Shown: positions 1 through 50,957 of the stretch, piece by piece
Numbering within the stretch: the stretch's first letter is position 1
Layout: each line of letters starts with the position of its first letter
From: Planctomycetia bacterium
GTDB lineage: Bacteria > Planctomycetota > Phycisphaerae > Phycisphaerales > SM1A02
Length of the DNA stretch: 50,957 nt
Direction of reading: 5' to 3'
NCBI GenBank assembly: GCA_005799495.1
Contig: SYGP01000023.1
Coordinates: 1 to 50,957, forward strand
Position numbers and translations under genes: made by a program
Notes under the pieces: model-generated
The model's input: only the letters and a program-made list of their open reading frames with translations
Told to the model about the DNA's origin: nothing
Database searches by the model: none

Positions 1-39
1 CGCGCGATTCCCTTTCTTTTCACCGCGCGCATAGGCAAG

Positions 40-127
40 AACTACAAAAACTGCAATTACTTCCCTCTCCACCATCTCTCTCTCCTTTGCGAGCCTGTGC
101 AACAACTGCAAAAACGGCAATTACTCC
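40..127. repeat. Imperfect direct repeat pair
   Basis: Two similar stretches of about 24 bases, at 40-64 and 104-127, share the core AACTxCAAAAACxGCAATTACT and differ at a few positions. They lie just downstream of the DUF3987-like fragment on its strand, with a pyrimidine-rich spacer between them. No gene is visible in bases 1-120. The function is unknown; it may be a small duplication. Confidence 0.35.
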
Positions 128-408
128 CCGGCCTCGTCGCTTACAGGCGGCTTGATGCGATACCCGGCAGTCGGGCGTCCCCCTTTGCGACCAGCCTGGG
201 TCACCTCGAATTCGATGAGCCGCTGCTGCAGTAGTGTGTCACGCACCTCCTCGTGTTCACGACTCGACCACGGCAGTTTCCGGTTGATCCGCCAGAACGG
301 CATCCATTCGTCCCCGTGCTGCCGGCGCCACTGATCGAGCACGTCGAGCAGGCGCTTGCGTTTGCCGTCGAACTCGCTTTCGCTGGCGTAGTGGCGGGCC
401 ATGAACAA
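121..408 (-). pseudogene. DUF3987-like protein, C-terminal fragment
   Basis: The frame encodes about 93-95 residues that look like the winged-helix-like tail of large DUF3987 primase/helicase-type proteins common in planctomycete genomic islands. Recognisable parts are a basic helix (KRKRLLDVLDQW), the stretch WRINRKLPWSSREHEEVRDTLL and a Gly/Arg-rich turn GRKGGRPTAGYRI. In full-length members several hundred residues, including the ATPase part, precede this. Here an in-frame TGA lies at 441-439 and only a TTG (408) or ATG (402) could start translation, so this is best read as a decayed remnant. The family assignment is by motif memory. An independent small DNA-binding protein is the alternative. 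Confidence 0.45.
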
Positions 409-476
409 CGGTCGGGGGGACCCAACAGCGAAGACGTGTCAAACGTGACTGTTTCAGGTTAGGGCCGCTGGAATCG

Positions 477-831
477 GAGGTTTCGTCGACGCGAATTGGG
501 AAGCCACCCGAGGCCATACATGATGTTCGTTTCGCCGCGCCAACACTGTCGACGTCGACGAAACCTCGTTTTCCCTGAAAATATGAGGGTTTCGTCGACA
601 CGGGCAGCGCTGGAATAGCAGTCATCCGTCGATAGGATGCCAGACCGATCTACCGGGACCGTTGGCTCATTCCCAATTGGGCGACCGGTGTCGACGAAAC
701 CTCGCGATTTCCAGGAGAAATGAGGTTTCGTCGACGTCGACAGAGTAAACATGTCGTGCGCGCACCCCGCTCAGAGCCAGATACCCACCAGTACATGCCT
801 GTAGGAGGCGCCGCAGAGTGTCGACGAAACC
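477..831. repeat. Array of long palindromes with GTCGACGAAACC arms
   Basis: Six copies of one arm occur in alternating orientation: GAGGTTTCGTCGAC at 477-490, GTCGACGAAACC at 554-565, its complement at 588-599, GTCGACGAAACCTC at 690-703, its perfect complement at 722-735, and GTCGACGAAACC at 820-831. The middle four form two complete hairpins (554-599 and 690-735) with inner stems TTTTC/GAAAA and ATTTC/GAAAT, so the inner pairs differ but pairing is kept. Hairpins and half-units are separated by 63-90 bases of unrelated sequence. The array lies in the 975-base gene-free stretch 409-1383. I see no credible gene in it. Confidence 0.8.
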
Positions 832-966
832 GGTCACGGTGGCGGCGTTGCCCCGCCCAACGGGCACCCTACGCCCCAGACGCCCGAACCATCGCCAGGA
901 TGCCAACACGTATCGGTTCGGGCAACGTGGGCCAGGCGTCGATCAGTGAGCCAAGACGCGGGTCCG

Positions 967-1112
967 CTAGCCCGGCTTATTCATGCCTCACCGCACCATC
1001 GACGCAAGTCCTTGTGTGCAGCTGGCTTATGAAAACTAGGTAAAATACACTATGTTTTCGGCAGCCCTGGTGAATTCCATGGTTCCGAGGGGTCATGAAT
1101 AATCCGGGCTAG
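967..1112. mobile_element. MITE-like element or IS remnant with 19-base inverted ends
   Basis: CTAGCCCGGCTTATTCATG at 967-985 is matched in inverted orientation by CATGAATAATCCGGGCTAG at 1094-1112, with 18 of 19 bases identical after complementing. The 108 bases between the ends hold no ORF that could be a transposase. Terminal repeats of this length around so short an interior fit a non-autonomous element or the collapsed ends of an insertion sequence. I see no clear target-site duplication and do not assign an IS family. Confidence 0.55.
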
Positions 1113-1178
1113 GCAAAGTGCGCCGCTTTCTGCGCTGCCTTGCTCAAGGATCCCCGAATTCGTAGAAGAACTTGGGGA

Positions 1179-1200
1179 GGTTCGAATCCCGCCCTCTCCG
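1179..1200 (+). other. tRNA-Ser-like 3' end fragment, candidate attachment site
   Basis: The stretch contains a T-loop (GGTTCGAATCCC) followed by an acceptor-like GCCCTCTCCG, which matches the usual 3' end of a bacterial tRNA-Ser. The bases upstream do not form the left side of the T-stem, and no GGAGAGG-type 5' acceptor strand lies within 100 bases, so this is not a whole tRNA gene. Such 3'-end copies are typical crossover cores left by tRNA-targeting integrases. The position between mobile scraps on the left and ordinary genes on the right fits that reading. Confidence 0.45.
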
Positions 1201-1383
1201 CTTATTAATTCAACACTTGCGAAAAACTGACAGGTCGAAGGGGCCAAAGAATTAGACAATGGATCTTGCCAGCCCTTCGACGTGGCCTGAATTCGGGTCG
1301 TATGGCAATTGAGTTCCAACCAACTAATTGAGGCTGCCTGCTCGTAATCGTCTGCGCTTCTGTACCAACGACGAGGATTGACC

Positions 1384-1737
1384 ATGTATCGATTCAGCGC
1401 CATCTCCGTGAGTTTGTTCGTGACACTGGCAATTTGCCAGGCTGGGGACAACCAGAAGGACGCGAAAGACAAGGATGCCAAGAGAATGGAACTGACAGGC
1501 AAGCTTCGCTCCGGCATCGTCGCAATCGGCGGCGAAACTACCGGCACCCTCCTCGAAACGAAAATGGGCACCTTTGAGTTGGACTTCGGTAAGCAAAAGG
1601 ACCTTCGGAAAAAGGCTCAGAAGCTCAACGGCAAGACCGTCACCGTGGTCGGCAAGCTGGAGATTCGCAAAGGCGTGGAGGTGAAGGCACGCAAAATCGT
1701 CACCGTGACAAGTCTGGAAGAAGCAAAGGACAAGTAG
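1384..1737 (+). CDS. Small secreted protein of unknown function
   Basis: The 117-residue protein starts with a typical signal peptide (MYRFSAISVSLFVTLAICQAG), so it is probably exported. After a short Lys/Asp-rich stretch, the mature part (about residues 35-110) reads as a small beta-rich domain with VTVVGKLEIRKGVEVKARKIV near the end, resembling OB-fold-like modules of secreted planctomycete proteins. The ATG at 1384 is preceded by GAGGA at 1373-1377, six bases before the codon, which favours it over the TTG at 1378. The gene stands alone, the first intact gene after the mobile scraps. I cannot name a function. Confidence 0.75.
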   Translation: MYRFSAISVSLFVTLAICQAGDNQKDAKDKDAKRMELTGKLRSGIVAIGGETTGTLLETKMGTFELDFGKQKDLRKKAQKLNGKTVTVVGKLEIRKGVEVKARKIVTVTSLEEAKDK

Positions 1738-1822
1738 CGAAGGCGAGCCAAGATGGACGACGCCAGTTACCCCCCCCCAATTTTTTCACCACCGGAATTG
1801 CAGATCTAACTGGCCTCGTTAG

Positions 1823-2053
1823 TCATGGCGATGTCCCCGTTTCAGGAGGAATCGGGGCGCTCAACTTCTCCAACGCCGTCTTCTGTTCGGCCAGCATGTT
1901 GGTGAGGACCACGATTAACACTTCCAGGGACTCCTTTTCGCCGAGGCCGGAAAAGCTTCGAAAATCGTTGCAGATGCCTTCCAGCGCAAACCAGAGTTGA
2001 CCACGAGGTTGCATGGCAATCGTCCCATTGGTGAGGATCTCAACCGCCGACAC
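1823..2053 (-). CDS. Small hypothetical protein
   Basis: The 76-residue product has no signal peptide or membrane segment. Its centre (LEVLIVVLTNMLAEQKTALEKL) reads as an amphipathic helix. The GTG start at 2053 overlaps the last 14 bases of the phosphatase/SUI1 gene upstream in another frame, which suggests translational coupling. I do not recognise a family. Support comes mainly from the tight overlap and a plausible helical sequence, so it could still be a spurious frame. Confidence 0.5.
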   Translation of the reverse strand: MSAVEILTNGTIAMQPRGQLWFALEGICNDFRSFSGLGEKESLEVLIVVLTNMLAEQKTALEKLSAPIPPETGTSP

Positions 2054-2795
2054 GTTTCACGCGAAAACCCATTCCTTCAAGGACTGCGATTAGCCGTTCG
2101 CGCTGATCGCCTTGAATTTCGATCCGACCATCTTTGACCGTGCCTCCCGTGCCGCATTTCTGCTTGAGCATGGCGGCGAGATCGAGCAGACCCGCCTCAT
2201 CGAGCGGCAGATCGAAAACGGTCGTCACTCCTTTGCCACGCCGACCCTTGGTTTCTCTGCCAACCTTGATGACAGAGGCGTTCGTCGAAACTTCTTTTTT
2301 TGTTGTGGCGACAGGCTCTTTGACGGAATCCTCCGCAGCCGGTTCCTCTCGTTTGCCGCCGCCGATCAGGCGCGCAGTCAGGCCCATCACTTCACGTTCT
2401 ATTAGGTTCAACACAGCGGGCGCATCGTCAACGTGCCAGAACTCAACATTCTCGACCCATGCCGGAAACCGTTCTTGCAGCAGCGGCAAATGTTCGGCCC
2501 GCTTCAAGGCGACGATGACGGCGGCTTGTTCCAGGTCTTCCAATGCCACTGGAATGGGGAACCGAGAAATAGCTTCGGCGTCCCGCAATCGCATTGCCGC
2601 CAATGCCTTGATCACCAGTGCCGAGATTGGGCCGATATTGTTGACGCCGCGCTCCAGAGCAAGCCCTCTGGACGTCGCCTTCCACGGGAGACCCATCCTC
2701 AATGCGACTGAATTGAAATAGATTTCGGCAAATCGGCTACGGTAGTAATTGCCAGTGCACAGGAACAGAACAGTTCTTTCGCTGCGATTCGCCAT
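2040..2795 (-). CDS. Fusion of LMW protein tyrosine phosphatase and SUI1/eIF1-like domain
   Basis: Residues 6-145 of the 251-residue protein read as a low-molecular-weight tyrosine phosphatase. The P-loop is C13-TGNYY-R19-S, the CX5R signature of the family, and Asp residues of HVDDAPA (about 121-127) sit where the general acid is expected. A charged linker (146-173) leads to a SUI1/YciH-like domain (174-251) with GRRGKGVTTVFDL and the typical KCGTGGTVKDGRIEIQGDQ core ending in VKRVGG. ATG 2795 is chosen because GGGAG lies five bases upstream and the phosphatase fold begins right after it; the open frame runs further upstream. The fusion implies a phosphatase that also touches ribosomes or RNA, which is inference. 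Confidence 0.8.
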   Translation of the reverse strand: MANRSERTVLFLCTGNYYRSRFAEIYFNSVALRMGLPWKATSRGLALERGVNNIGPISALVIKALAAMRLRDAEAISRFPIPVALEDLEQAAVIVALKRAEHLPLLQERFPAWVENVEFWHVDDAPAVLNLIEREVMGLTARLIGGGKREEPAAEDSVKEPVATTKKEVSTNASVIKVGRETKGRRGKGVTTVFDLPLDEAGLLDLAAMLKQKCGTGGTVKDGRIEIQGDQRERLIAVLEGMGFRVKRVGG

Positions 2796-3132
2796 CGAAC
2801 TCCCTCGGTCAGAAGGCCAAGCCGTCGTGCTGTAGGAAGGATCGCGTCGACGAGCGAAAGCTGTAAAATGACATGAGGCCATTCCTTGGTCAAATTCGCA
2901 CCACACGACCCGAGGACGGTCTCGGCGGACGGGAATCATAGAACAAGGAAGGTCTCAATCGCAAGAGCAGAATGGTCCTGTCCGCCCAATAGTCTCGTTT
3001 TTTCAATCACGAAAGCGTGTAGGCGCACCTTGCACACGGCAGCAGGGAGGTGTCCCTGGAATGCCGCTCGCTCGCCTGCTAAGATAAACTGTTCACGCAT
3101 TGGCCAAGGGATTCTTTCGCGAGGTTGGCAAC
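2796..3132. other. Divergent intergenic region between phosphatase fusion and ilvB
   Basis: These 337 bases separate two divergent genes and contain no convincing ORF. A -10-like TAAGAT lies at 3080-3085, about 48 bases before the ilvB ATG, without an obvious -35. I see no leader peptide rich in branched-chain residues and no attenuator-like stem pair, so ilvB shows no visible attenuation. Confidence 0.4.
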
Positions 3133-4908
3133 ATGGCAACAACACAGGGCAAGGCGATTTCCGGGGCGGACATTCTCGTGCAGTGTCTGGTCAATCATGG
3201 CGTCGATACGGTGTTCGCGTATCCGGGCGGAGCGTCGATGCCGATACATCAGGCCCTCACACGTTTTCAAAAGCAGCTGCGCACCATTTTGCCGCGTCAT
3301 GAGCAGGGCGGCGGCTTCATGGCCGAGGGCTACGCGCGCAGCACGGGGCGCATCGGTGTGTGCATCGCCACCAGCGGGCCCGGCGCGACCAACTTCGTCA
3401 CCTGTTTGGCGGACGCCAAGATGGACTCGGTGCCGATCCTCGCCATTACTGGGCAGGTCGGCACGCACGTCATCGGCACCGATGCGTTTCAGGAGACGCC
3501 GATCGTCGAAGTATCCCGGCCCATCACGAAGCATCACTATCTCGTGCAGCGGATCGAGGACATCGCGCGCGTGATGAAGGAGGCGTTCCACGTCGCGACA
3601 ACCGGGCGACTCGGCCCCGTCATCGTGGACATTCCCAAGGACATTCAGAATCGCATGCTCGTGCCCGATTTCGACCCCCCGATGAATTTGCCGGGCTATC
3701 GACCAGAACGCCGGGCGACGCGCGAACAACTTGAGCAGGTCTTCGCGCTCATCCGCCAGAGCAAACGGCCGATCATCTACGCGGGCGGCGGCGTCATCGC
3801 GGCCAACGCGGCGGCAAAGCTCAAGGCCTTCGCGGAGAAGACCGGCATCCCCGTCGCGCTGACTGTCCACGGGTTGGGCGCCATTCCGAGCAAACACTAT
3901 CTCTGTCTGCAAATGCTCGGCATGCACGGGACCGTCTACGCCAATTATGCGATCAACGAGGCGGACCTCTTGCTCGCGCTCGGCGTGCGCTTCGACGACC
4001 GCGTCACCGGCAAGGTCAGCGAGTTCGCCAAGCACGGTAAGATTGTCCACATCGACATCGATCCGTCCGAGATAAACAAGATCAAACAGGCTACGCTGCC
4101 CATCTGCGGCGACGTCGGCCATGCGCTCGGCGAGATGCTGGAGATGATCGCGGAGAATCCGGCGCGGGTCGTGCCCTCGCCCCCGACTCCTCTCCCAAAA
4201 GGAGAGGGGCGATACGCTGACTGGATGCAGCAGATCGACCGCTGGCGCGACGCCGAGCCGTTGCGCTTCAACGATCGCGATGATGCCATCGTGCCGCAAT
4301 GCGCGATTCAACGGCTGTGGGAGATCGTGCGCGACCGCGGGCTGCTCGACGAGACGATTGTCACGACGGGCGTCGGACAGCATCAGATGTGGTCGGCGCA
4401 GTACTGGCATTTCAACTCGCCACGTTCGTGGTTCACGTCGGGCGGCCTGGGCTCGATGGGCTTCGGTCTGCCGGCGGCGCTCGGCGCGCAGGCGGCGCAT
4501 CCTTTGAAAACCGTCATCGACACCGACGGCGACGGCAGTTTCCTCATGAACATCCAGGAATTGGCGACCGCTTTCACCGAGAAGCTGCCGGTCAAGGTGC
4601 TGTTGCTCAACAACCAGCACCTGGGCATGGTGATGCAATGGGAGGACCGCTTCTACGAGAGCAACCGCGCCCACACGTACCTCGGTGCCGGCTTCGAGCA
4701 TGACCCGTACCCCGATTTCGTTACCATCGCGAAGGGCTTCCGGTGCGCGGCGGCGAGCATCTCACGCAAGGAAGACCTCGACGACGCGCTACGAGAAATG
4801 CTGGACAGCAAAGGTCCCTATGTGCTCAACGTATTGACGCCGTATCAGGAGCACGTGTTGCCGATGATCCCCGGCGGAATGACGGTCAAGGACATTATCA
4901 AGGCGTAG
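3133..4908 (+). CDS. ilvB: Acetolactate synthase, large (catalytic) subunit
   Basis: This ThDP- and FAD-dependent enzyme condenses two pyruvates to acetolactate, or pyruvate with 2-ketobutyrate, in valine, leucine and isoleucine synthesis. The 591-residue product has the N-terminal ThDP pyrimidine domain ([11 protein letters not shown], catalytic Glu in RHEQGGG), a central FAD-type domain with RFDDRVTGK, and the C-terminal pyrophosphate domain with GDGSFLMN and [20 protein letters not shown] 3133 has GAGGT seven bases upstream; the TTG at 3100 lacks a site. No regulatory subunit gene (ilvN) follows; the next gene is on the other strand. Residues about 347-360 are a Pro/Gly-rich insertion from a palindromic repeat. 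Confidence 0.95.
4174..4210. repeat. Palindromic repeat inserted in frame in ilvB
   Basis: A hairpin with perfect arms CCTCTCC (4189-4195) and GGAGAGG (4201-4207) and a five-base loop CAAAA lies inside ilvB. It is translated as [12 protein letters not shown], a peptide familiar from short dispersed repeats in many bacterial genomes. It falls between the central and C-terminal domains, at a linker where extra residues are tolerated. The reading frame is kept. Confidence 0.65.
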
Positions 4909-4939
4909 AACACCCTCTTCGCGGCGCGTAGGCGCGCGA

Positions 4940-6079
4940 TCAGCTCTTCGTCTCCCCGAGCGATTCGGGCGGCGCTGTGGCATTCGCCGGCACATCCGGC
5001 GGCGGCTCGACCCACGGCGGCGTTTCCGCGCGCGGCGTGCGCTTCCAGACTGCCACACCCAGAATCGCGCCGGCTGCCAGGATGCCCACGCTGATGTTCT
5101 GGGATAGTGTCAACCCGAAGGCGACCGGATCCGTGTCGGTGCGCAGCATTTCGTTCAGGTAGCGATGCACGCCGTAGCCGATCATCAAGAGCACCATCAT
5201 CTCGCCGTCGCGCCGCCGATAGGGAAAATACGACAACAGAAAGAACAGCAACAGGCCCATGCTGATCGTTTCATAAACTTGCGTGGGGTGCAGACCGAGG
5301 CTGGTCGGCGTGAACGCGCGGAGCGTGACCGCGGCGCCGTCGCGGAACACAGTCAGCTTGAATGGCGTTTCGGCGCGTGCGAGGTCTTCCTGCCTGCGGA
5401 TTGGTTTGTCGTTGATCTGGATCAAGATGTCGTCCGCTTGCAATCCCGCGTCCTCTGCCGGCGTGCCGGGCTCGACTGCTTCGACCAGGAGCGAGTGTTC
5501 ACCGAGGACGAAGCCGAACGGGGTTTGCAGACCGCGTGCGGTCAGGACGGTCGGGGCAGGCGCCGTGCCATACGCAAAGTGAACGGGGTACGGGGCGGAC
5601 GCGCAGGCGACGTTGCCGAAGCAGCAGCCGGTACACAAGCAGCCGATACGGCCCATGGCGATGCCAAGCGCGATGCACGGGGCCATGACGTCGAGCATGG
5701 GCCAGTGCGACACGCCGGCTTTGCGCATGACGAACTGATGGTAGCCGAAGTAGCCGAACATGGCGCCGAAAAGTGCGCCGTAAAGTACGAGCCCGCCGTC
5801 CCACAGGGCGACCGCCTTCCACAGTCCCGCCCTTTGAAATTCCTCCCATTTCGTCGCGATGAAAACGATGCGCCCGCCGATGATGCCGGACACGAATAGC
5901 CAGATGACGAGATCGGGAATGAATTTCGGATCGATGCCTTGCCGTCGGGCCAAACGCTGCCCCAGCCAGTTGCATGCCAGGAACGCGAGGAACAGCATCA
6001 GGCCGTAGCCGTAGATCGGGATGTCCGACCAGCTGCTGTTCACGAGGCTCACGGGGATGTGGAACAAAACGGGTCGCAT
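4940..6079 (-). CDS. lgt: Prolipoprotein diacylglyceryl transferase with inserted PDZ domain
   Basis: Lgt moves diacylglycerol from phosphatidylglycerol to the lipobox Cys of prolipoproteins in the inner membrane. The 379-residue protein shows several membrane helices, the phosphatidylglycerol-binding region GRIGCLCTGCCFG (about 143-155), and HPTQVYE (264-270) before the last helices. Between these, residues about 185-256 form a PDZ-like domain (LLVEAVEPGTPAEDAGLQADDILIQIND, in pieces) not present in the standard enzyme, which is about 270-290 residues. The C-terminus is Pro-rich. The gene follows moxR by 41 bases on the same strand. The window encodes several lipoproteins that would be its substrates. 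A role of the PDZ in substrate choice is a guess. Confidence 0.9.
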   Translation of the reverse strand: MRPVLFHIPVSLVNSSWSDIPIYGYGLMLFLAFLACNWLGQRLARRQGIDPKFIPDLVIWLFVSGIIGGRIVFIATKWEEFQRAGLWKAVALWDGGLVLYGALFGAMFGYFGYHQFVMRKAGVSHWPMLDVMAPCIALGIAMGRIGCLCTGCCFGNVACASAPYPVHFAYGTAPAPTVLTARGLQTPFGFVLGEHSLLVEAVEPGTPAEDAGLQADDILIQINDKPIRRQEDLARAETPFKLTVFRDGAAVTLRAFTPTSLGLHPTQVYETISMGLLLFFLLSYFPYRRRDGEMMVLLMIGYGVHRYLNEMLRTDTDPVAFGLTLSQNISVGILAAGAILGVAVWKRTPRAETPPWVEPPPDVPANATAPPESLGETKS

Positions 6080-6120
6080 GAGTTCTCTTCGTTTAGCGTT
6101 CGCGAACTTCAGTCAGTGGT

Positions 6121-7146
6121 TCACGGGACCTTCACTTGATCGAAGATGCGCTTCAACAATTGCTCCGACGTGATCTCCTCCGCCTCGGCTTCGTAAGTCA
6201 CGGTGACGCGATGGCGCAGAATGTCGTAGCCGATCGTCTTGATGTCCTGTGGCGTCACGTAACTGCGCCCTTCGAGGAACGCTTGCCCTTTGGCGCCACG
6301 GGTGAGGAATATCGTCGCGCGCGGACTGGCACCATACTGGATGTACGTCTCAAGATTCAAGCCGAAGTCCTTGGGCCGGCGCGTCGCATGCACGATCTCG
6401 ACGATGTATTTCTTGACCTTGTCGTCCAGATAGATACCGTCGATGGTCTTGCGCAATTCGAATATGTCGTTCTTCGACAGCACCGGCTCGATGGTCACGT
6501 CCGGCTCGATCAAGGCCATGCGGTCGAGGATCGCGAGCTCCTCGTCCTTGCTCGGATACGTCAAATGGAGCTTGAGCATGAAGCGATCGACCTGCGCTTC
6601 CGGCAATGGATACGTCCCCTCCTGTTCGATCGGGTTCTGCGTCGCGAGCACCAGAAATGGCTGCTCAAGCGAGTGCGTCGTGCCACCAACCGTGATGGAT
6701 CGCTCTTGCATCGCTTCGAGGAGCGCAGACTGGCTCTTGGGTGATGCGCGGTTGATCTCATCTGCCAAGAGAATCTGCGTGAAGAGCGGCCCTGGGCGAA
6801 AAGCAAAATCGCGCTTCCCCGTTCGCGGATCTTCCATCACGATCTGCGTACCGATGATGTCGGCCGGCATCAGATCCGGCGTGAACTGGACCCGAGAAAA
6901 TCGCAGTCCAAGCGCCTGCCCGAGTGTGCGCACGAGCAGCGTCTTCCCAAGCCCCGGGACGCCTTCGAGCAGCACATGCCCGTTGGCAAAGAGAGCGACC
7001 AAGACCAATGTGACCGTCTGTTCCTGCCCGACAAGGACACGACCGATCTCCTCGCGAAGCCGCTGCGCAACACCGCGGAACTGCACACAGGCAGCGCGCA
7101 CATCTTCACTGGTGCGGATCGACTGCAGTTGTTCTGCAGTACTCAT
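6121..7146 (-). CDS. MoxR-family AAA+ ATPase
   Basis: MoxR ATPases are chaperone-like AAA+ proteins that help assemble or activate partner complexes. The 341-residue product has the Walker A GVPGLGKT (about 63-70), Walker B ILLADEINR, sensor-1 ATQNP and the sensor-2 region near ASPRA, a full-length MoxR. It starts five bases after the stop of the upstream membrane coiled-coil gene, the usual setting of moxR beside its membrane partners, although no DUF58 gene is seen. Asp codon choice differs between the two halves: the first half uses mainly GAT, the second almost only GAC, by hand count. This may mark a recombination or assembly junction near 6,570-6,600. Confidence 0.93.
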   Translation of the reverse strand: MSTAEQLQSIRTSEDVRAACVQFRGVAQRLREEIGRVLVGQEQTVTLVLVALFANGHVLLEGVPGLGKTLLVRTLGQALGLRFSRVQFTPDLMPADIIGTQIVMEDPRTGKRDFAFRPGPLFTQILLADEINRASPKSQSALLEAMQERSITVGGTTHSLEQPFLVLATQNPIEQEGTYPLPEAQVDRFMLKLHLTYPSKDEELAILDRMALIEPDVTIEPVLSKNDIFELRKTIDGIYLDDKVKKYIVEIVHATRRPKDFGLNLETYIQYGASPRATIFLTRGAKGQAFLEGRSYVTPQDIKTIGYDILRHRVTVTYEAEAEEITSEQLLKRIFDQVKVP

Positions 7147-7151
7147 GCGAG

Positions 7152-8891
7152 TCAGGGCTTGCGCTTGTCTGAAGCGGTCTCGCCACTCTTGGCGTCGATG
7201 CGCTGCTTCAAATCGCCGAAGTAGTGCTTGTGAAGATCACGCAGGTGCGGCGGAACGGGATCGGCTTCGGTGCCTTCCTCGTAGCCCCGCTCGATATCTC
7301 CAGCGATCTCCCGTAACCGCGTACGGCTCTCGCCGACCACGGGCGGCGCTTCGACGAGCTGACGCGCAATCACACCCTTTCGCTTGCTGCCCATCTGCGA
7401 CTTCTTCCCTTCCACTTCCGCCGCGACTGGATCGCTTCCATCGCCCTGCGGTCCTTCTTCCATGGCGCCTCCCGAGGGACCGCCCCGCCTGCCCCCGCGC
7501 CCTGTGACCGGAGAGGGACGGCATTGACCACCGCGACACTGGGAACGCAGGGACTTCGCCGCACACTCGAGTTCTGCATCCGCCTCCATCTCGCTGAGCA
7601 CATCGTCTTCGCCCTGATCCGATTCGCCCTCCGAATTCTCTCCGCTTTCTGATTTGGCCCCGCCGTTCTTGCACTTGGAACACGCGCTCTTGCACGACTG
7701 GGAGAGTTTGCGAAGCTTCTCGTTCGCTTTCTTCTGGCTCTTGATCGCCTTCCGAAGGGACTCCTTCTGCTCCGCGTTGAGATTCTTTGCAGCAGCCAAT
7801 GCCGCTTCAACCGCTTCGGGGTTCGACGCAAGGTCACCGTCCATGCCTGCGGAATCCAATGCCTCCCGAAGTGCTTCATTGGAATCAGCCGCGTCGGCAA
7901 TCTGCTGGGCAAGACGCTCCAAGTCCGCCGCCATCTGCTCGCGGGTTGCCTGGTCCATCGAGCCGCTGGCGATTTGCTCCATGACTTGCGCGAGCGCCTC
8001 TTGAGCCATCGCCGCATCGCCCATCTTGAGTGCTTCCGCCAATGCCTTGACTTCGGGATTCTTCCCGGGCTCAATGCTGCTCAGTGCATCCCGCATCGCG
8101 GAGAGCGCCTGGGTGCGTTCACCCGACAACACATCATCGAGCTTGCGCGAGAGGTCCGTCATGCGCCGCGCCGTCTCTCGGTGGATCTCCTCTGGCGTCC
8201 GCCGGTCATCCTTCGGATCATTGCCCTCGCTCGGCTGCAGATCCATGTCACTGAGCTCCTTCGCAAGTTCAGGACTCAACTGGATCTCCTGCTGCACAGC
8301 CTCCATCTGCATGGCCGCCGCTGCTTCGGCTGCCGCCACTTCTGGATCGCTCGCAAATGCAAGTGTTGCGACGGAGGGAGGCAACCCTGGCACAAACCAC
8401 CACACTGCAGCTGCCAACACGCACAGCAGCGGACCGATCCAACTGTTCCGAGGCCAGCGCACAGGGAGCGCCCTGCCGAGCGACTCGGTGAGTCGACGAT
8501 CCTTTGCAACTCGCAGTCCCTCTTCCATGGCGGCACTGGCAAACGCATCATCTCGGTCGGCCACCGCCATCGCCGTCGACAATCGATCATGCAGCTTCAG
8601 TCGAACATCGACGATGGAGGCAACGGCAACATCCGACTGTCGACGACCCCGCGTCGCCCAGAGGATCACACCGATCGCAGCGGCAGCGAGTCCGAGAAGT
8701 GCGGGGAACCACCACCCCCTCGCGCCAAAGCTCGGCCACCACGCAGCAAGCGCCTTGGACGCACACGCGCACACGAACAGCGCACTTCCAATCCACAGTG
8801 CGGCAACTGCGAAGCGACTCACCACGGACTGCATCCCGAGGCGACGCCGAGCCCGCTTCACGATCAACAGGATGGGATCGGGCTTGCCCAT
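7152..8891 (-). CDS. Membrane protein with long charged helical domain (DUF4175-like)
   Basis: The 579-residue protein has two N-terminal membrane segments and a third near residues 145-165 (IGPLLCVLAAAVWWFV). A long Ala/Glu/Gln-rich, probably coiled-coil region follows, then a Cys/Ser/Gly-rich low-complexity stretch (CKSACSKCKNG and an acidic SEGESDQGEDD run), and a final helical part ending HLRDLHKHYFGDL. Proteins of this build precede moxR in planctomycete clusters and probably act as its membrane partner; that link is from memory. ATG 8891 is chosen because a -10-like TATGCT lies eight bases upstream; the open frame extends 18 codons further into the divergent gene. Confidence 0.8.
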   Translation of the reverse strand: MGKPDPILLIVKRARRRLGMQSVVSRFAVAALWIGSALFVCACASKALAAWWPSFGARGWWFPALLGLAAAAIGVILWATRGRRQSDVAVASIVDVRLKLHDRLSTAMAVADRDDAFASAAMEEGLRVAKDRRLTESLGRALPVRWPRNSWIGPLLCVLAAAVWWFVPGLPPSVATLAFASDPEVAAAEAAAAMQMEAVQQEIQLSPELAKELSDMDLQPSEGNDPKDDRRTPEEIHRETARRMTDLSRKLDDVLSGERTQALSAMRDALSSIEPGKNPEVKALAEALKMGDAAMAQEALAQVMEQIASGSMDQATREQMAADLERLAQQIADAADSNEALREALDSAGMDGDLASNPEAVEAALAAAKNLNAEQKESLRKAIKSQKKANEKLRKLSQSCKSACSKCKNGGAKSESGENSEGESDQGEDDVLSEMEADAELECAAKSLRSQCRGGQCRPSPVTGRGGRRGGPSGGAMEEGPQGDGSDPVAAEVEGKKSQMGSKRKGVIARQLVEAPPVVGESRTRLREIAGDIERGYEEGTEADPVPPHLRDLHKHYFGDLKQRIDAKSGETASDKRKP

Positions 8892-8898
8892 GCCCCTG

Positions 8899-8905
8899 TA
8901 GCATA
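8899..8905. promoter_or_regulatory. Overlapping divergent -10-like elements
   Basis: TAGCATA contains TAGCAT on the plus strand, seven bases before ATG 8912, and TATGCT on the minus strand, eight bases before ATG 8891. If both are -10 elements, both mRNAs would be leaderless or nearly so. No -35 is evident. The two promoters would compete, since they share the same bases. Confidence 0.45.
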
Positions 8906-8911
8906 GGTCAA

Positions 8912-9850
8912 ATGCGCGTGATTTCTGTTGCTGGTCGCCTTGCAATCCTTGGTGTCTTGAGTCTGCCTGTCACAAGTGCATCGGCACAGCAGCAGCCCGA
9001 TGTCACGCGTCCTGCGGGCGCGCCACGCGGAGCAAGTCAACCGCCGCCCCCTGCACAGCAGGAGGATCTCAACCGCATTCTCGAGCAGCTCCGCGCCCAG
9101 TCGCAAGCGATCGATGCGCGGGTGCGCAATCTCGAGCAGACCATCGAACGCCAACATCAGGAGATTGAACGGCTGCAGTCGGGTCAGCCAGCGCCCAGTG
9201 GAACCCCCAAGACAGGAGCCGACGCAAGCTCGAGCGATTCGGCGGCAAATGCGGGTGCGGCAACCGCAGATGCGCCAGCGCCGGCGCCAACGGGTGACGC
9301 GCAGCCGGAGTCCAAGGCTGCGGCCCCTGCAAACGCTCCCATCATCGACCGCGATCATGATCCTTTCGCTTCGCCTTCCGACTTCATGCTTGAACTCCGA
9401 TCGAGATATTCAGATCGCTTCGGTGGATCGGCGCCACCGCAGCCTCGGATGGGTTCCGACTACGACGACCACTCGCTCGCGATGAAGCGCTGGACGGTTG
9501 GCCAGAACCGAGTACTGAGTCAACCGATTGAGTGGAAGGTGCGGGTCCTTCGCGTGACTGCATCGAGCACGAACCGTGGTGGAGCGGTCTTGTTGTGCGC
9601 CGTGGACAATCCATCCGAAGATGGCATCGATCACACCTTTGAAGTGGATGTGACGGCGGACGCCGTGTCATCGATGCCTGCAACGGAAGGATCGAATGTG
9701 GTCACCCTTGTCGGCATCATGGATCCGCGGCTGGCATTCTCGCCTGAGCATGAACGGGATGACCGCTGGGATCGCAGTGGTCATGTGATTGGTCCCTTCT
9801 GCGTTTCTGATTGGCGCATTCAAGGACTGCAGCTGCGTCCAATCGAGTGA
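8912..9850 (+). CDS. Secreted coiled-coil protein of unknown function
   Basis: The 312-residue protein begins with a signal peptide (MRVISVAGRLAILGVLSLP, cut near ASA-QQ). A Pro/Gln linker leads to a short coiled coil (about residues 50-90, LEQTIERQHQEIERLQ), then an Ala/Pro/Ser-rich spacer. A C-terminal beta-rich part (about 190-312) carries WKVRVLRVTASSTNRGG and ends in CVSDWRIQGLQLRPIE. I do not recognise this domain. The layout suggests a periplasmic or outer-surface protein that oligomerises. The frame is open far upstream, but the signal peptide fixes the start at 8912. Confidence 0.75.
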   Translation: MRVISVAGRLAILGVLSLPVTSASAQQQPDVTRPAGAPRGASQPPPPAQQEDLNRILEQLRAQSQAIDARVRNLEQTIERQHQEIERLQSGQPAPSGTPKTGADASSSDSAANAGAATADAPAPAPTGDAQPESKAAAPANAPIIDRDHDPFASPSDFMLELRSRYSDRFGGSAPPQPRMGSDYDDHSLAMKRWTVGQNRVLSQPIEWKVRVLRVTASSTNRGGAVLLCAVDNPSEDGIDHTFEVDVTADAVSSMPATEGSNVVTLVGIMDPRLAFSPEHERDDRWDRSGHVIGPFCVSDWRIQGLQLRPIE

Positions 9851-9856
9851 CCGTGG

Positions 9857-10111
9857 ATGCAGCAGGATGATCATGTCTGCCTCTGTTTCCGCGTCAGCCT
9901 GCGGAAGCTCACGACCTTCTTGGAGTGTGAACGCCCTCGAGTCGCGAGCGAGCTGTCCCTGTGCCAAGGTGCTGGCACGGGGTGCCACTGGTGCGTTCCA
10001 TTTCTGGAGCGCATGCATGCGCAGTGGAAGCGCGGAGAGCAAGTCGCAGTCGATGTCGAACCAGGGGAATATGCGGAGCGACGGGCGGACTACCGAAGCC
10101 AAATGAAGTAG
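9857..10111 (+). CDS. BFD-like [2Fe-2S] ferredoxin
   Basis: The 84-residue protein has C8-L-C10 and C43-HW-C46, with 32 residues between the second and third Cys. This is the ligand pattern CxC-x(31-35)-CxxC of bacterioferritin-associated ferredoxin domains, which bind one [2Fe-2S] cluster and pass electrons, for example to release stored iron. The start lies six bases after the stop of the secreted coiled-coil gene. Its end overlaps the tail of the opposite-strand permease gene by 22 bases. The nearby feo genes and Fur-like site support an iron role. No bacterioferritin gene is in the window, so the partner is unknown. Confidence 0.75.
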   Translation: MQQDDHVCLCFRVSLRKLTTFLECERPRVASELSLCQGAGTGCHWCVPFLERMHAQWKRGEQVAVDVEPGEYAERRADYRSQMK

Positions 10112-11457
10112 CCGAGCATGGCTGCCGCGAAGACCCATGCAAGGACGCTCGTTTCTCGCGCGCGACCGGATGCAAGTTTGAGGACTGGACTGGCCAGCAG
10201 TGCCGCCGCCATGCTGTCCGCGATCGATGAGGTGAGTGGAATCCCGACAATCACAAGGAGCATCGGCACCGACGCGGCCGGGTCGTTCCACTGCAGCTGA
10301 CGCAGTCGGCTCGCCATCGCTGCGCCGACCAGGATCAACACGGGGGCGCTGGCCGGCGGATAGTTGCCGAGCGCTTCCACCAGCGGCGCACAGAGCAGCG
10401 CCGCCACCATGAGTGCCCCTGCTGCCACTGCCGTGAGACCGCTGCGTCCGCCCGATGCGATCCCGGCGTTGCTCTCCGCATAGGCACCGCATGCGCTCAC
10501 CCCCAACGCGGAAGAAGCAACCGTGGAGAGAGAGTCCGCGAGCATGGCGCGCCGAACGCGCGGATCATCGTTGCTCGAAATGAACCCGCCATGATGCATC
10601 AGCGCCAAGAGCCCCGATGTGGAGTCACTCAGCATGCTGAAGAGCAGAAGCAGCGTCGGCATCCACATCGGCGGCGCCAATGCGCCACTGATATCGAGCG
10701 AGAAGAACCCATCGAAACGCTGCGCAGGAAGTCCGATCGCTCGTGTCGGTACGGTGGCCGATTGAATCTGTGAAGCCGTCCATGCTTCCGTCGCAGCCCA
10801 CTGCGGTACCCACACCGGCACATACGAACGAAGCAGCCATGCGCTCACGATGGCGGCACACATGGCAATCAGCAGTGCAGTCCTCCATCCTCGCGCCTGC
10901 AGCACGCCCGCGACGATGATTCCCATGATGCACACGATCACATCGGGTGAGCGCAAATCGAGCACCAGCCGAAATGCACCGGCGCCCGGAGCAATGATGC
11001 CAGCGGCTCGAAGCCCCATCGCGGCGATCAGCAGTCCGATGCCGCAGCCAATGGCTGTCTGCAACTCCGCATCGACAGCTCGAAAGACAACAGTCCGAAG
11101 TCCAAGGAGCGACAGCAGCACCAGTGCCGTTCCAGCGATGAAGGTTGCGCCGAGTGCGGTCCGCCACGGCTCGGCACTTCCCGCGGCAGCTGCAGCGGGG
11201 ATGAGCGTGAGGACAAGGAAGAACGCCTGCCCGTAGGTTGGTCCGACTGCGATGGGCAGGCGACCGATCGTTCCCATGAGCACGCATCCGACTGCAACGG
11301 CGATCGCCGTGGACCAGACCACTGCGTCGGCACTGAAACCCGTCGTCGTGCCAAGGGCCTGCCCACAGAGCACATCAGGCAGCACGGCCATCACCACCAC
11401 CATGGCCACAAAGGTCACGGAACCAGCGAGCGCCTCATTTGCAAGTCGCTTGATCAT
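10090..11457 (-). CDS. NCS2-family permease, AzgA-like
   Basis: The 455-residue protein has about 12-14 hydrophobic segments and the layout of NCS2 purine permeases of the AzgA branch: MIKRLANEALAGSVTFVAM at the N-terminus, a conserved stretch near VGPTYGQAFFLVLT, and SSALGVSACGAYAESNAGI(A)SGGRSG(L)TA in the second half. The family's usual NAFFA in the first motif is replaced by GQAFF, so adenine or hypoxanthine should not be assumed as substrate. ATG 11457 matches the family's start; the frame is open far upstream over feoA. It starts within 80 bases of the divergent feoA, and a Fur-box-like site lies between them. Confidence 0.85.
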   Translation of the reverse strand: MIKRLANEALAGSVTFVAMVVVMAVLPDVLCGQALGTTTGFSADAVVWSTAIAVAVGCVLMGTIGRLPIAVGPTYGQAFFLVLTLIPAAAAAGSAEPWRTALGATFIAGTALVLLSLLGLRTVVFRAVDAELQTAIGCGIGLLIAAMGLRAAGIIAPGAGAFRLVLDLRSPDVIVCIMGIIVAGVLQARGWRTALLIAMCAAIVSAWLLRSYVPVWVPQWAATEAWTASQIQSATVPTRAIGLPAQRFDGFFSLDISGALAPPMWMPTLLLLFSMLSDSTSGLLALMHHGGFISSNDDPRVRRAMLADSLSTVASSALGVSACGAYAESNAGIASGGRSGLTAVAAGALMVAALLCAPLVEALGNYPPASAPVLILVGAAMASRLRQLQWNDPAASVPMLLVIVGIPLTSSIADSMAAALLASPVLKLASGRARETSVLAWVFAAAMLGYFIWLR

Positions 11458-11466
11458 GCCATGGTC

Positions 11467-11472
11467 AGTATC
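11467..11472 (-). promoter_or_regulatory. Candidate -10 element of the NCS2 permease gene
   Basis: On the minus strand this reads GATACT, nine bases before ATG 11457. It matches the short-leader arrangement seen at other first genes in this window. The Fur-like palindrome begins 35 bases further upstream. Confidence 0.35.
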
Positions 11473-11506
11473 GGATCGTGGGCAATGTCCGCAGAACGGA
11501 TTGCAG

Positions 11507-11523
11507 TTGAGACTGAGTCTCAA
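11507..11523. promoter_or_regulatory. Fur-box-like operator between NCS2 permease and feoA
   Basis: TTGAGACTGAGTCTCAA is a perfect inverted repeat: 7-base arms TTGAGAC and GTCTCAA around TGA. It resembles Fur boxes of the TGAGA-n-TCTCA type known from several phyla. It ends directly at the -10-like TACCAT of feoA, so a bound repressor would block RNA polymerase. Iron-dependent repression of feoAB is the expected result. The same site could also affect the divergent permease. Confidence 0.7.
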
Positions 11524-11529
11524 TACCAT
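11524..11529 (+). promoter_or_regulatory. Candidate -10 element of feoA
   Basis: TACCAT lies six bases before the GTG at 11536 and directly follows the Fur-like palindrome. This spacing predicts a transcript that begins at or next to the GTG. Confidence 0.45.
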
Positions 11530-11535
11530 GGGTTG

Positions 11536-11796
11536 GTGGAACGCCCTCCAGTTCGAATCCCGCTCACTCAACTGACAAGAGGTCAGCGAGCGACCGTGGA
11601 GTGCTCGGCGCTCGACGCGCTTCCCGAAAGGGAGCGCTGCCTGCTCGCGGCGATGGGGATGGGAGAACGCTGCGAAGTCCGGGTGTGCAAGCCGGGTACG
11701 CCGTGCATCATCCAAGTCGATCAGACGCGGCTTGGACTTCCAAGCGAGATTGCAGCGCGGATCATGGTCACTCCCGTATCCCCTGATCAGCCATGA
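11536..11796 (+). CDS. feoA: Ferrous iron transport protein A
   Basis: FeoA is a small cytoplasmic SH3-like protein that supports the FeoB iron(II) channel. The 86-residue product reads IPLTQLTRGQRATVE at the N-terminal strands and LLAAMGMGERCEVRVCKPG in the core, with the Met-Gly turn typical of FeoA. I place the start at GTG 11536 because an in-frame ATG at 11461 or 11485 would put the Fur-like operator and -10 inside the gene, and FeoA usually has 75-85 residues. The TGA overlaps the feoB start (ATGA), so the two are translationally coupled. Confidence 0.85.
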   Translation: MERPPVRIPLTQLTRGQRATVECSALDALPERERCLLAAMGMGERCEVRVCKPGTPCIIQVDQTRLGLPSEIAARIMVTPVSPDQP

Positions 11797-13745
11797 ACGG
11801 CCGCGTCGCCCTGCTCGGCAATCCGAACACCGGCAAGAGTTCGCTCTTCAACCGCCTCTGTGGGTTGCGGACCAAGACCGCCAACTTCCCCGGCAGCACG
11901 GTGGAGCATCAGATGGGGACGTGCGGCCTGCCCAACGGTTCCGAGCTCACGATCATCGATCTTCCAGGCATTTACAGCCTGCAACTCGAACTTCCCGAGA
12001 GCAAGGTCTGCGCCGATTGCCTCGATGGCAAGATCGGTGATGGCAGGCCCGACGCCGCATTGGTGGTGGTCGATGCAAACAACCTGCCGCGGAATCTGCA
12101 GTTCGCAGCGAGCGCGCTTCGGCGCGGACTGCCGACAGTCATCGCCGTGAACATGATCGATCTTGCCCAGCGGCGTGGCTTCCAGTTCGATGCCGTGCAC
12201 GCAAGTCGCATCCTCGGCGTGCCTGTCGTGCCGGTTTCGGCGCGCTCGGGAAGTGGCTTGGATGCGCTCAAGGCGGCGCTCGACGAGACCGTGCGAACAA
12301 AGCCAAGGCCCGCGCCGCAGATCGCGCTTCCAGATGGCGAGCCTGGTTCCTCGCCAAGCATGCGCTGGGCGGCATCGGTGCTCGATGCCATTGCCGCGGC
12401 GCCAGCGCTGCAGAGGGATGATTCGCAGTTGCACGACAGACTCGACTGGGCGTTCACGCATCCACGGCTGGGGATCCTGCTCTTTGCCGCGGTCATGTCG
12501 CTGCTGTTCGCAGCGATCTTCTGGCTCGCGCAGTATCCGATGGAATGGGTCGACATGCTCTTTGCATCGCTCGGCGGAGTGGCCGAACGCGTGCTCCCCG
12601 AGGGAGTCCTCCGTGAACTGATCGTGTCGGGCGTGATCGGCGGCGTGGCAGCCACCGTGATCTTTCTTCCGCAGATCGTTCTGCTCTTCTTCCTGCTCGC
12701 GCTGCTCGAAGACTCGGGCTACCTCGCGCGCGCGGCATTCGCCATCGACCGCGTGATGCGTCGGTTCGGACTGCCTGGACAAGCGTTCATGCCGCTGCTC
12801 TCGGCGCATGCGTGCGCACTGCCTGCCGTGATGGCGACACGGCTGATCCCAAGTCGGCGCGATCGCATCGCCACCATCATGGCGATTCCCTTCATGAGTT
12901 GCAGCGCGCGGGTACCGGTGTACGCGCTCCTGACCACCCTGCTGTTCGTGGGGCGGCCGTGGGCTGCAGGCCTCGCGTTCATCGGTTGCTACGCACTCGG
13001 AGCCATCGCTGGGATCGCCACCGCCGCGATCGTCGGCCGCACCGTGCTCCGCGGACATCCGACACCGATGCTCCTCGAACTCCCTGCGTACCGCCTGCCG
13101 AACATCTGGCAGGCGATTCGCGCCTCCCTCGACCGTGGCTGGCTCTTCCTGCGAAGCGCAGGCAGCGTCATCCTGTCGATCGCAGTCGTCATGTGGTGGC
13201 TGAGTGCCTATCCACTCGTGCCACCACCCGATGCAGCCACGGCGCTGCGGGAGCAGGCGGTGCAGATCAGGGAACGCGATGCGACAGCCGCAGAGGCACT
13301 GGATGTCCAAGCGTCCCATCTCGAGCAGCAGGCGCAGCAAGCGGGATCCTTCTCTGGAATGGTGGGAAGCGCGCTCGAACCGATCTTCGCTCCGATCGGG
13401 CTCGATCGGCAGCTGACGGTCGCAGTCCTCACCAGTTTTCTTGCCCGCGAGGTCTTCACCACGACTGTGTTCGTGCTGACTGGCGCTGGCAGCGATGCAG
13501 AAGGGAACGAGTCCACCACGCTCGCTGCCGTGCGCTCCGCGAAGCGCGACGATGGCACTCCCCTCCTCTCGACGGCGACGTCCGCATCACTCCTCGTCTT
13601 CTTCGTCCTCGCCCTGCAGTGCCTGCCCACGGTGGCCGTTGTCGCGCGTGAAACGGGCAGTTGGAAGTGGGCGATCGGTCAGCTGGCGTTCATGTCCGTG
13701 ACGGCCTACGCCATGGCACTCCTGACCTATCGTGTGCTGTCATGA
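11793..13745 (+). CDS. feoB: Ferrous iron transport protein B
   Basis: FeoB moves Fe(II) through the inner membrane under control of its N-terminal G-protein domain. The 650-residue protein has G1 GNPNTGKSS (about 9-17), G3 DLPG, G4 NMID and G5 SARSG, then a helical spacer and a membrane part with about eight helices and paired gate regions; FLAREVFTTTVFVL marks the second. Its length is slightly below the 700-770 of many homologues because the linker and C-terminus are short. It sits between feoA and a FeoB-associated peptide gene with ATGA overlaps at both ends, one operon under the Fur-like site. Confidence 0.96.
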   Translation: MNGRVALLGNPNTGKSSLFNRLCGLRTKTANFPGSTVEHQMGTCGLPNGSELTIIDLPGIYSLQLELPESKVCADCLDGKIGDGRPDAALVVVDANNLPRNLQFAASALRRGLPTVIAVNMIDLAQRRGFQFDAVHASRILGVPVVPVSARSGSGLDALKAALDETVRTKPRPAPQIALPDGEPGSSPSMRWAASVLDAIAAAPALQRDDSQLHDRLDWAFTHPRLGILLFAAVMSLLFAAIFWLAQYPMEWVDMLFASLGGVAERVLPEGVLRELIVSGVIGGVAATVIFLPQIVLLFFLLALLEDSGYLARAAFAIDRVMRRFGLPGQAFMPLLSAHACALPAVMATRLIPSRRDRIATIMAIPFMSCSARVPVYALLTTLLFVGRPWAAGLAFIGCYALGAIAGIATAAIVGRTVLRGHPTPMLLELPAYRLPNIWQAIRASLDRGWLFLRSAGSVILSIAVVMWWLSAYPLVPPPDAATALREQAVQIRERDATAAEALDVQASHLEQQAQQAGSFSGMVGSALEPIFAPIGLDRQLTVAVLTSFLAREVFTTTVFVLTGAGSDAEGNESTTLAAVRSAKRDDGTPLLSTATSASLLVFFVLALQCLPTVAVVARETGSWKWAIGQLAFMSVTAYAMALLTYRVLS

Positions 13746-13939
13746 GCATCCCTTGGAATGATTGGCAGTTCTGGGGTGCGTCGTTCCTTGCAGGGCTCGC
13801 ACTCTGGTTCATCGTTCGACCTTTTCTGCCGTCGAAGCGCAAGAATCCCAAGTGCCCCAGCTGCACCGCGGTGCCAACGACAGGCGGGAGCGCGCGAACC
13901 GAAATCACGGTGGACGGCGAGCGGCTCGCACGCCGCTGA
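13742..13939 (+). CDS. FeoB-associated Cys-rich membrane protein
   Basis: The 65-residue peptide has one N-terminal membrane helix (WQFWGASFLAGLALWFIV) followed by a basic stretch and KCPSC. This is the build of the small FeoB-associated Cys-rich proteins encoded after feoB in many bacteria. The start codon overlaps the feoB stop (ATGA). A role in helping FeoB or binding iron is expected from family and position only. Confidence 0.75.
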   Translation: MSIPWNDWQFWGASFLAGLALWFIVRPFLPSKRKNPKCPSCTAVPTTGGSARTEITVDGERLARR

Positions 13940-13993
13940 TTTCGCGTCCCAAGGTGACGAGACAAGCCTTGCAGGACGCCCTGCGGAATGCGC

Positions 13994-14797
13994 TCAGAAA
14001 CGCTTGTGCGCAGGGCGCTCCTCGGGGGCGCGGTGCCCGAGAACCGATCGGATGAGCGCAAGATCCGACTGGGTCGTCACCTTGATGTTCCGTGCCTCGC
14101 CCGCAACGACGAGGACGGGCGAACCAAGTCGTTCCACCAGCATGCTGTCATCGGTTGCTCCGGCAAGATTTTCCTGCGCATAGGCACGGCGCAGCAATGA
14201 TGCCTCGAAGATCTGAGGGGTCTGCACGGCCACGACGCGAGTGCGGTCCACGGTCTCCACAACTCGGTGCCCGCGAGTCGCTTCGCGTCCTTCGGAACCC
14301 AGGATCGCATCCGCGACTTCCTCATCTGGTGCAGCGGCGAAGCTCTCTTCGGTGATCCGCTTCAGGGTTGCCGAAATGGGATCGCCGGGAATCACTGCGG
14401 GAGCCACTCGCGCCGCATCGAACACGCGCGCAAGCAGACCATCCGACGCGGCAGGGCGCGCCGCATCGTGGACGGCGATGTGCGTGCAGGACTCATCGAT
14501 CGCGGCGAGCGCGTTTCGCACGCTCTCCCAGCGGTCGGTGGTGCCGCCCGCCACGATCCGTACGCCATGGAATCCGAGCTGGGCACCGTAGCGCGAGCGG
14601 AACTCCTCGAGTGCATCGGGCGGCGCAGCCACCACGATGCAACGCACTTCATCGCGGCGAGTGAAGAGTTCGACCGTCCGAAGCAGGAGCGGCCGTCCAC
14701 CCAGATCCTGACCGAGCTTGTCGCTTCCGAACCGAGTGCTCTGCCCTGCTGCAGGAATGATGACTCCAACCGCGAATGCGCCTGTGCCGTCGCTCAT
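13994..14797 (-). CDS. ispD: 2-C-methyl-D-erythritol 4-phosphate cytidylyltransferase
   Basis: IspD couples CTP to methylerythritol phosphate in the non-mevalonate isoprenoid pathway. The 267-residue product has the nucleotide-binding loop PAAGQSTRFGSDK (about 15-27) in place of the usual GxGxRxG form, VRIVAGGTTDRWESVRNAL, the signature AVHDAARP, and the C-terminal TDDSMLVE and KVTTQSDL. It is longer than the usual 230 because of an insertion around EEVADAILGSEGREATRGH. The ATG at 14797 overlaps the stop of the Hsp70 gene and has AAGGAG seven bases upstream. The C-terminus faces the feo operon with 54 bases between, which hold a small GCAGG/CCTGC hairpin (13971-13984) without a T-run. Confidence 0.92.
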   Translation of the reverse strand: MSDGTGAFAVGVIIPAAGQSTRFGSDKLGQDLGGRPLLLRTVELFTRRDEVRCIVVAAPPDALEEFRSRYGAQLGFHGVRIVAGGTTDRWESVRNALAAIDESCTHIAVHDAARPAASDGLLARVFDAARVAPAVIPGDPISATLKRITEESFAAAPDEEVADAILGSEGREATRGHRVVETVDRTRVVAVQTPQIFEASLLRRAYAQENLAGATDDSMLVERLGSPVLVVAGEARNIKVTTQSDLALIRSVLGHRAPEERPAHKRF

Positions 14798-16722
14798 GAA
14801 TCGCTCCTTGGTGTGTGACCACCGCTCTCCTGCTGTGCCGACTGGACTGCCTGCGGCCGAGATTGCTCCGCTCGCAGGCTGGCGGCGATCGCCGCCTCGT
14901 GGACAGGCACGCTCGCGCGGTCGAGGGACTCCTTCGCCTGATGAAACGCATTCGCATCCACCGACTCCGGAGCAGTCTTGGTGAGTGCAATGAACCCGCG
15001 CACCCGGTGAAGTTCCTGGTCCACCGAATCCACGACGGCTGCATCGAGCCCCTCTCGGACACGCTCGAGTGCATCGCCAATCCACTTCACATCGAGAGCG
15101 GCATTGACTGCCAGATCGACGATGCGGTGTCGACGCATGTCTTCGCGAGCATGCGTGAGCGATTCGCGCTCCATGCGATCGACCTCTTCGGTCGTGAGGC
15201 CGTAGGTCGGCACCACCTGGACCGATGCACGCTGTCCGCTGCGCCGTTCTGCAGCGCGGACCTGCAGTACTCCATTGGCATCCACCGTGAAGTCCACCTC
15301 GACTTGTGGGATTCCTGCTGGCATCGGCGGAAGATTGCGCAGTTCAAAACGCGCGAGTGAGCGGCAGTCGGCGGCCATCTCCCGCTCGCCTTGCACCACA
15401 TGCAGGCGCACCGCCGTCTGATTGTCGACGCTTGTGGAGAACATCTCGCGTGCCTGTGCGGGAATCGAACTGTTCCGCATGAGCAGCTTGGCAACGGCGC
15501 CGCCCACTGTCTCTATTCCGAGCGACAGTGGAATCACATCGAGCAACAGCGCATCCCGCCGAACACCGCCAAGTAGCGCGCCTTGCACCGCAGCGCCAAG
15601 GGCAACCACGAGATCAGGATCGAGTGCGGTGTAGGGTTCCACGCCAAAGAGTCGAGCCACCTCGTGCCGGACCATCGGCATGCGAGTCGAGCCGCCCACG
15701 AGCACAACGCGGTCGAGGTGCGGACTGCCCGCATCCTGCAGCGCACGACGGCAGAGTTCCAGCGTGCGTTCAACGAACGGTCGAGCGATCTCTTCCAGTT
15801 CGCTGCGCGCCACTGAACGCGTCAGGCGTACCCCACCACCGAGATCCACATCCACTGCCGCACTCTCCTTGGATGACAGCGCGATCTTGGTGGACTCAGC
15901 AAAGTCGCGCAGAGCCTGTCGCGCCGCCGGAGCAAGCCCTGCTCCCGCGAGATTCGACGATCCAAGCCCCGCTTCACCAAGCAGCCGCTCGAACACCATG
16001 CGATCGATGTCATCACCACCCAGTTGCGTGTCACCACTTGTGGCAAGAACGCGGAACATCGCGCCCGTGCCACTCCCATCATCGGGGGTCACCTCGAGGA
16101 CGGATACATCGAAGGTTCCGCCGCCAAAGTCATACACCGCGATCGTTTCGCCCTGCGCGCGACGACCGAGTCCATAGGCAAGCGCGGCAGCCGTTGGTTC
16201 GGGCACGAGGCGAACCGCCTCAAGTCCCGCGAGCCGTGCCGCATCGCGAGTCGCCTGCCTCTGGCCATCGTCAAAGTAGGCAGGCACCGTGACAACAGCC
16301 TTCCGAACAGACCTGCCAAGCGATCGCTCAGCCCAGGAACGCAGTTCCGCGAGGATCAGCGCCGCCACCTCCTGCGGAAGGACCGTGGCGCCACCGGCGT
16401 GAAGCGCCGCAAGACCGCGCGGCCCCTCCACGATGCCGAACTCAAAGCCGCTGCCGAGTGCCTGGGCTTCTGCGAAAGACCGTCCCATCCACCGTTTCGC
16501 ACTGAGGATCGTGTCCCGCGGGAACTCTGCTGCACGGCGCCGCGCGTCCGATCCAACGGCGCTGACGAGCCCCTGCGAGTATCGAATGACCGATGGAAGG
16601 AGGCGTTCACCCGAAGGGCCCTCGAGCACGCGTGGGCCTGCGCCATCACACACAGCCACGAGAGAGTGTGTGGTTCCGAGGTCGATGCCGATGATCGGCT
16701 CTTGGGACTCGGCAGAAGGCAT
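14794..16722 (-). CDS. Hsp70-family chaperone (DnaK/HscA-like)
   Basis: The 642-residue protein has the Hsp70 ATPase domain: phosphate 1 motif IGIDLGTTHSLVAV, AVVTVPAYFDDGQRQATRDA, phosphate 2 motif VYDFGGGTFDVSVLE, and the adenosine motif VVLVGGSTRMPMVR. A substrate-binding domain with DVIPLSLGIETVGG and FTVDANGVLQVRA follows, then a helical lid. The tail is Gln/Ser-rich, not the EEVD-like end of canonical DnaK, and no grpE or dnaJ is near. A specialised paralogue is therefore more likely than the housekeeping DnaK. It follows a sigma-factor gene by nine bases and overlaps ispD by ATGA. Confidence 0.9.
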   Translation of the reverse strand: MPSAESQEPIIGIDLGTTHSLVAVCDGAGPRVLEGPSGERLLPSVIRYSQGLVSAVGSDARRRAAEFPRDTILSAKRWMGRSFAEAQALGSGFEFGIVEGPRGLAALHAGGATVLPQEVAALILAELRSWAERSLGRSVRKAVVTVPAYFDDGQRQATRDAARLAGLEAVRLVPEPTAAALAYGLGRRAQGETIAVYDFGGGTFDVSVLEVTPDDGSGTGAMFRVLATSGDTQLGGDDIDRMVFERLLGEAGLGSSNLAGAGLAPAARQALRDFAESTKIALSSKESAAVDVDLGGGVRLTRSVARSELEEIARPFVERTLELCRRALQDAGSPHLDRVVLVGGSTRMPMVRHEVARLFGVEPYTALDPDLVVALGAAVQGALLGGVRRDALLLDVIPLSLGIETVGGAVAKLLMRNSSIPAQAREMFSTSVDNQTAVRLHVVQGEREMAADCRSLARFELRNLPPMPAGIPQVEVDFTVDANGVLQVRAAERRSGQRASVQVVPTYGLTTEEVDRMERESLTHAREDMRRHRIVDLAVNAALDVKWIGDALERVREGLDAAVVDSVDQELHRVRGFIALTKTAPESVDANAFHQAKESLDRASVPVHEAAIAASLRAEQSRPQAVQSAQQESGGHTPRSDS

Positions 16723-16731
16723 CCTCCGATT

Positions 16732-17361
16732 CTAGGAACCCGCACTCCTTGGGTGGAGTGTTCGCCGCGATGCCTCCGACTGTCGAACTCTCTGGCGCGG
16801 ACTGCCGACATGCAGCGCCTGTCGGAGCGCAGTGATGGCACGGTGCTTTTCCACCGCGTGAGCGCCCGCAGACACTCCGAGCATCCGTGCCTCGTCACGA
16901 ACACAGCCCACCGTGGAGAACGACACGCGAAGCACATCGCGCTGCCGCGCGGTCAACCCACGCATCGCACCCTCCACATCCTGCGTCGAAACGGGCTGCA
17001 ATTCCCAGGAACACGGAGGACCACCTGAGTCATCGTGCCTCCCCACGATCGCCTCGCGCCGCACACCATCTTCCAACCTACGTTGGCGGCTGGCTCCCTG
17101 TTGCATCAGGCGCCGGGTGCGGCGCAGCCCCGCAGCAAAGAGATAGGCGAAACAAAGCGCACCGTCGCGCGAGCGCCCCGGACTGTTGCGCAGGCGAAGC
17201 ACGCAACAGAACACATCCTGTAGCGCGTCTTCCACCACTTGTTGCGGTGCCCGCAGGCGGTGGCTCAGCACACCTCGCAGCGATGCAATGTGGAGCTGAT
17301 AGGCCGCGCCCACGCGTGTCGCCCAGTCGTTCTCATCCGCCGAAGCATCGAGTCGATCCAT
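16732..17361 (-). CDS. Divergent ECF-type RNA polymerase sigma factor
   Basis: The 209-residue product has the outline of a sigma-70 family ECF protein. A helical N-terminal part with APQQVVEDALQDVFCCVLRL resembles the end of region 2, and the C-terminal part GLTARQRDVLRVSFSTVGCVRDEARMLGVS (in pieces) resembles region 4.2. The -10 recognition helix is poorly conserved, so it may act only at special promoters or be degenerate. AAAGGGGG stands a few bases before ATG 17361. It is the first gene of an operon with an Hsp70 and ispD. No anti-sigma gene is adjacent. Confidence 0.65.
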   Translation of the reverse strand: MDRLDASADENDWATRVGAAYQLHIASLRGVLSHRLRAPQQVVEDALQDVFCCVLRLRNSPGRSRDGALCFAYLFAAGLRRTRRLMQQGASRQRRLEDGVRREAIVGRHDDSGGPPCSWELQPVSTQDVEGAMRGLTARQRDVLRVSFSTVGCVRDEARMLGVSAGAHAVEKHRAITALRQALHVGSPRQRVRQSEASRRTLHPRSAGS

Positions 17362-17521
17362 GGAAGCCCCCTTTCAGTACGCGCTTCACGCTAGATGGTC
17401 GAGCACCGTCTCCGACAGAATCGAACGATAAATGGCGCAGATTTTCGCTGGTTCTCGACTTGTGAACCGTTCGTCCACCGCTTGTCCACACGCTCCGGTG
17501 CAGCGCAGTGGAATCGCGTCG

Positions 17522-18043
17522 TTAGCGCACCTGTTTGCCGGCCTCGGGCAACCGATCGAGTTGCCGTTCAAAGCGCACGGCAGCGACGGCAGAGAGCAGC
17601 GCAAGTGCCTCTCGAACATTCGGATCGTCCCCACTCGAGGAAAACTGCCGCCTCCCACCGGTCCACATCACCGCAACATCGACAAGTCGTTCGCCACCTT
17701 CCGGTACGGGAACCGGGGTCGGTTGTTCTTCAGCGGTCCATCCACCGCGTGATGCGATCTCGCGAAGCTTCGTGCACTGATCGGGCGAGAGTGGCGTCTC
17801 CCACGATGGCACCATCGCAAGCCCATCCTTGCCGCCGCCATATCCAAAGATGCCCCCGTCCACCTCGAAGTACTCGAACTTTGCTTCCTTGGGCTCGCGT
17901 GACCAGATCATCAGGCTGATGCCGCACGCACCAGGTGATGCCAACTTGGTGGGGAGCGCATTGCATCCGACTGGTGCGAGGCCACCCACGATCATCGTGG
18001 CCGTCACAGGCAGCATGCTCCACAGGCGACACATCCGGTTCAT
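17522..18043 (-). CDS. Lipoprotein of unknown function
   Basis: The 173-residue protein has a signal sequence ending in a lipobox-like APVGC (Cys about residue 27). The mature part contains YFEVDGGIFGYGGGKDG and a Trp-containing stretch MWTGGRRQFSSSGDDPNVREAL. I do not recognise a family. The start overlaps the stop of the upstream lipoprotein gene by ATGA, so the two probably act together. The 160 bases after it (17362-17521) lead to the sigma-factor gene and hold no ORF. Confidence 0.7.
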   Translation of the reverse strand: MNRMCRLWSMLPVTATMIVGGLAPVGCNALPTKLASPGACGISLMIWSREPKEAKFEYFEVDGGIFGYGGGKDGLAMVPSWETPLSPDQCTKLREIASRGGWTAEEQPTPVPVPEGGERLVDVAVMWTGGRRQFSSSGDDPNVREALALLSAVAAVRFERQLDRLPEAGKQVR

Positions 18044-18675
18044 GGCACTTGGCGCGGAGTGAGTTGGAAAGGCGGGGCCTTGTCGAACCCCGCGTAAGGA
18101 TCGGGTCCAAAGTCATACCGCTGCGGCAGGTTTCGATCGGCACTCCGATCCGTTGCCCATGCGAGGGAACAGAGCGACCGGACGAGAGCGACGGCGTTCA
18201 CATCAGGCATTTCCGTGACCTTGAACCGCCGCACAAACCACCAGTCCGTGCCCTCGGCGTGAAAGAACAGGATGTAGACAATCTCATCCTTCGCGGGCAC
18301 GACGGAGGACGGCCACTCGTCCACGGTCGATTGGGACGGGTCCATCCAACCCGTCTCGCGCGCAAGCGACCACACTCCATCGACCTGCTCGCGGTAGAGC
18401 CAGCGCGTGATCGCTGGTCGCGTCAAGAACGAAAGGCTGTCCCCAGAATCACTGTGGAGGCTGCCATCGCTGAGCATCGTGAACTTGCCCTGCCGCAGAT
18501 GCGCCTGCGGGAGATCCTTCACGCCAGAACCCGTGAGGATGGTGACATCGATCGCCGCATCGTCGGGCACCTCGGCCGAGGTGATCCGCGTCGCGCGAAT
18601 GTCACTGCATGCTGCGAGCCAGAGTGCTGCGGCAATCGCGATCCACGGACTCGCACCGAAGAAGCGGCAGCACAT
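18040..18675 (-). CDS. Lipoprotein of unknown function
   Basis: The 211-residue protein begins with a short signal peptide ending in the lipobox LAAC (Cys about 23). The mature part is mixed alpha/beta with DVTILTGSGVKDL, a central WLYREQVDGVWSL, and an aromatic stretch WWFVRRFKVTEM. No family is recognised. ATG 18675 is taken over upstream in-frame codons because the signal peptide starts there and a TACCCT -10-like element lies six bases before it. The divergent pheT starts 46 bases away. Confidence 0.7.
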   Translation of the reverse strand: MCCRFFGASPWIAIAAALWLAACSDIRATRITSAEVPDDAAIDVTILTGSGVKDLPQAHLRQGKFTMLSDGSLHSDSGDSLSFLTRPAITRWLYREQVDGVWSLARETGWMDPSQSTVDEWPSSVVPAKDEIVYILFFHAEGTDWWFVRRFKVTEMPDVNAVALVRSLCSLAWATDRSADRNLPQRYDFGPDPYAGFDKAPPFQLTPRQVP

Positions 18676-18681
18676 GCCAAG

Positions 18682-18687
18682 AGGGTA
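18682..18687 (-). promoter_or_regulatory. Candidate -10 element of the lipoprotein pair
   Basis: On the minus strand this reads TACCCT, six bases before ATG 18675. It fits the leaderless arrangement found at other unit starts here. Confidence 0.4.
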
Positions 18688-18705
18688 ACAGCGAAGGGAC
18701 TGCTG

Positions 18706-18711
18706 TAGTCT
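18706..18711 (+). promoter_or_regulatory. Candidate -10 element of pheT
   Basis: TAGTCT stands ten bases before the pheT ATG at 18722, with a C-rich stretch and no Shine-Dalgarno sequence between. A leader of only about three bases would result. Confidence 0.4.
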
Positions 18712-18721
18712 CTCCCCCGCC

Positions 18722-20767
18722 ATGCGCTGCAGCATCGAGTGGCTCAACACGTACCTGACGAAGCCTGTGGATGCGGCGGCCGCCGCTGGCCACCTGACGG
18801 CGGCTGGATTCCCTTGCGAGTCTTCCGAGCGCTTGGAGTCTGGAGACACGGTGCTGGAAGTTGAGACCACCAGCAATCGCGGCGACTGCCTCAGCCACAT
18901 CGGACTTGCGCGGGAAATCGCAGCGGCGACCGGAGCTTCCGTCGTCATGCCGCCCTCGACCTCGCACGGCAGCGACGAGCCATGTGAGCGCGCCATTCGA
19001 ATCTCCAACAGCGATCCAACACGCTGCCCGCGCTACACGGCCCGCATCATCCGCGGGGTACGGGTGGGCGACAGTCCCGCATGGCTGCAAGAACGCCTCC
19101 GCGCCATAGGGCAGATCCCGCGAAATGCCGTCGTGGACTGCGCCAACTTCCTCCTCTTTGAGTGGGGGCAGCCCACCCATGTTTTTGACCTCGCGAAACT
19201 TCGCGGGAACGCAATCGAAGTTCGCTCGGCACGCCCTGGCGAGCAGTTCCTGCCGCTGGGCGAGGGCGCACGCCCGATCACGCTGGACGGCGGCGAACTT
19301 GTGATCGCGGATGCCGAGCGTCCGGTGGCGCTCGCGGGCGTGAAGGGCGGCGCAGAAACTGCCGTCACGGAGTCGACCGTTGACCTGCTCGTCGAGTCTG
19401 CGGCATTTGATGCCGTCGCCGTGCGACGATCAAGCCGATCCACTCGGCTCGCGAGCGACTCGAGCCACCGCTTTGAACGCGGCGTTCATCCCGCCGATGT
19501 CGACGCTGCGGCAGAACGGCTCATCCACCTGATCATCGCCACCGCAGGTGGAACACGGCTTGCCGGATCGGTCGCTGTCGGTTCGCCGCTTCCGCCGCCG
19601 CGCTGCCTTTCGCTTCGCATGTCGGAACTTCGTGCGGTGACAGGCGTTGACATGGGGACAGCGGATGCCGTCCGCGTGCTTGCGGCACTCGGACTCGAAC
19701 CCAATCTTTGCACAGAAACGATCGAGTGCACCATTCCGCCGCAGCGTCTCGACCTGACGCGCGAGATCGACCTCATCGAGGAGGTCATCCGAATCATCGG
19801 GCTTGATCGAATCCCCGTCGACGATCGCATCGCCATCCGCCCCATGCGCAGCCAACCGCAGGTTCAAGCCATCCGAGCCGCCAAGGACTGCCTCTCGGGC
19901 ATCGGATTCCTGGAGACTGTCACCCCCACACTCATCGCCGAGCGTGCAGCGGCGCCATTCTTCGGCGCCGGGGAGAGCGCACTTCGTATCGCCGATGAGC
20001 GCGCAGTCGCCGAGCCGGTCTTGCGTCCGTCCATCCTGCCGAGCCTGTTGCAAGTGGCACGAACGAACCGCGATCGCGGGCAGTCCTCGATTCGGCTCTT
20101 CGAGATTGCATGCGCGTTCTGGCTCGGAAGCGAGCGTCATGAAGAGCGGCGCGTTCTTTCGCTCCTCATCTGCGCGAGCGAGGAGCCGCAGCATCTGCTC
20201 CGGGAACTTCGCGGCGCAGTCGATGCGGTTGCGCGCACCATCACGGGCATTCACGGGACGGATGTCACGCCGGCAACGGGAGCCCATGCCGAGTGGTTGC
20301 TGCCCGCCTTCGCACCCGCGGGAGCAATCGGCATGCGCGGCGCATCCATCGGATGCATCGGCCTTCTCAAGCCATCCGTCGCCGCTGATGCGGGACTTGA
20401 CGGCGCAGTGGCGGCAGCTGAGATCGATTGGAACGCCCTCGCGGCCGCGTTCCCGCCAATGCCCTCCGTCGGCGCACTCATCAACAGTCCGAGCATTGCG
20501 CGCGATCTTTCCGTGGTCGTTGAAGATGCCGTGCCATGGACTGCCATCGAGCGGGTCATTCGCGCAGCCAATCTGCCGCATCTCGAGTCTCTTGCCTTCG
20601 TCGGTACTTGGCGCGGCAAGAAACTGGGACCAGGCCGAAAGTCGACGACGCTTCGATTGACCTTCCGCGACGCGACCCGAACACTCCGCAAGGAGGAGGT
20701 CGATCCGCACATCACCCGACTCCTCGATGCCCTGCGCAACGAAGTCGGCGGTGAGGTCATCGCGTGA
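18722..20767 (+). CDS. pheT: Phenylalanyl-tRNA synthetase, beta subunit (no tRNA-binding domain)
   Basis: PheT pairs with PheS in the alpha2beta2 enzyme that charges tRNA-Phe; it holds editing and anticodon-binding functions. The 681-residue product runs from the N-terminal IEWLNTYL straight into VETTSNRGDCLSHIGLARE at about residue 45. The usual EMAP-like OB fold (about residues 40-150, full length near 790) is missing. The B3/B4 editing region, the B5 part with LRMSELRAVTGVDM, and the C-terminal FDX-ACB domain (SIARDLSVVVEDAVPW to the end) are present. pheS is not in the window. The stop overlaps the GTG of the next gene. I believe short PheT occurs in other planctomycetes. Confidence 0.93.
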   Translation: MRCSIEWLNTYLTKPVDAAAAAGHLTAAGFPCESSERLESGDTVLEVETTSNRGDCLSHIGLAREIAAATGASVVMPPSTSHGSDEPCERAIRISNSDPTRCPRYTARIIRGVRVGDSPAWLQERLRAIGQIPRNAVVDCANFLLFEWGQPTHVFDLAKLRGNAIEVRSARPGEQFLPLGEGARPITLDGGELVIADAERPVALAGVKGGAETAVTESTVDLLVESAAFDAVAVRRSSRSTRLASDSSHRFERGVHPADVDAAAERLIHLIIATAGGTRLAGSVAVGSPLPPPRCLSLRMSELRAVTGVDMGTADAVRVLAALGLEPNLCTETIECTIPPQRLDLTREIDLIEEVIRIIGLDRIPVDDRIAIRPMRSQPQVQAIRAAKDCLSGIGFLETVTPTLIAERAAAPFFGAGESALRIADERAVAEPVLRPSILPSLLQVARTNRDRGQSSIRLFEIACAFWLGSERHEERRVLSLLICASEEPQHLLRELRGAVDAVARTITGIHGTDVTPATGAHAEWLLPAFAPAGAIGMRGASIGCIGLLKPSVAADAGLDGAVAAAEIDWNALAAAFPPMPSVGALINSPSIARDLSVVVEDAVPWTAIERVIRAANLPHLESLAFVGTWRGKKLGPGRKSTTLRLTFRDATRTLRKEEVDPHITRLLDALRNEVGGEVIA

Positions 20768-21375
20768 CGGCACGAACGCTCGGCGATCTCAGCATGCGCG
20801 ACTTCTGCGCCGCGTTGGCTGCACACCAACCGACTCCCGGAGGGGGCGCGACGAGTGCTGTCGTGCTCGCTCAGTCCGCTGCGCTCGGATCGATGGTGAT
20901 CGCCTACACGCGCGAGAAGTCCAAGTTCGCCGCGCACCTGCCGCGATTGGAGCGCACCGATCAATTGCTGACGGCCGCACGGCATGAGGCGCTCCTTCTT
21001 GCAGACCGCGATGCCGCGGCGTACGAGGCACTCAGTGCGCAGTGGAAGCGCCCTGCGGCCGAGCGTTCGGCTGACCCTGCATGGACCGCGGCACTCGAGG
21101 AGGCCATTGCAGCACCCACGGCCATCGCAGATCTCGCGCTGGCGACGCAGGCGGCTCTTGCGTCGTTGCGCGAGATCACTTCGAAGCAGTTGGCAAGCGA
21201 TCTCTGCATTGCCCTGATTCTGTCGGCTGCCGCGGTCCACAGCGCACTTCTCAATGTGGAGGTGAACGTTCCGCTTCGGGGGGATGCCCGTGCGCGAGAG
21301 GAAGGACAGCAGTTGGTCGAGAGCAAGCGAGTCGCGTGTGCCCGCGTGAACGCATCCGCATTGATCGCTCCATGA
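20764..21375 (+). CDS. Cyclodeaminase/cyclohydrolase family protein (FTCD_C)
   Basis: The 203-residue all-helical protein carries the family's N-terminal signature PTPGGGATSAVVLAQSAAL and a Ser/Met/Ala-rich helix next to it. It matches the C-terminal cyclodeaminase half of formiminotransferase-cyclodeaminase, which closes 5-formimino-THF to methenyl-THF. Stand-alone members are common, and not all act on folate intermediates. No formiminotransferase or histidine-degradation gene is close. The GTG start overlaps the pheT stop (GTGA) and its stop overlaps the next start (ATGA). Confidence 0.8.
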   Translation: MTARTLGDLSMRDFCAALAAHQPTPGGGATSAVVLAQSAALGSMVIAYTREKSKFAAHLPRLERTDQLLTAARHEALLLADRDAAAYEALSAQWKRPAAERSADPAWTAALEEAIAAPTAIADLALATQAALASLREITSKQLASDLCIALILSAAAVHSALLNVEVNVPLRGDARAREEGQQLVESKRVACARVNASALIAP

Positions 21376-22268
21376 GCGAGGCGTTTGGACTTCTGTCGCT
21401 CAGTGCAGTCGCCCTGCTGCTCCTGATGGCCGTGCTTGTCTGCGGAGTCGTGTGGGACGCGCGGCACCCGCGGCGTGCCACCGCCGGTTGGGCGCTTGCC
21501 AATGGATTCCCGGTGCATCCCACCGATGTCGGCTGGCAAGCAACGGATGAGGTCTGGGGCGAGTCGCTTCCGGCATGGCGCGTCAAGGGAGGCAATCCCT
21601 CGGGACCCGTCGCAGTCTTTGTTCATGGCTGGCGTCGGTCTCGCATCGATTCCATGCGGCGCGCCGGGATCTGGTTACCGCACATCCGCGCTGCGTGGCT
21701 TGTCGATCTCGCAGGTCATGGTGACGCGCCCGTCGGAACAACCAATCTCGGGACGAAGGATGTGGACATGATCGCGCACTTCTGCAGCGACCTTGTTGCA
21801 CGCGAGGGTTCAGGCACCCGCGTGGTGATCATCGGGCACTCCCTCGGCGCGGCCATCACACTCCGCGCTTCCGCGCTGGTTCCCAAGGACATCCTTGCCG
21901 GCGCCGTGGCATTTGCCCCGTACGAGAGTGTGCTCGAGCCGATCTCCAATCGACTTCGGCGGCAAGGGCTGCCCCCCTGGCCTGCTGCCGCAGCCAGCGC
22001 GGCCGCTCTCCATGTGCTCTGCGGATGGGAGCGTTCCACATCTGCCGCGGTGGAAGTGCTCCATGCGCAAGGCGTTCCGATGCTCATCGTGGCATCTGCT
22101 GCCGACACCCACATCCCGCTTGCGCATGTTCAGCGCGTGGCGGGTCCAGTATCGGGTGGAGTGATCATCGAGCCAGCCGTCTCGCACGATGCCATCGGCA
22201 CAGGACCTACCGCTCAGGCAGACTCCCCCACCGAAGTTGCCGCGCGTGCGTTCTCCGCGCGCTGGTAG
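21372..22268 (+). CDS. Membrane-anchored alpha/beta hydrolase
   Basis: One N-terminal membrane segment (LLSLSAVALLLLMAVLVCGV) anchors a hydrolase of about 250 residues. The oxyanion region is VFVHGW and the nucleophile elbow is GHSLG (Ser about residue 158). The Asp is probably in ASAADTHIP and the His in AVSHDA. The catalytic part may face the periplasm or cytoplasm; the substrate cannot be told. It is the last gene of the pheT unit and converges with the DUF3352-like gene, with 55 bases between the stops and no clear terminator. Confidence 0.85.
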   Translation: MSEAFGLLSLSAVALLLLMAVLVCGVVWDARHPRRATAGWALANGFPVHPTDVGWQATDEVWGESLPAWRVKGGNPSGPVAVFVHGWRRSRIDSMRRAGIWLPHIRAAWLVDLAGHGDAPVGTTNLGTKDVDMIAHFCSDLVAREGSGTRVVIIGHSLGAAITLRASALVPKDILAGAVAFAPYESVLEPISNRLRRQGLPPWPAAAASAAALHVLCGWERSTSAAVEVLHAQGVPMLIVASAADTHIPLAHVQRVAGPVSGGVIIEPAVSHDAIGTGPTAQADSPTEVAARAFSARW

Positions 22269-22323
22269 CCCCGCAAGCTGGATCAAGAGCCGCGCTTGCG
22301 TGGCGAACCACCGCTCGGACGAA

Positions 22324-24174
22324 TCACCGATCGCGTGAGGCGGGCGGTGTCGTGCCTCCGGCGTCCGCCGATGGGGCGAGCAACTTCGCACTCCCGCCGA
22401 TGCCCTTCGAGTCCGAACGCAGATCCCACACAATCGGCCCGATGTAGCGCTGCAGGACCTTGAGATCGACCTTCTCGAGCGCGCTCATCCACACATCGCT
22501 GCCTGCCTGTGAGAAGAGCACATCCGCTGCACCACTCTCACCTTCCTCATCATCGTCACCCACAAGAGGCAGCCCCTCCTGCAGTGCAAGGAGCTGCTTG
22601 CGATTTTCGTCAAGGACCGTCGGCAAGTCGACGAACCCCCAACCGACCACGGGTCCTGCCGTGATCGATCCAAGGCAGCGCCGATAGAGCGGAAGATCGC
22701 CGATGGACTTGCTTGCCGGATCGGACCCGGATCGCATGGCCTGCTGAACTTCCGCGGAGGTTCCCATGACGAGCGCGCCCGCGCCGACGCCCACTTCCAT
22801 GTCCATCATGTCGCCGCCGTAAATGATCTGACCTTGGAAATCACGCGGCATCATGCCCGCGGAGGGAAGCATGGTGGCTAGCAGCGCGTTTGTAGCCTTT
22901 TCATCGCTGCAACGCACCACCATCACCGAGCGCATGCCGTCCACACCGTCTGGTGCCTTGCGGGATACGCCACAGATCTCCGGGCCGAGTCCGCCGAAAG
23001 CCTTGGTCATTCCTGGACCAAACTGCTGGAGGGTGGGCGAGATCGCATCCGCCTCCGCATCGGGCAGCGACGCCACGAGATCCTCGAGCATCTGCATGAT
23101 GCCACCAAAGCGGAGGTTGAGGCGCTGGAATGTCACCGCATCATCCCCGAGCGCACTCGGAGGGTTGGAGACCGCCGTGGCATCAGAAAGCAGCGCAACC
23201 AACCCACGCTTCTCGCCAGGCACGAACGCGGCATAACTCATGCCGAAGAATGCATCGCCGCCGCCTCCATCGCCGATGGCGATGCCCCATCCACGAATGT
23301 CGCCAAAGAGATCACGCATCACGACGGGCACCGACGCGGCTGGTCCAATGAAGATCGGCGCGAGCAGTTCCTGGATCGGTGCCGTGAACAGCATGAGTGA
23401 CATCTCCTGCTCACCGAGCATCGAGGACAGCCCCCGCCAATCATCCGAGGTGGAAACAGAATCACGCCCCTTGCCGGAGGCAGCCTCCATCGCATCCTCG
23501 AGCGCCGCAGCCGTACTGGCCAGGAAGAACTCGCTGCCACGCCGCAGGAAGAACATTGCTTCGGGGGCAGCGATCAGTTCGCCGATGCCATCCATGCCCC
23601 GGCGCCGCCGCGGCGGCTGCGGTTGATCATCGCCCTCATCCTCTTCAGACGGCAATTCGATGCGAGTGGCCTTTTGCCCGCCAGCCACTTCCACCTGCTC
23701 GAAGTTCTTCTGCTGCTCCTTCTCCATGAAGCGGATCAGCCCATCGAATACCTTCGCTGCATCGTCCGCGCGACTGCCGTAGTCGGCCCACACCAGCACG
23801 CCCAGCTGAGCCGCATCCAGATCCTCGTTGCGGTCCGTGAAGAGCGCACCCCCCACGGCGCCTGGCCACGGCATCTCCTCTGCATCGATTCCCATCTCGC
23901 GGAACGCCTTTTCGCGCTCCTTCTTCGACTCGGCCTCCGACTCGGCAGTCGCCTTTGCCAATTCAGGCGCCTGCATGAGCTGCGCAGCGGGAGTGGTCGC
24001 CCAGCGTTCAAACGCCCCATGCATGTCGCGCGCAGAGAAGATGACGAAACTGCCCTTGGGAGCAATGGAATCGAATCGCGATCCCTGCGCGAAGATCGAC
24101 GCCGTTGCGAGCAGCGAGAGGAGCGCGCTCCCCACGATCGGGAAGAGGCGTGAGGGAGAGCAGTGGTTGGCCAT
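22324..24174 (-). CDS. Secreted DUF3352-like protein
   Basis: The 616-residue protein has a signal peptide (LFPIVGSALLSLLATASIFAQ). The repeated alpha/beta pattern is of the DUF3352 type, with APKGSFVIFSARDMHGAFERW near the start, a charged segment with PPRRRRG about residue 190, and two acidic runs. I know no enzymatic function for such proteins. It follows the HtrA-type protease gene by 72 bases on the same strand, so the two may be co-transcribed. The family assignment is tentative. Confidence 0.7.
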   Translation of the reverse strand: MANHCSPSRLFPIVGSALLSLLATASIFAQGSRFDSIAPKGSFVIFSARDMHGAFERWATTPAAQLMQAPELAKATAESEAESKKEREKAFREMGIDAEEMPWPGAVGGALFTDRNEDLDAAQLGVLVWADYGSRADDAAKVFDGLIRFMEKEQQKNFEQVEVAGGQKATRIELPSEEDEGDDQPQPPRRRRGMDGIGELIAAPEAMFFLRRGSEFFLASTAAALEDAMEAASGKGRDSVSTSDDWRGLSSMLGEQEMSLMLFTAPIQELLAPIFIGPAASVPVVMRDLFGDIRGWGIAIGDGGGGDAFFGMSYAAFVPGEKRGLVALLSDATAVSNPPSALGDDAVTFQRLNLRFGGIMQMLEDLVASLPDAEADAISPTLQQFGPGMTKAFGGLGPEICGVSRKAPDGVDGMRSVMVVRCSDEKATNALLATMLPSAGMMPRDFQGQIIYGGDMMDMEVGVGAGALVMGTSAEVQQAMRSGSDPASKSIGDLPLYRRCLGSITAGPVVGWGFVDLPTVLDENRKQLLALQEGLPLVGDDDEEGESGAADVLFSQAGSDVWMSALEKVDLKVLQRYIGPIVWDLRSDSKGIGGSAKLLAPSADAGGTTPPASRDR

Positions 24175-24246
24175 AAGGTGCTGAACTCCGATGAGCGGTG
24201 AAAGGTGGGGAGAGATTCGCGTGTCGCGATCTGGCGGGTGGGCCGA

Positions 24247-25251
24247 TCAGTCGGACTTGCCGCTGCCGTCCTTGACTTGCGAGGGCGGCGAGAAGTCCTT
24301 GCGCGGCGGCGGCTGAAGATAGTTGTTGCCGCTGTTTGGGTTGTTTCGGTCGTAGGCAAACGCCTCGCGGTTGCGGACGAAATCCTTGACATAGCGCGCG
24401 GGAATGGCGAATCCAAGGGACTCACCGCCACGGATACCCATATTGGTGATGCCGACCACCTCTCCTCGCGTGTTGAAGAGAGGTCCGCCCGAATTGCCGG
24501 GATTGATGGCCGTGTCCGTCTGGATGTAGGTGAGCCCATCGAAGTTCCGCGATGTCGTGGACACGACCCCCTGTGTCATCGTTCGCTCAAGCCCCAACGG
24601 ATTGCCGATCGCGAAGACCCCCTGTCCGATCTCGAGCGCATCCTCGCGCACCACGGGCGCAAATCCAAATGGCTTGCCTTCCGGGTGCTTGATGCGAATG
24701 AGCGCCAGATCAATCTGGTTGTTCACCGCCAGCAGTTCGACATCCTCGATCTCCATGCGCTTGAGCGAGCCATCGGACTGCGGCAGCCAGATGGTGGTGC
24801 GCAAATTGGTCTCGCCCTGCACCACATGCGCGTTGGTGATGGCAAATCCATCGGGGCTGATGATCACGCCCGACCCAAGCCCCCCTGGCGTGGAAACCTT
24901 GATGACCGCCGGTCCGATCGACTTGGCGTGCTCGCGCGGCGGCAGTTCAGGGAGGTTGTCCATCATCGAGAAGAGGCTGTCCTCCGTGCGCTTCACGGAG
25001 TTGCTGCTGTTGGTCGCCTGCACATCCGCGACATCGGACATCTCAAACACGAGCACGTCGGGTCCCACATCGATCCACACTCGGCGGTCCGATCGTTTGA
25101 CGATGTCGCCCTCAATCTTGCGACCGCTCTTGAGCACGACGACATCGGTGGTTGGTGCCACTGCCGCCGCGGTCTCGTCCTCCGCGCGAGTGTGAGGATT
25201 CAACACCAAGCACGCGAACAGGCCAGCCACAATGATGATTCGACTCTGCAT
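24247..25251 (-). CDS. Periplasmic trypsin-like serine protease (HtrA type, no PDZ)
   Basis: The 334-residue product has a signal peptide, then a small beta module (DVVVLKSGRKIEGDIV...VFEMSDVADV, about residues 35-85) found in other planctomycete secreted proteins. The protease domain follows. The triad is visible: His in ITNAHVV, Asp in NNQIDLALIRI, Ser in NPGNSGGPLF. The PDZ domains of DegP or DegS are absent; the end is a short Pro/Asn-rich tail. A quality-control role in the envelope is the family expectation. ATG 25251 is preferred to the upstream start at 25278 because that one would overlap the divergent gene. Confidence 0.88.
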   Translation of the reverse strand: MQSRIIIVAGLFACLVLNPHTRAEDETAAAVAPTTDVVVLKSGRKIEGDIVKRSDRRVWIDVGPDVLVFEMSDVADVQATNSSNSVKRTEDSLFSMMDNLPELPPREHAKSIGPAVIKVSTPGGLGSGVIISPDGFAITNAHVVQGETNLRTTIWLPQSDGSLKRMEIEDVELLAVNNQIDLALIRIKHPEGKPFGFAPVVREDALEIGQGVFAIGNPLGLERTMTQGVVSTTSRNFDGLTYIQTDTAINPGNSGGPLFNTRGEVVGITNMGIRGGESLGFAIPARYVKDFVRNREAFAYDRNNPNSGNNYLQPPPRKDFSPPSQVKDGSGKSD

Positions 25252-25257
25252 GCCCTG

Positions 25258-25264
25258 ATAGTAT
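25258..25264. promoter_or_regulatory. Overlapping divergent -10-like elements
   Basis: The sequence ATAGTAT gives TACTAT on the minus strand, six bases before ATG 25251, and TAGTAT on the plus strand, twelve bases before ATG 25277. The two genes are only 25 bases apart, so both promoters must lie here or inside the neighbouring genes. Confidence 0.45.
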
Positions 25265-25276
25265 CCAAGTTCTCCC

Positions 25277-27634
25277 ATGCAAAAGCTGCAACTCCTTCGG
25301 GCTCTCGCCGTCGCTTCGGCACTTTCCCTTCGCGCGTTCGCTCAGGCACCGACTTCGGCGATCAGCGACCACTTTGGATTCAATCCGGTCGAGGCCATCA
25401 AGGTGGACAAGAACGGCGGACCGCTTGCCACGGCGGATCTCGATGGTGACGGCAAGCTTGACCTCATCGCCGTGAACAATCGCAACAGTCGAATCGATCT
25501 GCTGTACCAACGCCCGGATGCCAAGCCGACCGATGAGGTTGCCGCGCCAACAAGCGTGAACGAGATCCCTCAGCACTGGCGCTATCGGCGCGTGGAACTG
25601 CCAGTCACCGATGAGGTCGGCGGTGTGATCCCAGCGGACTTCGACGGCGACAAGCGCGTCGATCTCATCTACTCGACCGGCACTGGAAAGATCGTCTTCG
25701 TGCGACAGACTGCGCCAGGTGTCTTTGAAGTCGCCCGCAAGCACACCATCAAGGGGTTGAACCCCAGTCGCGATGCATTGCTTCTGGCGCAAGTGATCGG
25801 CGATCCGAAGCCTGAACTCGTCGGGATCGCCAACGGACGCATCCAGGCGTGGCCGCTGCAAGGATCGGACCTTGGAACTGCAGTTGAACTTGCCGCTGGC
25901 AACGGGAACCTGGTTGCCGTCCTTGCAGGCGATCTCGATGGCGACGGCACGACGGATCTGATCGGCATCCTTCCCGATGACGCTGCGCCGCTGCGCGCTT
26001 GGTTCGGCGCCACCAAGGGGGGTGAAGCAACGCTCGGCGCGCAGAACCGCTTCGAAATGCCGCCACTGCGCGATGCGGACCTTGTGCAACTGCCAGGTGC
26101 AAAGTCCGCCTCGGTGACCGTCCTTGAGAAGCCATCGAAGCGTGTGGTGTTGCTGCAGGCGGACCGCGAGTCGATCACCGAGGGTGGTGACCGCGAAGCC
26201 AGTCTGCAGACCTGGACCTTCACGGATCCCTCGAACCGCAAGCGTGATACGGCGATCGCAGACATCGATGGTGACGGACTTCCGGACCTGCTTGCGACGA
26301 ATACGGAGGCGAACGCGGTGTCCGTCTTTCAACAGGTGGCAGGGCGTGGATTCGCAGGCATGCAGAACTCCCCTGCCTACAGCGACCTCGATTTCATCGT
26401 GGCACGAGACATCAACGGCGACGGCAAGGCAGAGGTGTTCGTCAGCAGCGAAAAGGAAGGCGTCGTCGGACGCATGGCGCTGCAAGGCTCGGCGCTTGCG
26501 TTCCCCACCACCATGCCGCTTGCGCAAGGCAATGTGCCATCCGCGCTCGGGCTCGTCGCCGTGAACGATCGCAACTGGCTCGCTGTGATCGCGAAGGAAG
26601 GGCGCAACTACTCCCTCGAACTGCTGCCTGCCGATGGGAACGGCGATGGGAAGGTGATCATCTCGCTCGGGTCGCTCAGCCGTGCACCAGACACGATTGT
26701 TGCGCTCGACGCGGATCAGGATGGTCGCACCGACCTTCTGCTCTTCACCCCGGACAAGCCGATGACGATGCTGAGGCAGGAGCCGCCCGCAGCGGGTGCC
26801 GCGGCGAACGCGCCGCCCACCTTCAAGACGCTCGAGAGCAAGGACATGGGACAGTTTGGTCTGGCGCAGGCCGCCAACGCACAGAACACGACGACCATGG
26901 ACATCGACGGCGATGGCAAGCAAGAACTGCTCGTTGCAGACCGCAACTTCGTGCGCGGGCTGCGCTTCCATCCGACCACGGGCTGGCAGGTGGTCGAGCA
27001 AATCAATTCTGCGCGCGGCGATTCGAAGTTTGGATCGATCACGGTGCAGGGCGATCGGATTGCGGCAGGAGACAGCGACAATGGTCGTGTCGTGACATTC
27101 ACGCGTGATGCAACCGAGAAGAAGTGGAAGCAGTCGGATGTCTTCGATGTTCGAGGCTTCAAGTTCAACTCCATCACTGCAGGAAACTTCGCAGGTGGCA
27201 AGGATCCCTGCCTGCTGCTTGTCGGGAGCGACGGTTTTGGGGTGATGCGCTTCAGCGGATCCCGCGAGAAGCTCGCCGAGGTTGCGAGCTGGCGAAGCGA
27301 CGACACGGCTCGGGTGCCGCACGAACTGGCGTTCGGCGATCTCAACGGTGACTCGGTGACGGACGTCGTGGTGCTCGACGCAGGGAAACAGATGCTCGAT
27401 GTGCTCAGCATCAGCGAAGCCCGCGCGCTTCTGCCTGCCGTCAGTTTCAAGGTCTTTGAGAGCCGTCTTTTCTCTGGAGGCGAACCACGCGAGTTCGAGC
27501 CAAGTCAAGCCATCGTTCGAGATGTCACGGGCGACGGCGCTGCGGACCTCGTCCTCATGTGCCACGACCGGATCTTGCTCTACCCGCAGATGACCGCCCC
27601 AAGTCAGGGCAAAGGAAAGTCATCGTCGTACTGA
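25277..27634 (+). CDS. Secreted FG-GAP/VCBS repeat protein
   Basis: The 785-residue protein has a signal peptide (LLRALAVASALSLRAFAQ) and about ten DxDxDG-type calcium-binding loops spaced along its length, for example DLDGDGKLDLIAV, DFDGDKRVDLIYS, DIDGDGLPDLLAT, DINGDGKAEVFVS, DIDGDGKQELLVA and DVTGDGAADLVLM. Such FG-GAP/VCBS repeats fold into beta-propellers on secreted or surface proteins and often mediate binding. No enzyme domain is visible. The gene ends 25 bases before the GAF-SpoIIE gene on the same strand. Confidence 0.88.
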   Translation: MQKLQLLRALAVASALSLRAFAQAPTSAISDHFGFNPVEAIKVDKNGGPLATADLDGDGKLDLIAVNNRNSRIDLLYQRPDAKPTDEVAAPTSVNEIPQHWRYRRVELPVTDEVGGVIPADFDGDKRVDLIYSTGTGKIVFVRQTAPGVFEVARKHTIKGLNPSRDALLLAQVIGDPKPELVGIANGRIQAWPLQGSDLGTAVELAAGNGNLVAVLAGDLDGDGTTDLIGILPDDAAPLRAWFGATKGGEATLGAQNRFEMPPLRDADLVQLPGAKSASVTVLEKPSKRVVLLQADRESITEGGDREASLQTWTFTDPSNRKRDTAIADIDGDGLPDLLATNTEANAVSVFQQVAGRGFAGMQNSPAYSDLDFIVARDINGDGKAEVFVSSEKEGVVGRMALQGSALAFPTTMPLAQGNVPSALGLVAVNDRNWLAVIAKEGRNYSLELLPADGNGDGKVIISLGSLSRAPDTIVALDADQDGRTDLLLFTPDKPMTMLRQEPPAAGAAANAPPTFKTLESKDMGQFGLAQAANAQNTTTMDIDGDGKQELLVADRNFVRGLRFHPTTGWQVVEQINSARGDSKFGSITVQGDRIAAGDSDNGRVVTFTRDATEKKWKQSDVFDVRGFKFNSITAGNFAGGKDPCLLLVGSDGFGVMRFSGSREKLAEVASWRSDDTARVPHELAFGDLNGDSVTDVVVLDAGKQMLDVLSISEARALLPAVSFKVFESRLFSGGEPREFEPSQAIVRDVTGDGAADLVLMCHDRILLYPQMTAPSQGKGKSSSY

Positions 27635-27659
27635 AGCCACTCCCGCGGAGGCCTTCCAA

Positions 27660-28967
27660 GTGAGCGGCACCAAGTCGGGGGCAGCTCCCGCAGAGGCACT
27701 GCGTCAACTCCTCGAACTGTCGAAGAAGTTGGGGGAGACCTCGGACTTGGCTTCCGTGCTTGGCGCAGTGATCAACGCCCTACGCGACCTGCTGCAAGCG
27801 GATCGTGCCACGGTATTCACTTTCGACAGCCGAAGCGAGGAGTTGGTCATTCATGTGGCGCACGGCGTCGGCGAGGGCGGCGCTGAAGTCCGCGTCCCCG
27901 CGTCCGCTGGCATTGCCGGAGCCTGCGCAACAAGCAAACGGATCATCAACATCCCCGATGCCTACGCGGACCCACGCTTCAACCGTGATGTGGATCGCCG
28001 GACCGGCTATGTGACCAAGTCCATTCTCGCCGTGCCGCTGCTTGATGATGAGGGCGACCTCGTTGGGGTCGCACAGGTCCTCAACGCGAGGAGTGGCGCC
28101 TTCGACGACGGGGACTCTGTGCTTGCCCAAGGCATCGCATCCCAAGCCGCCATCGCGCTGCGCCGGGCGCAGTTGATCGCCGACAACATCGACCGCGCTC
28201 GGCTTCTCAAGGAGATGGCGGTTGCCAAGGAGATTCAGGAGGGAGCATTCCCCAAGGGCATCCCAGACCATCCCGCCTTTGATGTGGCAGCGCGCAGTAC
28301 GCCCGCGGAGGACTGCGGAGGTGACAGCTTCGATGTCTTTGGCACGAGAGAAGGCACTCTGTGCAGCAGGGATGAAGCTGCGGATCAACTCGTCCTGTTT
28401 CTCGCCGATGCAACCGGCCACGGCGTCGGCCCCGCCATTTCATCCATGCAGGCGCGCGGCATGATGCGGATGGGAATTCGACTGGGTCGAAGCATCGAAC
28501 AGATCGCCCACGAGATGAATGTGCAGTTGAGTGAGGATCTCCCACCAGGCAGATTCATCACTGCTTTCATCGCTGCACTCGACCTCATCACTTGGCAAAT
28601 CAAGGTGTTCAGCGCGGGTCAAGGGCCCATCTACATCTATCGATTCGCGAGCGACACATTCGAAGAGATCGAGAGCGATACGCCGCCCTTCGGCATCATC
28701 ATTCCCGGCTTCGGCGGGGGCCCCTGCCGCACGTTCGAGCTCGGCGTCGGCGACATCCTGCTGCTGATCACGGATGGCTACTACGAGGCGCAATCGCCGG
28801 ATCACAAGTGCTGGGGTGAGAGTGCGGTCTGCAGGGTGATTCGTGGACTCCGCGACGCGCCGTGCGAGTCCATCTGCGACGCGCTCGACCGCGGGGCACT
28901 TGAGTTTGCACGAGCAGCGCATACGGACGACGATCGGACCGCCATCATCCTGCGCAGGCGTTTCTGA
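27660..28967 (+). CDS. GAF-domain SpoIIE-type PP2C phosphatase
   Basis: The 435-residue cytoplasmic protein joins a GAF sensor (about 30-175, with AGACATSKRIINIPDAY and TGYVTKSILAVPL) by a helix (RARLLKEMAVAKEIQEG) to a SpoIIE-type Ser/Thr phosphatase. Metal-binding acids are in CGGDSFDVF, LADATGHGVG, ITDGYYEA and HTDDDRTAI. Enzymes of this kind usually control anti-sigma/anti-anti-sigma switches, but none is encoded nearby. GTG 27660 has GGAGG eight bases upstream. The gene converges on the CHASE2 cyclase gene with 36 bases between the stops; these contain a GCGGC/GCCGC hairpin (28986-28998) without a T-run. Confidence 0.9.
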   Translation: MSGTKSGAAPAEALRQLLELSKKLGETSDLASVLGAVINALRDLLQADRATVFTFDSRSEELVIHVAHGVGEGGAEVRVPASAGIAGACATSKRIINIPDAYADPRFNRDVDRRTGYVTKSILAVPLLDDEGDLVGVAQVLNARSGAFDDGDSVLAQGIASQAAIALRRAQLIADNIDRARLLKEMAVAKEIQEGAFPKGIPDHPAFDVAARSTPAEDCGGDSFDVFGTREGTLCSRDEAADQLVLFLADATGHGVGPAISSMQARGMMRMGIRLGRSIEQIAHEMNVQLSEDLPPGRFITAFIAALDLITWQIKVFSAGQGPIYIYRFASDTFEEIESDTPPFGIIIPGFGGGPCRTFELGVGDILLLITDGYYEAQSPDHKCWGESAVCRVIRGLRDAPCESICDALDRGALEFARAAHTDDDRTAIILRRRF

Positions 28968-29003
28968 TCCGATTCCACAGTGGCCGCGGCATCGCCGCAT
29001 GAC

Positions 29004-31673
29004 TCACTTCGCGCGCAGGTGGAGCACGCCGTCTTCTGGGGCTTCACCAGACCGCACATCTTCTATCGCAGTGAGATACATCGCACTCAACTTCGACGCG
29101 CCGAACTTGGACTCGAATGCCCGCCATGCCTGCTCGGCATCCGACGTCCGTTTCTCCCGGAAGAGTCCCACCGCCGCTTCCGTCGCGGCGATCCATCCAG
29201 CATCCGCATCGGCGGCACATGCCTCGAAGATCTCCACAGGCTTCGACTGCCCAACGACCACGATCGCGCCAAGAGCGCGCGTGCGCACATGGGGGTTGCC
29301 ACCCTGTGCCATGAATCCGCGGTGGGTGGGGCCATCCATCAAGATCGCCGTCCCAAACTGCTTGTTCGCGCTCTCGAGCCGTGCCGACAGGTTCACGCAG
29401 TCTCCGATTGCCGTGTAGTCATTCAACTTCGGCGGTGCACCGCAATCGCCCACGACGGCCTCACCCGTGGCGATGCCGAGGCGAAGCGAAATCCTCGGCG
29501 ATCCGCTTTCGGCATTCTTTCCAAGTTCAGCGACAGCCTTCTGGCACGCCACGGCGCTTTCCGCTGCCAACGATTCCTGCCGTGGCTCGTCACCAAATGC
29601 AGACCAAAACGCCATGAAACCATCGCCGAGGAACTTGTTGACATAGGCATTTCGCTCCACGAGTTCTTCGGAGAGCTTGCCGAGATAGGTATTGAGCGTC
29701 CGAACCACTCCCGGACCGCCGAGAGCTTCGGCAATCGAGGTGAACCCCGCCAAATCACCGAACATGACGGTGATCTCGCGCTCTTCGCCCGACATGGAGA
29801 CAGCCTCTGGGTCGCCCGACAACTTCGCCACGAGTTGTGGTGACACACGAGCTGCAAACTGCCGGTTGATGCGCGCGCGATCGCGCGCCGTCAACACTGC
29901 GACCACGGCGGTCGTGGTCGCCCATGATCCGACGGGCGACGCCGTTGGCCCCGCGAGCGGCATGATCCAATCCAGTTCGTTGAAGCAGAAGATGCCAGCC
30001 ACAAACAGCCATCCTCCGACAAGCAGGAGCATCAGCACGGAACTGAAGCCGACCGACAGGGATGCCGCGATCAGTGTTGCTGCGACGCCAAGCACCACCA
30101 CCACAAGCGGATTGACCCAAGCCGGTGCAGTCTGACGGCCATGACCTTCGAGCACCATGTTTGCAGCAACGACATGCACAAAGACCCCTGGCGTTCTGCC
30201 ATCGAGTGCGGTCGGGACAAAGTCGGCGTTCGCACCGGTCGCCGTCCAACCAATGAACACCAGCTTCCCAGAAAGTTTCGCGCGAAGCTCAGCCTCCCGA
30301 CCCTTCAAGTCAGCCTGTGCCTCGTCCACAGCATCGCAGAGCTGAAGGAAATTGCCTGCTTTCGCGCGATCATCTCCCTCGAGATCCATGCGCGCGTCTT
30401 CCACCGCTGTGCGAAAGGCCTGATCACTGGACTGGGCTTGGGGAGTCTGCAAGTCAGCAACGCTGCGGACAAGCTCCGCTTTGAGCGCATCCCGGTTCCT
30501 GCAATTCTCCTCCTGCTTCTGACGTCCGTCGTGCAAGTCGAGCACCTGTCCGATGGAAATCGCAGGGCGCTCCGCGCCGGCCATGCCGGGCTGAGTCCAC
30601 TTTCCAAACTCGCCATCAAAGGTGGAAGTAGGCCAGTCGATGTACAGGACTCCTTCGCGAAGCGGAAGGACTCGCTGCCCGACCCGAACTTCGCTGTCTG
30701 AGCTGCTGATATCGACAGGCTTCAACCCTTGATGTGCAGCGGCCGCAACAAGTCCAATCTGGAATACCCGACCGCCAGGCACTTGCCACTCCACGGGCGT
30801 TCGACGCTTGTCATCATCCGTATCGAGGGCACTTTCGACGTTGGTCAGGACGCCAAGCGCATGTGCTGCCTCGGACAACTGCGGGATCGGTGGAACCTGT
30901 GTGTGGCCTCCAAGCGGAACAAGTGGATCGGAGTGATCCGACATTTCCTGTCGGAGACTCTCCCAGCTCCTCGCGTGACGAAGAAGTTGTTCGACCAACT
31001 CCCTGTCGCCGACTGAAAGCGGATCCACACGACCACCTCGCAGGCCTGCTGCCACACCCTCGATCGACGGCAGTCGCCCTGACTTTCGGTACTCCTCCCA
31101 CAGGAACTTCCACACGGCGAGTTCCTTGAACCACACCGCGTGAGCGCGGTACTGGCGCCCCCATTCTCCTTCAAGTTTCGCCTCCTGCATGACGGTTTCG
31201 GGAGGGAGTTCAACATTGGTGCGGAGAGCCTGCAGGATGAGTGCCCACTTTTCCTGTCCCTCGGGTGACGACCACTCGGAGCCTGGAATCCACTGCTTGG
31301 AAACATCGAGCCCAACGACCGTTGGAATCTCTTTGACAGCCAAGCCGAGTACATCGTCTGCCTTTGGCTCAGGCTCGCTGAACTGGATATCGAGGGCAAG
31401 CGTCTTTGCTCCAAGGTGGCGCAGTTCCTCGATCGCGTCAGCGATTTTCGTACGAGACCAAGGCCACCTTCCAAAGGTCTCAAGCGAAGTGTCATCAATC
31501 ACGACCAGTGCGACCTCGTCCGAGAGCGGCACTGGCTTCCTGCGAGCGTGTTGGTATCGCCAATCGGCACTCGCCAATTCCACATTGTTCAAGAGGCCCA
31601 GCACAGTCGCCAGCCAAATCAACAGAGTTGTTGCCAATCCGATGGCGACCGCCAACCAAGAAAACTGCCGCAT
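29004..31673 (-). CDS. CHASE2-domain class III adenylate cyclase
   Basis: The 889-residue protein starts with a membrane helix, followed by a large CHASE2-type periplasmic sensor (about 30-530). A long helical insertion interrupts it, and its end is marked by GKLVFIGWTATGANADFVPT. Three membrane segments (about 540-620) lead to the cyclase domain (about 630-815). Metal-binding Asp residues lie in MFGDLAGFTS (about 640) and FLGDGFMAFW (684); Lys680 and the Thr of DYTAIGDCVN (754) are the purine-specifying pair, favouring ATP over GTP. A short TPR-like tail follows. It is the last gene of the putative four-gene operon, 46 bases after the giant FecR-domain gene. Confidence 0.92.
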   Translation of the reverse strand: MRQFSWLAVAIGLATTLLIWLATVLGLLNNVELASADWRYQHARRKPVPLSDEVALVVIDDTSLETFGRWPWSRTKIADAIEELRHLGAKTLALDIQFSEPEPKADDVLGLAVKEIPTVVGLDVSKQWIPGSEWSSPEGQEKWALILQALRTNVELPPETVMQEAKLEGEWGRQYRAHAVWFKELAVWKFLWEEYRKSGRLPSIEGVAAGLRGGRVDPLSVGDRELVEQLLRHARSWESLRQEMSDHSDPLVPLGGHTQVPPIPQLSEAAHALGVLTNVESALDTDDDKRRTPVEWQVPGGRVFQIGLVAAAAHQGLKPVDISSSDSEVRVGQRVLPLREGVLYIDWPTSTFDGEFGKWTQPGMAGAERPAISIGQVLDLHDGRQKQEENCRNRDALKAELVRSVADLQTPQAQSSDQAFRTAVEDARMDLEGDDRAKAGNFLQLCDAVDEAQADLKGREAELRAKLSGKLVFIGWTATGANADFVPTALDGRTPGVFVHVVAANMVLEGHGRQTAPAWVNPLVVVVLGVAATLIAASLSVGFSSVLMLLLVGGWLFVAGIFCFNELDWIMPLAGPTASPVGSWATTTAVVAVLTARDRARINRQFAARVSPQLVAKLSGDPEAVSMSGEEREITVMFGDLAGFTSIAEALGGPGVVRTLNTYLGKLSEELVERNAYVNKFLGDGFMAFWSAFGDEPRQESLAAESAVACQKAVAELGKNAESGSPRISLRLGIATGEAVVGDCGAPPKLNDYTAIGDCVNLSARLESANKQFGTAILMDGPTHRGFMAQGGNPHVRTRALGAIVVVGQSKPVEIFEACAADADAGWIAATEAAVGLFREKRTSDAEQAWRAFESKFGASKLSAMYLTAIEDVRSGEAPEDGVLHLRAK

Positions 31674-31719
31674 CGGCGCAGTGTCCCCGCTCTTTCGCGA
31701 TCATGCAACCAACACGCGA

Positions 31720-34700
31720 TCACTGAGTGCCAGCACCACCCCCAGGTTGGCCATTCTCGGTGACGATGCCCCCAGACTGCCCCGCCAAAGCGGCTGCAGC
31801 GGCGGCATCACTCTGCGCGCGAGCCGCAGCGTCGATTGCGAGATCCGCCGCCACTCTTGCCTCATTGGCGCGCTGGACGACAACCGCCGCACGCTGGGCG
31901 GTGACCGTGAAGAAAACGCGTTCCCCCATGAAACGCGCACTCTGTGCTGCCGCAAGAGCCGCGTCGCGCGACTGTGCTGCCTGCTGAGCCTGCAAGACCG
32001 CACCATCACGCGCTGCTGCTGCAATGTCGGATGCACTTCCCGCGCGCAGCGTGCCAAGCTGGGCGGCCAAGATCGCTGCCGCTTCGGCAAAGCCGCTGGA
32101 CCGCCCGGCTGCGCCCTCTGCAATCCCGAAAGACTGCACGGCACCAGCTGCGAACGAATCCGCCAGCGACACAGCACCGAGGTACTGCTGTGCAGCAACA
32201 TCCGACTGCTCAGCATGCCCAATGGCTTGGTCCCCCATCGTGCGCGTCTCGACCGCTGCTGCATCGCTCAACCCTGCCGCAATCGCGCTGGCATCCGCGG
32301 CAACCTGAGAACTCTGGGCATTGAACGAAACGCCCGTCGAGTCGCCCGACTGAAATGCTGCCTGCGTGTCGATGAAGCGGAGGTTGGCAACCCCAGACTG
32401 AAAGACTGCGATGTCGGACTGCTCCCACGCTGTTGCGAGCGTCACGGCCGAAGCAGAGACGAGCCCATCGACTGCGGCAAGAGCCGTGTCATGAGCGGCA
32501 ATGGCACCTGCCGCTGCATCCCGGGCAACCTCCGCACCAAAGCGATTCGTTTCAGCATCCTCCGCCGCGTCCGCGGCCATGCGCGCCTCGAATACGGATC
32601 CTACGGTGACCTGAGCGAGCGCTCGGTACTGGGAAGCCTGCAGCACCGCGAGTTGTGCCCCCTGCATCTGCTGCTGAGCGTCACCGACATCAACGCCGAG
32701 CTCCGCGACCGTCTGCGCTATGGCGTTCGCGTTCTGCTGCGAGAGAGTCTGGCGCATCTGCTCAGCTTGGGCCGATGCAATCTGCAATTGGTTCGTTGCA
32801 TCAAGCGCGCGGGCAATGGCCTCACCCGCAAGGATCGCCGCACGATCCGCGAGTGCCTGCGCCACCGCAGAGTCTGCCATGACTGCCGAATCCTGAGCCA
32901 ATGCCGAGGACTGGGTAGCCGCTTCGGAAAGCCCTTGGACCACGGCGGTACCCGCTGCGAGATCGCCAACGGCGCCACCGGAGCCCGTCTCACCGCCCAC
33001 TGCAAATGCGATCTCACGCGCAGCCATCTCCAGCGACAGCCCCTGCTGCGCAAGCTCATCCCCTTGCCCTGCGAACGAATGCGCAGCGGCCGTTGCGAAC
33101 TGCGCCGCATCGACAGCTGCCACGACATCTCCAGACAGATCCCCCACCTGCATGGCGAGTGCGGCCCCTGCCTCTGGGTCTGCGCTGCCCTGAGCGCCGT
33201 CCGTCTCAAGGGCTTGAAGCATCTGATCGAAGGTCGACTCCAGGCTCTGGAATTGCGCCTCGGCAGACTGGCGGAATTCAGCCGCGTTGCCGAGTTGTTC
33301 TCGAGCGTCCGCCACGCGATCGAGTGCGGCAAGCGATACGCCGTCTTGAGCCTCAACGAAGAAATTGAAGTCAGTGGTTGCCTCGGAGATGACCTGCGCG
33401 CCAAGGACCAACCCGCCCGCGATGTTCGCCGTCTCAAGACCGATCTCCAGCGTCACGACCGTTGCAGCGGCTGTATCGAGCGTCAAAGCCCGACGATCCG
33501 CTCCCGCCAAGACCGACTGCAGCGAATCGAGGGCTGACTGAGCCGCCTGCAAGGCCGGTTCGCTCGAGGCAAGCGCGAAAGAGTCGATCCGAGTTCGAAG
33601 TCCCACGGTGGCATCCGCCGCTTCCGAGGCTGCGCTCTGCGCCTCGCTGGCGCTGATTGCCGCGGCGTTTGCAAACGCAGCGGAACGAGCCACGAGCAAG
33701 TCGAGCGCATCACCCGAAGCACTGCCCCCGAGTTGTGCGAGGTCCGCGAAAATGCCGGTCGCCCCGGCCGCGGCGGCAGACGACGCTGCAGCGAGTGCCG
33801 CGGAGTCCGCTTCGGTGGCAGCAGCCTCTGCTTCAACCTCCGACTGAAGCGCGAGATCTTGAGCCACAGCGAACTGTTCTGCCAAAGGCTGTGCAAATGT
33901 CTCCGCCGCTTGCGCAGCCGCCAAGGCGGCGGATGCGGACTCGGTCGCGGCATCGACAATCAGTGCAACACTCTCGTCGCCAGTCGACCCGCCCACCTGC
34001 GCCAAGACATCTTCTGCCGCCGTCAGCGACCGCTCATCGAGCGCACCGAGCAGCGCCGTCATCTCGGCATCAAAGGCTTCGAGCAGTTCACTCAAACCAG
34101 ACTGTGCCACAGACGCATCATTGGCGGCAGCTTGCGCGAGTCCGATCTGCTCCTCCAACTCCTGCGAACCCAGTTCAAGCTGATCGAGAACTTGCCCCGC
34201 ATCGGCGGAGAGAAGAGTGCTGTCCTCAGAGCGGCCGCCGGCAGCGAACGCAAACTCGGATGCAAGACCAGCTTCCGAGGCAGCCGCCACCGCGGTTTCA
34301 GCCGTTGCTGCCTCCGCGTCGGCGACTGCGGCAAGCCGCTCGGCCTCGCCAGCAGCATCATTCGCTTCTGCAGCGGACTGCACTGCCGATGCGATGTCAC
34401 CCGCGGACGACTTGAAGTCAATCTCCTCGCCAAACGGATCAAGCACCGCATCAAGCGCACTCTGTGCTCCAACGACTGATGCGCTTGCCTGGTCCGCGGA
34501 GTCCTGTGCCTCCGAGGCAAGCGTCAACGCCCGTGCGACTGCATTCAACGCTGCGGCCGCCGCGGCAGATGCGGAGGACTGTGGATCCAACGGGTCAGCG
34601 AACTGCGCCGCAAAGGCGCTTCCCGATGACTCCGCAGACACCGCGGCCGTCGAGGCGTCGAGCGCATGCCCCGCCGCAGCATCTGCGCGCTCCTGAGCGC

Positions 34701-36936
34701 CCAGGATGACCTGTCGAATCGTGGCGATCCTCTCGGCATACACGCCCCCTGCGCCCAAAGACTCCTGCCCTGTAGCAAGCGCGGACTCGGCGGCCTCGCC
34801 GGCTCGATCCGACGCTGAACGCGCATCGAGTGCGTTCCCCTGAGTGGCTTGGGCAGCGTCGCGAGCCTCTGCGGCGAATCCTCCTGCGGCTCCAAGATCT
34901 GGCTGCGCCTCCTGCAGGACAGCCAAGCAATTCTCCACCGCGGTACTCGTGAGTCCAGCGTTCGCGAATGCTTGGTCGAGATGCCCCAGTGCTTCCGCCA
35001 AGGCCGTGCTCGCAGCAACCGCGGCATCCGATGCGCCTTGCGCTGCAGCAACATGAATATCGATCTGGGCCTGTGCTTCGGCCGCGCGGGCAGATGCCAC
35101 TTCCCGCAATGCCTCCGCTGCGGCGCGCTCGGCCTCGGCATTCTCGCGTTCATCTCGCGCACCCAACATTGCACTGATCGCTGCAGTCAGCGACTCGATT
35201 CCCTGCGCGAGGTCGGCAGCCGCCGCCTCGGATGCGGCTGCTGATTCGTTCGCCGCTTCGGCGCGATCTCTCGCTTCCTGAGCCGCCAATTCGGCCGCAG
35301 CAAGAACGGCACCTGCCGCTTCCTCCTGAGCCGTCAGGGCTGCCTGAATTGCCTCATCTCGAAGCGGTTGTGTTGCGAGCAGTCGCTCCTCTGCTTGCAC
35401 AAGTTGGTCGAGTGCGGCCAACAGCCCACTGCGGATTCCATCGAGCGGTCGGCGAGAAAAGATGGACTCGATGTCGGCGATGGCGGCGACCACAAGATCA
35501 CGGAAAGCCGTTCCGTCGCTCAAGGATTGCTCCGCTGCCGCACCTGCATCGCCCGTGCGCGTCGCTGCCGCATCCACATCTGCGCGAGCTGCGATGGCAA
35601 GCGTCAGTCGGTCGAGCGTGACCTGAAGGACCTCATCAGCGACCTCGGCTCCGAACGAAGCATCGCGTGCGGACGACTCGGCGCTCGCAGCGCCCACTCC
35701 CGCGAGATCGACAAAGTCTGGCGAATCGACGCCGCCCTGATCGCTGAAGGCATCGAATGCGGCTCGGGCTGCATCGAGAGACTCGATCCGGCTTGCTTCC
35801 GATGCAGCGCTTGCCTGCAGCGTCAGTTCGAGCAACACACCCACATCAGCCGATGCATCGAGGACGGCTTGCTCCGCCACTTGAAAGTCGAGGATGCGAT
35901 CGCGCGTGTCGGAGAGCGCGCCCTGTGCGGCAAGCAGTGCCTGTGCGGCACTTGCCAGTCGGGCTGCCGTTCCATCTGCCCCGGCCGCCGCATCCGCCAC
36001 TCGCTCAGCCGTGCGGTTCAAATCAGCAAACAGTGCGAGAACACTGTTCCCGGAATTGCTCCCGTCCTGACCAGCCTGGACCGAGGATGTCTCAGCGGCA
36101 GTCTGGGCCACGGCGGCCACCGTGGCGGTGACCTGCTGAATCACGGGTGCTTGAGTCGTTCCAACGACGGCCGATTGGACTGCCTCCGCAGCGCTGGCCA
36201 CCGTGCCTGCAACGGGCGGCGCGCCGATCGATGTGATGAGTGAGTTCGTTGCCGGCTCGGGTGTCTCGGATGAGCTCTTGGCCTCACCACCACCCGAGAG
36301 AACAACAGGCGCGCTGACTGCCGCGTACTTCAGCTGGATTGCGGCGATGGCGTTGCTGGGAACACCTGTGACCTCCGTACCACCCATTGGTCCGGTGTTG
36401 ATGGTGAATCCCGTACCGCGAACGGCGAGTGTGCCGTCCGGCACGACGACATTGAAGTCATTTCGCGCGGTGATTCGATTGACCTTGATGCCAGCCGTAC
36501 CCACCTGAATCTTTGCAATGGCCTTGAAGACATCGCCGTCCGCCTCCTGCACCAACTCACAGTTCGGGATGGAGAAGTCGGAATTCTTGTCCACGATCAC
36601 GGTGGCATGGGGCGTTTCCCCCGCCTTCCAGCCCTTGAGAACGAAGTTCAGCGTGCAGCGGGCCGAAGCTCCCGTCGACACCTCGCTGCCCGGCGGCAGC
36701 ACATCGTCAACCTTCGCCAGCTTCGCATCCTTCCACGCTGTCGCGCTGCTGCTGCGCCACTTCACGCGACCTTCCGTCTCAATCACTCGGATCTCGATGG
36801 TCCGACTCGGCGCTCCAGCATCTTGCGTTGGCGTGGGCTGCATCGGCAGCGGTACCGCACCCGCGGACGCCACCAAGCACGCGAGTGTCAACACTGCACC
36901 TCCGCTGCACGAGATGAACGATCTACTTCGGTTCAC
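31720..36936 (-). CDS. Giant secreted FecR-domain protein with Ala-rich, nearly lysine-free helical body
   Basis: The 1,738-residue protein has a signal peptide (GGAVLTLACLVASAGA) and a FecR-like beta domain (about 45-210) with VIETEGRVKWRSSSATAW, VDDVLPPGSEVSTG and VVVPDGTLAVRGTGF. From about residue 220 to the end it is one low-complexity helical region very rich in Ala, Ser, Asp, Glu and Gln, with heptad-like spacing. By eye I find a single Lys (EEIDFKSSAGD) and one Cys in about 1,500 residues, while Arg is common. The C-terminus is Gly-rich. This suggests an acidic, extended coiled-coil fibre in the periplasm or on the surface, with the FecR part as anchor or sensor. No known family covers the body to my knowledge. 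Confidence 0.85.
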   Translation of the reverse strand: MNRSRSFISCSGGAVLTLACLVASAGAVPLPMQPTPTQDAGAPSRTIEIRVIETEGRVKWRSSSATAWKDAKLAKVDDVLPPGSEVSTGASARCTLNFVLKGWKAGETPHATVIVDKNSDFSIPNCELVQEADGDVFKAIAKIQVGTAGIKVNRITARNDFNVVVPDGTLAVRGTGFTINTGPMGGTEVTGVPSNAIAAIQLKYAAVSAPVVLSGGGEAKSSSETPEPATNSLITSIGAPPVAGTVASAAEAVQSAVVGTTQAPVIQQVTATVAAVAQTAAETSSVQAGQDGSNSGNSVLALFADLNRTAERVADAAAGADGTAARLASAAQALLAAQGALSDTRDRILDFQVAEQAVLDASADVGVLLELTLQASAASEASRIESLDAARAAFDAFSDQGGVDSPDFVDLAGVGAASAESSARDASFGAEVADEVLQVTLDRLTLAIAARADVDAAATRTGDAGAAAEQSLSDGTAFRDLVVAAIADIESIFSRRPLDGIRSGLLAALDQLVQAEERLLATQPLRDEAIQAALTAQEEAAGAVLAAAELAAQEARDRAEAANESAAASEAAAADLAQGIESLTAAISAMLGARDERENAEAERAAAEALREVASARAAEAQAQIDIHVAAAQGASDAAVAASTALAEALGHLDQAFANAGLTSTAVENCLAVLQEAQPDLGAAGGFAAEARDAAQATQGNALDARSASDRAGEAAESALATGQESLGAGGVYAERIATIRQVILGAQERADAAAGHALDASTAAVSAESSGSAFAAQFADPLDPQSSASAAAAAALNAVARALTLASEAQDSADQASASVVGAQSALDAVLDPFGEEIDFKSSAGDIASAVQSAAEANDAAGEAERLAAVADAEAATAETAVAAASEAGLASEFAFAAGGRSEDSTLLSADAGQVLDQLELGSQELEEQIGLAQAAANDASVAQSGLSELLEAFDAEMTALLGALDERSLTAAEDVLAQVGGSTGDESVALIVDAATESASAALAAAQAAETFAQPLAEQFAVAQDLALQSEVEAEAAATEADSAALAAASSAAAAGATGIFADLAQLGGSASGDALDLLVARSAAFANAAAISASEAQSAASEAADATVGLRTRIDSFALASSEPALQAAQSALDSLQSVLAGADRRALTLDTAAATVVTLEIGLETANIAGGLVLGAQVISEATTDFNFFVEAQDGVSLAALDRVADAREQLGNAAEFRQSAEAQFQSLESTFDQMLQALETDGAQGSADPEAGAALAMQVGDLSGDVVAAVDAAQFATAAAHSFAGQGDELAQQGLSLEMAAREIAFAVGGETGSGGAVGDLAAGTAVVQGLSEAATQSSALAQDSAVMADSAVAQALADRAAILAGEAIARALDATNQLQIASAQAEQMRQTLSQQNANAIAQTVAELGVDVGDAQQQMQGAQLAVLQASQYRALAQVTVGSVFEARMAADAAEDAETNRFGAEVARDAAAGAIAAHDTALAAVDGLVSASAVTLATAWEQSDIAVFQSGVANLRFIDTQAAFQSGDSTGVSFNAQSSQVAADASAIAAGLSDAAAVETRTMGDQAIGHAEQSDVAAQQYLGAVSLADSFAAGAVQSFGIAEGAAGRSSGFAEAAAILAAQLGTLRAGSASDIAAAARDGAVLQAQQAAQSRDAALAAAQSARFMGERVFFTVTAQRAAVVVQRANEARVAADLAIDAAARAQSDAAAAAALAGQSGGIVTENGQPGGGAGTQ

Positions 36937-36972
36937 TGCGTCGACTCCTTCCTCGTGCCCATCGTTGATCCA

Positions 36973-37569
36973 TCACTCGAACCGCCCTGTTGGAGGCAGC
37001 ACCCGCTTCGTGGAGGATGGCTTTGCATCCCCTGCGGCCGCTGCCTGCGCGAGGGCGGAGGCACCATCCAAGTTTGCATTTCGCGACAGGCGCGTCAAGA
37101 AGTCAACGAATTCTGCACCCGTAAAACTCATGCCGTCCTGCTTCCCAACAAGAATCTGCTCATTTCGCAGTTCCCGCACGGCGTAACGCGGAATCGGACC
37201 CCAAATCCGCATGTTCACCCCCCCATCCACCTTCGCAATCCGGCACGCGGCCGTGGCAATCCAACCCACTTCCGCACTCTCCGTGGAGGGTTCGTCAAAG
37301 CCAGTCGGCAGCCACTTGCGGCGCTTGGCCTCCGCGACTCGTTCCGAAAAGGTCCCCCAATGATCTTCGCCGTCTGCCAGCAGGAACAGCGCATGCAGCG
37401 CATCCTCATTGCTGACGAGTGTTGCCTCCTTCAACTCCTCGAAGAACTCGATCTCCTCGTCCGTCGTGGGAAATCGCTCGACAACCGATGTGGTGCCAAA
37501 CTGCCGTTCGCAGCCGACGGCCCATCCGACTCCGAGCAGCGCACACACCACCCACGCTCTAAAACGCAT
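36973..37569 (-). CDS. Lipoprotein in the CHASE2/FecR operon
   Basis: The 198-residue protein has a signal sequence with the lipobox AVGC (Cys about 20). The mature domain is helical, with TTDEEIEFFEELKEATLVSNEDALHALFLL (in pieces), a Trp-containing WGPIPRYAVREL and an Ala-rich end. I do not recognise a family. Its start lies inside the last 11 bases of the upstream beta-barrel gene and it ends 36 bases before the giant FecR-domain gene, so it is embedded in the operon and probably links the two in the envelope. ATG 37569 begins the signal sequence; the frame is open seven codons further. Confidence 0.75.
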   Translation of the reverse strand: MRFRAWVVCALLGVGWAVGCERQFGTTSVVERFPTTDEEIEFFEELKEATLVSNEDALHALFLLADGEDHWGTFSERVAEAKRRKWLPTGFDEPSTESAEVGWIATAACRIAKVDGGVNMRIWGPIPRYAVRELRNEQILVGKQDGMSFTGAEFVDFLTRLSRNANLDGASALAQAAAAGDAKPSSTKRVLPPTGRFE

Positions 37570-39109
37570 AGGTGCCTCCGATGTACACAAAGTCGCGCGT
37601 CCCCGACTGCGATGGCGCGAATGCCGCCTGGTTCGGCATGAAGATGCCGTACTTGAAGCTCAGGTCGAGATCGCTGAGCAATCGCCATTCGAGGCTGAAG
37701 TCGACTTCACCGCCGACATAGTTCGTGCCACCCGGTTGCGTCTGGAACGACAGTGGCGCGTTCGACAGGATGCGCCCGAAGAGAAACCCCGTCACACCCA
37801 GACGCAAGTTGTGGAAGATGCCGCCGCCCGGAAAGGGACTTGTGCTGAAACCGACCGATGGGCAAAGCAAGTTGGCGAAGTCAGGCGAGAGCACAAGACC
37901 CGTGTTGACATATCCGAGTGAGTTGAATGATGTATCGACTGCACCTGGGGCAATGCCGCCGAAGGTGTTGCCCGAATCGAGACGATCCGACGAACCACTG
38001 CCTGCCACGATCTGAAAGTCGATTCGCGAGTCAGCTGGGTCGCGTCCAAGCCATGTCAATCCGCCGAGCCCCGCGACTGCAGAAATCGTCACATTCTGCT
38101 GCGGAACGGGGGTGAGCGTTCCATCGCGAGGCAGTGGATCGGAAAGTGTGGTGCCGTACTCGTACATGCACTCCGCGCGGTACACCAGACCTGCACCGAG
38201 CGACCCATTGCTGCCAAGCCCGACATAGCTCGAGTCGTAGTTGAAGGTTGTCGGGATGGTTGGCAGCGCGGCAGGCAGCAGCGCAACCTGCCCCTCGTTC
38301 AAGTCCTTCTGGGCGAGCAGATAGACATACGGACGATGACCGGCGAATCCCGAGTACTCGAGCTTTCCGCCGTAGAAAAGCCGCTGCGTGTCCGTGTCAT
38401 AGCCCGGCCGTGAAAGGTCCCAGTCGATGGTGTCGTTCCCGCTCGTGACGCCAATCAATGCCGTCGCCTTCCAGTCGCGCCATGAGAAGTCAAAGATGCC
38501 TGCGTACATGTAGTTGCTCAGCGCAGCACCCTGACCCCAGATCACATACTGCCGTCCCACCTTCGCAACGAAGTTGTAGTCGGGTTTGTTGCCGGTCTGC
38601 GCACGGATCATGCCCGCGAGATTGAACTCATACCAATAGATCTCGCCGATCGGATTCTGCCAACCGACATCGTCATAGTCGGGCCCGATCGCTCGCGTGC
38701 CACGGAAATCCCATTGGTTGTATTGGAATCGGAGCCTGCCGAAAAAGCGGTGGGCACCATCGAGCTCGATGGATGTGAAGAGCCGCAGGTCGTAAATCTG
38801 CTGGTAGGTCTCCTGACTCTGCGCCGTGTCGATGATGTTGAAGGCGTAGCGGAAGGTGCCACCGTACTCAATGCTCAACCTCTCCGAGATTGGGGCGTTG
38901 GCGTAGTACGCCTGCCTCATTTCCGCATCCTCTTGGTTGAGTTGACGCTGCAGATTCTCTGCCGAGCGAAGAGCCGCGGTATCGGATCCCTGTGCAGCAA
39001 CTTCCACGGCGGCCACTCCCCATGCCAGCAGCACCGAGATGGTGACAGCCCCTTGCACGACACAGGGGAAGCGATGTTGGAGGATTGCCGAAGCCACTCG
39101 CTGGATCAT
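37559..39109 (-). CDS. Outer-membrane beta-barrel protein, alginate-export/porin-like
   Basis: The 516-residue product has a signal peptide (VTISVLLAWGVAAVEVAAQ) and a short helical plug-like stretch (LRSAENLQRQLNQEDAEMRQAYY). Many alternating amphipathic strands rich in Tyr, Phe and Gly follow, ending in an aromatic C-terminus (YIGGTYAF) as expected for BAM-inserted barrels. The pattern (RLRFQYNQWDFR, VAKVGRQYVIWGQG, SLEWRLLSDLDLSFKYGI) resembles AlgE-like export porins; substrate unknown. ATG 39109 is assumed; GGGAG lies 14 bases upstream, so a TTG at 39121 is possible. It is the first gene of the operon with the lipoprotein, giant FecR-domain protein and cyclase. Confidence 0.82.
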   Translation of the reverse strand: MIQRVASAILQHRFPCVVQGAVTISVLLAWGVAAVEVAAQGSDTAALRSAENLQRQLNQEDAEMRQAYYANAPISERLSIEYGGTFRYAFNIIDTAQSQETYQQIYDLRLFTSIELDGAHRFFGRLRFQYNQWDFRGTRAIGPDYDDVGWQNPIGEIYWYEFNLAGMIRAQTGNKPDYNFVAKVGRQYVIWGQGAALSNYMYAGIFDFSWRDWKATALIGVTSGNDTIDWDLSRPGYDTDTQRLFYGGKLEYSGFAGHRPYVYLLAQKDLNEGQVALLPAALPTIPTTFNYDSSYVGLGSNGSLGAGLVYRAECMYEYGTTLSDPLPRDGTLTPVPQQNVTISAVAGLGGLTWLGRDPADSRIDFQIVAGSGSSDRLDSGNTFGGIAPGAVDTSFNSLGYVNTGLVLSPDFANLLCPSVGFSTSPFPGGGIFHNLRLGVTGFLFGRILSNAPLSFQTQPGGTNYVGGEVDFSLEWRLLSDLDLSFKYGIFMPNQAAFAPSQSGTRDFVYIGGTYAF

Positions 39110-39147
39110 CGGGACATGCAACGCTCCCTCTGCCGAACTGCGGCGAC

Positions 39148-39153
39148 TATCCT
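39148..39153 (+). promoter_or_regulatory. Candidate -10 element of the MBL-fold gene
   Basis: TATCCT lies ten bases before ATG 39164. On the opposite strand the overlapping AGGATA/TAGGAT could serve the beta-barrel operon, about 40 bases from its start. Confidence 0.35.
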
Positions 39154-39163
39154 ACTCCCGCGC

Positions 39164-39907
39164 ATGAGTTTTGAAGCCATCATTCTTGGAACGGGGAGTG
39201 CGCTCTCGGAGATGCACTTTGGCTCCTCTGCAGTGCTGCCGTGGCGTGATGGCCTTGTGCTGATTGACTGCCCCGATGCGATTCTGCGCGCACTCGCGCA
39301 CGCATCGAAACGCAGCGGACGAGCCATCGATGCAATGCGAATCACCGACATTCTCGTCACGCACCTCCACGGGGATCATGTGAACGGTTTGGAAACAATT
39401 GGGTGGAAGCGCTGGATCGCGAAACTGAACGGACTCGGTCCCGTTCCCCGCTTGCACACCGTCGAACCCGTCGCGCGTCGCCTCTGGGAGCGACTCGGAC
39501 CCGCCATGGATCAGAACGGGACGCTGCAGTTGGCCGATTACTTCGACCTGCACATCATCCCCCTGGGGGTTCCCACCCGCGTGGCTGACTTTGATGTGGA
39601 GGCACGCCTGGCGGAGCACCTGATCCCTGGGTGCGGCTACCGAATCTCGCGCGGCGGCGCCACGCTCGGATGGAGCGGCGACACGCGGTTTGATCCCGCC
39701 CACATCGACTGGCTCGCGACCGCAGATGTCATTGTTCACGAGACGAGCGAATCGCGCGTTCACACACCGATCGAATGCCTCAACTCCCTTGCGCCAGAGC
39801 TGCGGAAGAAGATCCGCCTCGTGCACATGGAGGACAACTTCGATCAGGCCGTCACGGACATCGTGCCGCTGACCGAGGGCGAAGTGCTCGCCGTGCCGCC
39901 ACGCTGA
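39164..39907 (+). CDS. MBL-fold metallohydrolase (RNase Z/phosphodiesterase-like)
   Basis: The 247-residue protein begins ILGTGSALSEMHFGSSAVL, as in RNase Z-like enzymes. It has the zinc motif THLHGDHVNGLE (HxHxDH), followed by GWSGDTRF and IVHETS, and a last metal-ligand candidate His in LVHMEDNF. It lacks the exosite of tRNase Z, so a phosphodiesterase or unknown hydrolase is as likely as tRNA processing. Its last 64 bases overlap the end of the opposite-strand citrate synthase gene. Confidence 0.85.
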   Translation: MSFEAIILGTGSALSEMHFGSSAVLPWRDGLVLIDCPDAILRALAHASKRSGRAIDAMRITDILVTHLHGDHVNGLETIGWKRWIAKLNGLGPVPRLHTVEPVARRLWERLGPAMDQNGTLQLADYFDLHIIPLGVPTRVADFDVEARLAEHLIPGCGYRISRGGATLGWSGDTRFDPAHIDWLATADVIVHETSESRVHTPIECLNSLAPELRKKIRLVHMEDNFDQAVTDIVPLTEGEVLAVPPR

Positions 39908-41037
39908 TTGCGCGGGATGAATGCCAGTCCGTGCGGCCCCATGTAGTCCGCATGCGGGCGGATCAGTTTGTTGGCTGCCAGCTGTTCAATGCAGTGGCCC
40001 GTCCAACCCGACATTCGGCTTGCGGCGAACATGCACGTGAAGAGGTCGAGGTCGAGCCCGAGCGAGTAGTAGGTGGTTGCCGAGTAGAAGTCGACATTGG
40101 GGAAGATCCCCTTCTCGCGGATGTTCGGCTGCGCCAGGACGATCTCCTCGATGCGGCGGCTCATCTCATACAGCGGCAAGTTTCCCGTATCCGCTGCGAC
40201 TTGCTTGGCGAATGTCTTGAGATAGGTTGCACGCGGGTCATACGCCTTGTAGACGCGGTGACCGAACCCCATGATCCGCTCCTTGCGCGCGAGTTTCCCG
40301 AGGATGTACGACTCCGTCTTCTCGAGCGAACCGATTTCGAGCAGCATTTCCATCACTTCCTGATTGGCACCGCCGTGCAGCGGCCCCTTGAGCGTGCCAA
40401 TCGCCGTTGTGGCAGCGGAGTACATGTCGCTCTGCGTGGCAACCGTGACGCGCGCCGCGAACGTCGATGCATTCAGTCCGTGATCGGCGTGGAGCACGAG
40501 GCAGACATCGAGCGCGCGACTCATGGCATCCGTGGGCCGCTGCCCCGTCAGCATCCACAGGAAGTTCTGGGCGATGGTCAGCGTTGCGTCCGGCTCGACG
40601 ATGGGCTTCCCCTTTCGGAAACGGTCGAAGGCCGCGATCAGCGTGGGCGTCTTGGCAACGAGTCGGACCGACTTGCGGCGGTTCGCTTCGGGCGATGCAT
40701 CGTCTGCCTCGCCATCGAAGTGCGCGAGGGCAGACACGAGGGTGCGAAGCGCATCCATCGGCGCCGCCGTCCGCGGAATGGAGCGGAGCAGATCGAGCAG
40801 TCGCGGATCCACCGCGTACTCCTTGCGCAGTTCGCGCTCGAGCGACTGCAGTTGTCCAGCCGTGGGAAGGGTCCCCTCCCACAACAGCCACACGACTTCC
40901 TCGAAGGTCATGTTTCGCGCGAGGGAATCGATGTCGTATCCGACATACTCGAGAATTCCCTTGGCCCCATCGATGAACGAAAGGCGGGTGTCGGCTGCGA
41001 CGGTGTTGGCAAGTCCCTTGTCGACGGTCAGTGGCAT
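39844..41037 (-). CDS. gltA: Citrate synthase
   Basis: The enzyme condenses oxaloacetate and acetyl-CoA to citrate, the entry of the TCA cycle; the 2-methylcitrate synthase branch cannot be excluded. The 397-residue product has the catalytic His regions LHADHGLNASTF, GPLHGGANQEV and MGFGHRVYK, and the Asp in FPNVDFYSA. At 397 residues it is of the shorter, dimeric type. The last residues (GTASTSPSVSGTMSVTA) do not look like the usual C-terminus and arise from the 64-base convergent overlap with the MBL gene. Confidence 0.94.
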   Translation of the reverse strand: MPLTVDKGLANTVAADTRLSFIDGAKGILEYVGYDIDSLARNMTFEEVVWLLWEGTLPTAGQLQSLERELRKEYAVDPRLLDLLRSIPRTAAPMDALRTLVSALAHFDGEADDASPEANRRKSVRLVAKTPTLIAAFDRFRKGKPIVEPDATLTIAQNFLWMLTGQRPTDAMSRALDVCLVLHADHGLNASTFAARVTVATQSDMYSAATTAIGTLKGPLHGGANQEVMEMLLEIGSLEKTESYILGKLARKERIMGFGHRVYKAYDPRATYLKTFAKQVAADTGNLPLYEMSRRIEEIVLAQPNIREKGIFPNVDFYSATTYYSLGLDLDLFTCMFAASRMSGWTGHCIEQLAANKLIRPHADYMGPHGLAFIPRNQRGGTASTSPSVSGTMSVTA

Positions 41038-41044
41038 AGGTTCC

Positions 41045-41050
41045 TATCCT
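41045..41050 (+). promoter_or_regulatory. Candidate -10 element of the rhomboid gene
   Basis: TATCCT lies 16 bases before ATG 41067, within the 29-base gap to the divergent citrate synthase gene. It would give a leader of about ten bases. Confidence 0.35.
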
Positions 41051-41066
41051 TTGGGTTGGGTCAAAA

Positions 41067-42194
41067 ATGATACCCCTTGCAGTCGATCGACAGAGTCGGA
41101 TTTCGCCATGGGTCACGACGGCAATCGTGGTCCTCAACCTCCTCGCCTTCGTGGCAGTCGGTACATCGCTTCGGGAGGGCGGTTCGAATGCGAATTCCCT
41201 CTTTTCCTGGGGAGTCTTCATTCCTTCTGCAGGCGCAGTCGCGGAACGCCCCTGGACGCTCATTACCTACGCGTTTCTGCACGATCCATCGGGGCTGGCC
41301 CACGTCGGCTTCAACATGTTGTTTCTGTTCATCTTTGGGCGCGCCGTGGAGGGGCGCCTCGGCCACCTGCGCTTTGCGCTGCTGTATATCGGCGGTTGCA
41401 TCGTGGCGGCGCTCGCCCAGTGGCTGTTTTCCCGCGCGCCGATGGTGGGCGCCAGCGGCGCGGTCGCTGCGGTGACCGGCGCGTTCGCAGCGTTGTGCCC
41501 GCGCGCGCGGGTTCGCCTCCTCGTGTTCATCAGCGTGATCGAAATCAGCGGCCTGGCAGCGGTCATCCTCTTCGCGGTGATCGATCTTGTCGGACAGATG
41601 GGATCGTTCCTCGGCTCCGGCGCGCGCGTGGCGTACATCGCGCACCTCGCGGGATATGCCTTCGGCATTGGCTCGATGCTGCTGCTGCTCGGCATGGGAT
41701 GGATCGCACGGAGCGAGTTCGACCTGTTCTTCCTGCTGCGCCAGTGGCGTCGCCGCCGTGCGATGGCCGATGCGTTTCGCCAGAGCAGCCCATGGACCCG
41801 CGAGGCTGGTTCAGCGCTCGGCAGCGGGAACGCCACGACGGATGCTCCGCGAGCCAACTCGCCGCGCGCGGAGCCGCCACTGCGTGCGTGGAACGACACG
41901 GATGTCCGGCGTGCCTTCCACGATGCAAGCAGCGCGTTCGAGCGGGGCGACTTCTCCCGTGCAGCATCCGGGTGGGAGCGCATCGCCACGCGTGCGCCAC
42001 ATCATGAGGAAGCCGATGGCGCACTGATCATGGCGGCGCTCACGACGGCGCGCCATCTGGGCGATCGAGCTCGCGCACAACAGATGATTGATGCGCTGCT
42101 GGCGCGCACGCGCCCCTGCACCGTGGCACTTCGCCAACAGGCCGAAGCGCTGCGTGCCGAGCTCGCACTTCCAACGCCGGGCGGCCAGGCGTGA
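41067..42194 (+). CDS. Rhomboid-family intramembrane serine protease
   Basis: The 375-residue protein has about six to seven membrane helices in the first 215 residues. The catalytic Ser is in GASGAVAAV and the His in HLAGYAFG; LAHVGFNMLFLFIFG is the conserved second-helix region with HxxxN. The cytoplasmic or periplasmic tail (about 240-375) contains TPR-like helices (RAFHDASSAFERGDFSRAASGWERIA, in pieces). The family cuts membrane proteins within or next to the bilayer; the substrate is unknown. The stop overlaps the trpF GTG (GTGA). Confidence 0.9.
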   Translation: MIPLAVDRQSRISPWVTTAIVVLNLLAFVAVGTSLREGGSNANSLFSWGVFIPSAGAVAERPWTLITYAFLHDPSGLAHVGFNMLFLFIFGRAVEGRLGHLRFALLYIGGCIVAALAQWLFSRAPMVGASGAVAAVTGAFAALCPRARVRLLVFISVIEISGLAAVILFAVIDLVGQMGSFLGSGARVAYIAHLAGYAFGIGSMLLLLGMGWIARSEFDLFFLLRQWRRRRAMADAFRQSSPWTREAGSALGSGNATTDAPRANSPRAEPPLRAWNDTDVRRAFHDASSAFERGDFSRAASGWERIATRAPHHEEADGALIMAALTTARHLGDRARAQQMIDALLARTRPCTVALRQQAEALRAELALPTPGGQA

Positions 42195-42865
42195 ACGCCT
42201 CCCAAGCCCATCCTTCGCTTCGCGGAGATGGGAAGACCTTCGTCAAGATTTGTGGGCTGCGGGAAGCGAAGGCGCTGGATGTCTGCTGCGATGCAGGTGC
42301 CGATGCCGTTGGCTTCGTGCTTGCGGCTGGAAGTCCGCGCACGATTTCGATGGATGAGGCTGAGTCCCTCGCAGCCGCGCTCCCTTCGCACATGCTTGCC
42401 GTGGCGGTGGTCCGCGGGGGATTCTGGACAGGTTGGCCGACGCGGGCGTGGCACGGGTGCGTTCAACTGCATGCCGATGCTGCGGCCGCGGATGCCGCCG
42501 CATGGCGAGCTGCTGCATCCCCGCCGCGTGCGCCAGCGCTCCGGCGAATCGCTGCAGCGTCGGACATCGCTGAACTCCTCGCCTGGGATGCACTCCCGAA
42601 CATCGATGCGCTGCTCTTCGATGGACGCGATGCAGGCAGCGGGCGGGCGCACGCCGATGGCATGCTCGAGCAAATCGCTGCGCTGCGCGGCACGCTGCAG
42701 AAACCTCTGCTGCTTGCGGGCGGGTTGAATCCGGATTCCGTGGCAGCCGCGGTGCGGCAGGTGCGACCCGCGGGCGTGGATGTGTCGAGCGGCGTGGAAT
42801 CGGCGCGTGGCGTGAAGGACCACGGACTGATCCGCGCATTTCTTGCCGCCGCGCGAACGGCCTGA
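42191..42865 (+). CDS. trpF: Phosphoribosylanthranilate isomerase
   Basis: TrpF converts phosphoribosylanthranilate to the carboxyphenylamino-deoxyribulose phosphate in tryptophan synthesis. The 224-residue TIM barrel has VKICGL with the catalytic Cys, GADAVGFVLAAGSPRTIS, the Asp in LLFDGRD, and the phosphate-binding strands LLAGGLNPDSV and GVDVSSGVES. No other trp gene is in the window. It is translationally coupled to the rhomboid gene. Confidence 0.9.
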   Translation: MNASQAHPSLRGDGKTFVKICGLREAKALDVCCDAGADAVGFVLAAGSPRTISMDEAESLAAALPSHMLAVAVVRGGFWTGWPTRAWHGCVQLHADAAAADAAAWRAAASPPRAPALRRIAAASDIAELLAWDALPNIDALLFDGRDAGSGRAHADGMLEQIAALRGTLQKPLLLAGGLNPDSVAAAVRQVRPAGVDVSSGVESARGVKDHGLIRAFLAAARTA

Positions 42866-42878
42866 CGCATGCGACCAT

Positions 42879-42884
42879 TAGACT
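42879..42884 (+). promoter_or_regulatory. Candidate -10 element of enolase
   Basis: TAGACT lies six bases before ATG 42891 and 14 bases after the trpF stop. The AGGATC between could be read as a weak ribosome site but is too close to the start to be typical. Confidence 0.4.
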
Positions 42885-42890
42885 AGGATC

Positions 42891-44300
42891 ATGGCATTCA
42901 CCATCGAAGACATCACGGCCCGTCAGATCATCGACTCTCGAGGCCAGCCAACCGTGGAGTGCGAAGTGCGACTCGAAGGCGGAGCCGTCGGGCGCGCGGC
43001 CGTCCCGAGCGGCGCATCCACGGGCGAACACGAGGCAATCGAACTCCGCGACGGTGATCGCAGTCGTTGGCTTGGCAAGGGAGTCATCACCGCGGTGGAG
43101 AACATTCACGCGCTGATTGCGCCCGAACTCCTCGGCGCCGATGCGCGCACGCAAGAGAGCATCGATCGTCTGCTGTGCGAGATCGATGGCACGCCCAACA
43201 AGGGAAGGCTTGGCGCGAACGCCACGCTTGCCACGAGCCTGGCCGTGGCGCACGCCGCGGCAATCGCCACGGAGCAGCCCCTGTACCGATATGTGGGCGG
43301 CACGCATGCACGCACTCTGCCCGCGCCCATGCTCAACATCCTCAACGGCGGAAAGCACGCCGACAACACGGTCGATTTCCAGGAGTTCATGGTGCAGCCC
43401 TGGGGCTTCGACAACTTCGGCGAGGCACTTCGCGCTGGTGTCGAGATTTACCACGCTCTCAAGCGCGTCCTGCACGACCGCGGGCTTTCGACCGCGGTCG
43501 GCGACGAGGGTGGTTTCGCCCCGAACCTGAAGTCAAACGAAGAGGCACTCGAGTTGATCGCTCGGGCTGTCGAGACTGCAGGCTACGACCTCGGTCGGCA
43601 GATCTCCATCTGTCTTGATCCTGCGACGAGCGAACTCGCCAACGAAGCGACTGCACGGGGCAAGAAGGGTTACTGCTTCTTCAAGAGCGACCCGAAACGA
43701 ATCGTCGGTAGCGACGAGATGATCAAGATGTGGGAGTCCTGGTGCAATCGGTGGCCGATCCGCTCAATCGAAGATGGGCTCGCCGAGAGCGACTGGGATG
43801 GTTGGAAAGCGATGACGACGCTGCTGGGATCGAAGATCCAAATCGTTGGCGACGACCTGTTCGTGACAAATCCGACATTCCTGCGCCGTGGAATCGCGGA
43901 GGGCTGCGCCAACGCGATTCTCATCAAGGTCAACCAGATTGGGACGCTCAGCGAGACGCTCGATGCCGTCAACACCGCACATTGCGCTGGTTTCCGCGCT
44001 GTGATGTCCCATCGATCGGGCGAGACCGAGGACTGCACGATCGCGGATCTCGCCGTCGCCACGAACTGCGGTCAGATCAAGACAGGTGCGCCCTGCCGAA
44101 GCGATCGCACTGCGAAGTACAACCAGCTGCTGCGCATCGCGGAGGAACTCGGCGACACTGCCGTGTATGTCGGCAGCATGAACGGAAGTGCGGCGGCAGC
44201 CTCGGCGACCAAGGGAACGAAGCAGGTGGAGGCCGTATCGCGCCCCAAGCGTCCCACGCGACCTGCGAAGGCTGGCGCTGGGAGAGTGGGTCAGGCGTAA
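42891..44300 (+). CDS. eno: Enolase
   Basis: Enolase converts 2-phosphoglycerate to phosphoenolpyruvate. The 469-residue protein has [28 protein letters not shown], the catalytic Glu in [10 protein letters not shown], metal ligands in [10 protein letters not shown] and GDDLFVTN, the catalytic Lys in [10 protein letters not shown], and SHRSGETED. It is about 40 residues longer than most enolases, with a basic Pro/Ala-rich C-terminal tail ([15 protein letters not shown]) of unknown role. The end overlaps the opposite-strand ccsA end by ten bases. Confidence 0.97.
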
Positions 44301-46018
44301 GAGTGCAGACCCGTGATCACGAAGTTGATCACGATCCAGTTGAAGAGCATCACGGCAGCGCCGACCACGGCGAGCAGTGCCGTCCACAGCCCCTTGTCGA
44401 GAGCGCGGTAGCGCACATGCACGAGAACGGCGAACACCACGAAGGTGTTCAGCGCGAAGACTTCCTTCGGATCCCAACCCCATGGTCTGCCCCACGAGTG
44501 GTCTGCCCAGATCGCGCCCATCGCGATCCCCGCCCACAGCAAGACGAATGACAGCTTCATCAAGAGCATCGTGACCCCGTCGAGGACTTCACCCGTGCGC
44601 TCGCTGCGGAATCCACCCATGCCCTCGGACGAGAGCGTGGCAACGCCCCCCACCGAAGCATGCACGCGCTTCCCACCGAGCGCGCGGTACGCGAGGTAGA
44701 GCCCCGCAGAGACCGCGGCCATGAAGATCAGGCAGTACGAAAAGATGATGACATTCGTGTGGATGTACAGCCACACATCATGCAGCACGGGCATCATGTT
44801 GCCGATCTGTGCGTTCAGTTGCACGGGCAGGAAGTGCGCTGACATGAGTGCCACGGCGCTCGCGAACCCACTCGCAAGCGCCACGAGCCCGGCGACCGCC
44901 CGCTTGCGCAGCGCAACCTCGAGGATCACCGCGGCGCAGCCTCCGAACCACGCGGATGTCGTCACCGCCTCGAACATGTTGCTGTTGGGAAAGCGTGCGG
45001 AAATCCACCAGCGCAGGAGGAGCGCCACGGTCTGCAGCAGGAACGCAACCGCGAACACGACAAGGCCCGCACTCTTGGCGCGCGGCCATCGGTACACAAC
45101 CGCCAGCAGCAGCAAGATCACGCTCAGCGCATAGACCAGCCAGATCCAGGACAAGTTGCCGTTGGCGAAGTACCACGCTTCCCAGCGCAGCCGGGTGGGG
45201 TCGGGCGATGCCGCGGGATTCAGCGTCGGCACCATCGCCGCGAGAGCGCGCGCGGATGCGTTCACCCGCGGAGCATCACCGTCGATCCACGCCTCCACCA
45301 TCGCGCGCCAGTGCTGCGCACACTGCTGCTGCAAGCCGACATCGAGTCCGGCGATGGGGGCGACTTCCTTCCCCGATGCCTTGGCAGCACCCGGATCCGC
45401 CGCGAGCAGCATCACTTCGCTGATCGAGTGCCAGCGTTGGCGCTCATCCGCCGGCGCGGGCGGCACGATCCTCAGTCCGCGCAGCAGCGCATCCGTCTGC
45501 ATGAGCATCTGCGCGCCACGGACCGCATCCATCACCTTGGCCGTGCGCAACAGATCTCCCTGCATTTGCTCGATTACTGCAGCAACGCCATCGCGCCCAA
45601 GCAGCGCGCCCGAAATCAGCCCACTCGATTGGAACGCACGCATCCGCTCCTGCAGCGAGGGGTCCTCGCGCAAAACCGCATCGGCGATCCGCTGACGCAC
45701 CGAGCCACCCTTCACATAGATGACATCGGCATCTGCATAAGCTTCCGGACGGATCAGCAGGTCGAAGTAAGTGAAGAGCGACGATTGTCCGTGAATGAGC
45801 CGTGGTCCGCTGATGAACCCCATCTCACCTTGGGCGAACGAGCCGAGGCTCTTGATTCGCCCACCACTCTGCACGGCAAGTTCCGCGAGCGGTTGGAGAT
45901 CCACGGACTGCTCGAAGGATGCGCCGGCGGGAGCGCTTTCGGCGGTGCGAATCTCCCCTGCGCCACCGAGCAACACCACGAAGGCACAGCAGATCGCCCG
46001 CATCCCACGGCGAATCAC
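44291..46018 (-). CDS. ccsA: Cytochrome c biogenesis protein CcsA/ResC-type
   Basis: CcsA, with ResB/Ccs1, carries heme to apocytochromes c in System II. The 575-residue protein has a signal-like N-terminus and a periplasmic helical domain of about 270 residues. About eight membrane helices follow, with the WWD-type heme motif [16 protein letters not shown] near residue 515 and conserved His residues on both sides. The long N-terminal domain is unusual for CcsA alone. GTG 46018 is chosen because AGGAG lies seven bases upstream and it overlaps the resB stop (GTGA); ATG 46003 is the alternative. Confidence 0.9.
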
Positions 46019-48393
46019 GGCAGGACTCCTGAGAGCGCGAGTCGCTTCCTCGCTGCCTCCTTGGCGCGCTCCGTGCGACGACGAATCAACAACGGTTTCA
46101 CGTAGAAAGCGTAGGTCATGCCAGCCACTGCGATCACGCAGCCGGCGAGTTGCGTCCACACGCCTTCGCGGTTGCCCACGCCAAGCACGGTGTAGTTGAG
46201 CCCCGCACTGCCCCGCGGATCGCGCGCAGAAACCGGCTCTGGCGGATCCCACTGCGCCTGGAAGAACCAGAGTCCCCGATGCTCCACGGGAGCGTTCACG
46301 CTGACTTGCGTCGGATCGCTCCACGGCTGATCGGGAGCATCGCGGAACCTGAGCAGACTTGTGTAGTCGCGGATCGTCCCGCTTTCGCCCGTGTAGCCAC
46401 CCGAGTGCGTGGCAAGGACAAAGTCCTCGAGCGCGACATCCGTCCCGAGCGGAAGCCGTTGCCGCGAAAAGAGGATGTCCATCTCGCGCCCATCCGCCAG
46501 TCGAATGCGCTGCGGATGGAAGGGATGCCTCCGCAGCGCGAATCGCGCATCGTCGAAGGCATACGGACTGAATCGAAGCCAGAGTGGCGCGGCGCCAGGC
46601 ACGATGATGTGCGCCATCGAGAACATCTCTCGCGCGTCGCGAATCCTCTGCTCGAACGGGATCGGCACTGGACCCTCCACCACCCGCGCGCGCGGTTCAT
46701 AGCTGGACAGTTCCACCGTGAGTCCAGCGGGCAAACGCACCGAACCGCCCACTTCGATCGACTGCGCCTTCCCGACTGCATCGCCGAAGGCCGCGATCAG
46801 CCGAAGTTGGCGTTCATCCGGACCAGCGACGACGGTCAGCAGCGCGCGACCTCCCCCTGGCATGTACTCGACCTCGACCGCGGGGTCGGGCTGCACGGGT
46901 GCTGCGTGCCCCCCTTCACCCGCCGGCACATCGCGCGTGAGCGCCGCATCACTGAAGACCCACCGACGGATGACCCCACTCGGCGTCTTCACATCCATGA
47001 TCAACACGCTCGCGCTGCGCCCGCCCACGGGGAGATCATCTTGTGCGGCTCGGACCCTGTAGCCGTACCCAAGCAGCGGATCACCCACGGGAACGAACGC
47101 TTCGGCGGCAGCATCATCCTTGGGAACACGAACGCGCTGCACCACATCGACTCCCGCCGCTGGCACGCGAACCCGGATCTCCGCAGGTCTCAAGAGCTGC
47201 TCGAACTCTGCCTCGCTCGAGACTGCCGCCATTCGCAGAAGCCCATCATCCGCGGTGGAACGCTCGGCGTCCAATGCCATGAGGCGGTAGGTCGATTCCG
47301 CCCCCTGATCTCCCTTGATGTCGAGCGTCACCGTCGGATTGAAGGGTGCGTTCGCGCCCCCGGGAACCAGCAAGGAACGAAGCTGCGCGTAGCGCAAGTA
47401 GCCGTCGACCGCGATCGTCACATCTGGAAAGGGATCGCCGTCGACTGGTGGAACGGGGAGCAACATCGGACGCAGCGACGCCGATGCGGGATCCGCCACG
47501 AGCACATCCGCCGTCGATGACACGCGGTCGTTGTAGAGCGGGAGTCCATCGAGCGGGCGCATCGTCCACTCCGAAGTCCCTGCGGGCCTGACATACAGCG
47601 CCCACGCCTTGGCGAGGTCGTTCCGCAGGTAGAACCAACCCTGCGCCTCGTAGTCCAGTCGCATGCGAAGCGCGGCATCGACGATCGCCGTTCCCGTTGC
47701 CTTCAACGCGCGCTGCATGGGCTGCGCGGGACCGCTGCCCGGCAGCAGGTCCTCCGTCAAATCAGGTCGACCAGCGATCAGTTGACGCATGAAGCGGCGC
47801 GCCGCGGTCTGCACGCTGACCGTGACGCTGTACGCGGGCTCGCCGTCGCTGCCCTCCGTCCGCAGCATCCATGCCGGGTCGATGTCGACGACTTCCACCG
47901 CGTACTGCTCTGCACCCTCGCCGATCACCGCCCGCGCACCCTGCGCGGCGAGCAACTCGACGCTGCCGTCTGTGCCATCGACTTCAAGAACGATCTTGCG
48001 CCGCGCCACGGGTGCGTCGCCTTCCACCTTTGCGTGGAAGTAGTGAACGCTGCCGACGATGAGCACGATGATTCCCGTGTGGATCATCCAGACGCCGAGG
48101 TTCACCAGCCGCAGCGGTATCCGCCGAAGCGTCGTCACGATCATGTTGGCTGCGATCAGCCCGATGAGAAGGTTGAAGGGCCACCAATGGAACCATTCAA
48201 ACTCGGTCATCTCGAAGGGGCGCCACTGCCGAAGCTGATCATGAACCCACGCATCGGGATGGAAGAGATTCGGGTGAATGGGGTACACCACTCCCGCGCT
48301 TCCGATGCTCATGTACACAAAAAGCAGGACGAGCAGCGTGATGCCGAACCGCACGGAACTGAACAAGTCAACGATCCAGCGAACCGCACTCAT
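46015..48393 (-). CDS. resB: ResB-like cytochrome c assembly protein
   Basis: The 792-residue protein has three N-terminal membrane helices (SSVRFGITLLVLLFVYMSIG, WWPFNLLIGLIAANMIV and LGVWMIHTGIIVLIVGSVHYFH). A very large periplasmic domain follows, rich in beta strands, with a last helix near the C-terminus (GCVIAVAGMTYAFYV). The pattern LGVWMIHTGIIVL and the final YTVLGVGNREGVW region fit ResB/Ccs1. It is longer than Bacillus ResB (about 540). Coupling to ccsA supports the role. A TACGAT -10-like element lies nine bases before ATG 48393. Confidence 0.88.
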   Translation of the reverse strand: MSAVRWIVDLFSSVRFGITLLVLLFVYMSIGSAGVVYPIHPNLFHPDAWVHDQLRQWRPFEMTEFEWFHWWPFNLLIGLIAANMIVTTLRRIPLRLVNLGVWMIHTGIIVLIVGSVHYFHAKVEGDAPVARRKIVLEVDGTDGSVELLAAQGARAVIGEGAEQYAVEVVDIDPAWMLRTEGSDGEPAYSVTVSVQTAARRFMRQLIAGRPDLTEDLLPGSGPAQPMQRALKATGTAIVDAALRMRLDYEAQGWFYLRNDLAKAWALYVRPAGTSEWTMRPLDGLPLYNDRVSSTADVLVADPASASLRPMLLPVPPVDGDPFPDVTIAVDGYLRYAQLRSLLVPGGANAPFNPTVTLDIKGDQGAESTYRLMALDAERSTADDGLLRMAAVSSEAEFEQLLRPAEIRVRVPAAGVDVVQRVRVPKDDAAAEAFVPVGDPLLGYGYRVRAAQDDLPVGGRSASVLIMDVKTPSGVIRRWVFSDAALTRDVPAGEGGHAAPVQPDPAVEVEYMPGGGRALLTVVAGPDERQLRLIAAFGDAVGKAQSIEVGGSVRLPAGLTVELSSYEPRARVVEGPVPIPFEQRIRDAREMFSMAHIIVPGAAPLWLRFSPYAFDDARFALRRHPFHPQRIRLADGREMDILFSRQRLPLGTDVALEDFVLATHSGGYTGESGTIRDYTSLLRFRDAPDQPWSDPTQVSVNAPVEHRGLWFFQAQWDPPEPVSARDPRGSAGLNYTVLGVGNREGVWTQLAGCVIAVAGMTYAFYVKPLLIRRRTERAKEAARKRLALSGVLP

Positions 48394-48402
48394 GACACGG
48401 CA

Positions 48403-48408
48403 ATCGTA
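48403..48408 (-). promoter_or_regulatory. Candidate -10 element of resB-ccsA
   Basis: On the minus strand this reads TACGAT, nine bases before the resB start, giving a leader of about two bases. Confidence 0.38.
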
Positions 48409-48463
48409 GGCGAACGCGGCAGCAGTGCCCGCATCCAAGCCCCCGCGGCATCTCGCACCACCC

Positions 48464-48469
48464 TACCAT
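48464..48469 (+). promoter_or_regulatory. Candidate -10 element of the cyclophilin gene
   Basis: TACCAT overlaps the first possible ATG (48468) and lies seven bases before the second ATG (48477). If real, it selects 48477 as the start of a leaderless mRNA. Confidence 0.38.
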
Positions 48470-48476
48470 GGCGTTC

Positions 48477-49208
48477 ATGATCACTTCGCCTCTTCTCTCC
48501 CGTTCTCTCGCCTGCCTGAGCGCACTCATCCTGGCCTGCGTCACTTCAGCGCAACAGGCGGTCCCGACAACTCCGGCAGCACCGCAGCCCGCGGCTCCAT
48601 CGACCGCCGCACCGGTCTACATGGCGATGACCACGAGCAAAGGCACGATCTACCTCGAGCTCAACGCGGCCAAGGCACCGATTTCCGTCGAGAACTTCGT
48701 GACCTATGCGAAGAGCGGCTTTTACGGCGGAACGATCTTTCACCGCGTCATCAAGGGGTTCATGATCCAGGGGGGCGGTCATGACACCGGCATGAAGCTG
48801 AAGGCAACCCGCGAGCCCATCCAGAACGAGTGGAACAACGGTTTGAAGAACCTGCGCGGGACGATTTCCATGGCGCGGACCAACGCACCCAACAGCGCCA
48901 CCAGCCAGTTCTTCATCAACACTGTGGACAATGCCATGCTCGATCAGCCGCGCGGCGGCGCCGCCTATGCGGTCTTTGGCAAGGTTGTTCGCGGCATGGA
49001 TGTGGTGGACGCGATCGCCGAAGCGCCGACTGGACGGAGCGATGGCATGGCCGATGTTCCCAAGACGCAGATCGTCATTGAGAAGGTGGAGATCCTTCCG
49101 GGCCCGCCCGCTGCAGATGCCGCGACGCTCAAGCCCGCCGCTCCTGCAGCGTCTTCCACACCCACGGCGCCGAGCGCACCGACGGCCCCCGCACCGAAGA
49201 CACCATGA
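48477..49208 (+). CDS. Secreted cyclophilin-type peptidyl-prolyl isomerase
   Basis: The 243-residue protein has a signal peptide (LACLSALILACVTSAQ), a Pro/Ala linker and a cyclophilin domain (about 47-205). Catalytic and binding residues are seen in IFHRVIKGFMIQGGG, ISMARTNAPNSATSQFFIN and AVFGKVVRGMDVVD. The C-terminus is Ala/Pro/Thr-rich. It would assist folding of exported proteins. ATG 48468 would add three residues before the signal peptide. The stop overlaps the next start (ATGA). Confidence 0.92.
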   Translation: MITSPLLSRSLACLSALILACVTSAQQAVPTTPAAPQPAAPSTAAPVYMAMTTSKGTIYLELNAAKAPISVENFVTYAKSGFYGGTIFHRVIKGFMIQGGGHDTGMKLKATREPIQNEWNNGLKNLRGTISMARTNAPNSATSQFFINTVDNAMLDQPRGGAAYAVFGKVVRGMDVVDAIAEAPTGRSDGMADVPKTQIVIEKVEILPGPPAADAATLKPAAPAASSTPTAPSAPTAPAPKTP

Positions 49209-50776
49209 GCACGCAGCAGATCTTCAAGCCGCATGCGCTGCTCGATCAGCTTGGCATCGCCAAGCATCCGCTGATCGTCGCGCCCGACAGCCAGAATGCG
49301 GCGGTCATCGTGTCGAACAATCCCGCCACGGGAACGCCGATCGCCGGCGTCCGCCTGCAGTCGCGCGAAGAACTGAACGCTGCAGTGGAGCGATGCGAAC
49401 GGGCCTTTGCAGCATGGCGAACGCTGCCCGCGCCGCAGCGCGGCGAGATCATTCGCCGCATCGGCGAGGAGTTTCGCCGGCTGAAGGAGCCGCTCGGCGA
49501 ACTCGTGTCGCTCGAGATGGGAAAAATCCGCGCGGAAGGATTGGGCGAAGTGCAGGAAGCGGTGGACATCGCCGATTTCTGCGTCGGATTGTCGCGGCAG
49601 TTGTACGGACTCTCGATGCACAGCGAGCGCGCGAGCCACCGCATGTACGAGCAGTGGCATCCGCTCGGGACGATCGGCATCATCACGGCGTTCAACTTCC
49701 CATGCGCGGTGTGGGCGTGGAACGCGATCGTGGCGGCGACCTGCGGCAACGCATGCCTGTGGAAGCCGAGCCTCTTGACTCCACTCGTGGCCATCGCATC
49801 GAACGAGGCTGCGCGTAGGGTCATGGCACAACAGGAGATCTTCCGCCCCGCTGGTGTCGATCCTGCCGATGTCTTCTCGCTCGTGATTGGGCGCGACGAC
49901 GAGGTGGGCGAGCCGATGCTGGCGGATCGGCGCATGCCGCTCATCAGCGCCACGGGTTCCTGCCGCATGGGACGGCGCGTGGCGCAAGTCGTCGGCGCAA
50001 GACTGGGGCGAACCCTGCTCGAACTCGGCGGCAACAACGCCATCATTGTGCTGCCGGATGCGGATCTCGATCTCACGGCACGTGCGGTGCTCTTCGGTGC
50101 GGTGGGCACCGCCGGTCAGCGATGCACCACGACGCGGCGCCTCATTGCTCATGCATCGGTCATCGAGCCGCTGCTCGCACGCCTCGAACGCGCGTACAAG
50201 TCGGTGCCCGTCGGCGATCCGCTGGACGCGCGCACGCTCATGGGCCCGCTGATCGATGAGCGCGCCGTCGCTGCGATGCGCTCCGCGATCGAGAGGGCCG
50301 TGCGGGAGGGGTGCACGCTCGTGAGCGGTGGCACCGAACCGATCGATCGCCGCGCTGCGCAACCCGGGTCCTTCGTCGAACCGACGATCCTTCGCGTCCC
50401 TCGAGGCAGCATCCCGGCGATCACGCGCGAGGAAACCTTCGCGCCGATCCTCTATGTCTTCACGGTCGATTCACTCGATGAAGCCATGACGATCCAGAAC
50501 GGCGTGGATCAGGGGCTTTCGAGCGCCATCTTCACGGACAGCGTTCGCGCCGCGGAGCGATTCCTCTCCGCAGCGGGGAGCGACTGCGGCATCGCGAATG
50601 TCAACATCGGCACGAGCGGCGCGGAGATTGGCGGTGCGGTCGGCGGCGAGAAGGACACGGGCGGCGGTCGCGAGTCAGGGTCGGACTCGTGGAAGTCCTA
50701 CATGCGCCGCCAAACCTGCACGGTCAACTGGGGCGGCGCGCTGCCGCTCGCACAAGGCATCCGATTCGGAGAGTGA
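49205..50776 (+). CDS. Aldehyde dehydrogenase, ALDH7 (aminoadipate-semialdehyde) type
   Basis: The 523-residue NAD(P)-dependent dehydrogenase has the catalytic Cys in [13 protein letters not shown] and the Glu in [21 protein letters not shown] and [10 protein letters not shown] form the cofactor cleft. These match the ALDH7 group, whose best-known member oxidises alpha-aminoadipate semialdehyde in lysine breakdown. The stretch [24 protein letters not shown] is typical of this group's C-terminus (written here as the end near residue 495). A CoA-transferase gene follows at once, hinting at a catabolic operon that continues beyond the window. Confidence 0.88.
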
Positions 50777-50777
50777 C

Positions 50778-50957
50778 ATGCCGCTCGACCGCACCCAACT
50801 CGCGCAGCGCGCCGCGCAAGAACTGCGCGATGGATTCCATGTGAATCTCGGCATTGGCATCCCCACACTCGTGGCGAACTTCGTCCCGGCGGGCATGACG
50901 GTCTGGCTGCAATCGGAGAATGGCATGCTCGGCATGGGGCCGTTCCCGACCGACGAC
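50778..50957 (+). CDS. 3-oxoacid CoA-transferase subunit B (partial)
   Basis: The first 60 residues are present; the window ends inside the gene. [15 protein letters not shown] and the catalytic Glu in SENGMLGMG are typical of subunit B of succinyl-CoA/acetoacetate-type CoA-transferases. It starts one base after the stop of the dehydrogenase gene. The A subunit is not seen and may follow to the right. The substrate cannot be told from this part. Confidence 0.88.

Follow-up and report, generated by a model that had tools for sequence, protein, structure and literature searches.

A gene cluster of Campylobacterota brings together a CHASE2 adenylate cyclase, a FecR protein, a phosphodiesterase and a TPR protein (PMC9239204). 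In Sinorhizobium meliloti, the outer-membrane barrel NsrA acts through the CHASE2 cyclases CyaD1, CyaD2 and CyaK (PMC7529298, PMC13001267), and the FecR-domain protein SMc02177 belongs to a cAMP-dependent regulon (PMC5498481). The BiofilmReg operon of Burkholderia encodes a LysM-FecR protein and a CHASE2 histidine kinase (PMC5192318), and in magnetotactic bacteria mtxA is followed by a CHASE2 cyclase gene (PMC4439547). We analysed a window of 50,957 nucleotides from a Planctomycetia bacterium (GTDB lineage Bacteria; Planctomycetota; Phycisphaerae; Phycisphaerales; SM1A02), comprising positions 1-50,957 of contig SYGP01000023.1 in assembly GCA_005799495.1, numbered on the forward strand. Its minus strand carries genes for a barrel, a lipoprotein, a FecR protein and a CHASE2 cyclase, in that order. 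We conclude that this cassette is a variant of the known FecR/CHASE2 and barrel/CHASE2 systems. The preliminary description did not know it as a described system; parts of the idea are already in print (PMC9239204, PMC7529298, PMC13001267).

Like the Campylobacterota cluster, the window unites genes for a class III cyclase with CHASE2, an envelope protein with a FecR domain and a phosphodiesterase. The passages on that cluster do not mention an AlgE-type barrel or an SLH-fold lipoprotein (PMC9239204); conversely, the window phosphodiesterase is Apyc1-like with a metallo-beta-lactamase (MBL) fold, and the Pfam scan gives no TPR match in the four window proteins. With the NsrA system the cassette shares an outer-membrane beta-barrel, proposed here to act upstream of the CHASE2 cyclase, and a FecR-domain protein connected to cAMP. 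The NsrA barrel comprises residues 600-1200 of a larger protein (PMC7529298), and the two barrels are likened here by description. The Sinorhizobium response runs through the transcription factor Clr. As in BiofilmReg, where most of the FecR proteins carry LysM, a FecR protein adjoins a CHASE2 receptor. The BiofilmReg output is a kinase with a response regulator, its fourth gene encodes a DUF4136 protein, and a barrel is not mentioned in the part of the article concerned (PMC5192318). The mtxA locus also encodes an exported protein beside a CHASE2 cyclase; the available text of that report has no occurrence of FecR and mentions neither a barrel nor a lipoprotein partner (PMC4439547).

The four genes are tightly packed, with an 11-base overlap of the lipoprotein and barrel genes (37559-37569) and gaps of 36 bases from the lipoprotein to the FecR gene and 46 bases from there to the cyclase gene. 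This confirms the unidirectional layout with gaps of at most 46 bases given in the preliminary description, and its assignment of one member to each envelope layer is supported as well. In the main survey of 121 genomes of the window's order, the barrel is present in 43, and 45 barrel loci were read. Barrel and lipoprotein occur together in 41 of the 121 genomes, with two barrel-only, three lipoprotein-only and 75 having neither (Fisher 3e-26, a value that, given the kinship among genomes, is not that of independent events). The lipoprotein lies beside the barrel at all 45 loci (domain gaps of 35-173 bases), FecR is found at 44 and missing at one, and CHASE2 is found at 42, one of these reversed. 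The full order of barrel, lipoprotein, one to three FecR proteins and CHASE2 on a single strand is seen at 38 of the 45, and 41 of the 43 barrel genomes also have a CHASE2 match (Fisher 1e-19). Of the three order loci without a CHASE2 match, two have at most about 2 kb of contig left and L103 has 4.5 kb; at L148, CHASE2 is missing despite 9.3 kb of contig to spare.

Public genome contigs, partly the same as those of the order survey, hold the complete set at 44 of 61 barrel loci, and at six of the 61 the contig ends within 157 bases of the barrel. Outside the order, the barrel is present at all 22 lipoprotein loci fetched, with CHASE2 at only 12 of these; several of the ten loci without it have more than 5 kb of contig left (L184, L188, L193, L195, L197, L203). 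The neighbourhood search that had been called for thus contradicts the outcome that would have spoken against a system, namely four genes standing together only here: they recur at the 38 order loci and elsewhere in the phylum. The clustering is more than chance, and the four genes form a conserved unit across Planctomycetota, beyond the window's order. Pairs lacking the barrel also exist, of lipoprotein and FecR in distant genomes (L198-L200) and of FecR and CHASE2 (L100, L102), and these fit FecR as the hub.

The barrel gene (37559..39109, minus strand) encodes 516 residues from an ATG at 39109, with a signal-peptide-like start, a predicted N-terminal helix at residues 42-71 and a C-terminal F. 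Despite the lack of a match in the initial Pfam scan, the protein can be identified because of its family matches and its structure model. PF13372 (Alginate_exp) is matched by 27 of 30 barrel family members at E <= 0.5 (best 4.4e-16), the window barrel itself reaching 22.5 bits against a cut-off of 25.2, and the best match of the barrel is AlgE (E 1.5e-19). The predicted model has 18 strands, as does AlgE, its best structural match (Z 29.8 in four rows, with 358-385 residues aligned at an rmsd of 3.2-4.1). The beta-barrel of the preliminary description is therefore refined, on the strength of the model, to a divergent AlgE-type 18-strand outer-membrane barrel. AlgK, the lipoprotein partner of AlgE, is a TPR protein. 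An AlgE-family barrel with a lipoprotein partner encoded directly downstream could accordingly be read inside-out, as a polymer exporter with an AlgK-like partner, the cyclase either controlling the exporter or sharing no more than its regulation. We consider this very unlikely: the window lipoprotein has a predicted SLH-type fold, whereas AlgK is built of TPRs, and, unlike for the AlgE exporter, a scan of 15 other window proteins, nine neighbours and six more, brings up no recognisable polymer-synthesis gene; two of the 15 have no Pfam match.

The lipoprotein (36973..37569, minus strand, 198 aa) has a lipobox-like AVGC with Cys20, and this cysteine is kept in all alignment rows having a residue there (38 of 48). 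Its model matches 13 SLH rows of solved structures at Z 9.2-10.5 (115-128 residues, rmsd 3.0-3.5), in a range below about 13 where, by the comparison tool's own caveat, a match can reflect an arrangement common in helical proteins. Below these rows follow the S-layer cytochrome 6qvm at Z 6.9 and a drop to 3.0. Foldseek alone gives E 0.032 for the SLH likeness, and the Pfam SLH model is listed for none of the 48 members at E <= 1. As modelled, the lipoprotein has an SLH-domain fold without the SLH sequence signature; the fold looks wall-binding-like, and the protein may bind cell-wall polymer. The lipid anchor proposed earlier is thus retained, with the addition that the protein is more than an anchor.

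Planctomycetes belong to the Gracilicutes. OmpM, in which an SLH-type domain and an outer-membrane barrel work together in diderm Firmicutes, is described as absent from Gracilicutes in the relevant part of that work (PMC10628300). In OmpM a single chain includes a general porin. The window instead divides the pair between two genes that share 11 bases, its barrel is of AlgE type and a cyclase gene is linked to it; the window pair was rejected as an OmpM. A split OmpM, forming a structural tether of outer membrane and wall, could still be joined by co-regulation alone to an independent FecR-CHASE2 sensor. OmpM1 is among the structural matches of the barrel (Z 20.1), OmpM joins its SLH domain to a porin, and FecR and CHASE2 stand alone at L100 and L102. 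The lipoprotein-FecR pairs at L198-L200, however, link these two proteins directly, and we rate such a separation as even less probable than the exporter.

The FecR-domain secreted protein (31720..36936, minus strand, GTG start, 1738 aa) was found as announced, its identity resting on the family: the window protein scores 15.4 bits with the FecR model PF04773, under the cut-off of 24, and of 20 family members 19 give a match with E <= 0.1, the best at 1.2e-9. The family model places the FecR-type domain at 36250..36798 (residues about 47-229). The alanine-rich tail (31723..36186, residues 251-1738) contains a single lysine (K842) in 1488 residues, against 2.76% lysine in the other, script-called window proteins, and 29.1% alanine, with a helical heptad-like spacing (alanine correlation at 3, 4 and 7 residues with z 3.2, 4.0 and 5.8). 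The fibre had been called lysine-free, which is nearly exact. It is not a constant part: the length of FecR proteins at this gene position varies between 253 and 1980 aa, and in many of them the alanine-rich fibre is missing. It is a lineage-specific tail of the window's genus and near relatives, not a core part. LysM is found in three of the 20 family members. A FecI/FecR anti-sigma system was considered and set aside, as a Pfam scan of nine genes next to the window cassette brings up no recognisable ECF sigma factor.

The cyclase gene (29004..31673, minus strand, 889 aa) encodes a CHASE2 region (30072..31631, by profile match; 104.8 bits, cut-off 26.3) and a class III catalytic region (29358..29783; Guanylate_cyc 49 bits, cut-off 21.9). 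The six active-site residues checked, D640, K680, D684, T754, N761 and R765, are invariant in 38 of 38 relatives; we take them to fill the metal, transition-state and adenine-selecting roles expected when a class IIIb adenylate cyclase is active. The top solved chains for the domain are the adenylate cyclases 6fht, 3r5g, 2w01 and 1wc0. The proposal of a CHASE2 adenylate cyclase as output enzyme agrees with all of this. By sequence the protein looks like an active adenylate cyclase, and its product would be cAMP.

As a unit the four genes are conserved, as had been suggested, yet in the window's family the unit is larger, with a divergent Apyc1-like phosphodiesterase gene and often a GAF-SpoIIE phosphatase gene. 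The former (39164..39907, plus strand, 247 aa) lies outside the earlier four-gene set. It is divergent to the barrel gene (39164 on the plus against 39109 on the minus strand). Searched against solved structures, its sequence matches Apyc1 best (4.6e-20; best entries 7u2r, 7u2s and 7t28), and it also matches Lactamase_B_2 (7.9e-13). Judged by its MBL-fold family and the HxHxDH motif, present in all 49 distinct rows, the enzyme is probably a class II cyclic-nucleotide phosphodiesterase. It differs from Apyc1 (PMC9117128) in that its gene accompanies a cyclase cassette within a genome contig and in scoring just under the Pfam Apyc1 cut-off (PF23023, 47.5 against 50 bits). Within the window's family it occurs in 16 of 16 cassette genomes against one of 20 others (Fisher 2.3e-9); across the order it is confined to a part, with matches at E < 1e-40 in 20 of the 43 genomes that have the barrel. 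It is probably the cyclic-nucleotide off switch of the cassette. The GAF-SpoIIE (PP2C-type) phosphatase gene (27660..28967, plus strand) is convergent with the cyclase gene and encodes a possible output component.

In the window's genome (97.8% complete), no clear CRP regulator is found, a Crp-type HTH giving a partial match below the cut-off. The sole cNMP_binding match there is a potassium-channel-type protein on another contig, so cAMP in this genome may act on ion flux and not on transcription. Among the 43 barrel genomes, 14 have no cyclic-nucleotide-binding match.

The observations made here, on the order, families and co-occurrence of the genes and on predicted folds and conserved catalytic residues, are probably best explained by an outside-in unit that converts a state of the outer membrane or cell wall into cytoplasmic cAMP. 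From these we infer contacts running from barrel through lipoprotein and FecR to CHASE2, the direction of information, cAMP as the product and wall attachment as the signal, the latter being our preferred reading. The AlgE-type barrel and the SLH-fold lipoprotein would form an outer-membrane/wall module. The FecR protein would act as the relay in the periplasm. Many relatives have a compact form, some have one with a wall-binding LysM domain, and the genus of the window and its near relatives have one with a long, helical, alanine-rich tail. The state of the relay would be taken up by the CHASE2 ectodomain, which would set the class IIIb-type adenylate cyclase, and in the window's family the divergent Apyc1-like phosphodiesterase would reset the signal. 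Alternatively, the barrel could serve for specific uptake or as a receptor, in the manner of NsrA or FecA, reporting an external ligand or nutrient via FecR to CHASE2, with the lipoprotein only helping assembly. After AlgE, the model is closest to the OprD/Occ substrate porins (Z up to 26.5), and NsrA is described as receiving a protein signal at the outer membrane and acting via inner-membrane adenylate cyclases (PMC7529298). The lipoprotein, with its SLH-type fold, and those FecR proteins that carry LysM point to the wall instead, and no uptake gene is recognised among the nine scanned window neighbours, which leaves ligand sensing rather unlikely. A more specific form of the outside-in relay would be mechano-chemical: barrel and SLH-fold lipoprotein would gauge outer-membrane/wall attachment, and a FecR protein whose length is adjustable in evolution would span the periplasm and load the CHASE2 cyclase. 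A host Apyc1-type enzyme would remove the cAMP. The main readers of this cAMP would be either ion channels, such as a potassium channel or an MscS that has a cNMP-binding domain, or membrane proteins of Popeye type, and not a CRP transcription factor. We offer this form as a speculation, doubtful as a whole.

What CHASE2 domains sense is called unknown in the section of the Burkholderia study that addresses them (PMC5192318). The cassette represents a conserved candidate for the whole chain that leads from the outer membrane to a cyclase, and its likely parts are named. Planctomycetota have unusual envelopes, and here an SLH-type fold is connected with a second messenger. For the Apyc1 family, whose name comes from an enzyme of phage counter-defence, the cassette adds a plausible host setting beside a cyclase. 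With FecR proteins of such different length at one gene position, from 253 to 1980 aa, the family provides a natural test of a periplasm-spanning relay.

In the window, four genes lie on the single (-) strand: the barrel gene (37559-39109), the lipoprotein gene (36973-37569), which overlaps the barrel gene by 11 bases, the gene for the FecR protein (31720-36936), separated from the lipoprotein gene by 36 bases, and the CHASE2 cyclase gene (29004-31673), which is separated from the FecR gene by 46 bases. This agrees throughout, the placing of the barrel included, with the preliminary description, which had proposed an envelope-sensing cAMP system for these genes. The barrel/lipoprotein overlap is exactly 11 bases in 19 of 91 pairs called by a simple gene caller, which is an undercount caused by shortened starts: this caller put a 7-base gap between the two genes of the window itself. 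The CHASE2 and cyclase domains of the window cyclase are far above their profile cut-offs, and its best solved relatives are adenylate cyclases. Residues D640, K680, D684, T754, N761 and R765, which have recognised roles in class III cyclases, are kept in 38/38 cyclase sequences. The window genome (97.8% complete) encodes one CHASE2 protein and two class III cyclases. A search of the four cassette proteins against NCBIfam gave nothing above cut-off and sub-cut-off matches only.

The cassette is conserved well beyond the window. Of 121 genomes of the order Phycisphaerales, 43 carry the barrel, 44 the lipoprotein and 52 a CHASE2 protein, the last count including matches to the cyclase domain only. 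Barrel and lipoprotein are both present in 41 genomes (Fisher 3e-26), as are barrel and CHASE2 (Fisher 1e-19). At 45 of the 48 barrel places in the order, the surroundings were read, with the fragments G008:C118, G042:C77 and G064:C99 left out. The lipoprotein adjoins the barrel at 45/45 of these loci with domain gaps of 35-173 bases, FecR is present at 44/45 and CHASE2 at 42/45. The order barrel-lipoprotein-FecR(1-3)-CHASE2 on a single strand is observed at 38/45; the seven deviant loci have CHASE2 reversed (one), CHASE2 ahead of FecR (two), CHASE2 without FecR (one) or no CHASE2 (three, two of which have at most about 2 kb of contig remaining). In a phylum-wide sample of 294 genomes, the lipoprotein family occurs in 29, 23 of them outside the order. 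With the weak matches in G364, G294 and G124 left out, these give 22 loci from 20 genomes, with a barrel at 22/22, FecR at 20/22 and CHASE2 at 12/22; some of the ten loci without CHASE2 are at contig ends and others are not. Public genome contigs, partly the same as in the order set, hold 61 barrel loci, of which 44 are complete, ten have lipoprotein and FecR without CHASE2 (among them L148, with 9.3 kb to spare), one has the lipoprotein alone and six end at most 157 bases from the barrel. These 45-, 22- and 61-locus readings rest on HMM matches to stop-to-stop frames and not on gene calls, as the simple caller over-extends some barrels and misses some genes, such as lipoprotein and FecR in L106, L107 and L110. 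Locus counts over L052-L164 include duplicate contigs, while genome-level counts are free of them. The four families are thus found together repeatedly in Planctomycetota, and the recurrence of the set in the order, the phylum and the public contigs rules out that the genes stand together only here, so that the proposed system stands on this point.

The barrel belongs to a family in which 27/30 members match Alginate_exp. Its structural model (pLDDT 76.6, pTM 0.73) shows an N-terminal helix and 18 strands. Among solved structures AlgE resembles it most (Foldseek E 1.5e-19, Z 29.8), with OprD/Occ porins next. For the lipoprotein family, a profile search of the members found no Pfam family. Comparison of the lipoprotein model (pLDDT 85.1, pTM 0.77) with solved structures gave 13 SLH rows at Z 9.2-10.5, followed by an S-layer cytochrome at 6.9 and then a drop to 3.0; Foldseek alone is weaker, with an SLH domain as best match at E 0.032. 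Because no SLH sequence match was found in the lipoprotein family, the predicted resemblance to SLH is one of fold only. A DEP domain, weakly matched in just 1/48 members, is weakened as a candidate.

Taken by itself, the window protein matches FecR only weakly in Pfam, and the FecR profile is matched at E <= 0.1 by 19/20 family members, with LysM also present in 3/20 FecR proteins. A classical FecI/FecR system was rejected for the window, where no sigma factor was recognised among nine scanned neighbours. The tail of the window protein, described as a lysine-free fibre, is nearly so: it contains one lysine in 1488 residues and 29.1% alanine. Alanine correlations at spacings of 3, 4 and 7 (z 3.2, 4.0 and 5.8) are the pattern expected for a putative helical coiled coil. 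FecR proteins at the cassette position range from 253 to 1980 aa. Because the tails of many relatives are short and not alanine-rich, the fibre is an elaboration within part of the FecR family, and its suggested role as a defining part of the set was rejected.

A fifth gene, absent from the preliminary set of four, is divergent from the barrel. It encodes a metallo-beta-lactamase-fold, Apyc1-like protein (39164-39907, (+)). Its best solved matches are three Apyc1 structures, 7u2r (4.6e-20), 7u2s and 7t28, the last named as an Apyc1 structure in PMC9117128, with RNase Z far worse (2e-4); its Pfam Apyc1 score is slightly below cut-off. Apyc1 and enzymes related to it are phosphodiesterases of class II, which cleave cyclic mononucleotides, cAMP included (PMC9117128). 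The motif HxHxDH is present in 49/49 distinct relatives. In the window's family, the predicted phosphodiesterase occurs in 16/16 barrel genomes versus 1/20 others (Fisher 2.3e-9). Across the order the numbers are 20/43 versus 3/78 at E < 1e-40 (Fisher 2.3e-8), a test that excludes the weak rows G035, G064, G082 and G113 (E 7e-15 to 9e-5), two of which are barrel genomes. By hand count, the gene adjoins the barrel in 15/16 family cassette genomes, with its place in G008, where the contig is short, worked out from coordinates, and the gene of G108 on another contig. With simple gene calls, the divergent phosphodiesterase is present at 51 barrel loci and absent from 61, and a further 12 lie at contig edges; it overlaps an over-long barrel call in seven of the 61 and one of the 12, which gives 58/112. 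In the relative G015, an Apyc1-like gene directly follows a fusion of PP2C phosphatase and cNMP-binding domain (L208:4921-7101, (-)), an arrangement that suggests cAMP-controlled dephosphorylation.

Possible outputs were sought in cNMP-binding proteins and in the neighbouring GAF-SpoIIE phosphatase. The sole cNMP_binding match in the window genome is a protein with Ion_trans, Ion_trans_2 and a TIGYG filter-like motif, and a search for Crp-type HTH gave only a partial, sub-threshold match. Within the family, above-cut-off cNMP-binding proteins are found in 7/16 cassette genomes versus 0/20 others (Fisher 0.0014, or 0.012 when the single weak match in G033 is counted), and in the order in 29/43 barrel genomes versus 18/78 others. 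Domain scans of all seven family proteins show one of potassium-channel type (L204:6208-7521), three MscS-cNMP proteins (L215, L216, L219), two of Popeye type (L217, L218) and one cNMP-ferredoxin fusion (L220). Since 9/16 family cassette genomes have no such protein above cut-off, the system cannot be accounted for by any one effector. The MscS-type mechanosensitive channels carry the cNMP-binding domain C-terminally (L215:2849-4438, L216:2194-3786, L219:795-2375), bacterial Popeye (POPDC) family matches with the domain lie at L217:3152-3901 and L218:2514-3857, and histidine-kinase-type ATPase proteins carry it N-terminally (L221:3492-4856, L222:2608-3978, L225:3246-4607). The GAF-SpoIIE phosphatase gene (27660-28967, (+)) is convergent with the cyclase gene. 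At 103 CHASE2 loci, duplicate contigs included, this neighbour is convergent in 29, on the same strand in seven, absent in 59 and at a contig edge in eight, so that it adjoins 36/95 loci away from contig edges; the seven same-strand genes, in other relatives, sit directly downstream of the cyclase. The GAF domain of the neighbouring phosphatase may be of a cAMP-binding kind; a search there for NKFDE, a motif associated with such domains, was negative. The phosphatase gene adjoins a trypsin-like protease (-) / FG-GAP repeat protein (+) gene pair (24247-27634) with starts overlapping by two bases. Elsewhere in the window, a prolipoprotein diacylglyceryl transferase (4940-6079, (-); LGT at residues 18-340) has a PDZ match inside (184-250), possibly an unusual insertion.

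Precedents for the parts are known: a Campylobacterota cluster of CHASE2 cyclase, FecR, phosphodiesterase and TPR (PMC9239204), a Sinorhizobium barrel working via CHASE2 cyclases (PMC7529298, PMC13001267), Burkholderia FecR-LysM with a CHASE2 kinase (PMC5192318), and OmpM, in which SLH and barrel form a wall tether (PMC10628300). In the open-licence literature, we found no account of the cassette in planctomycetes and no combination of AlgE-type barrel, SLH-fold lipoprotein and Apyc1-like phosphodiesterase. The barrel is missing at four distant lipoprotein loci in genomes of the order (L198-L201); three of these are lipoprotein-FecR pairs also without CHASE2, in other genomic settings (L198:5454-7446, L199:5877-7799, L200:5587-7257), and FecR-CHASE2 pairs without barrel exist at L100 and L102. 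Because both kinds of modular pair occur, FecR would be the hub of the cassette, which favours an outside-in relay in which an outer-membrane/wall module of barrel and lipoprotein would act through FecR on CHASE2. As far as sequence can tell, the signal read may be a ligand or an exported polymer as well as wall attachment. A cAMP signal that can be reset would require just such a pairing of cyclase and phosphodiesterase genes.
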